64,000 nucleotides of DNA from Bogoriella caseilytica. GTDB lineage: Bacteria > Actinomycetota > Actinomycetes > Actinomycetales > Actinomycetaceae. The stretch is taken from assembly GCF_003752405.1 (NCBI RefSeq), contig NZ_RKHK01000001.1, positions 2,790,001-2,854,000 on the forward strand. The letters run 5' to 3'. Below the pieces are notes generated by a model that saw nothing but the letters and a program-made list of their open reading frames with translations, did no database searches and was not told where the DNA came from. Positions 1 to 64,000 of the stretch are shown piece after piece (positions within the stretch are counted from its first letter, which is position 1; every line of letters starts with the position of its first letter). The position numbers were made by a program, and so were the translations under genes.

Positions 1-299
1 AGAATCGCGGGCTGCGTGAGCTGCGCAAGCACATGGCGTGGTACCTCAAGGGTTACGCCGTCGGAGGGCCGGCCCGGCGCGATCTCGCCCTCGTCTCCAC
101 CCTGGCGGAGCTGGATGAGCGCCTGGCCGCGCTCGATCTGGACCAGCCCTATCCCGGGGCCGGCGCCGAAGGCCCGCGCGGACGTGCAGGAACGCCCAAG
201 GATCCGCATCTGCCGGAGAACTGGCTCGCCAGCCAGGAGATCGACGAGCAGCTCCGGGCCGTGATCGCCCAGGCAGAATTGTCCATCTCCGGCGGCTGA
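1..299 (+). CDS. dusB: tRNA-dihydrouridine synthase, C-terminal part
   Basis: This is the end of a gene cut by the left window edge; about 98 codons are visible, read from base 3. The fragment begins NRGLRELRKHMAWYLKGY, the conserved helical C-terminal region of DusB-type flavoenzymes, which reduce uridine to dihydrouridine in tRNA D-loops. The N-terminal FMN barrel lies outside the window. dusB normally precedes dgt and dnaG in actinobacteria, and both follow here at 3.5 kb, which supports the call. It converges on the alpha-glucosidase gene with a gap of only 36 bp. Confidence 0.85.
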   Translation, partial: NRGLRELRKHMAWYLKGYAVGGPARRDLALVSTLAELDERLAALDLDQPYPGAGAEGPRGRAGTPKDPHLPENWLASQEIDEQLRAVIAQAELSISGG

Positions 300-335
300 A
301 CCCTCGCCGAGCTCAGCCTGCCGCTGCGCCCAGAC

Positions 336-2102
336 TCATCCCGTCCGCTGGGCCCAGACGGTGACGTCGGTGGGCACGGCTGCGCCCTCCAGTGGGCCAG
401 AGGCCACGAGGACGGTCCAGCCGGCTGGCAGGTCCACTGGGGCAGCGCCGATGTTGGTCATCACGAGGACGTCGGCGCGCGTGCCGGCCGGGTCCTTGCT
501 GACCAGTGCCACCACGTCCGGGGAGGCCAGATCGGGGTGATCCTCGAGCGTGGCCGTGCCCAACTGCCGCTCGCGGCGCACTCGGAGCGCCAGCCGGTAG
601 AGCTCCAAGGTCGAACCCTCCCGACCGGCCTGGGCATCCGCTGCGTACTCGGCCCAGTCAGCGGGCTGCGGGAGCCAGGACGCGCCGGTGGGGGAGAATC
701 CGTACGCCGGTCGCCCGGCCTCCCAGGGGATCGGCACCCGGCAGCCGTCCCGGCCGATCTCCGAACCACCGGTTCGCTGGAAGGTCGGATCCTCGCGCAC
801 ATGCGAGGGCAACAGGGTGTGCTCGGGTAGTCCGAGCTCCTCACCCTGGTACAGATAGGCCGAACCGGGCAGGCCGAGCATGAGTAGCGTCGCGGCGCGA
901 GCTCGGCGCAGGCCCTTCTCGCGATCAGGTTGTGGGTCGCTGGGGCCGATGCCTTTGTTCGGGCCCACCTTGTCGGTGATCCCATCGAAACCGAGGCGCG
1001 AGGCGTGGCGCACCACATCGTGGTTGGAGAGCACCCAGGTGGTGGGTGCCTCCTCGGCGTCATTGACCTGGTAGGACTCAGCGATGACCGAGCGGAGCTC
1101 CCCGGCGTGCCACGGCGTGGTGAGGAAGGCGAAGTTGAAGGCCTGGTGCATCTCATCGGACCGCACGTAGCGCGCCAGCCGCGGTAGGGGGTCCACCCAG
1201 GCCTCGGCCACGAGGATCCGATCCTCGTACCTGTCCACCACCTGGCGCCACGACCGGTAGATCTCGTGCACGCCGTTCTGGTCGAAGTACGGCGGCATGG
1301 CCGGGTTGTCGTCGCTCTCCTGCTGGGAGGCGTCCACACCGCCCACCATCTCGACGCGGCCGGTCCAGTCGGGGAGGCCCTCGGCCTTGATCATTCCGTG
1401 CGCCACGTCGACCCGGAACCCATCGACGCCGCGGTCGAGCCAGAAGCGCAGAATGTCCTCGAACTCCGCCCTGACCTCAGGGTTCTGCCAGTTCAGATCC
1501 GGCTGGGAGGAATCGAAGAGGTTGAGGTACCACTGTCCGTCCTCGGCCCAGGCCGACCCGGGAGCATCGGCACGCTCGCGCACCCGGGTCCACGCCGGCC
1601 CGCCGAAGACGGACTCCCAGTTGTTCGGGGGCTGTGCGCCGTCCTCGCCGCGCCCCTCGCGGAACATGTAGCGCTCGCGCTCAGCCGATCCGGGGCCTGC
1701 GGCCAGCGCCTCGCGGAACCAGGCGTGCTCATCCGAAGTGTGGTTCGGCACCAGATCGACGATGACCTTCAGGCCGAGTTCATTCGCGCGGGCCAGCATG
1801 GCATCCGCATCCGCCAGGCTGCCGAAGCGCGGGTCGATGTCGCGGTAGTCGGCGACGTCGTAGCCAGCGTCCTTCTGCGGCGAGCGGTAGAAGGGCGAGA
1901 GCCACAGCGCGTCGACGCCGAGATCGGCCAGGTGCTCCATGCGGGAGGTGATGCCGGGAAGGTCCCCCATGCCGTCGCCGTCGCCGTCGGCGAAGGAACG
2001 CGGATAGATCTGGTAGATGACGGCTTGCCGCCACCACTGCTGGTGCTCAGGGCGCTGGACATGGAGAACGCCCTCAGCGGTGGGGGAGAGGGGGGTGGAC
2101 AT
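336..2102 (-). CDS. GH13 alpha-glucosidase (oligo-1,6-glucosidase family)
   Basis: A 588-residue glycoside hydrolase of family 13 that releases glucose from alpha-glucosides or isomalto-oligosaccharides. The four conserved regions are present: DLVPNHTS near 116-123, GVDGFRVDVA with nucleophile D232, LVAEAW with acid/base E300, and SNHDVV with D362. A beta-sandwich C domain follows. There is no signal peptide, so it is probably cytoplasmic and acts on imported oligosaccharides. Its upstream neighbour on the same strand, 117 bp away, is a degraded paralogue. The exact substrate (maltose, isomaltose, sucrose or trehalose) cannot be read from sequence alone. Confidence 0.93.
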   Translation of the reverse strand: MSTPLSPTAEGVLHVQRPEHQQWWRQAVIYQIYPRSFADGDGDGMGDLPGITSRMEHLADLGVDALWLSPFYRSPQKDAGYDVADYRDIDPRFGSLADADAMLARANELGLKVIVDLVPNHTSDEHAWFREALAAGPGSAERERYMFREGRGEDGAQPPNNWESVFGGPAWTRVRERADAPGSAWAEDGQWYLNLFDSSQPDLNWQNPEVRAEFEDILRFWLDRGVDGFRVDVAHGMIKAEGLPDWTGRVEMVGGVDASQQESDDNPAMPPYFDQNGVHEIYRSWRQVVDRYEDRILVAEAWVDPLPRLARYVRSDEMHQAFNFAFLTTPWHAGELRSVIAESYQVNDAEEAPTTWVLSNHDVVRHASRLGFDGITDKVGPNKGIGPSDPQPDREKGLRRARAATLLMLGLPGSAYLYQGEELGLPEHTLLPSHVREDPTFQRTGGSEIGRDGCRVPIPWEAGRPAYGFSPTGASWLPQPADWAEYAADAQAGREGSTLELYRLALRVRRERQLGTATLEDHPDLASPDVVALVSKDPAGTRADVLVMTNIGAAPVDLPAGWTVLVASGPLEGAAVPTDVTVWAQRTG

Positions 2103-2219
2103 GGAACTCCTCGGCGGTTCGTGGGGCTGGTGCGTGCGTTTGCCGTGCCGCCGGCATGGCTCCGGCGGGCTGCCTGGGGCTGGGCGAGGCGGAGCGGCCC
2201 AGCTGAGGCGGAGCTTCGC

Positions 2220-3431
2220 TCAGGTGAGAGCGAGCCAGACGGTGGTGTCACCGGGAAGGATGACCTCTCCTGGTGAGGACGGTGGCAGATCGTCACTGGC
2301 CTCGAGCACCCGGCGGTCCGAGGGCACCACGATCGTCTCGCTGGAGAAGTTGGTGAGCACCAGCAGGTCGCGAGTGAGCAGAGCCAGTGTCGAGGAGCCC
2401 GGTGCGTCACCGACCCAGGCGAGCGGGCCGGTGGCCAGGGCGAACTCCTCGCGCAGGCGCAGGGCGCGGCGGAGGCGTTCGTAGCGGGAGCCGGCCTCGC
2501 CCCGCTGGATCCGCACGGCTTCAGCCACTTCTTCGATGGCGCCGACGGCACTCTCGGCCCGGGGGATCAGGCCGACTCCCTCACCGTGGCGCAGGTAGAT
2601 GGAGCCGGGGATCCCCATCATCAGCAAGGTCGCTGCCCGGCGTCGGCGCGCCGCCACCTCGTCCCCGTCGCCCAGACCCCAGGGAGCTCCGCCGAGCCGG
2701 GTCAGTGTCCATGCGGCCACGGCACCGGCTGCCTCACGCTCGGCGTAGGCGGCGCTGAGTGTGGTGCGTACGGCCTCGGCCTCCCAGGGCACCTGGGCGG
2801 CACGGTCGTCGCGTGTGAGGTGCATCCAGTGCTCGAGCAGGTGCTCGGCCACGGAGGCCATGTCGTGTGAGGACACCGCTGCGGAGATCACCGCGTCTCC
2901 CTCGGCGACCAGCGCATGGAGCTGGCCGAGGGAGGTCAAGGCTGCCGAGCCCGGATGGTCGAGGGTGCTGGGGAGCATGCCGATATCGAGGCCGTCGACT
3001 CCGCACTCGAGCCAGGCTGCGGCGCGCCCGACCAGATGGTCCTCGGCCACGGCCTCACCGGGGTGCGCGGCGAGGGAGATGACGACCTTGACGCCGCGTT
3101 GGTGGGCACGGCGGACCAGTGCGGCGATCTCCTCGCGTGCCTGGCCGGGATCGACGGCGGGATGGATCTGGATGGAGTTCGCACCCAGGCGTGCCACGTA
3201 GGAGATCTCGCGGGCGAGCGCGGTGAAGCCAGGGCCGTCGAAGGGGGTGGCGAACTCCAGCACGACAGCGCGGCGCCACCACTCCACCTGCCCGCGGGTC
3301 GCGCGGTGAACCAGGGTGGTGACCACGGTGCCGGCGGGCTGAGTGGGCGCGGGTGCCGCATCGGGTGGTGAAAGCTTGGACATTGGGGCCATTGTGGCCG
3401 AGATTACGCCCTCGCGCGCGACATTGCTCAC
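2220..3431 (-). CDS. Catalytically dead GH13-like protein (pseudoenzyme)
   Basis: A 403-residue protein that aligns along its length with the neighbouring alpha-glucosidase: both have WWR near the N-terminus, GVDG before the nucleophile, and closely similar LLMxGxPGSxYL segments. The active site is gone. The nucleophile Asp is Gly151, the acid/base Glu is Ala184, and the NHD of region IV is RLG (245-247). Domain B and many loops are missing, so it is much shorter than the roughly 550-600 residues usual for the family. The frame is open and intact, so this looks like a maintained pseudoenzyme rather than a decayed gene. Met14 or Met17 (3383) may be the real start. A regulatory, binding or partner role for the glucosidase is inference. 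Confidence 0.75.
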   Translation of the reverse strand: MSNVAREGVISATMAPMSKLSPPDAAPAPTQPAGTVVTTLVHRATRGQVEWWRRAVVLEFATPFDGPGFTALAREISYVARLGANSIQIHPAVDPGQAREEIAALVRRAHQRGVKVVISLAAHPGEAVAEDHLVGRAAAWLECGVDGLDIGMLPSTLDHPGSAALTSLGQLHALVAEGDAVISAAVSSHDMASVAEHLLEHWMHLTRDDRAAQVPWEAEAVRTTLSAAYAEREAAGAVAAWTLTRLGGAPWGLGDGDEVAARRRRAATLLMMGIPGSIYLRHGEGVGLIPRAESAVGAIEEVAEAVRIQRGEAGSRYERLRRALRLREEFALATGPLAWVGDAPGSSTLALLTRDLLVLTNFSSETIVVPSDRRVLEASDDLPPSSPGEVILPGDTTVWLALT

Positions 3432-3533
3432 GAGAGATGGTCGATCGCGGTGAGGAGGTAGTGACAGGAGATCGCGTCAGGACGTGGCTGGGCGCCCTGT
3501 GGATGCTGCACGCCGAGCCGCAGCGCAGCCCGA

Positions 3534-3546
3534 TAGGCTCAGCCCG
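3534..3546 (+). promoter_or_regulatory. Leaderless-type promoter of dgt
   Basis: A TAGGCT -10 hexamer (3534-3539) is followed by six bases and then the GTG start of dgt. This is the arrangement expected when transcription begins at the start codon. No convincing -35 is visible and no ribosome binding site precedes the GTG. Confidence 0.5.
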
Positions 3547-4859
3547 TGAGTTCTTACGATGCCGGCGCGTCGGGCCAGCGCTCTCTGTGGCCCCGCCCGG
3601 CTGCCGCCTATGGTGAGCGCGATGTCGAACGGTGGCACCACGAGCCGGCGAAGAATCCTCATCGCACACCCTTCGAGCGCGACCGCGCGCGCCTGGTGCA
3701 TTCCTCGGCCCTGCGCCGTCTGGGGGCCAAGACCCAGGTGCTCGGCCCGTCCTCGGATGACTTCGTCCGCACCCGGCTCACCCACTCGCTCGAGGTGGCC
3801 CAGGTGGGGCGCGAACTCGGCAAGGCACTCGGTTGTGACCCCGACGTGGTCGACACCGCATGCCTGGCCCATGACCTCGGCCACCCGCCCTTCGGCCACA
3901 ACGGGGAACGGGCGCTCGATGAGGTCAGCGGCGATGTCGGTGGATTCGAGGGCAATGCGCAGACCCTGCGGCTGCTCACTCGCCTGGAACCCAAGGTCGT
4001 CACTCCCGAGGGGCGATCGGCAGGGTTGAACCTCACCCGTACCAGTTTGGACGCCACCTGCAAGTACCCTTGGCGCGCGGGTGATGGTCCGCTCGGCAGT
4101 GACGGAACCCCCACCCGGAAGTACGGCGTCTTCGCTGAGGACGCCGAGGTCTTCTCCTGGTTGCGGGAGGGGGCGCCGCAGGGACGGCGATGCCTGGAGG
4201 CGCAGGTCATGGACCTCGCCGACGACGTCGCCTACTCGGTGCACGATGTCGAGGACGCCATCGTCGGTGGCCGCGTGCCGCTCCACCTCCTGGTCTCCGA
4301 TCTCGAGCAGTCCCGCATCGTGGCACAGACCCGCGACTGGTATGACCCCCCGGTGAGCGACGACGAGCTCGGTGCGGCCCTGGCCCGCATCCTCGCCAGC
4401 CCCATGTGGGTCGGTAGCTACGAGACCTCGCGAGCGGATCTGGCCCGTTTGAAGAACATGACCAGCCAGCTCATCGGCCGTTTCTGCCGCGCCGCGGAAC
4501 GCGCCACGCGCGAGCGTTTCGGCGACGGGCCCCTGGCCCGCTACGAGGCGGACCTCGAGGTGCCGCCGGGCACACTGGCCGAGATCGTGGTGCTCAAAGG
4601 GCTCGCGGCCTTCTACGTCATGGCCCCGCGCGAGCACGAGCCGGTCTACCTGGCCCAGCGCACCACGCTGTTCGACCTCGTGGACGCGCTGATGGCGAGT
4701 GGCCCGGCCGAGCTGGAACCCCCCTTCGCCGCCGACTGGCATGCCGCCGAGGAATCCAGCCGTCTGCGCGTGGTCGTCGACCAGGTCGCCTCCCTCACGG
4801 ACACCTCTGCCCAGCAGTGGCACGCACGCCTGTGCGGAATGCTCTCCGAGGCGTTCTGA
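3546..4859 (+). CDS. dgt: Deoxyguanosinetriphosphate triphosphohydrolase-like dNTPase
   Basis: A 437-residue HD-domain dNTP triphosphohydrolase that splits dNTPs into deoxynucleoside and triphosphate, helping control dNTP pools. The metal site is visible as RTRLTHSLE (His80) and CLAHDLGHPPFGHNGE (His109-Asp110, His113, His118). The GTG start sits six bases after a TAGGCT -10 element, suggesting leaderless expression. dnaG follows 52 bp downstream on the same strand, the usual actinobacterial order. In this genome the adjoining dusB is separated from dgt by two GH13 genes. Confidence 0.93.
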   Translation: MSSYDAGASGQRSLWPRPAAAYGERDVERWHHEPAKNPHRTPFERDRARLVHSSALRRLGAKTQVLGPSSDDFVRTRLTHSLEVAQVGRELGKALGCDPDVVDTACLAHDLGHPPFGHNGERALDEVSGDVGGFEGNAQTLRLLTRLEPKVVTPEGRSAGLNLTRTSLDATCKYPWRAGDGPLGSDGTPTRKYGVFAEDAEVFSWLREGAPQGRRCLEAQVMDLADDVAYSVHDVEDAIVGGRVPLHLLVSDLEQSRIVAQTRDWYDPPVSDDELGAALARILASPMWVGSYETSRADLARLKNMTSQLIGRFCRAAERATRERFGDGPLARYEADLEVPPGTLAEIVVLKGLAAFYVMAPREHEPVYLAQRTTLFDLVDALMASGPAELEPPFAADWHAAEESSRLRVVVDQVASLTDTSAQQWHARLCGMLSEAF

Positions 4860-4911
4860 TGGGGCCGGCGCACTCAAGCATCTGGGCGCGCCCGAGCAGC
4901 GGGGCGCCGTC

Positions 4912-6915
4912 ATGGCGCTGATCAAGCGCGAGGACATCGCTGTTGTCCGCGAACGCGTGCGCATCGACGAGGTCGTGGGCACCTACGTCACGCTGAAGCC
5001 GGCGGGCGTCGGATCCATGAAGGGCCTGTGCCCCTTCCACGACGAACGCACCCCGTCCTTCCACGTCCGCCCGCAACTCGGGCTGTGGCACTGCTTCGGC
5101 TGTGACGAGGGCGGAGATGTCATCTCCTTCGTGCAGAGAATCGATCACCTCCCGTTCGCCGAGGCGGTCGAGCACCTGGCGGCCCAGGCCGGCGTGCCCC
5201 TGCACTACGAGGAGGACGGCAAGCCGCGACGAGCGGGTGAGGAACCTGGCCGCCGGCAGCGACTCCTGGAGGCCAACCGCGCGGCCGAGGAGTACTTCCG
5301 GGAGCAGCTCGCCACACCCGAAGCCGCCATCGGACGAAGATTCCTCGCCGAGCGCGGATTCGACCGCGCTGCCTCGGAGCACTTCGGCGTGGGCTACGCC
5401 CGCCAGGGATGGGACCACCTGCTGCGCCATCTGCGGGGCAAGGGCTTCACGGAGGCGGAGATCTCCACGTCGGGGCTGGTCTCTCAGGGCAACCGGGGCC
5501 ACTACGACCGCTTCCGTGGCCGGCTCATCTGGCCCATCCGCGACCTCACGGGGGCCACCATCGGCTTCGGGGCGCGCAAGCTCTACGACGACGACCCCGG
5601 CCCGAAGTACCTGAACACCCCCGAGACGCCGTTGTACAAGAAGTCCCAGGTGCTCTACGGCATCGATCTGTCCAAGCGGGAGATCGCCAAGGCACGGCAG
5701 GTGGTGGTCGTCGAGGGGTACACCGACGTCATGGCCGCGCACCTGGCGGGCATCAGCACGGCGGTCGCCACGTGTGGCACCGCTTTCGGCAGCGACCATG
5801 TGCGCATCGTGCGGCGGCTGCTCGGCGATCGTGATGATGCGGCCGCCGGCGTCATGCTCTCCACCGGCGGGTCCCATGGGGGCGAGGTGGTCTTCACCTT
5901 CGATGGCGACGCCGCCGGGCAGAAGGCCGCCCTGCGTGCCTTCGAGGAGGATCAGCAATTCGCGGCGCAAACCTTCGTGGCCATCCAGCCGGACGGCCTC
6001 GATCCGTGCGACCTGCGCCTCCGCCAGGGCGACGGCGCGGTCCGCGATCTGGTGTCCACCCGGCAACCCCTGTTCGCCTTCGCCATCCGGTCGGTGCTTG
6101 CGCAGGTGGACCTGGGGACCGCCGAAGGGCGGGTCGCGGCCCTGCGCTCAGCCGGCCCGGTGGTGGCGCAGATTCGGGACCGGGCCCTGCGGGGGGAGTA
6201 CACCCGCTCCCTGGCGGGATGGTTGGGGATGGACGAGGTCGACGTCCGCCGTGCGGTCCAGGCTGCCGAGCGGCAGCGCGGTCGCGGGGCACCGGCTGAC
6301 GGCATCGGTCCGGACGGTCCGGGCGGGCATCGGCAGGCCTACCCCTCGGGGGCGCCGCAGGAGCGGCGCGAGGCCGACCCGCATCAGCGCGGAAGCCGGG
6401 AGAGTTTCCGCGAGGACCCGGTGGCCCAGCTCGAACGGCGCGTGCTGGAGGTCGTGCTGCAGCTTCCGCATTTCGCCCTGGCTGCCGGCTTCGACGACAT
6501 CGCCCCGGACACCTTCACCATGCCCGCCTACCGGGGTGTCCACGACGCCATCCGCGCCGCCGGGGGCGCGCGCGCCTACGGCCAGCAGATCGAACGTCTC
6601 GGCGGAGCGAGCGACGCTGGAGGCCAGGCGATGCTCTGGTGGGCCGAGGAACTGCGCACCAACGCCGTGGGCCCGGTGGCCGGAGTGCTGACCGAACTGG
6701 CCGTGGCACCGCTGCCCGAGGATCGCAGTGAGGCGCTGGCCGGCTATGCGCGTGGGGTCGTGCTGGCCCTGCGGCGCATGAGCCTCACCCGGCAGATCGC
6801 CGACGTCAAGGGCGAGCTCCAGCGCACGGAGCCGGACGATCCGCGCTACCACGAGCTGTTCGCGAGCCTGATGGACATGGAGACCCGGCGGCGAGGCCTC
6901 GCCGAGGAGGCGTGA
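4912..6915 (+). CDS. dnaG: DNA primase
   Basis: A 667-residue primase that makes RNA primers for replication. The N-terminal CHC2 zinc ribbon has ligands Cys40, His43, Cys61 and Cys64. The TOPRIM core carries VVVVEGYTD (Glu268) and the metal-binding FDGDAAG (Asp331, Asp333). A variable linker is followed by the DnaB-interacting C-terminal helical region from about residue 500. The frame is open back to 4699, but MALIKRED at 4912 is the family N-terminus; the earlier part overlaps dgt in another frame. It lies 52 bp after dgt, probably cotranscribed. Confidence 0.96.
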   Translation: MALIKREDIAVVRERVRIDEVVGTYVTLKPAGVGSMKGLCPFHDERTPSFHVRPQLGLWHCFGCDEGGDVISFVQRIDHLPFAEAVEHLAAQAGVPLHYEEDGKPRRAGEEPGRRQRLLEANRAAEEYFREQLATPEAAIGRRFLAERGFDRAASEHFGVGYARQGWDHLLRHLRGKGFTEAEISTSGLVSQGNRGHYDRFRGRLIWPIRDLTGATIGFGARKLYDDDPGPKYLNTPETPLYKKSQVLYGIDLSKREIAKARQVVVVEGYTDVMAAHLAGISTAVATCGTAFGSDHVRIVRRLLGDRDDAAAGVMLSTGGSHGGEVVFTFDGDAAGQKAALRAFEEDQQFAAQTFVAIQPDGLDPCDLRLRQGDGAVRDLVSTRQPLFAFAIRSVLAQVDLGTAEGRVAALRSAGPVVAQIRDRALRGEYTRSLAGWLGMDEVDVRRAVQAAERQRGRGAPADGIGPDGPGGHRQAYPSGAPQERREADPHQRGSRESFREDPVAQLERRVLEVVLQLPHFALAAGFDDIAPDTFTMPAYRGVHDAIRAAGGARAYGQQIERLGGASDAGGQAMLWWAEELRTNAVGPVAGVLTELAVAPLPEDRSEALAGYARGVVLALRRMSLTRQIADVKGELQRTEPDDPRYHELFASLMDMETRRRGLAEEA

Positions 6916-7091
6916 ATCGTCCCGACGTGAGCAATGTTGCAACTTCGTAAGCAAGGAACAGATGCGAAGTGCCCAGAGGTCCGTACTGTGGGAGTCAGAG
7001 GTTCTTCGGCGGGGCAACAGCCGCAGGCCCTGGCACACAGGACCGGTAGGCGCGTCTGAGGCAGGCCGCCAGGAGGAGAGGAAGGGGTTTC

Positions 7092-7985
7092 GTGGAGGAG
7101 CATCACACTCCCCAAGCAGCGGCTCAGGCCGCGAGCCCGGTGCCCCCTACTCCCGAATCGCCCGATCCTGTCACGGAAGACTCAGCGACCGGCAGGGCCG
7201 AGGACACCGCGCCCGCCGTCTCCGCCGCCGCGAACGGCCGCACTCCGCTGCTGGCCGGCGCGATCGTCGCCGCCGTGGTGGGTGGCATGGCACTCGGCGC
7301 GCTCACCACAGATGACTCACCGTCGATCTCGGGTCCGAGCGCCTCGCATCTTGCTCCGATTGATGAGACCGAGCAGGAGGACGCCCCGGTTCAGGCCTTC
7401 CCGGAGACTGGGGACGGTGGGCACGCCGCCGGTGGTGCGGATGGCGCGGAATCAGAACCGGAGCCCGCTCCGACACCGAGCGCGCCCACCGAGCAGGTCA
7501 CGGAGAGCGAGCCGTCTGACGTCGAGCTCCCGCCCGAGGCCACCGTGGTGGAGCGCGGGGAGGACGTGGTGGTCGGGGACTTCCTGGTGACCTTCGGCGC
7601 AACGGAGATGGATGCCGCCTGGCGTTTCGAGGGAAGTCAGAGCTCGGCCACCTACGTCGATGAGCTCAGTGAGGGCGAGATCCTCGTGCTGGGCACGCTG
7701 ACAGTGACGAACCAGTCCGAGGAGCCCCTGGACCCCACCATCGATCTGTTCACCAGCTTCCTGGGTACCGACGGGCGTGACTACAACCTGCTCAATGCCC
7801 CCTTCTGCATGGCCGAGGACAGCCTGCTGCACGTGGGCAACCTTGCTCCCGGGCAGAGCGCCACCGGCACGGTCTGCCAGGGTGTGCCCGCTGCCGCCGC
7901 CCTCGGCGGGGTCTGGCAGCTGCGTCCGGACTCCAACTACTCCGCGGTCACCTACTTCGCCAGCCAGTCCGGCATCGCCCGCTGA
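7092..7985 (+). CDS. Membrane-anchored extracytoplasmic protein, DUF4352-like
   Basis: A 297-residue protein with a GTG start behind a strong AGGAGGAG ribosome binding site (about 7071-7078). A short Pro/Ala-rich cytoplasmic tail is followed by one transmembrane helix (about 52-71), then an acidic Glu/Pro/Thr-rich linker to about residue 155. The C-terminal beta-rich domain contains GDFLVTFGATEM and VTNQSEEPLDPT, resembling the immunoglobulin-like DUF4352 fold. Two cysteines in that domain could form a disulfide outside the membrane. It probably displays the domain on the cell surface. The function is not known, and the family assignment rests only on pattern. Confidence 0.7.
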   Translation: MEEHHTPQAAAQAASPVPPTPESPDPVTEDSATGRAEDTAPAVSAAANGRTPLLAGAIVAAVVGGMALGALTTDDSPSISGPSASHLAPIDETEQEDAPVQAFPETGDGGHAAGGADGAESEPEPAPTPSAPTEQVTESEPSDVELPPEATVVERGEDVVVGDFLVTFGATEMDAAWRFEGSQSSATYVDELSEGEILVLGTLTVTNQSEEPLDPTIDLFTSFLGTDGRDYNLLNAPFCMAEDSLLHVGNLAPGQSATGTVCQGVPAAAALGGVWQLRPDSNYSAVTYFASQSGIAR

Positions 7986-8081
7986 CGTCGCCCGCGACGG
8001 GCCACGTGAGGACTGGAGCACTGACCGGCGCGCTCGTGGGCGGTCTCGCGGGTGCCCCGTGAACGATTACGCTGATCCGGC

Positions 8082-8155
8082 CCCCCGGTAGCTCAGCCGG
8101 TCAGAGCAGCGGACTCATAATCCGTAGGTCGTGGGTTCGAGCCCCACCCGGGGGA
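8082..8155 (+). tRNA. tRNA with CAU anticodon, probably tRNA-Ile2
   Basis: The full cloverleaf is visible: acceptor CCCCCGG/CCGGGGG, D-arm GCTC..GAGC, anticodon loop CTCATAA (CAU), and T-arm GTGGG TTCGAGC CCCAC. The discriminator is A and the genome encodes ACC, not a full CCA. CAU can be elongator Met, initiator Met or lysidine-modified Ile2. The perfect C1-G72 pair argues against initiator. C4-G69 and C5-G68 match the acceptor determinants known for TilS recognition in E. coli, so Ile2 is favoured over elongator Met. Confidence 0.9.
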
Positions 8156-8172
8156 CCGGTAGCGTGAGTGGC

Positions 8173-8685
8173 ATGATCCTCCGCCGCGGGGCACGTCTGC
8201 CCGAGCACCTCCGTGAGCACCTCAGTGATCGATCGCATGCGCTTGCCGAGCTGCAGCACGGCAGCTGGTCCGCGGTGACCGCTCGAGCCCTGGTGATCCT
8301 CACGACCGTAGAGGGCGGCGAGGTGGAGGTGTCATCGGCCGCCTGGCACGAGCTTGAGCACGGTTCGTGGGACGGCGAGGAGGGCGTGCTCACGCTCACC
8401 TGGATCGACCGGGCGCGGCCGCAGCTGGTGCTCACGCCCGCGCACGAGAGGGTGGAGGCCTTCACCGCCGCCGTTCGGGAGCGGATCCAGTCCTCCGTGG
8501 TGCACACCGAGCACGGCACGACGCCCTCGGGCGCCTCCATCCGGGCCTACATCCGTCGCGATGACCGTGGGGAGTTGCTCTCCCAGGTGACGGCCACCGG
8601 CCGTCTCGGTACCGACCCGAGCGAGGCGGAGGTCGTCGACGAGGTGGAACGTCGCGCCCGCGAGGCTGTGGGACTGCCCACATAG
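8173..8685 (+). CDS. Conserved actinobacterial hypothetical protein
   Basis: A 170-residue soluble protein starting 18 bp after the tRNA. The frame is open from within the tRNA, but ATG 8173 (or GTG 8164) is the sensible start, and TAGCGT seven bases upstream of the ATG may be a leaderless -10. The sequence is a beta-rich N-terminal half (segments such as ALVILTTVEGGEVEVSS and LTLTWIDRA) followed by an alpha/beta C-terminal half ending in an acidic helix. I recognise it only as a type of protein often found near dnaG in actinobacteria. No catalytic motif is visible. Confidence 0.65.
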   Translation: MILRRGARLPEHLREHLSDRSHALAELQHGSWSAVTARALVILTTVEGGEVEVSSAAWHELEHGSWDGEEGVLTLTWIDRARPQLVLTPAHERVEAFTAAVRERIQSSVVHTEHGTTPSGASIRAYIRRDDRGELLSQVTATGRLGTDPSEAEVVDEVERRAREAVGLPT

Positions 8686-8731
8686 CCCAGTTCCGGCGTA
8701 TCTGCGTCGTGGAGTGGCGCGCACGTTTTGC

Positions 8732-8737
8732 TAGAGT
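8732..8737 (+). promoter_or_regulatory. Candidate -10 of tRNA-Asn
   Basis: TAGAGT at 8732-8737 matches the actinobacterial TANNNT -10 pattern in an otherwise noncoding gap, about 65 bp before tRNA-Asn. The -35 region is weak. Confidence 0.35.
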
Positions 8738-8801
8738 CATCGGGCGCCAGGATGATCAGGCACCGCCTCGCCGCGGAACAGATGTCACAGCGCACGAGCA
8801 T

Positions 8802-8874
8802 TCCCGCGTAGCTCAATTGGCAGAGCTTCCGACTGTTAATCGGATGGTTACTGGTTCGAGTCCAGTCGCGGGAG
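8802..8874 (+). tRNA. tRNA-Asn (GUU)
   Basis: Acceptor TCCCGCG pairs with CGCGGGA (8867-8873). The anticodon loop is CTGTTAA with anticodon GTT, and the T-arm is ACTGG TTCGAGT CCAGT. The discriminator is G, as expected for tRNA-Asn. A tRNA-Asn gene near dnaG is a recurrent actinobacterial arrangement. Confidence 0.95.
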
Positions 8875-8885
8875 CCCCGCAGGAT

Positions 8886-8915
8886 GAACCCCCGGCCCGA
8901 CCAGGCCGGGGGTTC
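8886..8915 (+). terminator. Terminator after tRNA-Asn
   Basis: A perfect 12-bp stem, GAACCCCCGGCC and GGCCGGGGGTTC, encloses a six-base loop. It starts 12 bases after the tRNA and is followed by a short T-rich stretch (GTTGTCT). Confidence 0.8.
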
Positions 8916-8983
8916 GTTGTCTCCGGTGAGCCTGTGACCTCGGGATTCGCCAGGAGCCTCGCTGGCGCTTAGCGTGGAAGACG

Positions 8984-9796
8984 ATGACACGTACCGCTGG
9001 CCGCCGCGCCCCGAGAACCCTTGCTCTGACCGCCACTGCCGCCTTGGCGATCGCCGGTCTTGCCGCCTGTGATGATTCCAATGGCGATGCTGACGATGGC
9101 GCTGCCGAGGAGACCACTGAGGACGGCACCGACGAGGAGGGTGCTGAGCCGCCCATGCCGGGCGCTGACGGCGACATGCCGGAGATGCCCGAGCCCGATC
9201 TCGACGGCCTGCCCGACCCGGTCGCTGAGGTCAACGGCTCGGAGATCACCCGGGAGGAGTTCGCCGGGGTCTACGAGTCACAGTTCCAGCAGGCAGCCAT
9301 GGAAGCCATGATGTCGGGCCAGGAGGTGGACGAAGGCCCCATCCGGGATCAGGTGCTGCAGTCGATGATCGGCAACGAGTTGCTCTTCCAGGAAGCCGCG
9401 GGCCGCGAGTACGACGTGACCGAAGCTGATCTTGATGCCGCTCTGGAAGAGGTCGCCGCCGATAGCGGGATGAGCACTGAGGAGTTCCTCGCCGCGGTGG
9501 AAGAGGGCGGCATGGATCGCGACCAGGTGATGGACGAGCTCCGCACCCGCGTCCAGGTCGAGCGTCTCATCGCTGACGAGACCGGCGACCTTGCTCCGAG
9601 TTCCGAGGAAGTCCGTGACTACTACGACGACCTCGTCGAGCAGTCCGAGGCTGCTGGCTCCGAGCAGGAGATCCCGCCCTTCGAGGAGGCCGAGGAGATC
9701 ATCGCGCAGCAGCTCGCCAGCGAACGCGAGGGCGAGGCCGTGCGGGACATCGTCGAGGGCCTGCGCGAGGGCGCAGACGTCACCGTCCACATCTGA
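8984..9796 (+). CDS. SurA/PrsA N-terminal-domain lipoprotein
   Basis: A 270-residue lipoprotein. A twin-Arg-containing n-region is followed by a hydrophobic stretch and the lipobox LAAC (Cys29). A very acidic linker runs to about residue 75. The rest is a helical SurA/PrsA N-terminal-like chaperone domain: [19 protein letters not shown] is its opening and [19 protein letters not shown] its core. No parvulin PPIase domain is present, so it is probably an extracytoplasmic chaperone without isomerase activity. TAGCGT (8970-8975) eight bases before the ATG suggests a leaderless or near-leaderless mRNA. def follows 62 bp downstream. Confidence 0.82.
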
Positions 9797-9858
9797 GTCC
9801 TGCGCGCAGCAAGTCACCGCATCCTGGGACGCGTGCCAGGCGTGGGATCATAGCGGCC

Positions 9859-10347
9859 ATGGCCATGCGTGAAATCCGAACCGTCGGTGACCCAGTCCTG
9901 CGCACCCCGTGCGATCCCATCACCACCGTCGACGACCGCGTGCGGTCGCTCGTGGAGGACCTCCTCGAGACCGTGGACGAAGAGGGGCGGGCCGGTCTGG
10001 CCGCGAACCAGATCGGCGTCTCGCTCCGAGCGTTCTCGTGGAACATCGACGGCGACATCGGCTACGTCCTCAACCCGCGGCTCGTGGCCGTGTCCGAAGA
10101 TGAGTTCCAGGACGACGACGAGGGCTGCCTCTCCGTGCCCGGTCTCTACTACCCGACCAAGCGGTTCTGGTATGCGCGCGTCGAGGGCACGGATCTTGCC
10201 GGCGAGGACGTCGTCGTCGAGGGCGAGGAACTGATGGGCCGGTGCCTGCAGCACGAGTGTGATCACCTCGACGGCAAGCTCTACCTCGATCGCCTCGATC
10301 GCGGGAACCGCAAGAAGGCCATGAAGGCGATCCGCGAAGGGCTCTGA
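9859..10347 (+). CDS. def: Peptide deformylase
   Basis: A 162-residue Fe/Zn hydrolase that removes the N-formyl group from nascent proteins. All three signature motifs are present: GLAANQ (46-51), EGCLS with metal ligand Cys90, and QHECDH with ligands His132 and His136 and catalytic Glu133. Length is typical of type I deformylases. ATG 9859 or ATG 9865 could be used. It converges on the dehydrogenase gene with a 22-bp gap. Confidence 0.96.
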
Positions 10348-10369
10348 CCAGCTCTGGCGCAGACTCGGG

Positions 10370-11374
10370 CTAGAAGGTCACGACCACCTTGCCGGAACTG
10401 CCCGCATCCATCGCCGCCTCGAAGGCAGCCAGCGCCTGGTCCGCCGGGAACTCGTGTGTGATGACCTGCTCGATGGACGGCGTGCTCGCCAGCAGTTCGA
10501 TGGCGTCCTCGAGCTCGTGATGGAACCGGAAGGCACCACGCGCAGTCAGTTCCTTGGTGACGATCGGTGCGAGGTTCAGGGGGACAGCGGCATCGGGGAG
10601 CATGCCGAGCTGCACATAGGTGGCGCCGCGGCGCGCAGCACGCAGCGCAGCACTGACCGATGACGGCGCACCCGAGCACTCCAGGACGATGTCGAAGGAT
10701 TCCGCGGCGAGTTTCTGCGCCGTGACGTCGATCGTTTCCGTGGCACCCACCGCGCGGGCTCGCTCCAGGGGGCCCGGGCGGATGTCCGTGGCGGTCACCT
10801 CGCTGGCACCGCCGGACCGGGCGCCCGCGACGGCGAGGAGCCCGATCGGCCCGGCCCCGGCGACCAGGACGTGCCGTCCAGCAAGATCACCGGCCTGAGC
10901 GAGCCCGTGCAGGGCTACGGCAGTGGGCTCGGCCAGCGCTGCTCGGCGTAGTGACAGCCCCTGGGGCAGGAAGCGGACGTTCCCGCGAGGCATCACGAGG
11001 TACTCACTCATCCCGCCCTGGGTGTGCGGCCAGGTGGACGCCGAGCCGAGATAACGCACGCCTGGGCGCAAGTGGGGTGCATGGGCCCATGCACTCGTCT
11101 CATCACCCTCATAGGCGGGGTGCACGGCCACGGGCGTGCCCGCAGCGATCTCGCCAGCCGGGTCGAGGTCGACGGTGGCGGAGATCTCGTGCCCCGGAAC
11201 GAGCGGTTCGCGGATGGTGAAGGCGCCGTTGGCCCCCTCGGAGTAGTAGTGCAGGTCCGAGCCGCAGATCCCTGCGAAGGCCACCCGGAGGCGGAGCTCA
11301 CCGTCGCCGGGCTCGGGAACCGGACGCTCGAGGAGCCGGAGGTCCCGCTTGCCGTGAATGACCACAGTGCGCAT
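10370..11374 (-). CDS. Zinc-type dehydrogenase, L-idonate/L-gulonate 5-dehydrogenase-like
   Basis: A 334-residue medium-chain dehydrogenase, last gene of the sugar-acid operon. GICGSDLHYY (Cys37), GHE (His62-Glu63) and AEP (Glu149) mark the catalytic zinc site, and VAGAGPIGLL the NAD-binding turn. The segment YLGSASTWPHTQGG is characteristic of the IdnD/RspB group, which oxidises L-idonate to 5-ketogluconate or L-gulonate to fructuronate. Unlike most members it has no cysteines in the 86-108 region, so the structural zinc lobe is lost. The start at 11374 (MRTVVIHG) is preferred over the longer 11416 frame. With UxuB- and ManD-like neighbours, L-gulonate 5-dehydrogenase is the best guess. Confidence 0.82.
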   Translation of the reverse strand: MRTVVIHGKRDLRLLERPVPEPGDGELRLRVAFAGICGSDLHYYSEGANGAFTIREPLVPGHEISATVDLDPAGEIAAGTPVAVHPAYEGDETSAWAHAPHLRPGVRYLGSASTWPHTQGGMSEYLVMPRGNVRFLPQGLSLRRAALAEPTAVALHGLAQAGDLAGRHVLVAGAGPIGLLAVAGARSGGASEVTATDIRPGPLERARAVGATETIDVTAQKLAAESFDIVLECSGAPSSVSAALRAARRGATYVQLGMLPDAAVPLNLAPIVTKELTARGAFRFHHELEDAIELLASTPSIEQVITHEFPADQALAAFEAAMDAGSSGKVVVTF

Positions 11375-11402
11375 GACGTTGTCCTTTCCCGGTGTCACGG
11401 GC

Positions 11403-12221
11403 TCAGCCCTTGACACTTCCGGCGGTCATCCCGGTGACGATGTAGCGCTGGGCGATGAGGTAGAAGGCTACGGCCGGCAGCGTGTACATGACCGCCACAG
11501 CCATCACCGTCTGCGTCGGCGTGCTCAGCTCCCCGATGAAGCTGGCCAAGCCCACCGAGGCGGGCTGCAGCCCACGGTCGAAGATGAACGTCAAGGCGAA
11601 GACGTACTCGTTCCAGGCGCTGAAGAAGGCGATCACCGCGGTCGCGGCCAGTGAGGGCGCGATGAGGGGGACGTTGATCCGGGTCAGGATGCCCAGCGGC
11701 CGGCAACCGTCGACGCGGGCGGCCTCCTCGATCTCGCGCGGGATGCCGTCGATGGCGCCCTTGAGGACGAAGACCACGATCGGCAGGACGAAGGCCGTAT
11801 CGACCAGCACCAGGCCGTGCAGGGAGTCCAGCAGGCCGAAGGTGCGGAAGATGGCGAAGAGCGGCACCACCAGCAGTGACTCGGGCAACATCTGCGTCAC
11901 GAACAGTCCGATGACCAGCGCGACCTTGCCGCGGAAGCGGAATCGCGAGAGTCCGTAGGCGAAGGGAATCGCCAGGGCCAAAGTGACCAGGCAGGTGCCG
12001 GCGGCAATGAGGAAGGAGTTCAGCAACCAGCGAGGAACCGGCCCGGTCAGGGCCTCGCTGTAGGTGCCGGTGAGGGAGAAGTCCGGGAAGAGCCGTGGAC
12101 TGCTGGTGAACAGCTCACGATCGGTGGTCAGTGACGTGACGAACATCCAGTACAGCGGGAACACGGCGATGCCCAGCACGGCGAGCACCGCGAGCACGCG
12201 GAGGTAACGGCCCCAGGGCAT
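11403..12221 (-). CDS. CUT1 carbohydrate ABC permease (MalG-like)
   Basis: A 272-residue inner-membrane permease with about six transmembrane helices. The EAA loop EAARVDGCRPLGILTRI, which docks the ATPase, lies near the C-terminal third. Its ATG overlaps the last base of the upstream permease stop (TGATG), so the two are translationally coupled and should form a heterodimeric channel. No ATPase gene is present in the operon; a shared MsiK-type ATPase elsewhere is the usual actinobacterial solution. Confidence 0.92.
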   Translation of the reverse strand: MPWGRYLRVLAVLAVLGIAVFPLYWMFVTSLTTDRELFTSSPRLFPDFSLTGTYSEALTGPVPRWLLNSFLIAAGTCLVTLALAIPFAYGLSRFRFRGKVALVIGLFVTQMLPESLLVVPLFAIFRTFGLLDSLHGLVLVDTAFVLPIVVFVLKGAIDGIPREIEEAARVDGCRPLGILTRINVPLIAPSLAATAVIAFFSAWNEYVFALTFIFDRGLQPASVGLASFIGELSTPTQTVMAVAVMYTLPAVAFYLIAQRYIVTGMTAGSVKG

Positions 12222-13183
12222 CAGTGGCCCCCCTTCTTCTCGGCGCGTAGCGCCATGGACTGGCCGATGAGCACGACGGCCAGGGAGATGCACACGCCGA
12301 CCATGCCGATGGCGGCCGCCCGGCCGAGGTCGTTGTGCTCGAAGGCGCTGGAGTACAGGTCGATCACCAGGGTCTCCGTGCTGCCCAGGGGGCCGCCCTT
12401 GGTCATGATCCAGATCAACTCGAAGCGCCGGATCGACCAGATGGTCATCAGCAGGGTCAGCAGACCCACGGTCGGCTTGATCACCGGCCACGTGGCCACC
12501 CGGAAGGTCCAGAGGTGTCCGGCGCCGTCCATGCTCGCCGCCTCTTTGACCTCTTTCGGCACCGCCTGCAGCGCCGCCAGCAGCACGATCGAGCAGAACG
12601 GGAAGAGCTGCCAGATCGTGGTGGCCAGGATGGCCGGCAGGGCGTAGTCGGCGCTGTCGAGGATGTTGCCGCTCGGTACCCCGAGGCCCACGGCCTCGAG
12701 GGCGCGGTTCACGATGCCGTACTGCGCATTCATCATCCAGGTGGCAATGACCGCCACGGCGACGGTGGGCGCGGCCCACGGGATCGCCACGAGCGCGCGG
12801 GCGATTCCTCGGCCCCGGAACTTCGCGTTCAGCAGTAGCGCAACGCCCAGTCCCGATCCCACGGCGCCGACCACACAGGTCACGGTGTAGACGAGAGTGA
12901 CGCTGAGGGTCTGGCGGAAGTCCGGGCTGGCGAAGATGTCCCGGTAGTTGTCCAGCCCCACCCACTCCCGATCATGGGGGTTGAGCAGTGAGGTGCTGCT
13001 GAAGCTGAGCAGAAGCTCCTCGACCAAGGGGTATCCCTGGAAGATCAGCAGGTAGAGAACTCCTGGTGCCAGGAAGGCCCAGGGGGTCCAGGAGCTACCC
13101 GTGGGGCTGCTGCGACGGCGCCCCGTGGCGCCACGGGCTGCCGGGTGGGGCTGCCCGCGTTTGCTGCGTGCGATGGCGGTCAC
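12221..13183 (-). CDS. CUT1 carbohydrate ABC permease (MalF-like)
   Basis: A 320-residue permease with a basic cytoplasmic N-terminus (about 35 residues) and six predicted helices. The EAA motif is KEAASMDGAGHLWTFRVATW. It pairs with the following MalG-like permease through a one-base stop/start overlap. Upstream, 38 bp away, is the solute-binding lipoprotein gene. By family it imports a sugar, oligosaccharide or sugar acid; context points to an aldonate, uronate or an oligomer of them. Confidence 0.93.
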   Translation of the reverse strand: MTAIARSKRGQPHPAARGATGRRRSSPTGSSWTPWAFLAPGVLYLLIFQGYPLVEELLLSFSSTSLLNPHDREWVGLDNYRDIFASPDFRQTLSVTLVYTVTCVVGAVGSGLGVALLLNAKFRGRGIARALVAIPWAAPTVAVAVIATWMMNAQYGIVNRALEAVGLGVPSGNILDSADYALPAILATTIWQLFPFCSIVLLAALQAVPKEVKEAASMDGAGHLWTFRVATWPVIKPTVGLLTLLMTIWSIRRFELIWIMTKGGPLGSTETLVIDLYSSAFEHNDLGRAAAIGMVGVCISLAVVLIGQSMALRAEKKGGH

Positions 13184-13221
13184 GATGCTCCTTCACATCC
13201 GGTGGGAGAGGGGGGATGCGA

Positions 13222-14460
13222 TCAGTCGCCGACGAGGTTCTCGCCGAGCTCCTGGGCCCGGTCCATGGCCTCCTCCATCGACATCTCCCCGTGGAGGGCG
13301 GCCAGGACCTGGTCGACGATGATCGAGCGGAGCTCTGGGGTCTGCTCCTCGAAGCCCTCGACGATCTGGGGCTGCGTGGAGTCGGTGAGGTCATCGAAGA
13401 CCTGGAGGTAGGGCGCTGCGGCGAGGGCCTCCTCGCTGCGCGTGGTCTCGATCGCCACGCTCTCGGCACCCATGACCTCCTGGAGTGCCACCTGGTTCTC
13501 CTCCTGGAGCATCCAGTCCAGGAAGATCGCAGCTTCCTCGGTGTGCTCGGAGTTGGCGTTGACCCCGATGGGCACGATGATGCCGCCCTGGCTGGCCACC
13601 GGGAAGGGGTTCGGGGCGGCGGCGAGGTTGAGGTCGTCGTTCTGGCCCAGCACGATGCCCGGTACGCCACCGTTGTCGATGTTCATGGCGACCAGGCCCT
13701 CGGCGAACATGCGGCGATAGGTGGCGGCGTCTGCGCCGCGCGGCACCACCTCGGCATCGTAGAGCTCTTGGTAGGCGCTGAGTCCGTCGATCACCTCGGG
13801 AGAGTTGATGGTGAGGTTCTCGCCGTCGGAGAACGCGCCGCCGAAGCCGTAGACGAAGTTGTAGAGGTCCTGCATCATGCCGGGCTCTTCGTCCTTGGTG
13901 TGCCGGAACGCGTGCCCGTAGACGCCGTCCTGAGTGAGTTCGATGGCCAGATCGACGAACTCCTCGAAGGACTGCGGAGGCTCCTCCACGAGGTCGGTGT
14001 TGTAGATCAGCGCGTAGTTCGAGGCACCGAACATCACGCCGTAGCGGGTGTCGTCCACGAAGTTGTAGCCATCGGGCCCTTCGATGAGCGGGAACTGCGA
14101 GACGTCGAGAATGTCGTCCATGGGGTGCAGGAGCCCGGAGGAGGCCGCCTGGACGAAGTCGGCCTGGTCGAAGCGGAGCAGATCCGGTCCGCTTCCGCCG
14201 GACATCTGAGTGAAGACGGTCTGGGAGAAGCTCGCGAAGGGGATTCCGACGGGGTCGATGACGACCTGGTCCTGGCTGTCGTTGAAGCCTTGGACCCAGG
14301 CTTCCAGCGCTTCACCTCGGCCGGACTCGGTGAAGGTCACAGCCGCGAAGGTCAGGGTGACGGGCTCGTCCGAGCCGGAGGCCCCGGTGCCGCATCCGGC
14401 GAGGGCGAGTGCGCCGGCAGCAGCGGCAGCGGTGGCGAGGGTGACACGACGGTGTGTCAT
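13222..14460 (-). CDS. Extracellular solute-binding lipoprotein (family 1)
   Basis: A 412-residue substrate-binding lipoprotein with signal peptide and lipobox ALAGC (Cys23). Residues such as VTLTFAAVTFTESGRGEALE open a type-I solute-binding fold of the CUT1 transporters. ATG 14460 is chosen over the longer frame from 14526 because MTHRRVTLATAAAAAG starts a normal signal peptide. It captures the operon's substrate and delivers it to the two permeases encoded just downstream. The neighbours suggest a sugar acid ligand; this is inference. Confidence 0.92.
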   Translation of the reverse strand: MTHRRVTLATAAAAAGALALAGCGTGASGSDEPVTLTFAAVTFTESGRGEALEAWVQGFNDSQDQVVIDPVGIPFASFSQTVFTQMSGGSGPDLLRFDQADFVQAASSGLLHPMDDILDVSQFPLIEGPDGYNFVDDTRYGVMFGASNYALIYNTDLVEEPPQSFEEFVDLAIELTQDGVYGHAFRHTKDEEPGMMQDLYNFVYGFGGAFSDGENLTINSPEVIDGLSAYQELYDAEVVPRGADAATYRRMFAEGLVAMNIDNGGVPGIVLGQNDDLNLAAAPNPFPVASQGGIIVPIGVNANSEHTEEAAIFLDWMLQEENQVALQEVMGAESVAIETTRSEEALAAAPYLQVFDDLTDSTQPQIVEGFEEQTPELRSIIVDQVLAALHGEMSMEEAMDRAQELGENLVGD

Positions 14461-14476
14461 GATTCGGCTCCTTTGG

Positions 14477-15991
14477 TTACGGGTTCGTGCGGGGGGAGAG
14501 GGATGAGCTCGAGGTGGCCGCCTCACGGACAGCGGCGTGGGGGCCGTGCGCGATGATCACGTCGAGGAGATCGCCGGCACGGTTGACGAAGTCGGCCTGA
14601 TCGGCGAGGACCGCCGGGAAGACCTGACCGGATTCGAAGACTGCGCGCATCAGCGACGCGGGTTGCGGGTGGCGTGCCGCCAGTGCTTGGAGGCGGTCGG
14701 TGGCCGGGTCCTGGATCGCGCGTGCCTGGGGGCCTGGTTCGAAACCAGCGGGTGGGGCCACACAGGCCACATAGGCGGCCACGGTCAGGGCCAGATGGTG
14801 CGGCATGACGCCCTGGCCCAGATGCTGCAGGACAGGTTCGGTGACCCGCTGGGGGAGCTTGACCGAACCGTCGGTGCCCACCTGTGAGGTGCGGTGGCCC
14901 AGGGCGGTGTTCCGCCAGCGTGAGAAGAGCTGCTCCTCGTAGTCGACGATGTCGACGCCTTCGGGAAGCTCCAGGGTGGGTAGGTACTCGTGGCGCAGGA
15001 TGCTGCGGGCTGCGCCCTCGATGTGGGGCTGGGCCACCGACTCCGGGATCGTGAGCTTCTCGCTCAGTGCCCCGAGATAGGCGATCAGCGAGTGCGTGCC
15101 GTTCAGCAGGCGCAGTTTCATGTTCTCGTAGCGGCTGACCTGATCGGAGAAGGTGGCTCCCACGCGTCCCCATGCCGGCCGGCCGGCAGCGAAGTCGTCC
15201 TCGATGATCCACATACCGAAGGGCTCGGCCGGAACCGGGACGGCGTCCTCGAGGCCGAGGCCACTGCGCACCGCGGCGCGGGTCTCGGCCGTGGTCGCCG
15301 GGACGATCCGGTCGACCATGGAGTTCGGGAAGCTGACATGGTCACCGAGCCAGGCCTGCAGCTCCTGGCCCTCGGCGCCTGGAAGGGCAGCGACGAACTC
15401 GTGGATGAGCTCGCGGGTGCGCGCGCCGTTGGAGCCCAGGTTGTCGCAACTCAGGATGGTCACCGGTGCCCCACCGCTGCGGAGGCGTTGCCTCAGGCCG
15501 TTCACCATCTGGCCCAGGGGGGTCCGGGGCGCGTAGCTCAGGCGGAGATCGGACTGGACGTCCGGGTGGGCGACATCGAGGCTCCCGGTCTCGGGATCGA
15601 AGGTGTAGCCGGACTCGGTCACGGTCAGGCTGATGATCCTGGTGCGCGGGTCGGCGAGAGCGCCGATGAGGCGCTCGGTCTCCTCGCTGGCGACCAGGAC
15701 CTCGGTGTGCACGGCGGGGATGTGGAAGGCCGTCCCGGACGGACTGATCTCGGTGACGGTGTAGAGCAGATCCTGGGCGCGCATCGCATCGACCACGCGC
15801 CGCGAGCGGCTGGCCGCTCCGATGATGCCCCAGGGGCCGGGCTCGACAGCCAGTGCTGCGGCGGTGTACGTGGCCTGGTGGGCGCGGTGGAAGTTGCCCA
15901 GGCCCAGGTGCACGATGCCGGGTGTCAGAGCGTCGAGGTGATGGGTCAGGAACGCGTGCGGAGCCGTGGCGGCGTTCAGGAGCGGGTTCAC
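14477..15991 (-). CDS. Mannitol dehydrogenase-family oxidoreductase, fructuronate reductase-like
   Basis: A 504-residue polyol-specific long-chain dehydrogenase. GIVHLGLGNFHRAHQA opens the nucleotide-binding domain, MVDRIVPATT lies mid-protein, and KLRLLNGTHSLIAYLG carries the catalytic lysine and histidine. The family contains mannitol 2-dehydrogenase and UxuB (D-fructuronate to D-mannonate). The adjoining ManD-type dehydratase makes the UxuB reaction the likelier one. The ATG overlaps the upstream stop by four bases (ATGA). Confidence 0.87.
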   Translation of the reverse strand: MNPLLNAATAPHAFLTHHLDALTPGIVHLGLGNFHRAHQATYTAAALAVEPGPWGIIGAASRSRRVVDAMRAQDLLYTVTEISPSGTAFHIPAVHTEVLVASEETERLIGALADPRTRIISLTVTESGYTFDPETGSLDVAHPDVQSDLRLSYAPRTPLGQMVNGLRQRLRSGGAPVTILSCDNLGSNGARTRELIHEFVAALPGAEGQELQAWLGDHVSFPNSMVDRIVPATTAETRAAVRSGLGLEDAVPVPAEPFGMWIIEDDFAAGRPAWGRVGATFSDQVSRYENMKLRLLNGTHSLIAYLGALSEKLTIPESVAQPHIEGAARSILRHEYLPTLELPEGVDIVDYEEQLFSRWRNTALGHRTSQVGTDGSVKLPQRVTEPVLQHLGQGVMPHHLALTVAAYVACVAPPAGFEPGPQARAIQDPATDRLQALAARHPQPASLMRAVFESGQVFPAVLADQADFVNRAGDLLDVIIAHGPHAAVREAATSSSSLSPRTNP

Positions 15992-17202
15992 CAGTCCGTC
16001 ACCCCACCATCGAGTGTGCGAGCGGTGGGCAGGTAGGCGCCCTCGTACTCGAAGCGCGCTGCTGCCGTCTCGTCCACCTCGACGCCCAGGCCCGGCGCGT
16101 CGCCCGGATGGAGGTAGCCGTCGGTGAAGGTGTAGCCGGGGGAAAAGACCTCGGCGGTCTCGGCGGGGTGTCCCATGTACTCCTGGATGGCCACGTTGGG
16201 GCTGGCGAGCCCGAGGTGGAGGGAGGCGGCCATCGCGATCGGGGAGATGTCCGAGGGGCCGTGCGGACCGGCCTTGACCTGGTGGACGGCGGCGTAGTTC
16301 AGCACGGTGCGCAGGTGGCTGATGCCGCCTCCGTGGCTGACGGCCATGCGGATGAAGTCGATCAGGCGCTCGGCGAGCAGGATGCGGCAGTCCCAGATGG
16401 AGGTGAAGACCTCGCCGATGGCCAAGGGGGTCACCGTCGCTGCCCGCACGGAGCGGAGCAGCTCCTGGTTCTCGGCCGGGATGAGGTCCTCGAGCCAGAA
16501 GAGGTCGACCTCCTCGAGGCTGCGTGCCAGGCGCGCGGCCTGGGTCGGGTCGAGGCGGTGGTGGGCATCATGCAGGAGGTGCAGGTCAGGGCCGACATGC
16601 TCGCGCAGCGCGCTGAGCACCTTCGGCGCGTGGCGGAGGTACGCGTGGGTGTCCCAGAGCTCTTCAGCTGGTCGTGCGCCTCGCCCGGCGGGCTCGTAGG
16701 CCGCGGACTGGGAGACGCCGTAGACGGTCTCCAGTCCCGGGACGCCGAACTGCGCTCGTATGGCGCGATAGCCGGCCTCGCGTGTGGCGTCCACCGAGTC
16801 GATGAGGGCCGGGAGGTCCCAGCCGGTGGCGTGGGTGTAGGCAAGGATGCGATTGCGGGTGGCGCCACCGAGCAGCCGGTGGACGGGCACCCCCAGCGCC
16901 TTGGCGTTCAGGTCCCACAGGGCGATGTCGATGGCGCCGATGGCGGTCATCGTGACCGGCCCTCGCCGCCAGTAGGCCCCGCGGTAGAGGTACTGCCAGG
17001 TGTCCTCGATACGGTCCGCAGGGCGGCCGATGAGGGTGCTGGCGAGGTGATCGCGGATGTAAGCAGCCACGGCCAGTTCGCGTCCGTTCAGGGTCGCATC
17101 ACCCCAGCCCACGACGCCGTCGCTGCTCGTGATCTTCACGCTCACGTAGTTGCGGCCCGGACTGCAGACCAGGACCTCGACCTTCTCGATCTGCCCGCTC
17201 AT
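15988..17202 (-). CDS. manD: D-mannonate dehydratase-type enolase-superfamily enzyme (ManD/RspA)
   Basis: A 404-residue member of the ManD subgroup, which dehydrates D-mannonate (some members D-gluconate) to 2-keto-3-deoxygluconate. Visible markers are YRGAYWRRGPVTMTA, LLHDAHHRLDPTQAA (metal-binding Asp), FWLEDLIPAENQE and AIGEVF (metal-binding glutamates), and KAGPHGPSD. It is flanked by coupled genes on both sides through ATGA overlaps. KDG kinase and aldolase are not in the window and must be supplied elsewhere. High- versus low-efficiency ManD function cannot be told from sequence alone. Confidence 0.92.
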   Translation of the reverse strand: MSGQIEKVEVLVCSPGRNYVSVKITSSDGVVGWGDATLNGRELAVAAYIRDHLASTLIGRPADRIEDTWQYLYRGAYWRRGPVTMTAIGAIDIALWDLNAKALGVPVHRLLGGATRNRILAYTHATGWDLPALIDSVDATREAGYRAIRAQFGVPGLETVYGVSQSAAYEPAGRGARPAEELWDTHAYLRHAPKVLSALREHVGPDLHLLHDAHHRLDPTQAARLARSLEEVDLFWLEDLIPAENQELLRSVRAATVTPLAIGEVFTSIWDCRILLAERLIDFIRMAVSHGGGISHLRTVLNYAAVHQVKAGPHGPSDISPIAMAASLHLGLASPNVAIQEYMGHPAETAEVFSPGYTFTDGYLHPGDAPGLGVEVDETAAARFEYEGAYLPTARTLDGGVTDW

Positions 17203-18173
17203 GTCGTCTCCACGAGGTTCTTGAGCGGCCGGCCCTCGGCCAGCCGGGTGATGTTTTCCGCGATGTCGCCGAGGCGGCCGAGGAAGGTGTCGGCGGTGAT
17301 GCCGGAGGAGTGCGGTGTGAGCAGCACGTTGGGCAGCGCCCCGAACGGTTCATTTGCCGGCAGGCCGCGGCCATCCGGCCCGGGATAGCGGTACCAGACG
17401 TCCAGCACGGCTCCGGCGATCCGCCGATCCCGCAATGCGGCGTAGAGGTCGCCCTCGTGCACGATCGGACCGCGTGCCACGTTCACCAGCAGACCGTCGG
17501 TGCCCAGGAGATCGAGCTCCCGGGAGGTGATGGAGCCTCGCGTGGCCTCGTTGAGCGGAATGCTGACCACCAGCACGTCGCTGCTCGTGAGGTGCTCCTC
17601 CAGGGCCGCGACGGGCGCCACCGCCTCCAGGCCGTGGTCCGCCGCGTTCACCGCACCCGTGCGCGTGATGGCGCGTCCGCGCATCCCGAAGGCCCGGAGC
17701 ACCTGCCAGGCGGCCTGGCCGATGTGCCCGAATCCGAGGAAGGTGATTGTGGATCCCCGCAGCGTGCGCGCCTGGGCCATGGTGGCGTCGTAGATGGGCG
17801 AGGACCACTGGCCCACGCGCAAGCGGGCGTCCTGGTGCAGCGTGCCCCGCCGGAGCATGACCAGCGCAGCGGCAATGTGCTCGGCGATGGAGCTTTCATG
17901 GTGGAAGGTGTTGGCCGCCAGCACGTGCTCGCCCAGAGCGCTGCGGTCGATGCCGTCCAGGCCCGCGCCTACTGCGTGCACCAGCCGGAGGCGTCCGGCG
18001 CGCGCCGCCAGATGCTGGGGGAGCGTGGAACCCACGAAGACCTCGGCGTCGCGGATCAGGTCTGCGGCCTCGGCCTCACTCGTGGCGAGGTGGGCCTCGG
18101 CCTCAGGTGGGAGAGCGGCCAGGAAGGTCTCCCAGTGCGCGGCGAGCGCGGCGTCCTTGACCAGGACCTTCAT
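17199..18173 (-). CDS. D-2-hydroxyacid dehydrogenase (NAD(P)-dependent)
   Basis: A 324-residue member of the D-isomer-specific 2-hydroxyacid dehydrogenase family. FLGFGHIGQAAW is the Rossmann turn, VNVARGPIVHEGDL contains the substrate-binding arginine region, and LTPHSSGIT holds the catalytic histidine. GhrB-type relatives reduce 2-keto-L-gulonate to L-idonate, so here it could feed 2-keto-aldonates into the pathway. It overlaps both neighbouring genes by four bases, showing tight coupling within the operon. Confidence 0.88.
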   Translation of the reverse strand: MKVLVKDAALAAHWETFLAALPPEAEAHLATSEAEAADLIRDAEVFVGSTLPQHLAARAGRLRLVHAVGAGLDGIDRSALGEHVLAANTFHHESSIAEHIAAALVMLRRGTLHQDARLRVGQWSSPIYDATMAQARTLRGSTITFLGFGHIGQAAWQVLRAFGMRGRAITRTGAVNAADHGLEAVAPVAALEEHLTSSDVLVVSIPLNEATRGSITSRELDLLGTDGLLVNVARGPIVHEGDLYAALRDRRIAGAVLDVWYRYPGPDGRGLPANEPFGALPNVLLTPHSSGITADTFLGRLGDIAENITRLAEGRPLKNLVETT

Positions 18174-19144
18174 CGCCGGGCTCCTGGTGAGTCGGTCGTG
18201 CCGCGGACGATCAGCTGGGAGTCCTGGAGCAATGGCTCAGCGGGTACGTGCTTGCCGGAGACGAGGTCGGTGAGGAGGTTCAGAGCGAGTGCGCCGCCAC
18301 CGGGGATGGACACCCGGACCGAGGTCAGGCCCGGTTCGGCAACGGCGGCGATGTCAAGATCGTCGATTCCGATGATGCTGAGGTCACTGGGGCAGTGGCG
18401 CCCCAGTTGCCGGAGGCCGGCCTGAACACCGAGGGCGACCAGGTCGTTGTAAGCCAGCACAGCGGTCGAACCGCTCGAGGCCACCGAGGCGGCGGCGGCG
18501 AGGCCACCGTTGACCGAGGCGGCCTGATTGCCCACCACGGTCAGCTCGACGTCCCATGCGCGGGCGAGTTCGGTGGCCAGGGACTGCCGTCTGCGTGTGG
18601 ACCATGCGCTGGCCGGGCCGGGGACGAAGGTGAGGCTGCGGTGACCGAGGGCATGCAGGTGCTCGAAGGCTTGACGCATGCCGGTGTCGGCCGACATCAG
18701 CACTGAGGGGCAGAAATCGAGTTCGGCGTTCAGCGCCACCAGAGGAAGGTGACCGATCGCGCTCTCGATGCGCTCCGCCGCGAGCCGGGGTGAGGCCAGG
18801 ATGACGCCGTCGACCTCGGTGCGCAGGCTCTGCAGGACCTCCTCCTCCCGCTCGGGGTGCTCGAAGGTGTTCACCAGCATCATCCGGTGGCGCCCGGACC
18901 ATGCCTGGGACTGCATGGAGGCGATCAGTGACGCGAACACGGGGTTCGCGGCATCTGGGACGACAACGGCGAAGGTCATGCGGCGCTGGCCGGCGGAGCT
19001 GGCGGTGTAGCCAAGATCCGCAGCTGCCCGCTGGACGCGTTCGCGGGTGGGTGCGGCCAGTCGGTCCGGGTCCTTGAAGGCCCGCGATGCGGTTGCCAGG
19101 GACACTCCAGCGGCCTGTGCCACCTCGGTCAGCGTCGTTGCCAT
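18170..19144 (-). CDS. LacI-family transcriptional regulator
   Basis: A 324-residue regulator, first gene of the sugar-acid operon. The N-terminal LacI helix-turn-helix reads LTEVAQAAGVSLATASRAF, followed by the hinge region and a periplasmic-binding-protein-like effector domain (MTFAVVVPDAANPVFASL onward). Its stop overlaps the dehydrogenase start by four bases, so it is cotranscribed and probably autoregulates. The effector is likely a pathway sugar acid, by analogy. Confidence 0.92.
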   Translation of the reverse strand: MATTLTEVAQAAGVSLATASRAFKDPDRLAAPTRERVQRAAADLGYTASSAGQRRMTFAVVVPDAANPVFASLIASMQSQAWSGRHRMMLVNTFEHPEREEEVLQSLRTEVDGVILASPRLAAERIESAIGHLPLVALNAELDFCPSVLMSADTGMRQAFEHLHALGHRSLTFVPGPASAWSTRRRQSLATELARAWDVELTVVGNQAASVNGGLAAAASVASSGSTAVLAYNDLVALGVQAGLRQLGRHCPSDLSIIGIDDLDIAAVAEPGLTSVRVSIPGGGALALNLLTDLVSGKHVPAEPLLQDSQLIVRGTTDSPGARR

Positions 19145-19179
19145 GCGTTCACTCCTGCCTCGTTGCCGGATCTGAGACC

Positions 19180-19217
19180 ACAGTGCAAGCCAGTGAAAAG
19201 ATTGTCAAGCCTTGCAG
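19180..19217 (-). promoter_or_regulatory. Promoter and possible LacI operator of the sugar-acid operon
   Basis: On the minus strand a perfect TTGACA -35 (19208-19203) is followed after 17 bases by CACTGT (19185-19180) as a weak -10, about 36 bp before the lacI start. The -35 lies inside CTGCAAGGCTTGACA, an imperfect dyad of the TGCAAG/CTTGCA type used by LacI regulators. TGAAAA and TTTTCA half-sites flank the region (19193-19227). Confidence 0.45.
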
Positions 19218-19380
19218 AGGTTTTCATCGACGGGGTGAGGAGGGGGAGGCCGGGCGGTGCTGGCGCTGGAAGCCTTGATGGGGCACACTGAGTACTGGTT
19301 TCGCCGTGCACGCGTGTCGTCACTGGTCCACCGAGGTCGTAGGGGAAGACGTACCTCAACCCGGACCAGGAGGAGTCGAC

Positions 19381-19881
19381 ATGTCTGGTGCTTTCACCCG
19401 CGGTGTCATTTTTGTGCACTCCGCACCGCGAGCTCTGTGCACCCACATCGAGTGGGCGGCGGGCACGGTGCTTGATGCGCGCACCTCTTTGGAATGGACG
19501 GCTCAGCCGGCTGCTCCGGGGATGTTCCGCGCCGAGTACTCCTGGGTCGGTCCCATTGGGACGGGCGCACGCCTGGCCTCAGCGCTGCGCGGGTGGACCC
19601 ACCTGCGCTATGAGATCACCGAGGATCCCGCCCCTGGTCACGACGGCGGCCGGTGGTCGCACACTCCGGAACTGGGCATCTTCCACGCGCAGACGGACGC
19701 GCACGGCAACGTGGTGGTTCCAGAGGACCGGATCCGGGCGGCGCTGGAACACGCCGGTGACCCCAGCGAGCTCCGGCGCAGGCTGGACGTGGCGCTCGGG
19801 CAGGCCTGGGACGACGAACTCGAGCCCTTCCGTTACGCGGGAGCGGGCGCTCCGATCCGCTGGCTGCACCGCGTGGGCTGA
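19381..19881 (+). CDS. DUF3145 family protein
   Basis: A 166-residue cytoplasmic protein typical of actinobacteria and of unknown function. It opens SGAFTRGVIFVHSAPRALC and contains RAEYSWVGPIGTGARLASAL and LGIFHAQTDAHGNVVVPEDR, hallmarks of DUF3145. ATG 19381 follows a good AGGAGG site (about 19370). In Streptomyces the same family sits beside fabF, as it does here in convergent orientation. Confidence 0.9.
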   Translation: MSGAFTRGVIFVHSAPRALCTHIEWAAGTVLDARTSLEWTAQPAAPGMFRAEYSWVGPIGTGARLASALRGWTHLRYEITEDPAPGHDGGRWSHTPELGIFHAQTDAHGNVVVPEDRIRAALEHAGDPSELRRRLDVALGQAWDDELEPFRYAGAGAPIRWLHRVG

Positions 19882-19891
19882 GACCTCCGGT

Positions 19892-19923
19892 GTCGGCGCA
19901 GGGTTGGTCCGCCCGGCGCCGAC
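19892..19923. terminator. Bidirectional terminator between DUF3145 gene and fabF
   Basis: GTCGGCGC (19892-19899) and GCGCCGAC (19916-19923) form an 8-bp stem with a 16-base loop in the 48-bp convergent gap. There is no T tract. Confidence 0.5.
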
Positions 19924-19929
19924 CGCCGG

Positions 19930-21162
19930 TCAGACCGAGGCGACGAGGATGGCGGCATTGTGGCCGCCGAAACCGAAGGCGTTGTTCAGCGCCGCCACCT
20001 GTCCGTCACCGAGAGCGCGCGGGGTGTCACGCACCAGATCGATGCTCAGGCCCTCATCGAGCTGCTCCACATTGATGGTCGGCGGGGCTGTCCGCTCGCG
20101 CACCGCGAGGATGGTCAGCAGGCTCTCCAGTGCGCCGGCGCCACCGAGGAGGTGCCCGGTCATCGACTTGGTCGCTGAGACCACGGCCTGCTCGCCGAGG
20201 GTGCGGGAGATGGCGGCGGCCTCGATGCCGTCGCCCAAGGGGGTGGAGGTGGCATGCGCATTGACGTGCGTGACGTCAGAGCCGGACAGGCTCGCATCGT
20301 CCAGCGCGGTGCGCATAGCACGCTCCTGACCGTCGCCGGAGGGGTCGGGAGGGGCGACATCGAAGGAGTCGGCCGACATCCCGATGCCGGCGATCCGTGC
20401 ATGGATCGCCGCGCCACGGGCGGCTGCGAACTCCTCGGACTCCAGCACCACCACGGCGGCGCCCTCGGCCATGACAAAACCATCGCGGCTCACGTCGTAG
20501 GGGCGTGAGGCGCCGGCCGGGTCGTCGTTGCGGGTCGACAGGGCTTGCATCTTGGCGAAGGCGGCCATGGGCAGCGGATGAATAGCGGCCTCGGTGCCCC
20601 CGGTGATGACGACGTCGGCGCGCCCGGAGCGGATCATGTCCACGCCCCAGGCAATCGCCTCGGCGCCGGAGGCGCACGCGGAGACGGGCGCATGTGCGCC
20701 GGCCTTGGCGCCGTAGCGAATCGAGACGTTGGCCGTGGCGGAGTTGGCCATCAGCATGGGGACCGTCAGGGGCATCACGCGGCGCGGGCCCTTCTCGCGC
20801 AGGATGTCCCAGGCGCCCAGGATCGTGTGCACGCCGCCGATCCCGGTGCCGATCACCGAGCCAAGGCGTTCGCCCTCGACCTCCGGTGCGCCGGCGTCGG
20901 CCCAGGCCTCTGCGGCGGCGACCATCGCGTACTGGCCCGAGGGGTCCAGCCGACGGGTTTCCTGGCGGGTGAGGATTCCCTCGACCGAGGCGGTCACCTG
21001 GCCGGCGAAACTCACCGGGATGTCGTACTGCTCGACCCAGTCTGCCTCGATGCGGCGGACTCCGGATTCACCGGCGAGCAGGCGTGTCCACGTAGTGGGC
21101 ACGTCCGCGCCGAGAGGATTGGTGGTACCAAGTCCGGTGACGACGACGTTGCGCTGCGACAT
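19930..21162 (-). CDS. fabF: Beta-ketoacyl-ACP synthase II
   Basis: A 410-residue condensing enzyme that elongates fatty acyl-ACP with malonyl-ACP. The catalytic triad is Cys163 (VSACASGAEA), His303 (VNAHATSTPLGD) and His337 (MTGHLLGGAGA). It ends the fabD-fabH-acpP-fabF operon, the classical actinobacterial type II FAS locus. A gap of 82 bp separates it from acpP. Confidence 0.97.
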   Translation of the reverse strand: MSQRNVVVTGLGTTNPLGADVPTTWTRLLAGESGVRRIEADWVEQYDIPVSFAGQVTASVEGILTRQETRRLDPSGQYAMVAAAEAWADAGAPEVEGERLGSVIGTGIGGVHTILGAWDILREKGPRRVMPLTVPMLMANSATANVSIRYGAKAGAHAPVSACASGAEAIAWGVDMIRSGRADVVITGGTEAAIHPLPMAAFAKMQALSTRNDDPAGASRPYDVSRDGFVMAEGAAVVVLESEEFAAARGAAIHARIAGIGMSADSFDVAPPDPSGDGQERAMRTALDDASLSGSDVTHVNAHATSTPLGDGIEAAAISRTLGEQAVVSATKSMTGHLLGGAGALESLLTILAVRERTAPPTINVEQLDEGLSIDLVRDTPRALGDGQVAALNNAFGFGGHNAAILVASV

Positions 21163-21244
21163 ACGGGTTGCTCCTGGGTCGTGAGGGGTGGGAGCCGGCC
21201 GGTACGCCGTCAGGGCGGGTCCGGCCGGCTCTCCGAAGGCCTGC

Positions 21245-21496
21245 TCAGGCGGCCTGGGCGGTCTTGATGAAGTTGATGGCGTCCTGGACGGTTCCGAGGT
21301 TGGTGGCCTCTTCGTCCGGGATCTTCACGTCGAACTTCTCCTCGGCGAGGGTGGCGATGGTCATCATCGACAGGGAGTCGACGTCGAGGTCATCCGCGAA
21401 GGACTTGTCTGCGGTGACCTGGTCGGCCGGCAGGCCGGTCTCCTCGTTCACGATCTCGGCGAGGCCGGCCAGAATTTCCTGCTCGCTGTGAGCCAT
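21245..21496 (-). CDS. acpP: Acyl carrier protein
   Basis: An 83-residue acidic helical carrier protein. The phosphopantetheine attachment serine is in DVDSLSMM (Ser41). It shuttles acyl chains among FabD, FabH and FabF, whose genes surround it. Confidence 0.97.
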   Translation of the reverse strand: MAHSEQEILAGLAEIVNEETGLPADQVTADKSFADDLDVDSLSMMTIATLAEEKFDVKIPDEEATNLGTVQDAINFIKTAQAA

Positions 21497-21590
21497 GGGG
21501 TTCTCCGTTCAAATGGGGTTGGGTACGGGGTCAGTCTGGTCGATGTGGCGGCATTGCTGGGGGAGGTTCCGCCCGGCAGGGCGGCGGCCA

Positions 21591-22607
21591 CTAGGGCAGG
21601 ACCACCACCTGGGCTGCGTAGGCCAGTCCGGCGCCGAAGCCGATCTGGAGTGCAATGTCGCCACTCCTGGCCTGGCCTTCACGCAGGAGCCGCTCCGTGG
21701 CCAGCGGAATCGAGGCTGCCGAGGTGTTGCCGGTGTCGGCGATATCACGCCCCACCACCACGTCCTCGCGCAGCTCGAGCATCTTCACCATCTGATCGAT
21801 GATGCGCATGTTGGCCTGGTGCGGCACGAAGACGTCGATGTCAGCGGGCTCCAGGCCCGCTGCGGCGATCGCCTCCTGAGCCACGGACGTCATGGTGAAC
21901 ACGGCCCACTTGAACACCGAGGGCCCTTCCTGGCGGAGTGTGGGCCAGGGGAGCTCGCGCACCGGGGTGGCTGCTCCGGTCCGGAAGTCCAGCCAGGAGT
22001 TGGTCTGCTTGATCAAGGTGGCGCCCGAGCCGTCCGAGCCCCACACCGTGCGGGCGATCCCGGGCGTCTGCGAGGGGCCGACCACGGCGGCGCCGGCACC
22101 ATCGCCGAGGAGGAAGGAGATCGAGCGGTCAGTGGGGTCGAGGAAGTCCGACATCTTCTCCACGCCCACGACGAGCACATACTCGGCGGTGCCGGCGCGC
22201 ACGAGAGCGTCGGCCTGGGCAATGCCGTAGGCGTAGCCGGCGCAGGCCGCAGAGATGTCGTAGGCCGGTGCTGGGGTGGCACCGATACGATCGGCGAGCA
22301 CCGCGGCGAGCGAGGGGGTCTGCTCGAACCAGGTCACGGTCGCCACGATGACGGCACCCAGATCACTGGCCTGGATCCCGGCGGCCCGCAGTGCCTCCTC
22401 GGCAGCGCCCGCCGCGAGGTCGGCCACGGTGGTGTCTTCCGCCGCGCGACGGCGGGTCTCGATGCCGGTGCGCTGGCGGATCCACTCATCCGAGGAGTCG
22501 ATGGGTCCGACGATGTCGTCGTTGGGGACGATGTTCTCGCCTCGCACGCCGCCGACACCCAGGATGCGGGAGTGGCGAACGGGCTGGCTGGCGCGCAGCT
22601 CCTTCAC
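21591..22607 (-). CDS. fabH: Beta-ketoacyl-ACP synthase III
   Basis: A 338-residue enzyme that starts fatty acid synthesis by condensing an acyl-CoA primer with malonyl-ACP. The catalytic residues are Cys122 (ISAACAGYAYG), His263 (FVPHQANMRI) and Asn294 (GNTSAAS). The GTG start overlaps the fabD stop by four bases (GTGA). Actinobacterial FabH usually prefers branched primers; that preference cannot be read here. Confidence 0.96.
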   Translation of the reverse strand: MKELRASQPVRHSRILGVGGVRGENIVPNDDIVGPIDSSDEWIRQRTGIETRRRAAEDTTVADLAAGAAEEALRAAGIQASDLGAVIVATVTWFEQTPSLAAVLADRIGATPAPAYDISAACAGYAYGIAQADALVRAGTAEYVLVVGVEKMSDFLDPTDRSISFLLGDGAGAAVVGPSQTPGIARTVWGSDGSGATLIKQTNSWLDFRTGAATPVRELPWPTLRQEGPSVFKWAVFTMTSVAQEAIAAAGLEPADIDVFVPHQANMRIIDQMVKMLELREDVVVGRDIADTGNTSAASIPLATERLLREGQARSGDIALQIGFGAGLAYAAQVVVLP

Positions 22608-23560
22608 GAGGCAGCTCCGTGCTGGGCGATCAGCTCACGGGCCGCAGGGAGATCATCCGGGCTCTTCAGGGCAAGAGTGTCCACACCCTTGAGAGTACGG
22701 CGCGCCAGCCCGGTCAGGACGCCCGCGGGCGCGAGTTCGATCACGCCGGTCACTCCCAGCGCCAGGAGCTGCTCACAACACAGATCCCAGCGCACGGGGT
22801 TGGCCACCTGGGTCACCAGTCGCTCCAGGGCGTCCTGGCCGCCGGCGACCACAGCGCCGTCACGGTTGGAGAGCAGGCGGGCGCCCTGGTGGGGCTCGGC
22901 GGGCTCCAGCGTGCTGGCGAGGGCGCGCACACGTTCGACGGCCGGCGCCATGTGCTCGGTGTGGAAGGCGCCGGCCACCTGCAGAGCGATGACCCGGGCG
23001 CGCAACTCGGGCAGGGCCGGGTCGGCCGCGAGGGCATCGAGCTGTTCGGTGGTGCCGGCAGCCACGATCTGCCCACCGCCGTTGACGTTGGCCGGGGTGA
23101 GACCGTGGCGTTCCAATGCGGCGTGGACGCCCTCGGGCGTTCCGCCCACGATGGCGGCCATGCCGGTTTCGCGTTGGGCGGCGGCCTCGGCCATGGCCCG
23201 GCCACGCTCGGCGACCAGGGCCAGCGCTGCGTCCTCGCTGAGCACTCCGGCCAGCGCGGTGGCCGCGATCTCACCCACGGAGTGACCCGCGTAGGCGGTG
23301 CCCGGTGCGAGGGTGGTGGCGGCCGCTCCGGAACCGAGCAGGGCCTGCGCGCTCAGCAGCGAGGCCGCCACGATGAGTGGCTGCGCCACGGCGGTATCGC
23401 GGATGGTCTCGGCGTCGGCGGTGGTCCCGAGTGCGTGGAGGTCGAGCTCCGCAGTGGCCGAGAAGCGGTCGATGGCGCTGCCGGCGCCGGGGAGTTCGAG
23501 CCACGGCTCGAGCATGCCGGGGGCCTGTGCGCCCTGGCCGGGGGAGAGGATGGCTAGCAC
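22604..23560 (-). CDS. fabD: Malonyl-CoA:ACP transacylase
   Basis: A 318-residue transacylase that loads malonyl onto ACP. It opens LAILSPGQGAQ, has the nucleophile Ser94 in AGHSVGE and the catalytic His200 in GAFHTEH. The GTG at 23560 is taken as start because the family N-terminus begins there; the frame is open far upstream into the regulator gene in another frame. It is the first gene of the fab operon and is preceded by a palindromic operator at 23629-23645. Confidence 0.95.
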   Translation of the reverse strand: MLAILSPGQGAQAPGMLEPWLELPGAGSAIDRFSATAELDLHALGTTADAETIRDTAVAQPLIVAASLLSAQALLGSGAAATTLAPGTAYAGHSVGEIAATALAGVLSEDAALALVAERGRAMAEAAAQRETGMAAIVGGTPEGVHAALERHGLTPANVNGGGQIVAAGTTEQLDALAADPALPELRARVIALQVAGAFHTEHMAPAVERVRALASTLEPAEPHQGARLLSNRDGAVVAGGQDALERLVTQVANPVRWDLCCEQLLALGVTGVIELAPAGVLTGLARRTLKGVDTLALKSPDDLPAARELIAQHGAAS

Positions 23561-23628
23561 TGTTCCACTCTGCCGCCTCGGGCCGGTCCGCGACGGGCCA
23601 CGACGCCCACGACGTTGCCTCGGGCGAC

Positions 23629-23645
23629 TTGTAGGGGGTCTACAA
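23629..23645. promoter_or_regulatory. Candidate FasR operator upstream of fabD
   Basis: TTGTAG-GGGGT-CTACAA is a perfect 6-bp inverted repeat, about 70 bp upstream of the fabD start in the 118-bp gap after fasR. A second copy, 15 of 17 bases identical in inverted orientation, sits in front of fasR (24897-24913). The pairing of two sites at the regulator and its likely target is the evidence. Confidence 0.65.
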
Positions 23646-23678
23646 AGATGTGACCTACGGCGCGTGGGGCGGCTCGTG

Positions 23679-24875
23679 TCAGTCCGCGAGGACGGCGTCG
23701 GCCAGGCGCCCGATGGCCAGCGCGGTTTGCAGGACAAAACCCTCGCGTGCGTCTGTCGGGTCCCAACCGACCAGCTGGCCGATGCGCCGCAATCGGTAGC
23801 GCACGGTGTTGGGGTGAACGTACAGAGCCCGCGCCGCGCCCTCGAGCGAGCGGCCCTGGCCGAGGTACTCGTCGAGGGTTTCCACCAGCGGCCCGCCGGC
23901 GGCGAGCAGCGGTTGGTAGAGCTCCTCCACGAGGGAGCGGCGGGCCAAGGGATCTCCGGCGAGGGCTCGTTCTGGCAGGAGGTCGCCGGCGTCCACCGGG
24001 CGCGGCGCGGTGGGCCAGGCAGCGACGGCGGCGATGCCTGCCAGCGCTGCGCGGGCCGAGCGCGCTGCCTCGCTGATCTGCCCGGCGTCGGGGCCGAAGA
24101 CCACTGGCCCCGCGCCCAGGCGGGGCAGGATCGAATCACGGGCAGCTTGGCGGAGATCGCCTTCACCACCGAGCACGATGACCACGCGCTCACCCTGGAT
24201 GCCCACCAGTGCGTCCTCGGCGGCGCGGCGGCAGGCGCGGCGCAGTTCGGCGGTGTGGCGTTCGTTCATGTCGGGCGGTGCCTCGCCCACCAGCACGAGG
24301 GTGCGACCGCGATCCGACCATCCCAGGGCCGCTACGCGCGAACGCAACGTGTCGTCGCCGCCGCGGATGAGGGAGTCCACTACCAGTGCTTCGAGCCGCG
24401 CATCCCAGGCGCCACGGGCCTCAGCCGCACGGGCGTAGACCTCTGCGGCGGAAAAGGCCACTTCGCGGGAGTACACCAGCACGGCTTCGCGCAGTTCGGA
24501 GCGGTGGTCCGGCTCGGCAAGTGAGACGGCGTGGTCCTCGACGACGGCGACCACGATCCGTACCAGCTGCAAGGTGTGCTGCAAGGAGATCGAGCGGGTC
24601 AGCTCCGGTGGCGCGGCACGGAAGATGTCCTGGGCGTTGTAGGAGCCCACCTCGGGATCCTCGTACCACGTGATGAAGGCGGCGATACCTGCCTGGGCGA
24701 CCAGACCGATCCAGGAGCGGTCCTCTGCGGCGAGCGAGCGATACCAGTCGAGCTCGCCGTCGAGTCGCCGCATCGCCTCGGAGGTGAGCAGATCGGTTCC
24801 TGAGCGCAGCCGGCGGACGACGGCCCTGCTGCCGGCGGCAGGCCGGTGAGGGCGTGAGGACGGTGTGGCAGGCAC
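23679..24875 (-). CDS. fasR: FasR-type activator of fatty acid synthesis (PucR/CdaR C-terminal HTH)
   Basis: A 398-residue regulator. The C-terminal helix-turn-helix ARALYVHPNTVRYRLRRIG is the PucR/CdaR type. The N-terminal and central parts match the layout of FasR, which activates the fabD operon in Streptomyces and lies directly upstream of it, as here. The GTG start follows TAGGAT (24887-24882) by six bases, implying a leaderless mRNA. A near-copy of the fabD operator covers its -35 region, suggesting autoregulation. The name is based on synteny and domain content. Confidence 0.85.
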   Translation of the reverse strand: MPATPSSRPHRPAAGSRAVVRRLRSGTDLLTSEAMRRLDGELDWYRSLAAEDRSWIGLVAQAGIAAFITWYEDPEVGSYNAQDIFRAAPPELTRSISLQHTLQLVRIVVAVVEDHAVSLAEPDHRSELREAVLVYSREVAFSAAEVYARAAEARGAWDARLEALVVDSLIRGGDDTLRSRVAALGWSDRGRTLVLVGEAPPDMNERHTAELRRACRRAAEDALVGIQGERVVIVLGGEGDLRQAARDSILPRLGAGPVVFGPDAGQISEAARSARAALAGIAAVAAWPTAPRPVDAGDLLPERALAGDPLARRSLVEELYQPLLAAGGPLVETLDEYLGQGRSLEGAARALYVHPNTVRYRLRRIGQLVGWDPTDAREGFVLQTALAIGRLADAVLAD

Positions 24876-24881
24876 ACGGCG

Positions 24882-24913
24882 ATCCTACGGGAGGCCTTGT
24901 AGAACCCCGACAA
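24882..24913 (-). promoter_or_regulatory. fasR promoter with second FasR-like operator
   Basis: On the minus strand TTGTCGGGGTTCTACAA (24913-24897) differs at two of 17 positions from the fabD operator. It overlaps the expected -35 region. TAGGAT (24887-24882) is the -10, six bases before the GTG. Confidence 0.6.
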
Positions 24914-24917
24914 GCTG

Positions 24918-24962
24918 ACGGCGGGGCCGGCCCCGGGATCATCCGGGAGTCGGCCCCGCCGT
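24918..24962 (-). terminator. Terminator after aceE
   Basis: A 12-bp stem, ACGGCGGGGCCG (24918-24929) with CGGCCCCGCCGT (24951-24962), encloses a 21-base loop that itself contains CCCGG/CCGGG. It lies between the aceE stop and the fasR promoter. Confidence 0.75.
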
Positions 24963-24985
24963 GACGTCAGCGTGGTGTGACCGGC

Positions 24986-27757
24986 TCAGGCGTCGCCGCC
25001 GGAGGTGCCGGACTCCCCGGCGTGGATGTTGAACAGGTCGTACTTCTCGATGGCCTGCTGCACCACAGACGGATCGACGGTGCCCTGCTCGGCCAGGGCC
25101 TGCAGAGCCTTGACCGCCATGGAGTGGGCGTCGATGAGCAGCTGGCGCCGGGCCGCCGGGCGGGTGTCGGAGTAGCCGAAACCGTCCGCGCCAAGTGTGT
25201 AGTACGGGCCGGGGACCCACCGGCGGATGGAGTCCTGGACCTGGTGCTCGTAGTCCGAGGTGGCCACATAGGGACCGCCGGCATCGCGCAGCTTCTCGCT
25301 CAGATAGGCCTCGCGGCGCTCTTCGCCCGGCTTGGTGAAGTTGTGCTCGTCGGCGGCCAGGCCGTCGCGGCGCAGCTCGTACCAGGAGGTCACCGACCAG
25401 ACCCCGGCGCGCACGCCCCAGTCCTTGGCCAGCAACTCGCGGGCATGGAGCGCCCACGGCACACCCACGCCTGAGGCGAGCAGCTGGACCCAGGGGGCTT
25501 CGCCCTCGACCGAGGCGTCCTCAGGTGAGGCGACGCGGTGGATGCCTTTGAGGATGCCCTCGACGTCGACGTCCTCCGGCTCGGCGGGCTGGACCATGGG
25601 CTCGTTGTAGACCGTCAGGTAGTACATGACGTCCTGGTCGCGGCCACCGGCCTCGTCCTCGGAGCCGTACATGCGCTTCAGACCATCGCGCATGATGTGG
25701 CGGATCTCGTAGGCGTAGGCGGGGTCGTAGTGGACCATCGCCGGGTTGGTCGAGGCCAGCACGGGGGAGTGCCCGTCCATGTGCTGGGTGCCCTCACCGG
25801 CCAGTGTCGTCTTGCCGGCGGTGGCGCCGATGATGAAGCCGCGGGCCAGCTGGTCGGCGGCGGCCCAGAACTGGTCGCCGGTGCGCTGGAAGCCGAACAT
25901 CGAGTAGAAGATGTAGACCGGGATCATCGGTTCGCCGTGCACGGCGTGCGAGGTGCCCAGGGACTGCATGGCCGCCGCGGAACCGGCCTCATTGATGCCG
26001 GTGTGCAGGATCTGGCCCTGCTCGGACTCCTTGTAGGAGAGCATCAGGTCCTGGTCCACCGAGGTGTAGTTCTGCCCGTGGACGTTGAAGATCTTCGCCG
26101 TGGGGAAGATGGCGTCCAGGCCGAAGGTGCGTGCCTCGTCGGGGATGATCGGCACGATGCGCCGCCCGATCGAGTCCTCCTTCATCAGCTCCTTGAGCAG
26201 GCGCACGAAGGCCATCGTGGTGGCCACCTCGGCCTTACCGGAGCCCTTCTTCAGGATCTCGAAGGGCTTGTCGTCCGGCATCGGCAGCGGCTTCTTCTCC
26301 GTGAGGCGCTTGGGCAGGAAGCCTCCCAGGGCCTTGCGGCGCTCGAGCATGTACTGCAGCCGCTCGTCGGACTCATCGGGCCGGTAGTACGGGGCGTTGA
26401 AGGGGTCCTCGAGCTGCTCGTCCGAGATCGGGATGTGCAGCGCATCACGCAGGTGCTTCAGATCGGTGGTCTTCAGCTTCTTCATCTGGTGAGTGGCGTT
26501 GCGGCCCGCGAAGGAGGGGCCGAGGCCGTAGCCCTTGACCGTGTGCGCCAGGATCACCGTGGGCTGCCCGGTGTGCTCCGTGGCGGCCTTGTAGGCGGCG
26601 TAGATCTTGCGGTAGTCGTGGCCGCCGCGCTTGAGCGACCAGATGTCGTCATCGCTCATGTTCTTCACGAGCTCCTTGGTGCGCGGATCGCGCCCGAAGA
26701 AGTGCTCGCGGATGTAGGCGCCGTCGTTGGCCCGGTAGGTCTGGAAGTCGCCGTCGGGGATGGTATTCATCAAGTTCACCAGCGCGCGGTCCTTATCGGC
26801 GTTGAGCAGGGTGTCCCACTCGCGGCCCCAGACCACCTTGATGACGTTCCAGCCGGCGCCACGGAATTGCGACTCGAGCTCGTTGATGATCTTGCCGTTG
26901 CCGCGGACCGGGCCGTCGAGGCGCTGGAGGTTGCAGTTGACCACGAAGGTCAGGTTGTCCAGGTTCTGCCAGGCGGCCTGCTGGAGCATGCCGCGAGATT
27001 CGGGCTCGTCCATCTCGCCGTCGCCCAGGTAGGCCCAGACGTGCTGGTCGGAGGTGTCCTTGATGCCGCGGCCGTGCAGGTACTTGTTGACCCAGGCCTG
27101 GTAGATGGCCTGTGCCGGGCCGAGACCCATGGAGACCGTGGGGTACTCCCAGAAGTCCGGCATACGGCGCGGGTGTGGGTAGGAGGGCAGTCCGCGCCCG
27201 TCTTCAGGGTGGGAGTACTCCTGGCGGAAGCCGTCGAGGTCGCGCTCGGTGAGGCGGCCCTCGAGGAAGGCGCGGGCGTAGTTGCCGGGGGAGGCGTGAC
27301 CCTGGAAGAAGACGTGGTCGCCGCCGCCGGGGTGGGACTTCCCGCGGAAGAAGTGGTTGAAACCGACTTCGTAGAGCGTCGCCAGCGAGGCGTAGGAGGA
27401 GATGTGTCCGCCCACCCCCACTCCCGGGCGCTGAGCGCGGGTGACCATGACGGCGGCATTCCAGCGGATCCAGCCACGGTAGGTGCGTTCCACGGTCTCG
27501 TCGCCGGGGAAGTAGGGCTCCTCGTGGACGCCGATGGTGTTCACGTACGGCGTGACCAGCGGGTTGGGGATGCTTAGTGAGCGCTCACGCGCCCGGTGCA
27601 GCAGGTTGAGCAGGATGTAGCGTGCCCGCGGCCCGCCACGCTCATCGATCAGGCCGTCGAGGGACTCGAGCCACTCTGCGGTCTCTTCCGCGTCGATGTC
27701 CTTGACTTGGCTGAGGAGTCCGTTAATCAGGGGCGAGGACTCGTCTCGTGAACTCAC
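24986..27757 (-). CDS. aceE: Pyruvate dehydrogenase E1 component, homodimeric
   Basis: A 923-residue thiamine-diphosphate enzyme that decarboxylates pyruvate and acetylates the E2 lipoyl domains. The cofactor motif begins [12 protein letters not shown] and ends near [11 protein letters not shown], and the protein has the full length of the single-chain AceE type used by actinobacteria. The GTG start is preceded by AGAGGGAA. Its position between FAS genes and the DUF3052 gene is conserved in related genomes and links acetyl-CoA supply with lipid synthesis. Confidence 0.97.
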
Positions 27758-28056
27758 GCGTTCCCTCTTCTCACATCTGGCGTCGGCGGCGACGTGCGCA
27801 CCATCAAGTTACCTCCGCCGATCCTCGAGCAAACTCGCTGAACGACGGCGCACCTTCAAGGTAGTGCCATTCTCTCGGCAAGAGCGTCCCCAGCCCAGCC
27901 AGAAGGGCCATGGACCGTGTGAGAACAGCCACCGGTCGGGCGAGGCGCGGGCAGAAGGGATCGAATCGAGCCGCAAATGTGGGATCCAGAGCCGCTCGCC
28001 AGTACCGTGTGGGGGTGAACACTACGAGCCGTCAGGCCGCAGCAGAAGGGAAGCAC

Positions 28057-28497
28057 GTGACAGGCAGCGCGGGAGCCAGCTCCGGATCCTCAGGACCCGG
28101 GCCCAGGTTCGGCTTTACCTCGGGGCTGGTCATCCAGGAGTTCTACTACGACGACGACGTCGATGCGGGCGTGCGCGCAGCAGTTGAAGAGGAGACCGGC
28201 ACCGAGTTGGTCGACGAGGACTTCGGCGACGTCTGTGATGGCGCCATCATCTGGTGGCGCGCTGATGACGGCGGGCAGGAAGACCTCACCGACCTGCTCG
28301 TCGACGCACAGGCCAACCTCGATGACGGTGGGCTGATCTGGGTGCTCACCCCGAAGCCAGGCCTGGACAACCACGTGGCTCCGGCCGATGTGGAGGAGGC
28401 GGCCAAGGTGGCCGGCATGCTCGCCACCTCGGCGATGTCGGTGGGAGAGAACTGGAACGGGATCCGCGTGGCAGCGCGCTCACGGTCTCGACGCTGA
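28057..28497 (+). CDS. DUF3052 family protein
   Basis: A 146-residue acidic protein of unknown function. The conserved core starts RFGFTSGLVIQEFYYDDDVD and includes ELVDEDFGDV, LIWVLTPKPG and a C-terminal NWNGIRV. GTG 28057 has an AGAAGGG site six bases upstream and gives the usual family length; GTG 28015 is an in-frame alternative. It is divergent from aceE, an arrangement also seen in mycobacteria and Streptomyces. Confidence 0.88.
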   Translation: MTGSAGASSGSSGPGPRFGFTSGLVIQEFYYDDDVDAGVRAAVEEETGTELVDEDFGDVCDGAIIWWRADDGGQEDLTDLLVDAQANLDDGGLIWVLTPKPGLDNHVAPADVEEAAKVAGMLATSAMSVGENWNGIRVAARSRSRR

Positions 28498-28647
28498 CGG
28501 ACCTGGTCAGTGACCGGGGCCGATCCCAGCCTCCACTAGGCTGGGAGACGTTCTCGGGCAGAGCGGGCCCGCGCGAGGTTTCTCGCTGCGGGTCGGTGCT
28601 GACCTGGTGAACTCGGTGCCCTGGCGTACCTGCCAGGCACCGGGCAT
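28498..28647. other. Intergenic region before tRNA-Val with hairpins
   Basis: No gene is visible. A bulged 9-bp hairpin, GGTGCC-C-TGG with CCAGGCACC (28615-28641), and a smaller GCGAG/CTCGC hairpin (28573-28586) may terminate the DUF3052 transcript. Confidence 0.4.
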
Positions 28648-28724
28648 GGGCCGATAGCTCAGTTGGTTAGAGCACCGCGTTTACACCGCGGGTGTCGGGG
28701 GTTCGAGTCCCTCTCGGCCCACCA
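28648..28724 (+). tRNA. tRNA-Val (UAC)
   Basis: Acceptor GGGCCGA pairs with TCGGCCC, the anticodon loop is TTTACAC (TAC), the T-arm GGGGG TTCGAGT CCCTC has one G-T pair, and the 3' CCA is encoded. Confidence 0.95.
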
Positions 28725-28863
28725 GATCGTGCGAAACCCGCGGACCGCGCACTGTCGGGTCATCCTCGGCCAGATCACCGCCGCGTCCGTTCCTGCGTGA
28801 CCAACTCCCGGATGTCGCGGTCGTAGTGAGCAATCCGTGCCCTGCCGGGAGACACTCGGTCGT

Positions 28864-29217
28864 ATGAAGATCATCAGTACGACGGTCACCTTGGACGCAG
28901 CCGAAGTCGGGACCGAGAGCGCATTCTGGGCCGCGGTGTTCGGCGGCGAGGTAGTCGGCGAGGGGGAGTACCGCGAAATCCGGGCACCGGACGGGACGAC
29001 GCCAGTGGGTGTTCAGCTCGCCCCAGGCCAGGTTGCGACGAACTGGCCGGAGCACCAGGCACGGGTCCATCTCGACGTGGTCGTCGAGGACATTGACTCA
29101 GCACACGATCACGTCCTCTCCCTCGGAGCCACCCTGCTCCAGCGCGCGACCGGTGAAGAGACCTTCAACGTTTAAGCAGATCCAGCGGGCCACCCCTTCT
29201 GCCTCTGCTGGTCGTGA
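28864..29217 (+). pseudogene. VOC/glyoxalase-like gene interrupted by an in-frame TAA
   Basis: The reading frame from ATG 28864 encodes a glyoxalase-like (vicinal oxygen chelate) protein: TLDAAEVGTESAFWAAVFGG near the start, then VHLDVVVEDIDSAHDHVLSLG. It stops at TAA 29173-29175 after GEETFNV. In the same frame the next codons read ADPAGHPFCLCWS before a TGA at 29217, which is the conserved C-terminal strand of this family. A single TAC-to-TAA change would explain this. The shortened 103-residue product lacks the last strand and probably a metal ligand region. GACACT seven bases before the ATG could be a leaderless -10. Confidence 0.75.
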
Positions 29218-29298
29218 ATACCCTGGACTGACCACGCCGTGATGGTTGGTCTCCTTCCTGGAGAGCCGCCGACCCGAGCGTCGCCGACGCCAGTCTGA

Positions 29299-29868
29299 TC
29301 AAGGCTCTCCCCAACTGTGCAGCGCGGAGGTCAGGCTCGCGATCGACCGCTCGTAGCTGCGCTCAAGGCTGCGGGGGAGCTGGAAGGCGCCGGTGGTCTC
29401 GAGGTCCACGAACCCGTGCAGCGTGGCGCGGAAGAATCGTGCGGCATCCACGAGATCCTCCTCCGCGATCCGGTAGCCGGAGAGGATGGTGTAGAGCACC
29501 TCGACCAGCGTGGCGGACACGTCCTCATCCTCGTGGTCGCCCGACACTGGCGCCCGCATCGCCATCCGGTACTGCGCAGGATGGGCTGTGGCCCACTCCC
29601 GGTAGGCCATCGCGGCACTGCGCACGGCGTCGTCCCGGGCCTTGCCGATCGCTGCCCGGCCGAGCGCCTCGGCCAGCTCCGCCTTGGCGCGCAGCATGAC
29701 ACCGCGCCGCAGGCCCGGCATGCCATCGACGTGCTTGTACAGCGAGGGTGGCTTCACGCCGAGCCGCTCGGCGAGCGATGCGACGTTCACGCCCTCACCG
29801 TCGCGCTCGTCGAGCATCTGGGCGGCCGTCTCGACGACCACGGCGGTGGTGAGCCCCACCCTAGGCAT
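29299..29868 (-). CDS. TetR-family regulator with WHG-type C-terminal domain
   Basis: A 189-residue repressor. The N-terminal helix-turn-helix is VNVASLAERLGVKPPSLYKHVDG, and the C-terminal part (AMAYREWATAHPAQYRMAM, DAARFFRATLHGFVDLE) matches the TetR_C_33/WHG type. Its start overlaps the end of the upstream hydrolase gene by eight bases, so the two form an operon. The perfect dyad over the hydrolase promoter is its likely operator. Confidence 0.9.
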   Translation of the reverse strand: MPRVGLTTAVVVETAAQMLDERDGEGVNVASLAERLGVKPPSLYKHVDGMPGLRRGVMLRAKAELAEALGRAAIGKARDDAVRSAAMAYREWATAHPAQYRMAMRAPVSGDHEDEDVSATLVEVLYTILSGYRIAEEDLVDAARFFRATLHGFVDLETTGAFQLPRSLERSYERSIASLTSALHSWGEP

Positions 29869-30694
29869 CGGGTTGTCCCGACCCGAGGAACTGGATGATG
29901 GCCCTCGCCGTGGCCTCCGGTTGCTGGGACTGCGGATAGTGGCCGGCGTCGGCGATCATCGCCACGGAGCCATTCAGCGCCTCCGCGATCCATGCCGCCT
30001 CGGCCGCAGGATCTGCGAAGTCCGGGTCCTGCTCGCCCATCACCACCAGGGTCGGCGCCTGGACGGCAGGGAGCGCCCGCTCGGCTGGAGCATGGTCGGT
30101 GCGGGTGGTGAGCCGGAAAGCCTGGGTGTATCCGGGTCGTTTCATGGCCGTGATCATGCTCGTACGGTAGGCCGGGAAGTCGTCAGGCTTCGCTCCGCTG
30201 TAGAGCGTGGGCAGGTAGGCGTTCCACATCGTGCGTGCCCACGGCCGGGCCATCAGCACGCGGAACATCAGGCGCTTGAAGACGGAGCTGTTCACCGGGT
30301 TGCGCACGAAGGGACCCACCAGCACGAGCGAGTCAAAGAGTTCGGGATGCTCCGCTGCGGCCACCACCGCGGAACCAGCAGACATCGAGTTTCCCACCAC
30401 AGCAGCTGGTGCGCCGAGATGACGCACCAGCGCGGCGATGTCGGAGGCCGTCGCGACATCGCCGTAGGCGGTGAAATCGGCCGAGCTGTCGCCGTGCCCG
30501 CGCAGGTCCGCCGTCGCGACCGTGAACCCAGCGGCGACCAGGAGGGGGACAAGGTGGCGGTAGGAGGAGCGGAGTTCGCCCATGCCGGGGAGTAGGAGGA
30601 GGAGGGGTCCATCGCCCTGGATGTCGTAGGCGATCCGGCCACCCGGCACTGTGAGGTACTCGGTCGACCTCGACAAGGGAATGAAATTGGCCAT
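29861..30694 (-). CDS. Alpha/beta hydrolase
   Basis: A 277-residue alpha/beta-hydrolase fold protein. LLLLLPGMGELRSSY is the oxyanion-hole region and VVGNSMSAGSAV the nucleophile elbow, where the usual final Gly of GxSxG is Ser (GNSMS). VVMGEQDPDF holds the acid and DAGHYPQ the histidine. I place the start at ATG 30694, not 30715, because a TTGACG/TACATT promoter puts the transcript start at that A. The substrate is unknown. A TetR gene is translationally coupled downstream. Confidence 0.87.
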   Translation of the reverse strand: MANFIPLSRSTEYLTVPGGRIAYDIQGDGPLLLLLPGMGELRSSYRHLVPLLVAAGFTVATADLRGHGDSSADFTAYGDVATASDIAALVRHLGAPAAVVGNSMSAGSAVVAAAEHPELFDSLVLVGPFVRNPVNSSVFKRLMFRVLMARPWARTMWNAYLPTLYSGAKPDDFPAYRTSMITAMKRPGYTQAFRLTTRTDHAPAERALPAVQAPTLVVMGEQDPDFADPAAEAAWIAEALNGSVAMIADAGHYPQSQQPEATARAIIQFLGSGQPDA

Positions 30695-30695
30695 G

Positions 30696-30729
30696 TGGCT
30701 AATGTAGTTAGCCATCTCCGGTCCGTCAA
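30696..30729 (-). promoter_or_regulatory. Leaderless promoter overlapped by TetR-like operator
   Basis: On the minus strand TTGACG (30729-30724) is followed after exactly 17 bases by TACATT (30706-30701) and, six bases later, the ATG at 30694. The perfect dyad TGGCTAA-CTACA-TTAGCCA (30714-30696) covers the -10, so a bound repressor would block polymerase. Confidence 0.65.
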
Positions 30730-30761
30730 GGCGTGCCGCAGCTCACGCCGGTCTCGGGACC

Positions 30762-30805
30762 TTTGGCCCATCTGACCCAAAAAGTGGCGGTCCTACACTG
30801 GCCAC
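30762..30805 (+). promoter_or_regulatory. pflB promoter with two small dyads
   Basis: CTGACC (30772-30777) and TACACT (30794-30799) with a 16-base spacer form a plausible promoter about 35 bp before pflB. TTTGG-N10-CCAAA (30762-30781) and GTGGC-N12-GCCAC (30784-30805) flank the -35 and -10 respectively and could bind an oxygen or redox regulator. No canonical FNR or Rex site is visible. Confidence 0.4.
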
Positions 30806-30839
30806 AGAGCCTCTCCCACCCGCTCAGGAAAGGTCTGTC

Positions 30840-33098
30840 ATGGCAACCACCGCCAGCACCGACGCCCGCGCCACTACTGCCTGGCGGGGATTCCACCCCG
30901 GCCCGTGGCAGGAGGGCGTTGACGTCCGCGACTTCATCCAGCGCAACTACGCCCCCTACGACGGCGAGTCGGACTTCCTCGCCGGTGCCACCGAACGCAC
31001 CACGGCGCTGTGGCAGCGCCTCAGCGACATGTTCCCCACCGAGCGTGAGCGCGGCGTCTACGACATCGACGCCACCACGCCCTCGACGATCACCTCGCAC
31101 GCCCCGGGGTACATCGACCGCGACAGCGAGCTCATCGTCGGGCTGCAGACCGATGCCCCCCTCAAGCGCGCCATCATGCCCTTCGGCGGCTGGCGCATGG
31201 TGGCCACGGCGCTCACGACCTACGGCTTCGAGGTCGACCCCTCCCTCGAAGAGGTCTTCACCCGCTACCGCAAGACCCACAACGACGGCGTCTTCGACGT
31301 CTACCCACCCGAGGTGCGCGCCGCACGTCGCTCCCACCTGGTGACCGGCCTGCCCGACGCCTACGGGCGTGGCCGGATCATCGGCGACTACCGCCGCGTG
31401 GCCCTGTACGGCGTGGATGCACTGATCGCGGCCAAGGGCGACGAGCGCGTGCTGCTCGACGCGAAGCGTTCCACCGAGGACGTCATCCGCGATCGCGAGG
31501 AGAACGCCGAGCAGATCAAGGCCCTGCGCGAACTCAAGGAGATGGCCGCCGGCTACGGCCACGACATCGGCCGCCCGGCGGCGAACGGCCGCGAAGCCGT
31601 GCAGTGGGTGTACCTGGCCTACCTCGCCGCAGTGAAGGAACAGAACGGCGCGGCCATGTCGCTGGGGCGGGTCTCCACCTTCCTGGACGTCTACCTTCAG
31701 CGGGACCTCGACGAGGGCGCGCTGACGGAAACTCAGGCTCAGGAACTCATTGACGACTTCGTGATCAAGCTGCGCATCGTGCGCTTCCTGCGCACCCCGG
31801 AGTACGACCAACTCTTCTCCGGTGACCCCACCTGGGTGACCGAGTCCATCGGCGGCATCGGCGAGGACGGCCGGCACCTGGTGACCAAGTCGTCCTTCCG
31901 CTTCCTGCAGACCCTGTACAACCTGGGCCCTGCCCCGGAGCCCAACCTCACCGTGCTGTGGTCCGACGCCCTGCCGGAGGGCTTCAAGCGCTTCTGCGCG
32001 GCAGCCTCGATCGACACCTCCGCCATCCAGTACGAGTCCGACGCTCTCATCCGCTCCCAGTCCGGAGACGACGCCGGGATCGCCTGCTGCGTCTCTGCGA
32101 TGACCATTGGCAAGCAGATGCAGTTCTTCGGCGCCCGGGTCAACCTGGCCAAGGCGCTGCTGTACGCGATCAACGGCGGCCGCGACGAGGTCAGCGGCGC
32201 CCAGGTGGCCCCGGTGTCCACGACGATCACCTCCGAGGTCCTCGACTACGACGAGGTGCTCGACGCCTACGACATGCTGCTGGACTGGCTCGCCGAAACC
32301 TATGTGGACGCACTGAACTGCATCCACTACATGCACGACAAGTACGCCTACGAACGCATCGAGATGGCCCTGCACGACGGCGACATCCTGCGCACCATGG
32401 CGTGCGGGATCGCCGGGCTCTCCGTGGCGGCCGACTCCCTCTCGGCGATCAAGTACGCCGAGGTCCGGCCCATCCGCGACGAGAGCGGCCTGGTCACCGA
32501 CTACGCCGTGGAAGGGGAGTTCCCCACCTTCGGCAATGACGATGACCGCGTGGATGACATCGCGACCATGCTGGTGGAGCGGTTCATGGAGAAGGTCCGC
32601 CGCGTGCCCACGTACCGCAACGCCAAGCACACCCAGTCGGTGCTGACGATCACCTCCAACGTGGTCTACGGCAAGCACACCGGCAACACGCCTGACGGCC
32701 GCCGCGCCGGCGAGCCCTTCGCGCCGGGTGCGAACCCGATGAACGGGCGTGACACCCACGGGATGCTCGCCTCGGCGCTGTCGGTGGCGAAACTGCCCTA
32801 CGACCAAGCACAGGATGGCATCTCGCTGACCTCCACGGTGGTGCCCTCGGGCCTGGGCCGCACTCGCGAGGAGCAGGTCACCCACCTCGCCGGACTGCTG
32901 GACGCCTACATGGGGGCTCAGGGCTTCCACATGAACGTCAATGTGCTGAACCGGGACACCCTGGAAGACGCCATGGAGCACCCGGAGAACTACCCGCAGC
33001 TGACCATCCGGGTCTCCGGCTATGCGGTGAACTTCGTGCGGCTCACCCGTGAGCAGCAACGAGACGTCATCTCCCGCACCTTCCACGGGAGCGTGTGA
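30840..33098 (+). CDS. pflB: Pyruvate formate-lyase
   Basis: A 752-residue glycyl-radical enzyme that converts pyruvate and CoA to acetyl-CoA and formate without oxygen. The adjacent catalytic cysteines are Cys416-Cys417 (GIACCVSAM) and the radical glycine is Gly727 in RVSGYAVNF near the C-terminus. An AGGAAAGG site precedes the ATG. The stop overlaps the activase start by four bases. Its presence indicates fermentative growth and complements the aerobic AceE route encoded 3 kb away. Confidence 0.97.
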
Positions 33099-33958
33099 GC
33101 ACGATGGCCAGCGCGATGCCGCCTGTGTGCCCGACCGGCGGCCCGATCCTCCTCGACGCACCGGTCACCGGCCTGAACGGCGCCGACGCCGAGGAGGAAC
33201 GGCGCGCGCGCCTGGACGCCATGCGCACCGGCTCGGGCGGGTTCCTGCACTCCTGGGAGCTGGTCACCGCCGTCGACGGGCCGGGCACCCGGATGACGGT
33301 CTTCCTCTCCGGCTGTCCGCTGCGCTGCCTGTACTGCCACAACCCCGACACCCAGATTATGCGTGACGGGGTCTTCACCCCGGTGGAGGATGTGTTGGCC
33401 CGCGTGCGCCGGTACCGGGGCGTCTTCGCGGCCACCGGTGGGGGGCTGACGATCTCCGGTGGTGAGCCGATGGCCCAGCCGGCGTTCCTGCAACGACTGC
33501 TGCGTGGCGCCCAGGAGATGGGCGTGCACACCACCGTGGACACCTCCGGCTTCCTCGGCATGCGCATTCCGGACGCCCTGCTGGACGACGTCGACCTGGT
33601 GCTGCTCGATGTGAAGTCCGGCCTGCCGGAGACCTACCGGCGCACGACCGGACGGGAGCTGGCTCCCACCTTGGAGTTCGGCCGCCGGCTCGCAGCGCGC
33701 GGCACCGAGATCTGGGTCCGCTTCGTGCTCGTCCCGGGCCTGACGGATGCCGAGGAGAACGTTGAGGCTGTGGCGTCCTATGTGGCGACCCTCCCCACGG
33801 TCAGCCGCGTGGAGGTGCTGCCCTTCCACCAGATGGGGCGGGAGAAGTGGGACCGGCTCGGTAAGGCCTACCACCTGGCCGAGACCGAACCGCCCACACC
33901 GGAACTGACGGAGCGGGTCCGTGACCAGTTCCGTGCGCACGGCCTGACCACCTACTGA
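33095..33958 (+). CDS. pflA: Pyruvate formate-lyase-activating enzyme
   Basis: A 287-residue radical SAM enzyme that installs the glycyl radical on PflB. The [4Fe-4S] cysteines are Cys74, Cys78 and Cys81 in [14 protein letters not shown], and [15 protein letters not shown] is the SAM-binding GGE region. The GTG start overlaps the pflB stop (GTGA). An N-terminal extension of about 50 residues precedes the usual start of the fold; ATG 33104 is a possible alternative. Confidence 0.95.
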
Positions 33959-33981
33959 TCGGCAGCGGGCGGCCCGTGACG

Positions 33982-34443
33982 TCAGGCCACCGCCTTCTTG
34001 ACGAGGTCGCTGATAGCCCGCTCAGCGTCATCGGTGAGTTCCGTGATGGCGAAGGACGTCGCCCACAGGCCGGTGGCATCGTCGAGGCGTGCTTCGGTGG
34101 TGAAGCCGAAGGTCGAGTACCGCTCCTTATCGACCTGGCCACTGCGGAAGAAGCAGACGACCTTTCCCTTCTGCGTGGCATAGGCGGGCTGCCCGTACCA
34201 CAGCTTCGGGGCGAGGTCGGAGGCGTTGCTGGTGACGATCACATGAATCCGTTCGGCGACCGTGCGGTCGGCGGGGTCCATCGCGGCGATCGTGGAGAGT
34301 ACGTCGAGTTCGGCAGACGCCTTCTTGCTGCCGCGGCCACGGCTGGCCTCCTCCTTCAGTTCCGCGGCTCGCACCTTCATGGCCGCGCGTTCCTGCTCGG
34401 AGAAACCTCCGGCGCCGCTCTCTCTCGTGTCTGTGCTTCTCAT
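33982..34443 (-). CDS. DUF1801-family protein
   Basis: A 153-residue protein of the DUF1801 (YdhG-like) family. It opens with GFSEQERAAMKVRAAELKEEA, then carries LAPKLWYGQPAYATQKGKVVCFF and LWATSFAITELTD, the standard family segments. The function is unclear; some relatives are described as iron-chaperone-like. It stands alone between pflA (convergent) and a VOC gene. Confidence 0.85.
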   Translation of the reverse strand: MRSTDTRESGAGGFSEQERAAMKVRAAELKEEASRGRGSKKASAELDVLSTIAAMDPADRTVAERIHVIVTSNASDLAPKLWYGQPAYATQKGKVVCFFRSGQVDKERYSTFGFTTEARLDDATGLWATSFAITELTDDAERAISDLVKKAVA

Positions 34444-34527
34444 GGCTGTGGTCTCCTTGGATCCTTCGACAGGGCCCTTGGCGTGGATGGTTCTGCGGTC
34501 GGTGGTGCGGGTCTGTGACCGCGGGGA

Positions 34528-34938
34528 TCAGGTGAGCTGGTTGATGCGGATGAGGTTGCCTGCGGGATCGCGGACGGCACAGTCGCGGACCCCGTAGTCC
34601 TGGTCTGTGGGCTCCTGCACGATGTCCGCACCTGCGGCCTCGATCCGCGCGAAGGTCCCGTCGAGGTCGTCCGTGGCCAAAGTGACGGCACCGTAGACAC
34701 CCTTGGCGATGAGCTCGAGGATGGTGCGTCGTTCGTCGTCGCTGATGCCCGGATCGACCGCCGGCGGGTGCAGCACGATGGATGTGCCTGGCTGCCCCGG
34801 CGGGCCTACCGTGATCCAGCGCATGGTCTCGTAGCCGACGTCCTGACGGATCTCGAATCCGAGGACATCGCGATAGAAGGCAAGCGCCGCATCGGGGTCG
34901 GTGTGCGGCAGGAAGGCGTAATGAATGGTGAGGTTCAT
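34528..34938 (-). CDS. VOC/glyoxalase-family protein
   Basis: A 136-residue protein with two beta-alpha-beta-beta-beta modules typical of the vicinal oxygen chelate fold: HTDPDAALAFYRDVLGFEIR and, in the second half, TLATDDLDGTFARIEAAGA ending in VRDPAGNLIRINQ. This is the bleomycin-resistance/dioxygenase-like group; the reaction is unknown. It lies 20 bp after the AraC gene, and this AraC-VOC pairing suggests coexpression. Confidence 0.88.
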   Translation of the reverse strand: MNLTIHYAFLPHTDPDAALAFYRDVLGFEIRQDVGYETMRWITVGPPGQPGTSIVLHPPAVDPGISDDERRTILELIAKGVYGAVTLATDDLDGTFARIEAAGADIVQEPTDQDYGVRDCAVRDPAGNLIRINQLT

Positions 34939-34958
34939 GTTCGCCACATTACGAGCGG

Positions 34959-35393
34959 CTATCGCCTGGATGCTTCTCGATTCCTGATCGGCCTGGTGAC
35001 CTGTTTCGCCAGGCATGCCGGGATCCCGGCTGCCGCCTGTGAATGATCGCGCCGGTAGGCGCTCGGAGGCACGCCGACCAGCTCGGTGAACCTGGTGCTG
35101 AACGTGCCCAACGAGGAGAATCCGACCTCGAAGCAGACTTGGGTCACGCTCAGATCTCCTCGACGCAGCAAGGTCATGGCCCGCTCGATCCGGCGGGTCA
35201 TGAGATAGGAGTAAGGAGACTCGCCGTAGACGCGCCGGAACTCCCGGCTCAGGTGTCCGGCCGACATGAACGCCCCGCGCGCCAGCGCCTCGACGCTGAG
35301 AGGGCTGGCGTACTCCCGATCGATACGATCCCGGACGGCCCGCATCGCCATGATGTCGCGTAGCACCGGGGCCATGCCCTGCCCGTCCGTCAT
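34959..35393 (-). CDS. AraC-family regulator
   Basis: A 144-residue protein consisting almost only of the two AraC helix-turn-helix motifs (LSVEALARGAFMSAGHLSREF and VTQVCFEVGFSSLGTFSTRF). It lacks an effector domain. The start at 35393 is chosen because the open frame upstream encodes an Arg-rich non-protein-like stretch. It probably regulates the downstream VOC gene and itself. Confidence 0.88.
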   Translation of the reverse strand: MTDGQGMAPVLRDIMAMRAVRDRIDREYASPLSVEALARGAFMSAGHLSREFRRVYGESPYSYLMTRRIERAMTLLRRGDLSVTQVCFEVGFSSLGTFSTRFTELVGVPPSAYRRDHSQAAAGIPACLAKQVTRPIRNREASRR

Positions 35394-35484
35394 GCTCCCA
35401 TCCTGCCACCGTGGCGCGGGCCCTGGGCAGCGCCGCCGGCGCAGACGTCGCGTGATCCGACGCGGCAGCGGCATGTCGTCCCGA

Positions 35485-35528
35485 CCCACGCTCTCGGCTA
35501 CTACAGAATGTCGTAGGTGGGAGCGTGG
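35485..35528. promoter_or_regulatory. Inverted repeat upstream of nrdD
   Basis: CCACGCTC (35486-35493) and GAGCGTGG (35521-35528) form an 8-bp stem; a nested CTAC/GTAG pair (35499-35502 and 35513-35516) could extend it. It ends 43 bp before the nrdD start and could be an operator or a leader hairpin. Confidence 0.4.
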
Positions 35529-35571
35529 ACTACCGGAGCGGTGCAGCCGCCGCCCGGAGCGGAGGTGTCGC

Positions 35572-37380
35572 ATGGCAAGAACAGTGGATGTCGTCAGCAC
35601 GATCGAGGAGTATCTCGACCGCAGCGACTGGCGGGTGCACGCCAACGCCAACCAGGACTACTCCTGGGGCGGGCTGCTGCTGAACTCCGCGGGCAAGCTG
35701 ACCGCGAACTACTGGCTGGAGGCGATCTACCCGTCTGAGGTCGCCCAGGCGCACAGCGACGGGGATCTGCACATCCACGATCTTGACGTGCTCGGCGGCT
35801 ACTGCGCCGGCTGGTCTCTGCGCCGCCTGCTGGAGGAGGGCTTCGGCGGGGTGCCCGGCGCGATCGCAGCACGACCGCCCAAACACCTGTCCTCCGCCTG
35901 CGGGCAGATCGTCAACTTCCTCGGCACCTTGCAGAATGAGTGGGCCGGCGCGCAAGCCTTCTCCTCCTTCGACACCTACTTGGCCCCATTCGTCCGGGTC
36001 GATGGCCTCGACGGCGATCAGATCCGCCAGGTCCTCCAAGAGATGGTGCACAACCTCAATGTGCCCTCCCGGTGGGGCACCCAAACGCCCTTCACCAACC
36101 TCACCTTCGACTGGACCGTGCCGGCCGACCTGGCCGAGCAGGTGCCACTGATCGGCGGGGAGCCTGCGGATTTCACCTACGGCGAGCTGCAGACGGAGAT
36201 GGACCTGATCAACCGGGCCTTCATCGAGGTCATGACCGACGGCGACGCCGACGGCCGCGTGTTCACCTTCCCGATCCCCACCTACAACATCACCCCCGAC
36301 TTCGACTGGGAGAGCCCCAACGCAGACCGGCTCTTCGCGATGACGGCGAAGTACGGCCTCCCGTACTTCCAGAACTTCCTCAACTCCGACCTCGACCCGG
36401 GCATGATCCGCTCGATGTGCTGCCGGCTCCAACTGGATCTGCGTGAGCTGCTCAAGCGCGGGAACGGCCTGTTCGGTTCCGCCGAGCAGACCGGCTCCAT
36501 CGGCGTGGTCACCATCAACTGTGCTCGGCTCGGCTTCTTGCACCCCGGTGACGAAGCCGGGTTGCTCGCTGCCCTGGACCGTCTGCTCGAACTCGGCAAG
36601 GACTCCTTGGAACTCAAGCGTGCCCTGGTCCAGCGGCTGATGGATGCCGGGCTCTACCCGTGGTCCCAGCGCTGGTTGGGGACCTTGGACAATCACTTCT
36701 CCACGCTCGGTGTGAACGGCATGAACGAGATGGTCCGGAACTTCACCGGCGACGCCCACGACCTCACGCACCCGGAGGGCCATGCTCTGGTGGCTCGGGT
36801 GCTCGACCACGTGCGTGAGCGGATGGTCGCCTTCCAGGAGGAGACCGGCCATCTGTACAACCTGGAGGCCACGCCCGCGGAGGGGACGACCTATCGCTTC
36901 GCCCGCCTCGACGCCGCGCGATATGAGGGGATCCACCAGGCCGGCACCACAGAGCAGCCGTACTACACCAACTCCTCCCAGCTCCCGGTGGGCTACACCG
37001 ACGATCCCTTCGAGGCCCTGGAACGGCAGGACGAACTGCAGCGCCGCTACACCGGTGGCACCGTGCTGCACCTGTACCTGGGGGAGCGGGTCTCTTCCGG
37101 CGATGCCTGCCGGGAGCTCGTCCGGCGCGCGCTGTCGCGTTTCCAGCTGCCCTACCTGACCGTGACCCCGACGTTCTCGATCTGCCCGGTGCACGGCTAT
37201 CTCGCCGGTGAGCAGCCCACCTGCCCGCGGTGCGCCGCGGAAAACCCCGACGCCGAGCCGACCGTGTGCGAGGTGTGGACCCGTGTGATGGGGTACCACC
37301 GCCCCGTGTCGTCCTTCAACATCGGCAAGAAGGGTGAGCACGCGGAGCGTCAGCATTTCGCCGAACCGGCCCTACGGTGA
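35572..37380 (+). CDS. nrdD: Anaerobic ribonucleoside-triphosphate reductase
   Basis: A 602-residue class III ribonucleotide reductase that makes dNTPs without oxygen. The C-terminal zinc site is CPVHGY and CPRC (Cys538, His541, Cys551, Cys554), and the radical glycine is Gly574 in RVMGYHRPVSSFN. The start at 35572 has a GGAGG site seven bases upstream; the frame is open further but encodes low-complexity Arg-rich sequence. No ATP-cone is visible at the N-terminus, so allosteric activity control appears to be missing. nrdG overlaps its stop. Confidence 0.95.
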   Translation: MARTVDVVSTIEEYLDRSDWRVHANANQDYSWGGLLLNSAGKLTANYWLEAIYPSEVAQAHSDGDLHIHDLDVLGGYCAGWSLRRLLEEGFGGVPGAIAARPPKHLSSACGQIVNFLGTLQNEWAGAQAFSSFDTYLAPFVRVDGLDGDQIRQVLQEMVHNLNVPSRWGTQTPFTNLTFDWTVPADLAEQVPLIGGEPADFTYGELQTEMDLINRAFIEVMTDGDADGRVFTFPIPTYNITPDFDWESPNADRLFAMTAKYGLPYFQNFLNSDLDPGMIRSMCCRLQLDLRELLKRGNGLFGSAEQTGSIGVVTINCARLGFLHPGDEAGLLAALDRLLELGKDSLELKRALVQRLMDAGLYPWSQRWLGTLDNHFSTLGVNGMNEMVRNFTGDAHDLTHPEGHALVARVLDHVRERMVAFQEETGHLYNLEATPAEGTTYRFARLDAARYEGIHQAGTTEQPYYTNSSQLPVGYTDDPFEALERQDELQRRYTGGTVLHLYLGERVSSGDACRELVRRALSRFQLPYLTVTPTFSICPVHGYLAGEQPTCPRCAAENPDAEPTVCEVWTRVMGYHRPVSSFNIGKKGEHAERQHFAEPALR

Positions 37381-38087
37381 GGACGGCGCAGGCTGAGGAA
37401 CTGCAGATCGCCGCGCTGGTGCCACTGTCCACCGTCGACTGGCCCGGCCGGCTCGTGGCCACGGTCTTCCTTCAGGGTTGTCCGTGGTCCTGCCACTACT
37501 GCCACAACCCGGATTTGATCTCGCCCCGGACCGCCGGGCAGGTGCCCTGGCGCGAGGTGGAGGAGCTGGCCGATCGGCGCCATGGCCTTCTTGATGGTCT
37601 GGTGCTCACCGGCGGGGAACCCACGCGCCAGGACGCCGTGCACGATGCTGCCCGGCGGATACGCGCCAGGGGCTTTGCGCTCGGGCTGCACACGGCCGGT
37701 GCCTACCCCAGTCGACTGCGGGACCTGCTCCCGCAGTTCGACTGGGTGGGCCTGGATCTCAAGGCCACACTAGGTGGGTATGCCGACGTGACCGGCATCG
37801 AGTCCAGCGGTGAGCGGGCCTGGCGCAGCCTGGAGATCCTGCTGGCCTCCGGCGTGGACCACGAGGTGCGCACCACAGTGGTGCCTGGTGAGGATGCTCA
37901 GGCCTGGCAGGTGGCCCAGCGGGCGCGGGACTCGGGAGTGCGTGCCTATGCCCTGCAGCAGGCCCGCTCGGAAGGCACGCGGGAGTTCCATGATGCCCAT
38001 CCACCGGGCTGGGATGAGCGCTTCGAGGCCCTCGCCGACCAGGTCGCCGGACTCGGATTCGCACGGCTCGAGGTTCGCCGCGCCTGA
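37377..38087 (+). CDS. nrdG: Anaerobic ribonucleotide reductase-activating radical SAM protein
   Basis: A 236-residue radical SAM activase. The cluster cysteines are Cys35, Cys39 and Cys42 in CPWSCHYCHNP, and LTGGEPTRQD is the SAM-binding motif. It generates the NrdD glycyl radical. The GTG start overlaps the nrdD stop by four bases. Confidence 0.95.
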   Translation: MRTAQAEELQIAALVPLSTVDWPGRLVATVFLQGCPWSCHYCHNPDLISPRTAGQVPWREVEELADRRHGLLDGLVLTGGEPTRQDAVHDAARRIRARGFALGLHTAGAYPSRLRDLLPQFDWVGLDLKATLGGYADVTGIESSGERAWRSLEILLASGVDHEVRTTVVPGEDAQAWQVAQRARDSGVRAYALQQARSEGTREFHDAHPPGWDERFEALADQVAGLGFARLEVRRA

Positions 38088-38102
38088 GCGCCCGCAGTGC
38101 GT

Positions 38103-38128
38103 GGGAGCGCGGGGCGCCCCGCGCTCCC
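38103..38128. terminator. Perfect 26-bp palindrome after nrdG
   Basis: GGGAGCGCGGGGC joined directly to its reverse complement forms a 13-bp arm palindrome without a spacer, 15 bases after the nrdG stop. It is the likely terminator of nrdDG; no T tract follows. Confidence 0.65.
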
Positions 38129-38166
38129 GTCACCCCCAGGCCCCGATCGCGGGCACACTGAGGCCT

Positions 38167-40704
38167 ATGCCCCTGTCCGTCCTCGCCGAGCTGCTCGCCG
38201 ATCCGCCGAGCCTGCCGGTGGCCGGAGGCCTGAGTGACCTCGCCTCGGCGGTGGAACGCTCCGGTGTTGCCGTACTGCAGTCCCCTCCCGGCAGTGGCAA
38301 GACCACGCTCGTTCCCCCTGCGCTCGCGGTGGCGTTGGGCGGACGTGTGGTGGTGACGCAGCCCCGACGGATCGCCGCGCGCGCCGGAGCCCGCCGGCTC
38401 GCGGGGCTCCTCGGCGAGCCGGCGGGGCGGACTGCCGGGTTCTCCGTACGCGGGGACCGGCAGACCGGGTCCGACACACTGGTGGAGTTCGTGACCGCGG
38501 GGACGCTGTTGCGGCGGCTGCAGCACGACCCGGAACTGCCCGGGGTGAGGGCCGTGGTACTCGATGAGATCCATGAACGCCAGATCGACACCGACCTCCT
38601 GCTCGCGATGCTCGTCGAGGTCCGCGCCGCCTTGCGCGAGGATCTGGTGGTCGTTGCCATGTCCGCGACCGTCGAGGCCGCCCGGGTCGCAGAGCTTTTG
38701 GGCGCCGACGACGCGGTTGTGACGGTGCCGGGCGCGCTGCACCCGGTGGCGACCCTCTGGTGCGCCCCGCCGGGCACTGCGGCACGGCTGACACCCACCG
38801 GCACCAGCCCGGAGTTCCTGGCCCATGTCACTGACGTGGTGGGGCGGGCTTTGCGGGAACAGACCGGGGACATCCTGGTCTTTCTTCCCGGCGCGCGAGA
38901 GGTCGATGACGTGGTCCGCCGCGTCCGGTGGCCTGATGTCGACGTGCTGCCCCTGCACGGCCGGCTCCCGAGCGCAGCGCAGGATCGCGCTCTCCAGGCG
39001 ACAGCGGCACGGCGCGTCATCGTCTCCACGGCGGTGGCGGAGTCCTCCCTGACCGTTCCGGGCGTGCGCACCGTGGTGGACGCCGGTCTCGCCCGCGAGC
39101 CGCGCACAGACCACCGCCGAGGCCTGGCTGGGCTCGTCACGCGCAGCGTGAGCCAGGCGGGGGCCGAGCAGCGCGCCGGCCGGGCTGGGCGAGAAGGCCC
39201 CGGGACCGTCTACCGCTGTTGGTCCGAGGGCGAGCACGCCCAGCTCGCGCGACATCCTCAGCCCGAGATCCTCACCGCCGACCTCACCGGACCGATGCTC
39301 GAACTCGCCCTGTGGGGCGCACCGGTAGGCCAGGGCCTCGCCCTAATGGATCCGCCTCCTACGCCCGCTGCCGAGGCCGCGCACACCGTTCTCAGTGAGC
39401 TCGGTGCACTGGCAGCCGACGGCACAGTCACCGCACGCGGACGCGCGATCGCGGGCATTGGAACCGACCCGCGTCTGGCGCGGGCCCTGCTCGACGGCGC
39501 CGAGGTAGTCGGACCACGCCTGGCTGCAGAGATCGTCGCCCTGCTCTCGCTGGACGGCGGCTCAAGCGATGTCGACCTCACGGCGGCCCTGCGACGCCAG
39601 CGCTCCGCGCTCGGGCGGGGCAGTCCGTGGCACCGAGAGGCAGACCGGTGGGAACGGATCGCCGCAGGACCAGCCCGAAGCTCGCGGGGCGCGCGAACCG
39701 GGGCGCAGCCGCACGCGCACGGTGTTGGCCTGGACCTCGCTGTCGGGACCGTGACCGCCTTGGCCCACTCCGACCGCATCGCACGAAGACGGCCCGGATC
39801 CGACCTCTACCTCATGGCGGGGGGTGCCGGTGCGCGCCTGACCGGGGGAGCCCTGGCGGGCAGCGAGTGGCTCGCCATTGCCGATGCGACCCGCTCGCCG
39901 GGCCAGCCCGATGCGCTCATCCGGGCGGCGGCACCGATCGACGAGGCCACGGCGCGTGAGGTGGGGGCGAGCCTGCTCACGACGGAGGACGACGTCGCCT
40001 GGCGTGACAGCCGGCTCGTCTCGCGCCGGGTGGTGCGCCTTGGCGCGATCGAGTTGTCCGCGGAGCCATTGCCTCGGCCGCCCGCCGCGCTGATGGCCGC
40101 CGCCGTGGAACACGGACTACGCGCCGAAGGGACGGGCCTGGTGCCGTGGCCGCCGGCGGCCACCGCGCTGCGTGAGCGGCTGGCCTTTCTGCACGCCGCA
40201 CTGGGAGACCCGTGGCCGGACGTCTCCGACGAGGCTCTCGAGCAGCGAGTACCCGACTGGCTCGGGCCGGACCTCGCCGGCATCCGCACCGGTCGTGACC
40301 TGCGCCGACTGGACACCACTGCGGCGTTGCGCCGGCTCCTGCCATGGCCAGAGGCCTCCCGGTTGGACATCCTCGCCCCCGAGCGCGTCACCGTGCCGAC
40401 GGGTTCGGCCCTGCGGGTGGATTACTCCGATCCCGCCCGCCCCACGCTGGCTGCGCGGATCCAGGAGGTGTTCGGCTGGCCGGGAGCGCCCGCTCTGGCC
40501 GGCGGACGCGTGCCCCTCGTGCTGGAGTTGCTCTCCCCGGCGCGCCGCCCGGCCGCCGTGACCACAGACCTGGCCGGCTTCTGGCGCACGGGCTACCCCC
40601 AGGTTCGGGCAGAGCTGCGCGGCCGCTACCCGAAGCATCCCTGGCCCGAAGACCCGGCCTCTGCGTCCGCCACCACGCGCACGAAGAACTCTGCGCGGCG
40701 CTGA
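38167..40704 (+). CDS. hrpB: ATP-dependent RNA helicase HrpB
   Basis: An 845-residue DEAH-type helicase. Walker A is PPGSGKTT (41-48), motif II is DEIH (133-136), motif III MSAT, and motif VI QRAGRAGREGPG. An HA2-like winged-helix region follows, then the HrpB-specific C-terminal domain. Members probably remodel RNA, but the cellular role is poorly defined. CACACT seven bases upstream of the ATG may be a weak leaderless -10. Confidence 0.94.
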   Translation: MPLSVLAELLADPPSLPVAGGLSDLASAVERSGVAVLQSPPGSGKTTLVPPALAVALGGRVVVTQPRRIAARAGARRLAGLLGEPAGRTAGFSVRGDRQTGSDTLVEFVTAGTLLRRLQHDPELPGVRAVVLDEIHERQIDTDLLLAMLVEVRAALREDLVVVAMSATVEAARVAELLGADDAVVTVPGALHPVATLWCAPPGTAARLTPTGTSPEFLAHVTDVVGRALREQTGDILVFLPGAREVDDVVRRVRWPDVDVLPLHGRLPSAAQDRALQATAARRVIVSTAVAESSLTVPGVRTVVDAGLAREPRTDHRRGLAGLVTRSVSQAGAEQRAGRAGREGPGTVYRCWSEGEHAQLARHPQPEILTADLTGPMLELALWGAPVGQGLALMDPPPTPAAEAAHTVLSELGALAADGTVTARGRAIAGIGTDPRLARALLDGAEVVGPRLAAEIVALLSLDGGSSDVDLTAALRRQRSALGRGSPWHREADRWERIAAGPARSSRGARTGAQPHAHGVGLDLAVGTVTALAHSDRIARRRPGSDLYLMAGGAGARLTGGALAGSEWLAIADATRSPGQPDALIRAAAPIDEATAREVGASLLTTEDDVAWRDSRLVSRRVVRLGAIELSAEPLPRPPAALMAAAVEHGLRAEGTGLVPWPPAATALRERLAFLHAALGDPWPDVSDEALEQRVPDWLGPDLAGIRTGRDLRRLDTTAALRRLLPWPEASRLDILAPERVTVPTGSALRVDYSDPARPTLAARIQEVFGWPGAPALAGGRVPLVLELLSPARRPAAVTTDLAGFWRTGYPQVRAELRGRYPKHPWPEDPASASATTRTKNSARR

Positions 40705-40798
40705 CGAGCCCGGTGGTGAGGCTCTGCGGGACGTCGAGGGCTCACAGAGGCTGATGGTCGAGGTGCCGCCGAGGCGCCCTGCTGGTAGAGGTGGGCAG

Positions 40799-41278
40799 AT
40801 GGATGCCGACGAGGTCCCCCTGTTTCGTGCGCCGATGCGTTCGCACGATGACCGCGTTCCCGCGGGCGCGGCCGTGGCACGCGGTCTGGAGCTGGGGCTT
40901 TGCGGTCTGGGCGGGCGGCTGCCGCATGCGCCCGGCTCGCTCGAGGAGGCGGTCGCGGCAGCCGGCGACGTGCATGATGATCGGTTGGCCCGCCGCGTGC
41001 GACGTTTCGCTGACGCTCCAGCAGGAGCCTTCGTGTGGACCCGGGCAGGTGAGGGCTACTCCCTCGGACGCCTGCGCGGTCCGTGGCGTTACGACGAGAC
41101 TGCAGGCGCCGAGGCTGCGGACCTGGTGCACGTCCGTGACTGCGAGTGGCGCCCGGTGGACCTGCCGCTGGTGCCCGCTGGGGTGCGGGCGACCTTCGCT
41201 CGTGGCGGCCGCAACTGGCAGCGCATCAGGTCCACCGACGCCTTCAGGGCAACCGAGCGTCTGTGGCGGCTCAGCTGA
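40799..41278 (+). CDS. Small actinobacterial hypothetical protein
   Basis: A 159-residue protein I do not recognise by name. The central DRLARRVRRFADAPAGAFVWTR, LGRLRGPWRYD and DLVHVRDCEWRPVDLPLVPA segments, and a C-terminal ARGGRNWQRI, read like a conserved compact alpha/beta protein; comparable proteins occur in many actinobacteria. ATG 40799 is preceded by a weak GGTGGGCAG. Its 3' end overlaps the convergent ABC exporter gene by eight bases. Confidence 0.6.
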   Translation: MDADEVPLFRAPMRSHDDRVPAGAAVARGLELGLCGLGGRLPHAPGSLEEAVAAAGDVHDDRLARRVRRFADAPAGAFVWTRAGEGYSLGRLRGPWRYDETAGAEAADLVHVRDCEWRPVDLPLVPAGVRATFARGGRNWQRIRSTDAFRATERLWRLS

Positions 41279-43310
41279 GCGTCTCGCTGGTGCCCAGCGA
41301 CTCCTCGATCGCTGCCTCGGTGTCGGGATCGACCGCGGCGTGCTCAAACTGGCTCTGATAGAGCCGCCAGTAGGCGCCTTCGGCACCGATGAGCTCCTCA
41401 TGCGTGCCCTGCTCAACGATGGCACCGTCCTCCATCACCAGGATGAGGTCGGCATCGCGGATGGTGGAGAGCCGGTGGGCGATGACGAAGGAGGTGCGCC
41501 CGGACCGCAAGGCGTTCATGGCCTTCTGCAAGAGCAGCTCGGTGCGCGTGTCCACCGAGCTGGTGGCCTCATCGAGGATCAGGACCTCGGGCTGGCGCAC
41601 GAATGCGCGCGCGATCGTGACAAGTTGACGCTCACCCGCAGAGACGTTCGCGGCCTCCTCGTCCAGCACGGTGTCGTAGCCCTCGGGAAGTGAGTGCACG
41701 AAGCGGTCCACGTAGGTCGCTTCAGCGGCCTCGCGGATCTGCTCGTCGGTGGCTTTCTCGTTCCCGTAGCGGATGTTGTCGCGGATCGACCCGGCGAAGA
41801 GCCAGGGATCCTGCAACACCATGCCGGTGCGTGCACGCAGGTCTGCGCGCGTCATCTCCGCGGTGTCCTGACCGTCCAGTCGGATCGCTCCGCCCTGCAG
41901 ATCGTAGAAGCGCATGAGCAGGTTCACCAGAGTGGTCTTGCCTGCTCCGGTCGGCCCGACGATCGCCACCGTCTGGCCCGGTTCCACTCGGAAGGACAGG
42001 TTCTCGATCAACGGCTGGTCAGGCGTGTAGGAGAAGGTCACACTGTCGAACTCGATGACCCCGCTACCACCCGCAGGCGCGGTGGCGGCCTCTGCGGGAT
42101 CGGGCGTTTGCTCGTCCTCGTCGAGCAGGGCAAAGACCCGCTCGGCCGACGCAGTGCCGGACTGCACCACCGGCAGCATGCCGCCGAGTTCGGCCAAGGG
42201 CTGCATGAAGAGCTGGGAGTACTGCACGAAAGCCTGCACGTCGCCGATGCGGATCTGGCCGCTGGCCACCATCACACCGCCGAGCACGGCAATCCCGGCA
42301 TAGGTGAGGTAGCCGACGAACTGCATGGCCGGCATCATGACCCCGGAGATGAACTGCGCCTTGAACGAGGCCTGGTACAGCTCTTCGTTCTCCGCGGTGA
42401 AGGCCGCCCGTACCTTTTCCTCCTGGCCGTAGACCTTGACCAGTGCGTGGCCGGAGAAGGACTCCTCCACCCGGGAGTTGATTCGTCCGACCTTCTTCCA
42501 CTGCGCCTGGAAGGCCTTCTGCGACTTCGGTCCGAGGACACCCATGATGACGCCGATGAGCGGCACCGCCACGAGCGCCACCAGTGCCAGCTTCCAGGAG
42601 ATGGAGAACATCATGACCATCACACCGAGGACGGTGAGCAGCGAGGTGATCGCCGACGAGAGCGACTGCTGCAGGGTCTGGGTCATGTTGTCGACGTCGT
42701 TGGTCACGCGGCTGATCAGCTCGCCGCGCGGCACGCGGTCGAAGTGACTCAGGGGCAGGCGGTTGATCTTGTGCTCGACATCCTCGCGCAGGCGCCACAT
42801 GGTGCGGACCATGATCCGGTTGATCAGGTAGCCGGACAGCCACTCGAACAGCGCGGCGCCCAGGTAGAGCACCAGCACCCAGACGATGATCGTGCCCAGG
42901 GCTTCGAAGTCCACGCCTGCGCCGGGGACGAAGTGCTCCATGGCCGAGACCATGGAGGCCAGGTTGTCCTGACCCGCCTCCTCGAGCGCGGCGGCCACCT
43001 GGGCTTGGCTCATGCCGGCGAATTCCTCGCCGATCATGCGACCGACCACGCCCTCGAACACGATGTTCGTCGCCTCACCCAGAATGCGTGGGCCGATGAT
43101 GGTCAAGAGTGTGCCGAAAGCTCCGATCACCGCAGCCAGAGCGAAGGTCCACCTCGTGGGGCCCAGCAGCCCGATGAAGCGCCGGAAGCTGGGCCAGAAG
43201 TTCTTGGGCTTGCCGCCCATGGCTCCGGGCTCATCGGCGCCGGCGGCGATGATCGCCTGCTGGGTCTCGCGTTCCTCGTCGCGTTCGGTGCCCGGCGTGT
43301 GCTCGCTCAT
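41271..43310 (-). CDS. Heterodimeric ABC exporter, subunit with catalytic nucleotide site
   Basis: A 679-residue fused transmembrane-ATPase half-transporter (type IV exporter fold). Six helices are followed by an ATPase domain with Walker A GPTGAGKTT, Walker B LILDEATSSVD (Glu581) and H-loop VIAHRLST, all competent. Its signature motif, by contrast, is the altered SAGERQ. With the upstream partner this gives one canonical and one degenerate ATP site, as in TM287/288-type exporters. It is coupled to the partner by an ATGA overlap. A drug or lipid substrate is possible but not shown. Confidence 0.93.
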   Translation of the reverse strand: MSEHTPGTERDEERETQQAIIAAGADEPGAMGGKPKNFWPSFRRFIGLLGPTRWTFALAAVIGAFGTLLTIIGPRILGEATNIVFEGVVGRMIGEEFAGMSQAQVAAALEEAGQDNLASMVSAMEHFVPGAGVDFEALGTIIVWVLVLYLGAALFEWLSGYLINRIMVRTMWRLREDVEHKINRLPLSHFDRVPRGELISRVTNDVDNMTQTLQQSLSSAITSLLTVLGVMVMMFSISWKLALVALVAVPLIGVIMGVLGPKSQKAFQAQWKKVGRINSRVEESFSGHALVKVYGQEEKVRAAFTAENEELYQASFKAQFISGVMMPAMQFVGYLTYAGIAVLGGVMVASGQIRIGDVQAFVQYSQLFMQPLAELGGMLPVVQSGTASAERVFALLDEDEQTPDPAEAATAPAGGSGVIEFDSVTFSYTPDQPLIENLSFRVEPGQTVAIVGPTGAGKTTLVNLLMRFYDLQGGAIRLDGQDTAEMTRADLRARTGMVLQDPWLFAGSIRDNIRYGNEKATDEQIREAAEATYVDRFVHSLPEGYDTVLDEEAANVSAGERQLVTIARAFVRQPEVLILDEATSSVDTRTELLLQKAMNALRSGRTSFVIAHRLSTIRDADLILVMEDGAIVEQGTHEELIGAEGAYWRLYQSQFEHAAVDPDTEAAIEESLGTSETLS

Positions 43311-45046
43311 GCGTCCACCGCCATCTGCGACTCGACGATCTCGCGATAGGTGACCACGGTGGACAGAAGCTCCTCGTGGGTGCCCGCGCCCACCATGCGA
43401 CCATCCTCGACGACGATGATGCGGTCGGCGTCCGTGATCGTCGAGACACGCTGCGCCACCACGATCTTGGTGACCTCGGGCAACTCCCGCCAGAGAGCCT
43501 GGCGTAGCCGGGCATCGGTGGTGAGGTCCAGGGCGGAGAAGGAGTCGTCGAAGACCAGAACGTCCGGTTCGCGCACGATGGCGCGTGCGATGGCCAAGCG
43601 CTGGCGCTGTCCGCCGGAGACGTTCGTGCCGCCCTGGGAGATCGTGGCCTCCAGCCCATCGGGGCGTGCGCGGACGAAGTCGGCGGCCTGGGCGATCTCC
43701 AGGGCACGCCAGAGCTCCTCGTCGGCGGCGTCCTCCTTGGCGAAGCGCAGGTTCGAGGCGATCGTGCCCGCGAAGAGGAAGGGGCGCTGGGGCACCAGGC
43801 CGATACCCCGCCAGAGAATGTCGAGATCGGCGTCCTTGACGTCCACACCGTGCACGCGCACGGTGCCCGAGGTCGCATCGAAGAGTCGGGGGATGAGGTT
43901 CACCAGGGTGGTCTTCCCCGAGCCCGTGGAGCCGATGATCGCCACCGTCTCACCCGGCTCGGCCCGGAAGGAGATGCCGGAGAGCACTGGCTGGTCCGCG
44001 CCGGGGTACGTGAAGGAGGCGTCGATCAGTTCGACCTGCCCCGGCCGGGGCAGAGTGGTCACCGGGCGAGCGGGCGGGATCAGTGTCGTTTCGCTGGCCA
44101 GGACCTCACCGATGCGCTCGGCCGAGACGGCGGCGCGCGGGATCATCATGGCCATGAAACTTGCCATCATCACGCCGCCGAGGATCTGGCCGACGTACTG
44201 CATGAAGGCGAAGAGCGTGCCCACCTGGGTGTTGCCCGCATCGACCTCGATCCCGCCGAACCACACCACGCCCACGATCGTGACGTTCATGATCAGCAGG
44301 ACCAGCGGGAAGACCAGGACGAAGAGCGAGCCGACCTGACGGCCGACGACCATGATGTCGGTGTTCGCGACGCGGAAGCGTTGCTCCTCGATGGACTCCC
44401 GCACGAAGGCGCGCACCACGCGCACGCCCGAGAGTTGCTCGCGCAACACACGGTTCACGGCATCCAAGCGCGACTGGTAGCTGCGGAAGAGCGGCACCAT
44501 CCGTGAGATCACGAGGGCAGCGGCCACCAGCAGGACTGGGATGGAGATCGCAAGAATCCAGCTCAGCCCGACGTCCTGGCGCACCGCCATGACGATGCCG
44601 CCGATGGACATCAGCGGTGCCATGACCAGCATGGTGGCGCTCATCATGGCGAGCATTTGCACCTGTTGGACGTCATTGGTGTTCCGGGTGATCAACGAGC
44701 CGGCGCCGAAGGAGGAGACCTCCCGCTCGGAGAAGCCGGAGACCTTCCCGAAGATGTCGTTGCGCAGATCGCGCCCGACGCTCATGGCTACCCGGGCAGC
44801 GCAGTACGTGGCGATCACGGCTGAGAGGATCTGCCCGAGCGCCACCACGATCATCCACCCACCCATACGCAGAATGAAGGGGACGTCACCTGCGGCAACG
44901 CCCTGGTCGATGATCGAGGCGTTCAGGGTGGGCAGGAACAGCGCGGCGAGCGCCGAGCCGAACTGAAAGATCAGCACCGCGGCCAGCAAGGGCCAGTACT
45001 TGCTGAGGTACGTGGTGAGGAGACGGAGCAGCACGTCTCTAGCCAA
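43307..45046 (-). CDS. Heterodimeric ABC exporter, subunit with degenerate nucleotide site
   Basis: A 579-residue half-transporter with six N-terminal helices and an ATPase domain. Walker A GSTGSGKTT and signature VSGGQRQ are canonical. The catalytic Glu after Walker B is Asp501 (LVFDDSFSALD) and the switch His is Gln (VAQRVST). These changes define the non-hydrolysing site of heterodimeric exporters. It is translated first, with the second subunit overlapping its stop. Confidence 0.94.
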   Translation of the reverse strand: MARDVLLRLLTTYLSKYWPLLAAVLIFQFGSALAALFLPTLNASIIDQGVAAGDVPFILRMGGWMIVVALGQILSAVIATYCAARVAMSVGRDLRNDIFGKVSGFSEREVSSFGAGSLITRNTNDVQQVQMLAMMSATMLVMAPLMSIGGIVMAVRQDVGLSWILAISIPVLLVAAALVISRMVPLFRSYQSRLDAVNRVLREQLSGVRVVRAFVRESIEEQRFRVANTDIMVVGRQVGSLFVLVFPLVLLIMNVTIVGVVWFGGIEVDAGNTQVGTLFAFMQYVGQILGGVMMASFMAMMIPRAAVSAERIGEVLASETTLIPPARPVTTLPRPGQVELIDASFTYPGADQPVLSGISFRAEPGETVAIIGSTGSGKTTLVNLIPRLFDATSGTVRVHGVDVKDADLDILWRGIGLVPQRPFLFAGTIASNLRFAKEDAADEELWRALEIAQAADFVRARPDGLEATISQGGTNVSGGQRQRLAIARAIVREPDVLVFDDSFSALDLTTDARLRQALWRELPEVTKIVVAQRVSTITDADRIIVVEDGRMVGAGTHEELLSTVVTYREIVESQMAVDA

Positions 45047-45118
45047 GCAGCCGTCTCTGACATCTCACATCGGCTAGAAGGATGACCTTGCTCCGCTCTC
45101 GGGCTGAGGTGGCGTGGG

Positions 45119-45613
45119 CTACCCGGCGCCGATGCCGAGGAAGCTCACGCCGTAGGCCGCCAGCACCGCCGCGACGATGCTCCACACGATGGTGCCGGCA
45201 GCGATCCACGTGAACGAGAGTCCCGCACGCACACCGGCTGCCACGGCCACCACGGCCGAGACCTGGGTGCCCAATCCGAGCGGTCCAAGAACGGCCAGGC
45301 CGGGCATGCCCCATCGCGTCATGATTCGCTCGATGCGCTGCTGACGCTTCTGAGTGGTGTGCGAACCCTCGCGGGGCTGGCCTCGTGCCTCGCGTTGTTC
45401 CGCGGTCCGTCGCCTGACCCAGTTCCGTACGCGTTCGCCGAACCAAGCTGCGGCGGCCAGCGTGAGGAGGTTCCCGGTTACACCGGCGAGCACTACCAGG
45501 GCGGGCGGGCCGCCGGCAAGGATGCCCAGGGGGACCACGATGATCGCTTCCAGCCACGGGATCGCCCCGCCGAGGAAGACGCCACCGAGCAGGGTCAGGT
45601 CGGCTCCGCTCAT
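45119..45613 (-). CDS. Small multidrug-export-like membrane protein
   Basis: A 164-residue membrane protein of the Sm_multidrug_ex (PF06695) type, with about four helices. GAIPWLEAIIVVPLGILAGGPP near the N-terminus and GPLGLGTQVSAVVAVAAG after a basic cytoplasmic loop (residues about 65-97) are typical. Export function is a family label and not proven. Its start overlaps the stop of the upstream coiled-coil protein by four bases. Confidence 0.8.
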   Translation of the reverse strand: MSGADLTLLGGVFLGGAIPWLEAIIVVPLGILAGGPPALVVLAGVTGNLLTLAAAAWFGERVRNWVRRRTAEQREARGQPREGSHTTQKRQQRIERIMTRWGMPGLAVLGPLGLGTQVSAVVAVAAGVRAGLSFTWIAAGTIVWSIVAAVLAAYGVSFLGIGAG

Positions 45614-46638
45614 CGGGTCGACATCGTCTGCGGGCGACCCTCTGGCGGCAGGCTGTCGCGCCAGGCGGATCGTCGCCGCGCCAGGTGCCAGAGGCGGTCT
45701 GGGAGTTGGGGTTCGTCACCGCGCAGGAAGGCGGCATAGTGGAAGAGGAAGCGCAGGATGACCCCGAGGCTCGCGAGAAACAGGCCCAGGCAGAGCGCTC
45801 GCAGGGCCAGCTCGGCGCCCCACGGCGCCTGGGCGGGCCAGAAGGCCAAGGCCGCGCCCGGCAGGGCGATCCCGAGGGCGACCGCCGTGGAGAGGACGAG
45901 CAGCGCCAGCCGGAAGCCTTCGGGCTGCCGGCTCGCCTCGAGCGTCTCGCGGGCCAGCTGGAGCTCCTGGCGCAGGCTACGGCTCTCACTCCCGAGCTGT
46001 TCCACCCGGCGCTGCAGCACCTGGTGTTCGGCGATGTCCCACTGGGTGTCGGCGTCGTCGTCCCAGTCCAGGCGAGCGGGGACCGGCACGGCACCGGGAT
46101 CGGCGGGCTGGCTCAGGTCCCGCTCCCGGCAGAGGAGTCGGTAACTCCAGGCCCAGAGGTGCTCCTCGCGCTGGGGGAAGTCCAGCTGGCTGCTGATCTC
46201 GTGCCAGCTCGGCCGCGAACCGCCGCTGGGCAAGCGCTGCCCGATCTGCTCGCGGGCTCGGGCCAACTCCGCACGTAGCTCGACCAGTCGTTGCCGGAAG
46301 CGGTCGCGGTCCATCTCATCCGCGAGGGAGGTGACCTGGAGGAGGTCCTCGGGGATGTCCTCCGGCCCGATCTCAGCGGGCAGTCGGAGCAGTCGCTGGT
46401 AGATACCCGGGTCGTGGGAGAGGAGCTCGATGCCGAAAGCCTCCAAGCTCTCGCGTGCGGCCTGGAAGCTCTCCGCCGCAGCCTCGTGGCGTCGGGACAG
46501 ATCTGCCACGCGGCGTCCGGCGGCCTTCTGTTGGGCATGCAGGCTCACGTAACGCGAGACCAACAGTCCTCCGATGATGGCCACCAGCGCCGCAGTGGAC
46601 TGCGCAATGGTGGTCAGTAGCCAGGTGATCTCGAGCAT
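45610..46638 (-). CDS. Membrane protein with cytoplasmic coiled coil, unknown function
   Basis: A 342-residue protein I do not recognise. One helix near residues 9-28 anchors the N-terminus. Long charged heptad-like stretches (about 31-70, 113-135 and 205-245) suggest coiled coils. Two more helices follow (about 247-268 and 275-300), then a basic tail. It is translationally coupled to the small multidrug-export-like gene, so the two may act together. Partner and role are unknown. Confidence 0.65.
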   Translation of the reverse strand: MLEITWLLTTIAQSTAALVAIIGGLLVSRYVSLHAQQKAAGRRVADLSRRHEAAAESFQAARESLEAFGIELLSHDPGIYQRLLRLPAEIGPEDIPEDLLQVTSLADEMDRDRFRQRLVELRAELARAREQIGQRLPSGGSRPSWHEISSQLDFPQREEHLWAWSYRLLCRERDLSQPADPGAVPVPARLDWDDDADTQWDIAEHQVLQRRVEQLGSESRSLRQELQLARETLEASRQPEGFRLALLVLSTAVALGIALPGAALAFWPAQAPWGAELALRALCLGLFLASLGVILRFLFHYAAFLRGDEPQLPDRLWHLARRRSAWRDSLPPEGRPQTMSTR

Positions 46639-46681
46639 CGCACGATTGTCCTACAGCCCCGCCGCCCCCGGAAGCTCCGGC

Positions 46682-49090
46682 TCACACGGGTACCGCCGGG
46701 GCGGCGATCTCCGCGCGGACGGCTGCCGTGGCACGGACGAGGTTCTCCAGCGACGCCGTGGTCTCCGGCCATCCGCGGGTCTTCAGGCCGCAGTCAGGGT
46801 TGGACCAGACCGTCGCTGCGCCGAGCACGGACACCGCGAGCCGGAGACGCTCCGTCAGTTCGTCCACGCTGGGCACGCGGGGGGAGTGGATATCCCACAC
46901 CCCGGGCCCGATACCCCGGGAGAAGCCGTGGCGGGCCAGTGCCGAGACGACCTCGAAACCGGAGCGCGAGGCCTCCACGGTGGTGACATCGGCGTCCAGT
47001 GCGTCGATCGCCTCGATCACCGTCTCGAACTCCGAGTAGCAGAGGTGGGTGTGGATTTGCGTCTCGGCGCCGGCGCTTCCGGTCGCTAACCGGAAGGAAT
47101 CGACCGACCATCGCAGGTATTCCGGGCGGTCGGCTTCGCGCAGCGGGAGCAGCTCCCGGAGGGCCGGCTCGTCTACCTGGATGATCTGCGTACCGGAACG
47201 CTGCAGATCATCGACCTCGTCGCGCAGGGCCAGGGCGATCTGGTCCGAGGTCTCGGACAGGGGCTGATCGTCGCGGACGAAGGACCACGCGAGGATCGTG
47301 ACCGGGCCGGTGAGCATCCCCTTGACCGGCCGCGACGTCAGCGACGCGGCGAAGCGCGTCCACTCCACGGTCATGGCCTGCGGCCGGTGGACGTCGCCGA
47401 AGAGGACCGGTGGGCGCAGGCAGCGCGAGCCATAGGACTGCACCCAGCCGTGCGTGGTGGTCACGAAGCCTTCGAGCAGCTCAGCGAAGTACTGCACCAT
47501 GTCGTTGCGCTCAGCCTCGCCGTGGACGAGGACGTCCAGCCCCAACTGCTCCTGGTGCGCGACGCACTGCGCGATCTGCTCGCGGATGCCGTCGACGTAG
47601 CCCTCCTGACCGAGCTCGCCGCGCCGGTGCGCGGCACGGAGCCGGCGGATCTGCGCGGTCTGGGGGAAGGAGCCGATCGTGGTCGTGGGCAGCGGTGGGA
47701 GCTGGAGCGCTGCCTGCTGCGCCTCGCGGCGCACTGCGCTCGGTCCGCGACGGCGGTCGCCGGCGTGCACGGCAGCGAGGCGGTCCCGCACGGCAGCAAC
47801 GTGCACCCGGGGGTGCTGAGCGCGGCGGGCGCGGCGATCCGCATCCTCGCGACACCAGGACTCGAGTTCCGGTGAGCCGCCATGCAGGTGGCTCGCCAGG
47901 CTCAGCACCTCGGTGATCTTCTGGTCGGCGAAAGCGAGCCAGCACGCGATCTCGGGATCCAACGCGCGCTCGCGCGCGACATCGTGCGGGACGTGCTGCA
48001 GCGAGGTCGCGGTGCTCACCGTGATCGGTCCCCGGTGGCGCTCACGCAGCTCGTCGAGCTGGCGCACGGCGTGCGTGGCGTCGGTGCGCCAGATATTGCG
48101 GCCCCCCACCACGCCGGCCGCCAGGGTGATCCCGCGCAGCGGTGCCAGCTCAGCAGCGGTGGGGACCTCGCCACGCTCGAGGTCGATCCCGACCGCTTCG
48201 ACCCCGGACCCTCCCAGCGCCTCCAGGACCTCGGCCCCGGCGGCGCCGTAGCTGACCGGCACGAAGAGGTTGGGCCGGTCCGACACCGCGGCCAGCTGCC
48301 GGTAGGCGGCCGCCGTGCCCGCGATGATCGGCTCACGGGGCACGTCCCAGCCGTCGGAGGCGAGCGCTGGTTCCTCGAGTTGCACCCAGGAGGCTCCCGC
48401 TGCCCGGAGCTGCTGGAGGAGCGTCGCGTAGGCCTGGCACAGGTCAGGGAGCAAATCGAGTCGCGATCGCGGGTCCGTACGGCCGTGTGCGGCCCCGCCC
48501 TCGAGCGCGCCGGTGGTGACCTTGGCGAGCAGGAGGAAGCTCACCGGGCCAAGTAAGGTCAGCCGCGGAAGGTCCGCTGACGCATCGGCGAAAGCGCGAT
48601 ACCTCCGAGCCACTGCCTCGCCCTGCGGCGCGAAGCGTGCCCCGGGTTCGAGCTCGGGAACGTAGTAGTGATAGTTGGTGTCGAACCACTTGGTGAGTTC
48701 CAAAGGAGCGAGTTCCTCGGTACCGCGCGCGAGGGCGGAGACCAGGGCCAGCCCGTCGTGACTGTCGGGATCCACCGGCCGCAGGCCGGCCGCCCGGAAC
48801 CGGGCCGGCACCACGCCCAGGAGCACCGCGGCGTCGAGAACCTGATCGATCGCGGCACCGTCCGCCGGAACGGCGCCGTCGCCGCGCAGCCCGAGGCCCT
48901 GCAGGTGCTGGAGTGTCCGTTCCCGTTGGCTGGACAGGGCTGCGCTCAGCGCCGCCGGGTCGCCACCGCCCCAGTAGGCCTCCAGTGCCTTCTTCATCTC
49001 CCGGTCCGGTCCGATGCGGGGGTAGCCCAGAACTGTGGTGGGCAGGGTGGCCGGACGGGGGGCGCCAGAGGGTGACGGGATCGTGTTCAT
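46682..49090 (-). CDS. metE: Cobalamin-independent methionine synthase
   Basis: An 802-residue enzyme that transfers the methyl group of 5-methyltetrahydropteroyl-triglutamate to homocysteine. The N-terminal barrel opens TTVLGYPRIGPDREMKKALE. The catalytic barrel begins TTIGSFPQT and has zinc ligands in QIHTHLCYSEF (His, Cys) and SNPDCGLKTRGW (Cys). metF, which makes its methyl donor, lies 38 bp upstream on the same strand. I see no cobalamin or SAM riboswitch; control is probably through the LysR regulator of the cluster. Confidence 0.97.
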   Translation of the reverse strand: MNTIPSPSGAPRPATLPTTVLGYPRIGPDREMKKALEAYWGGGDPAALSAALSSQRERTLQHLQGLGLRGDGAVPADGAAIDQVLDAAVLLGVVPARFRAAGLRPVDPDSHDGLALVSALARGTEELAPLELTKWFDTNYHYYVPELEPGARFAPQGEAVARRYRAFADASADLPRLTLLGPVSFLLLAKVTTGALEGGAAHGRTDPRSRLDLLPDLCQAYATLLQQLRAAGASWVQLEEPALASDGWDVPREPIIAGTAAAYRQLAAVSDRPNLFVPVSYGAAGAEVLEALGGSGVEAVGIDLERGEVPTAAELAPLRGITLAAGVVGGRNIWRTDATHAVRQLDELRERHRGPITVSTATSLQHVPHDVARERALDPEIACWLAFADQKITEVLSLASHLHGGSPELESWCREDADRRARRAQHPRVHVAAVRDRLAAVHAGDRRRGPSAVRREAQQAALQLPPLPTTTIGSFPQTAQIRRLRAAHRRGELGQEGYVDGIREQIAQCVAHQEQLGLDVLVHGEAERNDMVQYFAELLEGFVTTTHGWVQSYGSRCLRPPVLFGDVHRPQAMTVEWTRFAASLTSRPVKGMLTGPVTILAWSFVRDDQPLSETSDQIALALRDEVDDLQRSGTQIIQVDEPALRELLPLREADRPEYLRWSVDSFRLATGSAGAETQIHTHLCYSEFETVIEAIDALDADVTTVEASRSGFEVVSALARHGFSRGIGPGVWDIHSPRVPSVDELTERLRLAVSVLGAATVWSNPDCGLKTRGWPETTASLENLVRATAAVRAEIAAPAVPV

Positions 49091-49128
49091 CGGAATCCTC
49101 GAGATGGTGGTGGGTGGTCGGGAACGGC

Positions 49129-50151
49129 TCAGGGCAGGGCCGTGGCCGCGCTGGCGGCAGCAGTGCCCGCACGATGCTGGCGCGCCGCATCGCGGATCCT
49201 GAGGTGCTCCAGGATCGACAGCGGAGCGCGGTAGCGGTTGAAGGTGAACAGGTGGAGACCAGGGCACCCGAGTTCGAGCACGGCATCGATGAGATGCAGC
49301 GTGGCGGCCACTCCGCGCCGGCCGAGTTCCGCCTCATCGACGCCCTCGAGATGGGCGAGCAAGTGCTCAGGCACCGGCACGCCCGTGATCTGCTGCAGCC
49401 GCTGCAGCCGCTTGGCGCTGGTCAGTGGAGCGATCCCGGCGACGATCGGCAGGTGGATCCCTTGGGAGCGGGCGTCGTCCACGAGGCGCGCGTAGTCCTC
49501 GGCGTCGTAGAAGACCTGCGTGATCGCGTAGTCCGCTCCGGCCTCCTGCTTCTCCCACAGTGCGTGCAGATCCCTGCTGTAGTCCCGCGGGGCACCGGAG
49601 CGCGGATAGGCCGCGACGGAGATCGAGATCGGTCGTGCACCGATCCCGGCAGGCGGGTGGAGACGTTCTTCCTCGATCTGCCGGATGGCGCGTACCAGCT
49701 CCGCCGCACGGTTGAACCCGGAGGGCTCGTCGACCCACTCGGTCGCGCCCGGTAGCGGATCGCCCCGGAGAGCCAAGAAGTCCCGCACCCCCTCCGTGAT
49801 CAAGCCGGCCACGAGCGCTCGCAGGTCGTCCTGGGTGCGGCCGGCGCAGATCAGATGCGCGAGCACCGGCACCTCCGTGTGCTCCAGCAGGTGGCGGATG
49901 AGTTCGCGATGCGCATGTGCTGACTGCTGGTGCCCGTGCGTGACAGAGAAGTAGTCCGGCCCGGCCTGCGCCATGGTGTCGATCGCCTGCCAGGCCTGAG
50001 TGGGTGCCACCTCGGGACGCGGCGGGAAGACCTCGAAGGAGATCAGGGTTCGACGCCGGGTCCGCTGCACGAGGAAGGCCGTGGAGCGGGAGGGAGCGTC
50101 TGCGGGGGTGACGGCTGAGGGGGCGCTCGGGGCGAGAGAAGGCGAGGACAT
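49129..50151 (-). CDS. metF: Methylenetetrahydrofolate reductase
   Basis: A 340-residue FAD-dependent TIM-barrel enzyme that reduces 5,10-methylene-THF to 5-methyl-THF. SFEVFPPRPE contains the catalytic Glu, VTHGHQQSAHAH and LALRGDPLPG are family motifs, and YAITQVFYDAEDY follows. It sits between the YxjG-like gene (15 bp upstream) and metE, forming a methyl-supply operon. Confidence 0.95.
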   Translation of the reverse strand: MSSPSLAPSAPSAVTPADAPSRSTAFLVQRTRRRTLISFEVFPPRPEVAPTQAWQAIDTMAQAGPDYFSVTHGHQQSAHAHRELIRHLLEHTEVPVLAHLICAGRTQDDLRALVAGLITEGVRDFLALRGDPLPGATEWVDEPSGFNRAAELVRAIRQIEEERLHPPAGIGARPISISVAAYPRSGAPRDYSRDLHALWEKQEAGADYAITQVFYDAEDYARLVDDARSQGIHLPIVAGIAPLTSAKRLQRLQQITGVPVPEHLLAHLEGVDEAELGRRGVAATLHLIDAVLELGCPGLHLFTFNRYRAPLSILEHLRIRDAARQHRAGTAAASAATALP

Positions 50152-50166
50152 GGCCGGGTGGAACTC

Positions 50167-51339
50167 TCAGCTTCCCCAGAACTCGCGCGCGATGCGCTGG
50201 CCCTGGCCGACCTTGGCCCACTGCTGCTCCTCGGAGAGCTCGTTGCCGTTGTCGCAGGAGGCGAAGCCGCACTGGTGGGACAGGTGCAGGCGCTCCTTGT
50301 CCACGATCGACGCAGCCTCCTCCAGCAGCGCGCGGACGCGCTCCTCGTCATCGAGTTCGGCGGTCTTGGACGAGAGCAGGCCGAGCACGACCTCGGTTTC
50401 GTGGCGGTCGGCGAAGACCCGCAGCGCCTCGATGGATCCGGCGCGCTCGTCGTCCCACTCCAGGAAGAAGCGGTCATAGCGCTGCTTGCGCAGGAAGAGC
50501 TCGGCGATGGCCTCGTAGGAACCGGCACCCATGTGCCGGGAGTCGTAGTTGCCGCGGCAGTTGTGCGTCCACACCTTCAAACCCAACGTGTGGGCGTGGT
50601 CGATGAGCGCGTTGTTGAGGTCGATGAACTCCTCGGCGAAGCCGCGGACCTGCTCGTAGGGCACCGCTCCACCGGTGAACGGGGAGGTCGGGTTGTCCTC
50701 GGCGAACATCTCCCACAGGCAGTCGTCGAGCTGCAGGATCTCCCCGCCGGCCTCGGCGTACTCGCCGGCGAACTCCTGATAGGCACGGAGCAGCCCGGCC
50801 TTCAGTTCGTCGGCGTTGGCATAGACACCCTCGGCCCGGCCCGCGTTCGGGGCGCCGAAGAGCTTGCCGGAGAGTTCGCCGAAGACGTGGGAGGGCGAGG
50901 GGATGGAGAGCTTGGTGGGCCGGCCTTCGCTGAGTTCGGCCAGGCGCCGGTAGGTCTCGATGAAATGGTGCCCGCGCCCGCTCAGCGGAGCGACTACGCG
51001 GACCCCGATGTCGCGGCGGGTCTCGTAGGTGCCCTCCTCGTCGAGATCGCGGAAGTAGTAGCCGTGCTCGGCGATGAATCGCTCGGTGCCTCCGAGTCCC
51101 CAGATGAAGTCGGTGTGCCACAGGGCGCGGTTGTACTCGCCGTCGGTCAGGATGCCGACGCCGTTCTCGATCTGCTTGGCAACGACGTCGCGGGTGCTGG
51201 CCACCTCGGTCTCCCGGTACCCGGGCACGTCGTCGTAGAACGGGTAGGTGACGTCGTCGCGCTCTTGGATGGCGGTCTTGTGGTCGAGGAGCTCCTGGGG
51301 GCGCAGGAGGCTGCCGACGAGGTGGAATCGTGTGCTCAT
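50167..51339 (-). CDS. MetE C-terminal-like methyltransferase (YxjG/YxjH type)
   Basis: A 390-residue single-barrel protein related to the catalytic half of MetE. The zinc-site residues are visible in WTHNCRGNYDSRH (His, Cys), FFLEWDDERAGS and LSHQCGFASC (Cys). YxjG-type proteins are thought to methylate homocysteine from alternative donors. ATG 51339 (MSTRFHLVGSLLRP) is the family start. The regulatory dyad at 51386-51403 sits directly upstream. Confidence 0.9.
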   Translation of the reverse strand: MSTRFHLVGSLLRPQELLDHKTAIQERDDVTYPFYDDVPGYRETEVASTRDVVAKQIENGVGILTDGEYNRALWHTDFIWGLGGTERFIAEHGYYFRDLDEEGTYETRRDIGVRVVAPLSGRGHHFIETYRRLAELSEGRPTKLSIPSPSHVFGELSGKLFGAPNAGRAEGVYANADELKAGLLRAYQEFAGEYAEAGGEILQLDDCLWEMFAEDNPTSPFTGGAVPYEQVRGFAEEFIDLNNALIDHAHTLGLKVWTHNCRGNYDSRHMGAGSYEAIAELFLRKQRYDRFFLEWDDERAGSIEALRVFADRHETEVVLGLLSSKTAELDDEERVRALLEEAASIVDKERLHLSHQCGFASCDNGNELSEEQQWAKVGQGQRIAREFWGS

Positions 51340-51385
51340 GACTCCACGGTCGCACCAGATCTGGCACATAGGGTAAGACCAAGCT

Positions 51386-51403
51386 GCTATCGGTTGGCAT
51401 AGC
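51386..51403. promoter_or_regulatory. LysR-type dyad in front of the methionine operon
   Basis: GCTAT-CGGTTGGC-ATAGC is a perfect 5-bp inverted repeat containing a T-N11-A core, about 47 bp upstream of the YxjG-like start and just after the lysR stop. This is the expected form of a LysR-regulator box. A minus-strand TTGGTC (51384-51379) next to it could be the -35. Confidence 0.55.
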
Positions 51404-51409
51404 CCCTAG

Positions 51410-52342
51410 CTATGAGTCGTCGTCGACCTCTTCGGCTAGGACGCGCTCGAGCTCATCCAGGTAGGTGCGCGCCTGGCCGGTGAGTTGCACCGAGGCTGGT
51501 GCGATCCAGCCCACCTCGATGTGGTCGTCCACCTCCAGCGGCACCGAGACGATGTTCTCGCCATTGAGATCGGTGCTGAGGATGCCAGTGGAGATGGTGT
51601 AGCCGTTCAGTCCGATCATCAGGTTGAAGATCGTGGCGCGGTCACTCACTCGGACGGCCTTCGGACTGAACTCGGTGCTGAGGATCTCCTCGGCAAAGTA
51701 GAACGAGTTGTGCACCCCCTGGTCGAAGGAGAGGCAAGGGTAGTCCGCGAGGTCGGCCGGACTGACCGAGGCCCGGCCCGCCAGCGGATTGGTGCGGGAG
51801 ACGAACACATGCGGGCGGGCGGTGAAGAGCGGGTGGAAGGCGAGGCCCCGAGTGCGGAAGATCTTGTCCAGCACCTGCTGGTTGAAGGGATTGCGGTAGA
51901 GGATGCCGATGTCGCTGCGTAGCGTGGCGACATCTTCGATGATGTCGTGCGTTCGGGTCTCCCGAAGCGTGAACTCGTACTCCGCGGTGTCGGCCCGCCG
52001 GACCATGTTGACGAAGGCATTGACCGCGAAGGCATAGTGCTGAGTCGAGATGGAACAGAGACGGCGGGGCGGCTTCTTGTCGGCATAGCGTTGCTCAAGC
52101 AGGTCGGCCTGCTGGACCACCTGCCGGGCATAGCCGAGGAACTCCACGCCGTCCGGGGTCAGGCTGATCCCCTGGGCGGTGCGGGTGAAGAGTTCGCGGC
52201 CCACGCGAGCCTCGATCTCTTTCATCGACTTCGACAAGCTTGGCTGCGCGACGTAGAGCGCGGCCGCCGCCCGGGTGATCGAGCCGCTGGCGGCGACCTC
52301 GATGAAGTACTTCAGCTGCTGCAGGGTCACCAGGCTGTCCAT
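51410..52342 (-). CDS. LysR-family regulator of the methionine cluster
   Basis: A 310-residue LysR-type regulator with HTH in SGSITRAAAALYVAQPSLSKS and a two-lobed effector-binding domain from about residue 90. It lies 70 bp upstream of the YxjG-metF-metE genes in the same orientation. Control of methionine synthesis with homocysteine or a sulfur metabolite as effector is inferred from MetR/MtaR relatives. Confidence 0.9.
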   Translation of the reverse strand: MDSLVTLQQLKYFIEVAASGSITRAAAALYVAQPSLSKSMKEIEARVGRELFTRTAQGISLTPDGVEFLGYARQVVQQADLLEQRYADKKPPRRLCSISTQHYAFAVNAFVNMVRRADTAEYEFTLRETRTHDIIEDVATLRSDIGILYRNPFNQQVLDKIFRTRGLAFHPLFTARPHVFVSRTNPLAGRASVSPADLADYPCLSFDQGVHNSFYFAEEILSTEFSPKAVRVSDRATIFNLMIGLNGYTISTGILSTDLNGENIVSVPLEVDDHIEVGWIAPASVQLTGQARTYLDELERVLAEEVDDDS

Positions 52343-52392
52343 TGGCCCAGTATGGGCGGTGGTCGGGTGATGTTGACAGGCGGCGAAATCCC

Positions 52393-52430
52393 TTGAGTTG
52401 CAGCCACCGCACCGCCGTACGATCCGCAGA
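52393..52430 (+). promoter_or_regulatory. Leaderless promoter of the methyltransferase gene
   Basis: TTGAGT (52393-52398) and TACGAT (52418-52423) are separated by 19 bases; ATG 52430 follows after six bases. Confidence 0.45.
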
Positions 52431-53173
52431 TGGCCGACGCGATCTTCTCCCACCCCCGTCTTGCCCGCGTCTATGACGCTCTCGACGGCGACCGTAGCGA
52501 CTTGACCACCTACACCGAGTTGGCGGCGCAGCTCGGAGCCAGGTCCGTGTTGGACATCGGGTGCGGGACCGGAAGTCTTGCCTGCCGGCTCGCGGCGGGA
52601 GGTGTCTCGGTGGTCGGGGTCGATCCGGCGGCGGCCTCGGTGGAGGTGGCCCGGGGGAAGCCTGGAGCCGGGGCCGTGACCTGGCTGGTGGGGACGGCGC
52701 CAGACGTGGCGGCTGATCCCGCTCACCGCCAGCGCTTCGACCTGGCCACGATGACGGCCAACGTCGCCCAGGTCTTCGTGGAGGATTCGGACTGGATCGA
52801 GACGCTCTGTGCCATTCACACCTGCCTGCGCCCTGGGGGCTGGTTGGCCTTCGAGTCCCGGGTGCCTGCGGATCGTGCCTGGGAGCGCTGGACCAAGGAA
52901 CTGTCACATCGGGTCGTCGACACCGGAGCCGGTGGACTCGTGGAGGACTGGGTCGAGGTGACCGCTGTGGACGGTGAGCTCGTCACCTTCGAGTCGCCTA
53001 CGGTCTTCCACTCCGATGGCGAGCGCATCGACTCCACGAGCACGCTGAGGTTTCGCAGCGAAGACGCTCTGCGTTCGACGGTGGCCGAGGCTGGCTTCAC
53101 CGAGGTGGAGATCCGCGACCTTCCCTATGCGCCCGGTCGAGGATGGCTCGTGCTGGCGGAAGCCCCGGGGTAG
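52430..53173 (+). CDS. Class I SAM-dependent methyltransferase
   Basis: A 247-residue protein with the SAM-binding motif VLDIGCGTGSLACRL (motif I) and VVGVDPAAASVEVAR (acidic end of strand 2). FDLATMTANVAQVF is motif IV and LRPGGWLAFESRV motif VI. The C-terminal beta-rich part (VTAVDGELVTFESPTVFHSD) may bind substrate, which is unknown. No ribosome binding site is visible; the start context fits leaderless translation. Confidence 0.88.
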   Translation: MADAIFSHPRLARVYDALDGDRSDLTTYTELAAQLGARSVLDIGCGTGSLACRLAAGGVSVVGVDPAAASVEVARGKPGAGAVTWLVGTAPDVAADPAHRQRFDLATMTANVAQVFVEDSDWIETLCAIHTCLRPGGWLAFESRVPADRAWERWTKELSHRVVDTGAGGLVEDWVEVTAVDGELVTFESPTVFHSDGERIDSTSTLRFRSEDALRSTVAEAGFTEVEIRDLPYAPGRGWLVLAEAPG

Positions 53174-53263
53174 AAAGGCTAGGCCGATGCGAGAGCCTCT
53201 CAGCTGGGTCGCCGACACGGAAGTGGGGCAGTGGCTGCGCCCGGTGGTAGTCGAGGAGGCCAC

Positions 53264-53989
53264 CTATCGCAGGAAGTGGTCGCGATACCAGGGAATGCTG
53301 GCGAGCAGGCCGGCGATCACGAGGGCGAGCAGGAAGCCCCACCCGCCGGAAAGTCGACGGGCACGTTGCGGAGACGGGCGTCGCCGGCCCCACAGGGTGG
53401 GTTCCAGGATCGCGAATACCAGCCAGGTGATCGGCGTCGCTACGGCGAGCCAGAACCACGCCCACTTCGATGCCAGGCGAGGTCGAGGTCCACCGATGAG
53501 TAGCAGCAGCGCAGCGGTCCACGCGAGGCCGCTGAACCACACGAGGTGCCCGCCGCTCGAGGCCCCAAGATCCCGTTCGAGCACCTGAACGCCAGAGCGT
53601 GAGGCGAGGTCAAGGATCATCGCTCGCTCATCGGCACCGGACACGGAGGGATCATCAACTGCCCATCCCTCCGGAGCCGCGTTCTCAGAGCTGTACTCAT
53701 ATGTGGACCAGGCGGGCCGGGCGAGGCCGTCCCACTCCACGGTGGACTGGCCCTGACTATTGGGCGGAAGCTGTTCCATCGTGATGGTGCTGACCTCGCC
53801 CGCCTCGATGGCCTGGAAAAGGTCATCCAGGGGGCGGTGAGCGGGAGTTTGCGTCAGCTGCACCCCACCGGCAATCAGGGCCATGACAATCAGTGCTCGC
53901 ACGAGGAGACCGAGGGGGCCGGACGGCGCAGCCGGTGGGGCATCGGGAGATCGAACTGCCGATGAGTGCTCCGTACCCAGCTGCCCCAT
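53264..53989 (-). CDS. Membrane protein of unknown function
   Basis: A 241-residue protein not recognised. A helix at about 27-46 is followed by a loop of roughly 100 residues that includes IEAGEVSTITMEQLPP and probably lies outside the membrane. Three more helices follow (about 150-167, 173-193 and 217-235). It is isolated, convergent with the methyltransferase gene. No enzymatic motif is visible. Confidence 0.6.
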   Translation of the reverse strand: MGQLGTEHSSAVRSPDAPPAAPSGPLGLLVRALIVMALIAGGVQLTQTPAHRPLDDLFQAIEAGEVSTITMEQLPPNSQGQSTVEWDGLARPAWSTYEYSSENAAPEGWAVDDPSVSGADERAMILDLASRSGVQVLERDLGASSGGHLVWFSGLAWTAALLLLIGGPRPRLASKWAWFWLAVATPITWLVFAILEPTLWGRRRPSPQRARRLSGGWGFLLALVIAGLLASIPWYRDHFLR

Positions 53990-54112
53990 GGATCGAGCCT
54001 ACTGGCTTCCTGACGAGGAGTGTCCGCCTTCGCAAGAGCAATGATCGACTGTCACCGGGGATCGATGCCGTCGGCGAGTGTGTGCGCACAGCGCTCGTGC
54101 GAGACTCGCCCG

Positions 54113-54592
54113 GTGAACATCCGGCAGGCCACCCCAGCAGACGTCGAGCTCGCTGCGAGGCGTGAACCACCGGGTGCCGACATCGCGACCAGGCACTTTG
54201 CCCGGCAGCAGCGCGGTGAGGCGGTCTACCTCGTGGCGCGCGACCGCGAGGAGATCCTCGGTGGTGAGTTGCTGATCATTGACGGGAACGCCGCCGGGAT
54301 TCCCGAGGCCCGGCTCCCGCTGCTGCGTCACCTGCATGTCGAGCCGGCTTACCGCAATCGCGGTGTGGGTGCGGCCCTGATGGCCGCGGCGGAGGAGGTG
54401 GCTCGCGAGCGGGGCTTCACTCGGGTCAGCCTGATCGTCGGGGTCGACAATCCACGCGCTCGCCAGCTCTACCTGCGGCTGGGTTACGTACCCACCGGCG
54501 AGCAACAAACTCAGACCTACACCTACGTGGACCAGGATGGTGTTGAACGTCAGGCCACTGAAACCGGTGACGTGATGGTCAAGGCGTTGTGA
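54113..54592 (+). CDS. GNAT-family N-acetyltransferase
   Basis: A 159-residue acetyl-CoA-dependent acetyltransferase. Motif A is HVEPAYRNRGVGAALMAAAE with the RNRGVG acetyl-CoA loop, followed by NPRARQLYLRLGYVPTGE (motif B). GTG 54113 is chosen because NIRQATPADVELAARRE is the usual GNAT opening. The substrate is unknown. Confidence 0.85.
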   Translation: MNIRQATPADVELAARREPPGADIATRHFARQQRGEAVYLVARDREEILGGELLIIDGNAAGIPEARLPLLRHLHVEPAYRNRGVGAALMAAAEEVARERGFTRVSLIVGVDNPRARQLYLRLGYVPTGEQQTQTYTYVDQDGVERQATETGDVMVKAL

Positions 54593-54631
54593 CCTGAGAC
54601 GTCCTGATACTGCGGCCGGTGTTTCTTGCGA

Positions 54632-54832
54632 TCAACGCTCGTCGGTGGGGATGAACAAGTCCTCGACCCGGCAGGAGAAGATGCGCGCGAGGCGGAAAGC
54701 CAGGGCGAGGCGCGGCTCATACCGGCCCTTTTCGATGGAGATGATGGTTTGCCGGGAGACCTCGGCCAGACGTGCGAGCTCGTCCTGGGTGATGCCGTGC
54801 TGATTGCGTAGCTGTGCGAGCGTGTTCTCCAC
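54632..54832 (-). CDS. Small XRE-family regulator
   Basis: A 66-residue Cro/CI-type repressor consisting of a single helix-turn-helix domain: TQDELARLAEVSRQTIISIE and GRYEPRLALAFRLARIF. Small regulators of this type usually control a membrane protein encoded beside them, as here (six bp upstream). Confidence 0.92.
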   Translation of the reverse strand: MENTLAQLRNQHGITQDELARLAEVSRQTIISIEKGRYEPRLALAFRLARIFSCRVEDLFIPTDER

Positions 54833-54838
54833 CTCGGC

Positions 54839-55228
54839 TCACGTCACTCGTTCGCGCAGGATCGCGTAGCGGATCCAGTACGCGAAGAGCAGCACGACGA
54901 CCATGAGGTAGGAGATCGCTGCGCCCACGTAGAGGCCCTGGGTCAGCAGGTAGAGACCTAAACCCAGGGGTAGCACGAGTGCAAGGGAGAAGGTCCCGGC
55001 GGCGGACTGCTGCGCCAACTCGTGCTCGACGCTTTCGGGTTCAGCGGTGCGATTCGCCTTCTCCGCTTGCCGGCGCGTCAGGTGGGTACCGATCCCCGCA
55101 CCGAAGACGAACACGGTGTAGAGCACCGTGATGAGCCACCCGTAAGTCTCGGGCAACGCATGGTCCAGCGCCCACACGGTAATCAGCGCTGCCAAGCAGC
55201 CGAGGGCAAGGTAGATCCAACGACGCAC
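54839..55228 (-). CDS. Small multi-pass membrane protein paired with XRE regulator
   Basis: A 129-residue protein with four predicted helices (about 4-20, 29-48, 80-95 and 100-120) and a charged cytoplasmic loop RRQAEKANRTAEPESVEHE. It starts with GTG behind GGAGTGGG. It is cotranscribed with the XRE gene. This layout resembles DUF2178-type regulator/membrane pairs; the function is unknown. Confidence 0.75.
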   Translation of the reverse strand: MRRWIYLALGCLAALITVWALDHALPETYGWLITVLYTVFVFGAGIGTHLTRRQAEKANRTAEPESVEHELAQQSAAGTFSLALVLPLGLGLYLLTQGLYVGAAISYLMVVVLLFAYWIRYAILRERVT

Positions 55229-55250
55229 GTCCCACTCCGATGTCTAGGTA

Positions 55251-55303
55251 CCTTGACGTCGAAGCTACGCACGGGTGGCCGATCACGTCAAGATTGCTTG
55301 ACG
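55251..55303. promoter_or_regulatory. Repeated CTTGACG motifs between divergent regulator operons
   Basis: CTTGACG occurs at 55251-55257, inverted at 55286-55292, and again at 55297-55303. The last two form a perfect dyad CGTCAAG-ATTG-CTTGACG. On the minus strand the first arm of the dyad supplies a TTGACG -35, followed after 18 bases by TAGCTT (55267-55262), upstream of the membrane-protein gene. The site may bind the XRE repressor. Confidence 0.5.
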
Positions 55304-55361
55304 TGCCGTGCGTGTTCCGTGACCTGGGCTCCAGTCACTGCTGGATCAATGTCTCACCTGG

Positions 55362-55380
55362 TACCATGTCTGGCATGGTA
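55362..55380. promoter_or_regulatory. Dyad overlapping the PadR start
   Basis: TACCATG-TCTGG-CATGGTA is a perfect 7-bp inverted repeat spanning both candidate start codons of the PadR gene. TACCAT (55362-55367) can also serve as a -10 seven bases before ATG 55375, so the dyad may be an autoregulatory operator. Confidence 0.5.
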
Positions 55381-55719
55381 GCCAAGGGCGCGGTGCTCGC
55401 GAACCTCCGTCGGGGAGCGTTGGAGTACTGCATCTTGGCCTTACTTCGGCCTGGTCCTCGCTACGGCCTGGAGATCGCCCGCGAGCTAACGCGAGATGGT
55501 GTCTTGATGGGCGGAGAAGGCACCTTGTACCCGCTCCTCGCTCGGCTGCGGAAGTCCGGGCTGGTGGAGACCACCTGGCAGGAATCGACCACCGGCCCGC
55601 CGCGCCGCTACTACGCACTGACCAACGCTGGCCAGACAGCCCTTGCGACGTTCGTCGACACCTGGCGTGCGTTCAGCGATGCTGTTGATGCGGTGCTGGA
55701 CCCGGACGAACCCTCATGA
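55375..55719 (+). CDS. PadR-family regulator
   Basis: A 114-residue winged-helix repressor (117 residues from ATG 55366). The family core is ANLRRGALEYCILALLRPGPRYGLEIA with MGGEGTLYPLLARLRKSGLVE as recognition helix and wing, and PPRRYYALTNAGQ. It precedes a HAAS-domain membrane protein by 20 bp; this pair is a common signalling unit in which the HAAS protein modulates PadR. That link is from known families. Confidence 0.9.
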   Translation: MVAKGAVLANLRRGALEYCILALLRPGPRYGLEIARELTRDGVLMGGEGTLYPLLARLRKSGLVETTWQESTTGPPRRYYALTNAGQTALATFVDTWRAFSDAVDAVLDPDEPS

Positions 55720-55739
55720 TCCCCAATGAAGGAATCACG

Positions 55740-56543
55740 ATGTCCACCGAGACCGTCTCGACATACCTCAACCAGGTGACCCGCATGCTGGGCGGCGTCG
55801 ACCCCGCCTACCGCGCCGACGTGCTGGCCGGTGTGCACGATCATCTCGAGGCCGCGCTGGGTCCGGAACCGTGGCGAGAGCAGGAGGTTCGCCACGTACT
55901 GGATGACCTGGGTCCACCCGAGGAGATCGCCGCCGCAGCGCTGGACGGCCAGCCAACCATGACCGCCGAGCCGCCCAGTGCGATGTCGGGGGCATGGGTA
56001 CCTCCGGTGGCAGTCGCCCTGGTGGCCATCGGCACATTCGCGATGCTGCTTCTGCTCAGTGGCAGTTACGGTCTCGGTCTTGGTTCGGCGGGTAGCGGCG
56101 GGCCCATGTTCGAACCCGTGAGCTTGTTGTGGTCGTTTCCCGTGGTGCTGCTTTCCCCTCCGGCACCGCTGGCGCTCGTCGGCGCCCTGCTGGTCACCCT
56201 CTCCCCGCTGTACCGGGGAGTCGATCGTCTGGCTGCGTGGCTGGCGCTTCCTTGGTGCCTCGCACTGCTGGGCTGGGGAGCGTTCATACTGCGTGCCGTC
56301 GATGAGTGTGTCCGCACAGGGAGCAGTTTCTGCACTGGAATCGGTGCGGATACGGTGCGTCTCGGGGGTGTGGCGGTCGTGCTGGTAGCGAGCGTCGGCT
56401 TGGTCTTGCTTCTTGCGCGTCTGGCACGCGTGCGCACCACCGGCACCAGCGACGCTGGGCGGTGGTGGACGGCAGCGGGGGTCGTGCTCGCCCTGCTCGT
56501 CTCCACCCGGTGGCGCACTCGTGGACACTTGGCGCTGCGCTGA
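55740..56543 (+). CDS. HAAS-domain membrane protein, apparently frameshifted near its end
   Basis: A 267-residue reading frame. Residues 1-70 form a HAAS signalling domain (VDPAYRADVLAGVHDHLE and VRHVLDDLGPPEEIAAAAL), the PadR partner domain. Several hydrophobic helices follow (about 86-110, 125-150, 160-180 and 205-225). After GVVLALLVST the frame runs into a short basic tail, RWRTRGHLALR, and stops. Strongly hydrophobic sequence continues at once in another frame up to 56800, suggesting a frameshift around 56500-56520. A GAAGGA site supports ATG 55740. Confidence 0.75.
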   Translation: MSTETVSTYLNQVTRMLGGVDPAYRADVLAGVHDHLEAALGPEPWREQEVRHVLDDLGPPEEIAAAALDGQPTMTAEPPSAMSGAWVPPVAVALVAIGTFAMLLLLSGSYGLGLGSAGSGGPMFEPVSLLWSFPVVLLSPPAPLALVGALLVTLSPLYRGVDRLAAWLALPWCLALLGWGAFILRAVDECVRTGSSFCTGIGADTVRLGGVAVVLVASVGLVLLLARLARVRTTGTSDAGRWWTAAGVVLALLVSTRWRTRGHLALR

Positions 56544-56800
56544 TCCCGGTGGCTGTCATCCTGCCCGTGTGGGTGGTGGCGGTCGTGGTGCTCCTGCGCA
56601 GCCAGCTCTGGACGCGGTCGACGAAGGTGATCGGTATCGTGCTGCATCCGGTCCTGCTCGCTGTCACTCTCGCGGTGACCGCTCTGCCTGCCGCACTGAC
56701 CCCGGCGGTCACCGCAGTGGGGACGGCTGCCGTCATAGCCGGTGCCGTGGCCACGATTGCCGTGGCAGTCAGGATCTTCTTGACCGCCCGCCAACCATGA
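56510..56800 (+). pseudogene. Out-of-frame membrane C-terminus of the HAAS protein (or small separate gene)
   Basis: In frame 2 relative to the HAAS gene, about 96 codons encode alternating hydrophobic helices: TLGAALIPVAVILPVWVV, then a short loop RSQLWTRSTKVIG, then two further helices ending IFLTARQP. The segment makes sense as the missing last helices of the preceding protein. GTG 56510 could start it as an independent small membrane protein, but no ribosome binding site is evident. Confidence 0.5.
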
Positions 56801-56931
56801 TCCTCGGGTTCTTGAGACCGGTGCCCACCTACCCGGTGGCGAGATAGACCGTGTTGCTGGACTCGCCGTCGGTGAACAAGCTCGACATCAGGTGTTCCTC
56901 GCCCAAGGCCACCTCGCATGCCGCCGGATCC

Positions 56932-56945
56932 TAGGGTAGAGCCCA
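56932..56945 (+). promoter_or_regulatory. Leaderless promoter of the GntR gene
   Basis: TAGGGT (56932-56937) lies seven bases before ATG 56945, with no ribosome binding site. Confidence 0.45.
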
Positions 56946-57697
56946 TGTCAGCGACCGACCCGGCCCGGATGGCGCCACAACCATCGCCGCACTCCGCACC
57001 CGAGGCGGCGGGACTGGCCGCGCGCAGGTCGCTCCGCGATCAGGTGTACGACGCCGTATTGGACATGCTGGTCGCTGGACGCTTCGGCCCCGGGGAATCG
57101 CTGGGCATCGATCCACTCGCCGCGTTGCTCGGCGTCTCTCCCACGCCGGTTCGCGAGGCGCTGGTCCAACTCGAGGCCACCGGGCTCGTCACCCGCACGG
57201 CGCTGCGGGGCTACAAGGTTGCCCCGCCGATGTCGCGCACCACCATCGAGCAGCTCTTCGACGCCCGGCTGGTGGTGGAGGTCGCGGCTGCTCGCCACGC
57301 TGCCGAGAATCACGATGGCCTAGAACCCGCACTGCGCGCTGCCGTCGATCGCCATCGACAGCATGCGGCGGCCCTGACGCCGCCGACGGCGGAGGCCTCG
57401 GTCCAGGATCTCAGCGAGTACCTGGCTGCCGATCGCGCTTTTCACGACCTGCTCTTCCAGGCCACGCAGAACCCGTTCTTCCAGGAGATGACTCGGCACA
57501 TCTCCATCCACGGAGAGCGACTTCGGCAGTTCATCGCACATCGCACTCCGGATGCTGAGCAGGCAGTCGCCGAGCACGAGGCCGTGCTGGAGGCCATCGT
57601 CGGCGGGGATGCGGACCAGGCCGCGGCAGCGATGGAGTCGCACATTCTCGGGGTGCGCCAGCGCACGTTGCTCGATGCTGAGGCGCCGGGGGAGTAG
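56945..57697 (+). CDS. GntR-family regulator (FadR/FCD type)
   Basis: A 250-residue regulator. The winged helix (DQVYDAVLDMLVAGRFGPGE, LLGVSPTPVREALVQLEATG) is followed by an FCD effector domain with the usual Asp and His metal-site residues (TIEQLFDARLVVE, DRAFHDLLF, HEAVLEAI). It is convergent with the kinase/isomerase operon, 13 bp from its end, and probably controls it. Confidence 0.9.
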   Translation: MSATDPARMAPQPSPHSAPEAAGLAARRSLRDQVYDAVLDMLVAGRFGPGESLGIDPLAALLGVSPTPVREALVQLEATGLVTRTALRGYKVAPPMSRTTIEQLFDARLVVEVAAARHAAENHDGLEPALRAAVDRHRQHAAALTPPTAEASVQDLSEYLAADRAFHDLLFQATQNPFFQEMTRHISIHGERLRQFIAHRTPDAEQAVAEHEAVLEAIVGGDADQAAAAMESHILGVRQRTLLDAEAPGE

Positions 57698-57710
57698 CAG
57701 CGAACCGTGT

Positions 57711-58478
57711 TCAGTCCGCAGCCAGGCGGAGCAGCTCGAGATATCCGGAGAGGCTCCAGGCCGCCCGGCCGACGAACAAGCCCTCGACCGTTCCCAGCGC
57801 GAGCAGTTCGACGGCGTTCCCAGCGTTGACCGAGCCGCCATACAGCACCGCCTGGACTCGGTCCCCGAACTCGCCCTGCAACGACTGCAACGGGCCATCA
57901 ATCTCGGCCGTGTGCGGCGTCCGCCCGTGTTCGCCGATGGCCCATACGGGTTCGTAGGCGATCAGGACGGAGTCGAGCTCGTCGGAGCTCAACCCGTCGA
58001 GTGCCCCCCTGGCCTGATCGAGCACATGCTCCCGCGATCCTCCGGCTCGCTGGACGGCGTCCGGTTCGCCGACGCACAGCAACGGCATCAAGCCGTGGCG
58101 GAGCGCGGCGCGCACTTTCCACGCCGTGCGCTCGATGGAGTCGGCGAAGTGCTCACGGCGCTCGGAGTGGCCGATTTCAATCACCTGAGCCCCGGCATCC
58201 GCCACCTGCGGCACCGAGACCTCCCCGGTCCAGGCGCCGGCGTCCTCCCAGTGAGCGTCCTGGGCTCCGAGGAGAAGCCCGGCCGGCCGATCGCGCGCGG
58301 GGCCGAGTGCCTCATCCACCGAGGCCAGCGCGGTGTGCGAGGGAATCACGAAGGGCTGCACCCCGGCGTACTCACCGGGCTCATCCCGCAAGGCGGCGAC
58401 CAACCCCTGTGCGTAGGTCACGGATTCGGCCAGCGTCTTGTGCATCTTCCAGCTGGTGCCCACCCAGCGAGTGGTCAC
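57711..58478 (-). CDS. Triosephosphate isomerase-family enzyme (EryH-like)
   Basis: A 255-residue TIM barrel with the catalytic residues of triosephosphate isomerase: Lys11 (GTSWKMHKT), His104 (EIGHSERRE) and Glu176 (AYEPVWAIG). The GTSWKM opening, in place of GNWKMN, is the form seen in tetrulose-phosphate isomerases of the EryH/LerI group. Together with the RpiB and DhaK genes upstream it suggests isomerisation of erythrulose phosphate rather than glycolysis. The GTG start overlaps the rpiB stop by four bases. Confidence 0.87.
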
Positions 58479-58939
58479 GCTCCGGTGCCCTCGTAGGCGG
58501 TGATGGCCTCGACCTTGGGAGCCGAACTCGAGTCCGGGTCGAACTCGTGCCCGAGCCATTCCTGAACCAGCAGGCGTGCCACCTCCAGCCCCACCACACG
58601 CGCACCCAGGCAGAGAACCTGCGCGTTGTTCGACAGGACCGAGCGCTGGACGGAGTAGGTGTCGTGGGCGGTCACGGCGCGGACGCCGGCGACCTTGTTG
58701 GCGGAGATCGCCACGCCGAGCCCGGTGCCGCACACCACGAGCGCACGGTCGACCTCGCCGCGCGCGACCCGTTCTGCAGCCTCGATGGCCACGTTCGGGT
58801 AGTAGGTCTCATCGTCAGAGCCCGTGACGCCGACGTCGACGATCGTCTCGACGCGTGCGTCCGCCTCCAGCTCCTGCTTCAGTACCTCTTTGTAGGAGTA
58901 GCCGGCGCTGTCTCCGCCGACGGCGATCCGTAGTCCCAT
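58475..58939 (-). CDS. rpiB: RpiB/LacAB-family sugar-phosphate isomerase
   Basis: A 154-residue isomerase of the RpiB fold. [14 protein letters not shown] opens it, Cys70 lies in [15 protein letters not shown] and His92 in VTAHDTYSV. RpiB relatives interconvert ribose/ribulose 5-phosphate, but EryI/DerI members convert D-erythrulose 4-phosphate to D-erythrose 4-phosphate. The neighbours favour the latter. It is coupled to the TPI-like gene and lies 10 bp after the kinase. Confidence 0.87.
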
Positions 58940-58949
58940 GGTTTCTCCT

Positions 58950-60656
58950 TCAGTCCTTGATGTGCTGAGCGAGTGCGGTCATCAGAAGTGCGAAGGAATG
59001 TGCGCCGGGATCGGGCGTGCCGAGGCTCTTCTCTCCGAGCACCCGGGAGCGCCCCAGTCGTGCCGTGATCTCGGCGGTCTCCGCTGCTGCGCTCCGAGCC
59101 GCACCTGCGGCCTCGGCCAGCGCGGCCTCCGGATCGCCGGTGGCGTCGAAGTGTGCACGGAGCTGCTCAGCGAAAGGCAGTGCGGCGTCCATCATGGTTT
59201 TGTCACCGGCCTTCGCGCCACCGAGCCTCTCCACGGCTCCGATGCCTGCAAGGAGCGCTGCCACCAGGGTCGCCACGTCTGCGCCGTCGTCGTCGCTGAG
59301 GGAGCCACCGACTGCCGTCAGGGCCGCTCCCCACAAGGCCCCCGAGGTCCCGCCGGCCGCCTCGGACCACGCAGAACCGGCACGGATGAGAACGGTACGG
59401 GCACCGGCACCCTGGGCGAGGGCCTCCTTCGCGGCTGCGGTGGCACCTCGTGATCCCGCCACCATGGCTGCACCGTGGTCACCATCACCGGCCACGGCAT
59501 CGAGCTGGCCGAGTTCCTCCTCGTGCGTCACACACGTACGGTGCAGCGTGTCCAGCGCCGTGACGATGGCTCCGGCAAGTGCGCGGGAACTCTCCGACGA
59601 CGAGGGGATCTCCGCCTCACCCGGCTGGTACACCGTGGTGCGCTGGGTGCGTTCTCCGGGTACCTCGCCGCGCCGGAAAGCCGGGGTGTCAGCCGGCGCA
59701 AGCCAGTACTCCTCGAGTTCCTCATCGAGAAAGACCAGCGTCAGCGACAGCCCTGCCATATCCAGGCTGGTCACGTGCTCACCAACTTCGGGGCGCACTG
59801 CCGTCAGGCCGAGCTCCTGAAGTCGCCGGTCCACCTGGCGGTAGACCACGAACAACTCCTCGTACTTCACTGTGCCCAAGCCGTTCAGTAGGACCGCCAC
59901 GCGCCCGGAATGCGCTTCGGGTGCCTCGGCCATCACGCCGTCGACCAGGAGATCGGCGATCTCGGCAGCGGTGCGCATCGGCTCCTCGCGGACACCCGGC
60001 TCGCCGTGGATGCCCAGACCGATGGCCATGGTGCCCTGCTCGACGTGGAAGAGCGGCTCGGCAGCGCCCGGCAGGGTGCAACCGTCGAAAGCGACGCCGA
60101 GCGAACGGGTGGCGTCATTGGCCTTCCAGGCCACACGCTCGGTCTCGTCGAGGTCCGCGCCCGCCTCGATGGCGGCCCCGGCAATCTTGAACACGGGGAG
60201 GTCACCGGCGATCCCGCGCCGGTCGCGATGGTTCTCCGCTGTGTTCGAGGCGAGATCGTCGCTGACCATGATGATGCGCACGTCCACGCCCTCGGCGCGC
60301 AGCTTCTCCGCGGCCGCGCCGAAATGCAGCACATCGCCGGCGTAGTTCCCGAAGCCCATGATCACGCCCCCGCCGTTCTCGGCCGACCGCGCCACGGAGT
60401 AGACCTGGGAGGCGGAGGGCGAGGAGAAGATGTTGCCGCAGGGGGAGCCGTGCCCCAGTCCTGGACCAACCCAGCCGGCGAAGGCGGGGTAGTGGCCTGA
60501 GCCGCCGCCGATGACCAGTGCGGGCTGGCCCGGGGGAGTCTCGGTGGAACGAACTACGCCGCCGTGGACGGCGGTCACGTATTGCGGGTGCGCCGCAGCG
60601 AAACCTGCCAGCGCCTCGGCCGGGAAATCCTCGGCCTTGTTGATCAAGTAGGTCAT
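58950..60656 (-). CDS. Dihydroxyacetone kinase-family protein, DhaK-DhaL fusion
   Basis: A 568-residue single-chain ATP-dependent kinase. The DhaK half (about 1-330) has [15 protein letters not shown] and the substrate-binding His217 (GLGIHGEPG). The DhaL half (about 365-568) has the ATP/Mg motif [10 protein letters not shown] and a Ser/Thr-rich nucleotide loop. Substrates can be dihydroxyacetone or, in LerK/DerK-type members, erythrulose. It leads the operon with RpiB- and TPI-like genes, which supports erythrulose. Confidence 0.9.
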
Positions 60657-60729
60657 GACTCTTCCTCGGGCGTCGTTGGCCGGGGCGGGGCCGGGTGGGG
60701 CGGCGGAATCGTTGCTTCGAGCCTGTCAC

Positions 60730-60770
60730 GTTGACGTGAGAGCTGCCACTGTCAACTATCATATAGGATA
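60730..60770. promoter_or_regulatory. Divergent promoter region with two dyads
   Basis: GTTGAC (60730-60735) and GTCAAC (60751-60756) are inverted with 15 bases between. Directly beside lies TATC-ATATAG-GATA (60757-60770), an AT-rich dyad in very GC-rich DNA. TTGACG (60731) and TATCAT (60757) resemble promoter elements, but their spacing is 20. The region separates the kinase operon from the isomerase gene and probably binds a GntR regulator. Confidence 0.45.
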
Positions 60771-60792
60771 TTGCCTACTGAGAAGGACGAGG

Positions 60793-61713
60793 ATGTTCAC
60801 TGCAGAAACGTGGCCGATCGCCTGCAATATGCTGCCCTTCGGCTCGCGCGCCGCAGACGGCAGCCCGATCGTCGAAGCGCCCGCGAGTACTTGGGCCCGC
60901 CAGCTCCGGCAAGTGCGTGAGTTGGGCTTCGAGCACATCGACCCCTCTGATGCGTGGTTGCCGATCGCGGCCCTCTCCGATGCGCGGCTGAAGGAGTTCG
61001 AGACCGTCCTCGACGATGAAGGCCTGGCCATCGGCTCGATCTCGATGACCCGGAGTTCAGTCGTTGATGTGGCCAACGGCGAGGAGAACCTGCGACTGGC
61101 GCATCGCCTGATCGATCTCGCCCCGCACTTCGGCGTTCCCGTGGTGAACACCGGATTCATGCAGGCCCTGACCCCGGCGCAGCAACAGGCGCTGTGGTTC
61201 TGGCTCGCCGAGGGGCACGTGGACGATCCGCAGCTCCGCCCCCTGGCCGTGGCGCGCATTCGCGAGCTCGGCGAGCATGCCGCCGCCAATGGCATCGAGG
61301 TGAGTCTGGAGATGTACGAGGACACCTACGTCGGTACTCCGGAGGAAGCGATCAGCTTCCTCAAGGACGTCGATCACCCGGCGGTGGGGTTGAACCCGGA
61401 CCTGGGCAACCTGGTCCGCCTGCACCGCCCCATCCCCAAGTGGGAGGACATGTACGCCGCCGTCCTGCCCTACGCGAACTTCTGGCATATCAAGAACTAC
61501 CTCCGCGACGAGGACCCGGCCACCGGTTCCTATGCCTCCGCCCCCGTGCCGTTGAAGTACGGGATCATCAACTACCGCGCCGTGATCCGGCAGGCGGTGG
61601 AGCTTGGGTACACCGGCGTGTTCTGCTGCGAGCACTACGGCAGCGACTCTCTCGGGGTGGCCGCCGAGAACCGTGACTACATCCGCCAGGTGCTCAGCTC
61701 GGCACTGCGATAA
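60793..61713 (+). CDS. Xylose isomerase-like sugar (phosphate) isomerase/epimerase
   Basis: A 306-residue AP-endonuclease-2/xylose-isomerase-type TIM barrel. The likely divalent metal ligands are Glu173 (SLEMYED), Asp203 (GLNPDLGN), His232 (FWHIKNY) and Glu280 (CCEHYGSD). A GAAGGACGAGG site precedes ATG 60793. Proteins of this fold include EryC-type tetrulose-phosphate epimerases and many sugar-acid isomerases. Its divergent position next to the kinase/isomerase operon suggests the same pathway. Confidence 0.85.
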   Translation: MFTAETWPIACNMLPFGSRAADGSPIVEAPASTWARQLRQVRELGFEHIDPSDAWLPIAALSDARLKEFETVLDDEGLAIGSISMTRSSVVDVANGEENLRLAHRLIDLAPHFGVPVVNTGFMQALTPAQQQALWFWLAEGHVDDPQLRPLAVARIRELGEHAAANGIEVSLEMYEDTYVGTPEEAISFLKDVDHPAVGLNPDLGNLVRLHRPIPKWEDMYAAVLPYANFWHIKNYLRDEDPATGSYASAPVPLKYGIINYRAVIRQAVELGYTGVFCCEHYGSDSLGVAAENRDYIRQVLSSALR

Positions 61714-61730
61714 GTGAGGAGCAACAATCC

Positions 61731-62693
61731 ATGCGACCAATCTCCACAGCCACGGTGGTCGGTGCCGGATACATGGGTGGTGGTATCGCGCAGAGCCTCG
61801 CCTTGGCCGGCCTGCAGGTGCGCATCGTCGACACGGATCCTGAGGCGACCCAGGCCGGCCTCGCCCGATTGCTCCGTGAGGCTCAGGACTTCGAGGACCA
61901 GGGCCTGTACAGATCCGGCTCGACCGAGACCATCCGTGCCCATCTCACGGCAGGAGACTCCCTGGCCGGCGCCGTGGCGGATGTCGACTTCATCGAGGAA
62001 GCAGTATTCGAAAGCCCGGAGGTGAAGACGGTCGTGCTGGCGGAGATCTCCGCTCACGCTCGCCCTGACGCCATCATCGGGACGAACACCTCCACGATCC
62101 CGGTCCGGGTGCTCGCACCCTCCGTACAGCACCCTGAACGATTCCTCACCGTGCACTACTCCAACCCGGCGCCCTTCATCCCCGGCGTCGAACTCGTGGC
62201 CGGGGAGGCGACGGCGCCTGAGGTGGTCGAGGCGGTCAAGGAACTGCTGGTGCGGACCGGCCGTCAAGGTGCACAGGTCGCCGACGTGCCGGGGATGGTG
62301 CTGAACCGTTTGCAGTACGCCTTGCTGAAGGAAGCGTGTTCCGTGGTCGAGGAGGGGGTGGCGACGACGGAGGATGTGGACACCATCGTGCGCACCACCT
62401 TTGGCTTCCGCCTCGGTTTCTTTGGCCCCTTCGCTATCGCCGATCAAGCCGGACTGGACGTCTACCAGAAGGCCTTCGGGATCATCGAGGAGGCCTTCGG
62501 TGAACGCCTGGGCACTCCGCGACTGATCTCCGATGCCGTCGAATCCGGTCGGTACGGGGTGAAGAACGGCAAGGGGCTGGCCGCAGACTACGACGACGAC
62601 ACTCGCGAAGCGCTGATCGCCTACCGCAACAAGGCCTACTCGAAAATGGGGGAGTTGCTCCGCGAGCTGGGCCCGGCACCGCGCCGCAGCTGA
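61731..62693 (+). CDS. 3-hydroxyacyl-CoA dehydrogenase-like NAD-dependent dehydrogenase
   Basis: A 320-residue two-domain dehydrogenase. VVGAGYMGGGIAQSLALAG is the Rossmann motif, TVHYSNPAPFIPGVELV holds the catalytic His and Asn, and NRLQYALLKEACSVVEEG opens the C-terminal helical domain. The family includes L-gulonate 3-dehydrogenase and carnitine dehydrogenase as well as fatty-acid enzymes. Here, 17 bp after a sugar isomerase, oxidation of a sugar acid or polyol is more likely than beta-oxidation. A GTGAGGAGC site precedes it. Confidence 0.85.
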   Translation: MRPISTATVVGAGYMGGGIAQSLALAGLQVRIVDTDPEATQAGLARLLREAQDFEDQGLYRSGSTETIRAHLTAGDSLAGAVADVDFIEEAVFESPEVKTVVLAEISAHARPDAIIGTNTSTIPVRVLAPSVQHPERFLTVHYSNPAPFIPGVELVAGEATAPEVVEAVKELLVRTGRQGAQVADVPGMVLNRLQYALLKEACSVVEEGVATTEDVDTIVRTTFGFRLGFFGPFAIADQAGLDVYQKAFGIIEEAFGERLGTPRLISDAVESGRYGVKNGKGLAADYDDDTREALIAYRNKAYSKMGELLRELGPAPRRS

Positions 62694-62879
62694 CGCAGAT
62701 CGGCCCACACAGCCCATCAGTGGGTTGCCTGAGCTCCCTGACCCACCTACCCTTTCGCGTTTGTGCTCACTCGACGTCGCTACGAACCGCGAGACGGCGA
62801 AGTGGAGCAACGCTTGCCGAGCACAAGCGCAAAGGTGCCCGCGCCAGGCACTGGTGTGGGCATGTGGCTGGTCCGGCCC
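62694..62879. other. Noncoding gap with long inverted repeat
   Basis: CCTTTCGCGTTTGTGCTC (62751-62768) pairs with GAGCACAAGCGCAAAGG (62819-62835) apart from one bulge and one G-T pair. The 50-base loop holds a smaller CGTCGC/GCGAGACG hairpin. No coding frame is convincing. It may be a terminator, a structured RNA or a remnant of a repeated element. Confidence 0.45.
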
Positions 62880-63554
62880 TTACTGCTCTGGTAGCTCCAG
62901 CTCACTCAGGCGCGAGTACGCACCACTCATGTGCTTCTGAGCAGCTACCCGCGCGGCGGCCGGGTCGCCACTGGCCAGCACGGTGCGCAGTTCGTGGTGC
63001 TCGGGGTACCCCACGGTGGGGAAGTCCGGGAAGTTGATGTTGCGGGTGAGCAGGAAGAAGGACACCTGGCTGCGGATCGAGGTCCACACCCAACTCAGGC
63101 GGGTGTGGTCGGCCGCACGGTAGATGACGTCGTGAAAGGCGAGGTCCAGCCGCACGGCGTCCTGTGGCTTGACGCTGCCCGAGGTCACCTTCATCTCGGC
63201 GAGCACCTCGTCGAGTTCGGCGAAGTGCTCCGGGGTCATCCGGGTGGCCGCGCGCTCTGCGGCCAGCGCCTCGAGCGCCGCTCGCAGGGTGTGCACCTCC
63301 TCGACGTCGCGTTTGGTGAGCACGCTGACAAAAGCGCCGCGATGGCGCCGGATCTCGATCTGCCCCTCGCGGGCTAGCAGTGCGAGCGCCTCCCGTACCG
63401 GGCCGCGGCTGACCTTGAGCTGAGAGGCGAGCTCGAGTTCACGGAGGTGCTCGCCAGGTTGGAGTTCCCCGCTGGCCATCTTGTCGCGCAACACCTGCAC
63501 CACGTGGTCACTCAGGGCTGCTCGGGGGGCCTCCACGGATGACGCCATCGTCAT
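62880..63554 (-). CDS. GntR-family regulator (FCD type)
   Basis: A 224-residue regulator with wHTH (LKVSRGPVREALALLAREGQ) and an FCD effector domain (VHTLRAALEALAAERA, DLAFHDVIYRAAD, HHELRTVL). The start ATG 63554 has AGAAGGG just upstream; ATG 63548 is possible. It is divergent from a beta-xylosidase gene with a palindromic operator between them, so it likely represses a pentoside-use gene set. Confidence 0.9.
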   Translation of the reverse strand: MTMASSVEAPRAALSDHVVQVLRDKMASGELQPGEHLRELELASQLKVSRGPVREALALLAREGQIEIRRHRGAFVSVLTKRDVEEVHTLRAALEALAAERAATRMTPEHFAELDEVLAEMKVTSGSVKPQDAVRLDLAFHDVIYRAADHTRLSWVWTSIRSQVSFFLLTRNINFPDFPTVGYPEHHELRTVLASGDPAAARVAAQKHMSGAYSRLSELELPEQ

Positions 63555-63626
63555 GTTCCCTTCTCTACGTCGCGTGCCGGCATCACCGCATGATGGCAGG
63601 CATTCGCCAGGTCCGACAGTCATTGG

Positions 63627-63642
63627 AGATTGTTGACAATCT
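63627..63642. promoter_or_regulatory. Perfect GntR/FCD-type operator
   Basis: AGATTG-TTGA-CAATCT is a perfect 16-bp dyad containing ATTGTNNACAAT, a form known for FCD-type GntR operators. It lies between the GntR gene and the divergent GH39 gene. Confidence 0.65.
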
Positions 63643-63718
63643 GCAATCTACTCCCTAGTGTTCCCCGCAACCCGTCGATGACGACGGTCCCGAACACTTC
63701 GGAAGGGTGCACGACGAC

Positions 63719-64000
63719 GTGACTACGGACACCGATTTCAATCCCGGTATCGGCAAGACGGAATCGCCCTACCCCCAGGCCGCCCCCAGCGACCCAGACG
63801 CCCCCCACGTTCATGCCGCGACGATCCGCGTGGACGCCACCGTCGACCGCGGAAAGCTTGCCCGAATCTGGGAGAGCATCGGCTACGACGAGTTCAACTG
63901 GACGTACATGCCGACCGGGCGTGAGCTGCTCACGACCTTCGGCGGCCTGGCGAAGCAAGGCGTCCATGTGCGACCGCACTACGTCTTCTGCTCGGGCAAC
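63719..64000 (+). CDS. GH39-type beta-xylosidase, N-terminal part
   Basis: This gene runs off the right edge; 94 codons are visible from GTG 63719 (an in-frame GTG also occurs at 63707). After a Pro-rich opening, ATIRVDATVDRGKLARIWES and IGYDEFNWTYMPTGRELL, then HVRPHYVFCSG, match the start of family 39 beta-xylosidases. These release xylose from xylo-oligosaccharides. There is no signal peptide, so it is probably cytoplasmic. GGAAGG lies 12 bases before the start. Confidence 0.8.
   Translation, partial: MTTDTDFNPGIGKTESPYPQAAPSDPDAPHVHAATIRVDATVDRGKLARIWESIGYDEFNWTYMPTGRELLTTFGGLAKQGVHVRPHYVFCSGN

Follow-up and report, generated by a model that had tools for sequence, protein, structure and literature searches.

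A putative sugar-acid entry into an erythrulose catabolic trunk in Bogoriella caseilytica

The gene cluster at positions 57711 to 62693 of a 64,000-nucleotide stretch of the Bogoriella caseilytica genome (NZ_RKHK01000001.1, positions 2,790,001 to 2,854,000; hereafter the window) appears, on balance, to encode the lower steps of a sugar-acid pathway, in which a C5 acid would be oxidised and decarboxylated to L-erythrulose and a trunk of one kinase and two isomerases would lead on to erythrose 4-phosphate. The lower half of this scheme is a known route; the first two enzymes, the 3HCDH-family dehydrogenase and the TIM barrel, resemble a parallel entry. All five genes of the cluster were confirmed at their annotated positions, with Pfam family scores far above the cut-offs, and they form two divergent operons: the DhaKL kinase, RpiB and TPI-like genes on the reverse strand, and the TIM-barrel and dehydrogenase genes on the forward strand. 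The features of the region are as follows.

56918..57697, + strand: GntR1, FadR-type regulator (GntR+FCD; Pfam GntR and FCD)
57711..58487, - strand: TPI-like protein (Pfam TIM, 202 bits)
58475..58939, - strand: candidate DerI, RpiB-type D-erythrulose-4-phosphate isomerase (LacAB_rpiB, 147 bits)
58950..60656, - strand: candidate LerK, L-erythrulose kinase, DhaK-DhaL fusion (Dak1, 368 bits; Dak2, 138 bits)
60758..60769, no strand: operator-like palindrome ATCATATAGGAT between the two divergent operons
60793..61713, + strand: 5TNV-type xylose-isomerase-like TIM barrel (AP_endonuc_2, 102 bits)
61731..62693, + strand: 3HCDH-family NAD dehydrogenase (3HCDH_N, 161 bits; 3HCDH, 77 bits)
62880..63623, - strand: GntR2, second FadR-type regulator (Pfam), divergent from the GH39-AKR-ABC-SDR operon
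63627..63642, no strand: palindrome AGATTGTTGACAATCT between GntR2 and GH39
63707..64000, + strand: GH39 glycosidase gene, start only (Pfam)

The initial annotation had read the DhaKL, RpiB and TPI-like proteins as a trunk of erythrulose kinase and isomerases leading to erythrose 4-phosphate, and sequence comparison supports this assignment. The best PDB match of the TPI-like protein was 11ef, which bears the name L-erythrulose-1-phosphate isomerase and scored 207.7 bits, the best TPI reaching 150.7 bits. It has GTSWKM at the site of AGNWKM in the canonical TPI of the genome, to which it shows 35-36% identity. The protein also passed the NCBIfam triose-phosphate isomerase model NF000722 (311.5 bits; cut-off, 293), so that this family model cannot tell LerI and TPI apart in this case. 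The window DhaKL is a DhaK-DhaL fusion distinct from the other dihydroxyacetone-kinase proteins of the genome: the two other DhaK proteins encoded there are 36% and 40% identical to it, and the DhaKL from a cluster with PGDH_C is 56% identical; it scored below the glycerone kinase equivalog TIGR02361 (358 against 575), and its nearest PDB kinases are dihydroxyacetone kinases. The window RpiB was 64% identical to its counterpart in a PGDH_C-containing cluster; the genome's two further RpiBs matched it at 34% and 27% identity. It fell under the cut-off of the NCBIfam DerI model (159.8 bits against 240) and passed TIGR02133, a model for actinobacterial ribose-5-phosphate isomerase (202.1 against 168.2); its closest RpiBs in the PDB carry the name ribose-5-phosphate isomerase. 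Each of the three trunk proteins is an additional paralog in this genome, which also holds a DhaK with DhaL plus another DhaKL. The chemistry of LerK, LerI and DerI is given in passages of PMC10733421. SecG, recognised by eye, adjoins the canonical TPI gene.

A scan for related loci yielded at least 66 relatives among 80 candidate stretches. Partner genes were counted by tblastn with bit-score floors that we set, and the counts do not rest on the ORF picker, a GC-position heuristic that misplaced some ORFs. Genus labels, 33 in all, were taken from the titles of the records; MAGs lacking a name were treated separately. Among the 66 listed loci, which are not independent of one another, the TIM barrel was accompanied by a 3HCDH-type dehydrogenase in 37 and by a PdxA-type dehydrogenase in 15, and never by both; the 3HCDH enzyme stood beside the TIM barrel in 23 of the 33 genus labels. 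Both dehydrogenase types occur in Brachybacterium, in different species. Neither was found in 10 of the 49 loci longer than 20 kb, five of which contain a PGDH_C protein. DhaKL, RpiB and a LerI-like protein were all present in 23 of the 37 3HCDH loci and in 7 of the 15 PdxA loci. TctA accompanied every PdxA locus (15/15) and MFS or GntP transporters 21 of the 37 3HCDH loci; we take these transporters to be acid carriers.

The window TIM barrel belongs to the same family as PDB 5tnv, a Mg-bound xylose isomerase-like TIM barrel protein from M. smegmatis (538 bits; Z 47.8 and 74% identity for the model). Residues E173, D203 and E280, together with R87, R209, R212, K234, R238 and R262, were invariant among 49 sequences, the structure alignment taking in 48 of the 66 listed loci. 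Its structural neighbours beyond 5tnv are mostly isomerases and epimerases, with one hydratase and one probable dehydratase. We infer that the window protein is a Mg2+-dependent 3-oxo sugar-acid decarboxylase; the title of the 5tnv entry names no function. As for the dehydrogenase, none of the 21 listed NCBIfam 3HCDH-related models scored above its cut-off. Residues S121, H142, E154 and N192, presumably catalytic, were invariant in 26 sequences, in an alignment that took in 25 of the 37 3HCDH loci, and this Ser-His-Glu-Asn set is likewise conserved in L-gulonate 3-dehydrogenase/lambda-crystallin (3ado, 3f3s). The fold is common to these proteins over nearly the full length, but the identity is only 25%; 3ado stood in a three-way tie for the best match to the model (Z 31.1, 299 residues), level with 4om8, an aromatic-acid dehydrogenase. 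The window enzyme combines a 3HCDH fold with conserved, likely catalytic residues, although this fold is common to the whole 3HCDH family, and would be an NAD-using sugar-acid 3-dehydrogenase.

The two operons also appear to be tied together by a palindrome. ATCNTATAGNAT has a single match in the 3.24 Mb genome, between both divergent operons. Related sites numbered 74 in the 66 listed loci, against 0.67 in shuffled sequences (three shuffles, in which only base composition was kept); the palindrome was first spotted in the window and in loci L011, L021 and L025, and all four are within these counts. It preceded the TIM-barrel gene in 33 of 66 loci, DhaKL in 19 of 45 and the 3HCDH gene in 8 of 37. 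Relatives of GntR1 were found in 34 of the 66 loci, and 31 of these 34 also have the palindrome. ATCCTATAGGAT probably marks a regulon, with GntR1 as the owner of this putative operator; both divergent operons are probably under GntR1 control, exerted at the candidate operator ATCATATAGGAT. The putative operator would offer a handle on the inducer and hence on the substrate.

The window stops 1.3 kb past the cluster, where GntR2 and GH39 lead into a further operon with an AKR, two ABC permeases, a binding protein and an SDR (locus L069). This GH39-AKR-ABC-SDR operon is kept in Ruania (66-83%), and the SDR is kept in 32 of the 66 listed loci. The nearest PDB relatives of GH39 are beta-xylosidases (139.7 bits), a match that does not say which sugar is involved. 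Among the seven proteins scanned with Pfam and NCBIfam (56918-63623), neither a transporter nor a recognised tetritol dehydrogenase was detected. The initial annotation was correct on this point for these proteins; the missing transporter is at least partly an effect of the window edge, as an ABC importer lies just beyond it.

In the scheme that we favour, the 3HCDH enzyme would use NAD+ to oxidise a C5 sugar acid, in the simplest case a linear L-pentonate, at its 3-hydroxyl, giving the 3-oxo acid; the Mg2+ TIM barrel would decarboxylate this acid to L-erythrulose; and LerK, LerI and DerI would convert L-erythrulose to erythrose 4-phosphate. A C5 acid fits because the 3HCDH enzyme recurs with the TIM barrel and the palindrome is shared with the kinase operon. 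The earlier suggestion that the two extra enzymes point to a different starting compound is supported; the tetritol or other C4 start proposed with it is not. Several points weigh against the scheme, among them the isomerase and epimerase neighbours of the TIM barrel, the family-model and PDB names of the trunk proteins given above and the loci with neither dehydrogenase. In addition, the adjoining ABC importer and GH39 glycosidase suit a glycoside rather than an acid, the conserved SDR has no step in the scheme, and PdxA enzymes generally take phosphorylated acids as substrates. More tentatively, the loci may represent an undescribed pathway of Actinomycetota and Pseudomonadota. A 3HCDH- or PdxA-type enzyme would oxidise C5 aldonic acids, L-pentonates being the simplest choice, at C3, a 5TNV-type protein would decarboxylate the product to L-erythrulose, and LerK-LerI-DerI would take this further; a GntR regulator acting at ATCCTATAGGAT would control the pathway in many members. 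We recognised no description of this pathway among the literature matches listed. The natural source of L-pentonates is a matter of guesswork; ascorbate stays a guess because the compounds named in passages of PMC6225978 are 2-oxo- and 2-carboxy-L-threo-pentonate, not L-pentonates themselves. If the scheme is true, L-erythrulose would be the hub of at least two parallel acid pathways, and the 5tnv family, with its solved structure, would gain a testable decarboxylase function. Family-level labels for these proteins, among them triose-phosphate isomerase, ribose-5-phosphate isomerase, dihydroxyacetone kinase and 3-hydroxyacyl-CoA dehydrogenase, would also be corrected.

The D-apiose study of Carter et al. 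(2018) reportedly describes a non-RuBisCO D-apionate pathway, ApnO-OiaC-LerK-LerI-DerI, said to include a xylose-isomerase-family decarboxylase, and might already cover the 3HCDH/TIM-barrel entry. The logic is the same, in that an acid is oxidised, TIM-barrel decarboxylation gives L-erythrulose (by inference in the window) and the same trunk follows; moreover, a PGDH_C protein lies near the window-type TIM barrel in 8 of the 66 listed loci, 2 of which also have the 3HCDH enzyme. That the window encodes this published pathway, with the 3HCDH-like enzyme as D-apionate oxidoisomerase and the TIM barrel as OiaC, nevertheless seems unlikely. From gene context we take ApnO to be the PGDH_C protein, which is the oxidoisomerase candidate in loci with a RuBisCO-like protein, whereas the window enzyme has 3HCDH domains and no PGDH_C. 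In L104, L105, L106 and the B. caseilytica genome itself, the PGDH_C gene stands beside another TIM barrel, and the window-type TIM barrel lies elsewhere. The four PGDH_C-linked TIM barrels share 43-52% identity among themselves, and the longest match of the window protein, which is of the 5TNV type, to this type was 24% over 242 residues. PGDH_C was not found in 28 of the 47 genomes searched, which cover 47 of the 66 listed loci and whose completeness is not stated. Finally, C3 of D-apionate is tertiary, so that on chemical grounds a plain 3-dehydrogenase cannot act on it. Our first guess had been exactly this D-apionate pathway, ApnO being the 3HCDH enzyme; it lost ground once the PGDH_C search pointed, in apiose-type loci, to a different dehydrogenase and a different TIM barrel.

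The D-apiose-type set of B. caseilytica itself, namely, the PGDH_C protein (G000:C1:850319), the other TIM barrel, a RuBisCO-like protein and an apiosidase-like protein, lies 2 Mb from the window. No trunk genes stand beside it; the window trunk may therefore serve both loci, and perhaps also drains the D-apiose-type one. A candidate ApnL from Ruania had no match in the B. caseilytica genome, a result that shows little because the query is itself an unconfirmed ApnL. A Gfo/Idh query for apiose dehydrogenase gave seven matches, the best at 30% identity; these are weak, and therefore no apiose dehydrogenase was assigned.

Catabolism of a tetritol or free tetrulose, in which the SDR past the edge would act as tetritol dehydrogenase and the two extra enzymes would have some other role, is improbable. 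In Mycobacterium smegmatis, tetritol catabolism (Huang et al. 2015, as related in parts of PMC10733421 and PMC12780249) likewise proceeds through a kinase and two isomerases to erythrose 4-phosphate, and the conserved SDR weakly matches the GolD/DthD model (141.9 bits; cut-off, 286). However, many generic SDR models fit this SDR better, and the cluster has, instead of a recognised polyol dehydrogenase, the 3HCDH enzyme and TIM barrel, whose pairing recurs and whose palindrome is shared with the kinase operon. A tetritol start was ruled out as the main reading for lack of a recognised polyol dehydrogenase in the cluster. We also give very little credence to a C4 acid route, in which 3HCDH or PdxA would oxidise threonate or erythronate, a decarboxylation would then yield dihydroxyacetone, and DhaKL would be a plain dihydroxyacetone kinase feeding TPI: DUF1537-type genes (19/66 listed loci), L-threonate-dehydrogenase-like genes (9/66), the passed TPI model and two of the three short rhizobial clusters, in which GntR, PdxA, Tct, TIM barrel and DhaKL are the sole entries, would suit it, but the genome already has its other DhaK, DhaL and DhaKL proteins, the TPI-like protein is nearest to LerI in the PDB, and RpiB would be left without a task. 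The third short rhizobial cluster has no DhaKL entry.

The arrangement of GntR2 is the same in Ruania, where the regulator shows 70% identity. GTTGACAATCTGCAAT is common to the gap between GntR2 and GH39 in the window and the Ruania intergenic stretch, and AGATTGTTGACAATCT is a possible GntR2 operator. Another palindrome, TCACGTTGACGTGA, is found at position 60726.

The five-gene cluster lies in two divergent operons at the coordinates of the initial annotation, within a window that spans positions 2790001-2854000 of a single 3,235,396-base contig, and is flanked on either side by GntR/FCD regulators. The genes considered here are as follows.

58950-60656, minus strand: DhaKL kinase, first gene of the minus-strand operon
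58475-58939, minus strand: RpiB, 10 bases beyond DhaKL
57711-58487, minus strand: TPI-like protein, overlapping RpiB by 13 bases
60793-61713, plus strand: xylose-isomerase-like TIM barrel, first gene of the plus-strand operon
61731-62693, plus strand: 3HCDH-family dehydrogenase, 17 bases after the TIM barrel
from 63707, running past the window edge: GH39 glycosidase

The best reading of the cluster is a C5 sugar-acid pathway via L-erythrulose, in which the minus-strand operon supplies an already known trunk and the plus-strand pair is apparently a parallel entry to it. PMC10733421 describes LerK, LerI, and DerI reactions leading to erythrose 4-phosphate. The initial annotation had matched the kinase, RpiB, and TPI-like genes to this trunk, and had seen it correctly. 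The genome contains a second TPI, adjoining a SecG-like gene (recognized by eye) and 35-36% identical to the TPI-like protein, two further RpiB proteins (34% and 27% identity), and two further DhaK proteins (36% and 40%), so that the copies in the cluster are additional paralogs. The closest PDB sequence to the TPI-like protein is 11ef, named L-erythrulose-1-phosphate isomerase (207.7 bits; the next, a TPI, scores 150.7), and both carry GTSWKM where the canonical TPI of the genome has AGNWKM. Among 36 TPI-like sequences, GTSWKM occurred in 21 and GTGWKM and the canonical AGNWKM in one each; 13 showed no W-x-M within the first 70 residues of the extracted stretch, which points to either a second type or truncated fragments. 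The protein also scored above the cut-off of the NCBIfam triose-phosphate isomerase model NF000722 (311.5 versus 293), which counts against LerI. The kinase passed a dihydroxyacetone-kinase-family subfamily model but fell below the glycerone kinase equivalog, and in the PDB it is nearest to dihydroxyacetone kinases. Because RpiB missed the DerI cut-off (159.8 versus 240) and passed ribose-5-phosphate isomerase models, its assignment as DerI rests on context. The third RpiB of the genome belongs to a cluster (406-7628 of the stretch C1:880001-889000) that also encodes an ABC importer, a GATase1-like protein, an FGGY kinase, and a class II aldolase, probably another sugar pathway.

The initial annotation had also remarked on two extra enzymes outside the known scheme, and this judgment was correct; our literature search, which had most subscription papers outside its reach, found no paper on the pair. 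The TIM barrel is of the same family as PDB 5tnv (538 bits), a Mycobacterium smegmatis protein with bound Mg and a title that names no function. Its model (pLDDT 93.8) superimposed on 5tnv with Z 47.8 and an rmsd of 1.1 over 306 residues at 74% identity; from Z 25.6 downward, the remaining matches were chiefly sugar isomerases and epimerases but also included a hydratase, IolE proteins, and AsbF, a probable dehydratase. Across 49 sequences, E173, D203, and E280 were invariant, and position 232 was His in 44 and Gln in 5. R87, R209, R212, K234, R238, and R262 were likewise invariant, a set that would suit an anionic substrate. The dehydrogenase scored below the cut-off of each of the 21 listed NCBIfam models. 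Its S121, H142, E154, and N192, which we take to be counterparts of the catalytic residues of 3-hydroxyacyl-CoA dehydrogenases, were invariant in 26 sequences. Three best structure matches of its model (pLDDT 82.7) tied at Z 31.1 over 299-303 residues, namely, L-gulonate 3-dehydrogenase, lambda-crystallin, and the aromatic-acid dehydrogenase 4om8; the further matches listed (Z 28.0-29.7, 247-262 residues) were mainly CoA-type enzymes.

A TIM-barrel scan of relatives yielded at least 66 loci, many of which end at contig ends. Within 10 kb of the barrel in the 66 loci listed, we found DhaKL in 45, RpiB in 38, LerI-like proteins and 3HCDH in 37 each, SDR in 32, PdxA and TctA in 15 each, and the PGDH_C protein, a candidate D-apionate oxidoisomerase, in 8. 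3HCDH and PdxA never occurred together (0/66; 2.9e-7 under independence, which the loci do not meet). By genus label, 3HCDH was present in 23 of 33 and PdxA in 7 of 33, with both only in Brachybacterium, in separate species. TctA accompanied PdxA in 15/15 loci and 3HCDH in 0/37, and MFS or GntP transporters were found in 21/37 3HCDH loci and 1/15 PdxA loci. The full DhaKL, RpiB, and LerI-like set was present in 23/37 and 7/15, respectively. PdxA and 3HCDH enzymes both oxidize beta-hydroxy acids or their derivatives, and we therefore read them as alternatives for one step preceding the TIM barrel. Among loci longer than 20 kb, 10 of 49 had neither dehydrogenase, and five of these 10 had PGDH_C. 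Rhizobial plasmids carry a short form, GntR-PdxA-TctCBA-TIM barrel-DhaKL; one such locus has no entry for DhaKL in its annotation table, which is known to have gaps. Clusters of these genes lie on plasmids of Paracoccus, Shinella, Sinorhizobium, and Pararhizobium (L071-L074), where PdxA is a vitamin B6 enzyme by annotation, yet in a catabolic setting; that of Paracoccus additionally has a 3-oxo-tetronate kinase and an aldolase.

The window TIM-barrel gene is preceded, at a distance of 35 bases, by a palindrome close to ATCCTATAGGAT; in relatives with a near site, the palindrome is 36-101 bases upstream of the TIM-barrel match. Sites with at most one mismatch numbered 74 in 1.21 Mb, compared with 0.67 in composition shuffles, and the exact ATCCTATAGGAT occurred 27 times, compared with 0 for about 40 control palindromes of equal half-site composition. 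ATCNTATAGNAT is single in the genome (window 60758-60769), and its reversed control had 0 occurrences. Sites fell within 300 bases upstream of the TIM barrel in 33/66 cases, DhaKL in 19/45, 3HCDH in 8/37, SDR in 1/32, and PdxA in 1/15, and 66 of the 74 lay this close to one of 13 genes checked. This distribution joins the kinase, isomerases, TIM barrel, and dehydrogenase in one regulon. A site was present in 31 of 34 loci with a relative of the GntR regulator at 56918-57697, making it the likely regulator; 11 loci had a site without it, and 21 had neither. No site was found in L071-L074.

D-apiose-type loci differ from the window in having the PGDH_C protein and another TIM barrel, rather than 3HCDH and the 5tnv-type barrel. 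A search of 47 genomes found PGDH_C in 19, and B. caseilytica has it as well. The neighbors of PGDH_C in Tranquillimonas (L102) are an SBD_N/NBD_C (DUF1537-type) kinase, a Gfo/Idh dehydrogenase, and a RuBisCO-like protein; PMC6302742 gives 3-oxo-isoapionate 4-phosphate as the substrate of RuBisCO-like proteins. For a D-apiose-growing Rhodobacteraceae strain, PMC11747546 reports a single cluster whose annotations comprise D-apiose dehydrogenase, apionolactonase, apionate oxidoisomerase, kinase, and decarboxylase. PGDH_C adjoins a different TIM barrel in Kushneria (L104), Planctomonas (L105), and Ruania (L106); these barrels and that of L017 share 43-52% identity, and their longest match to the window barrel was 24% over 242 residues. 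The L102-L106 genomes carry the window-type barrel at other sites (L053, L067, L055, L038, and L007). PGDH_C lay near it in 8/66 loci, two of which also had 3HCDH. In the Planctomonas cluster with PGDH_C, the kinase and RpiB are 56% and 64% identical to those of the window, and TPI just 40%. The genome itself has a locus of this type.

2289-15299 of the stretch C1:842001-860000 (L108), about 842-858 kb: D-apiose/RG-II-type locus with GH127, RuBisCO-like protein, SBD_N/NBD_C kinase, apiosidase-like GH, PGDH_C protein, other TIM barrel, GntR, GH42, and GH95

This 18 kb stretch yielded no match to DhaKL, RpiB, or the TPI-like protein of the window. Since the window holds the sole LerI-like gene found in the genome, the apiose-type locus may rely on the trunk encoded there.

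In the proposed chemistry, C3 oxidation of a linear pentonate would give a beta-keto acid, and CO2 loss would then yield erythrulose, L-erythrulose when C4 has the L configuration; LerI is required to process L-erythrulose 1-phosphate. D-apionate needs a special oxidoisomerase because its C3 is tertiary, but decarboxylation of 3-oxo-isoapionate would likewise give L-erythrulose. The trunk thus cannot separate the two feeders, and the head enzymes must.

Results against the C5 sugar-acid reading include the triose-phosphate isomerase match of the TPI-like protein, and the ABC importer and GH39 neighbors; they leave its likelihood where it was, since the rival readings they favor had already taken them into account. 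Beyond the window edge, GH39 is followed by an aldo-keto reductase, two ABC permeases, a binding protein, and an SDR. This operon, which Ruania shares, has its own GntR (62880-63623, minus strand) and palindrome (63627-63642); its importer and glycosidase point to import of a glycoside, not an acid, in B. caseilytica. Identity between the SDR (6674-7438 of the stretch past the edge, L069) and the best SDR close to the TIM barrel of the other loci counted is 45-73%, and the operon may therefore supply the sugar or acid. Elsewhere in the window (49129-52333), an MTHFR-family gene lies with a 400-residue gene without a Pfam match, MetE-like by eye, and an adjoining LysR regulator.
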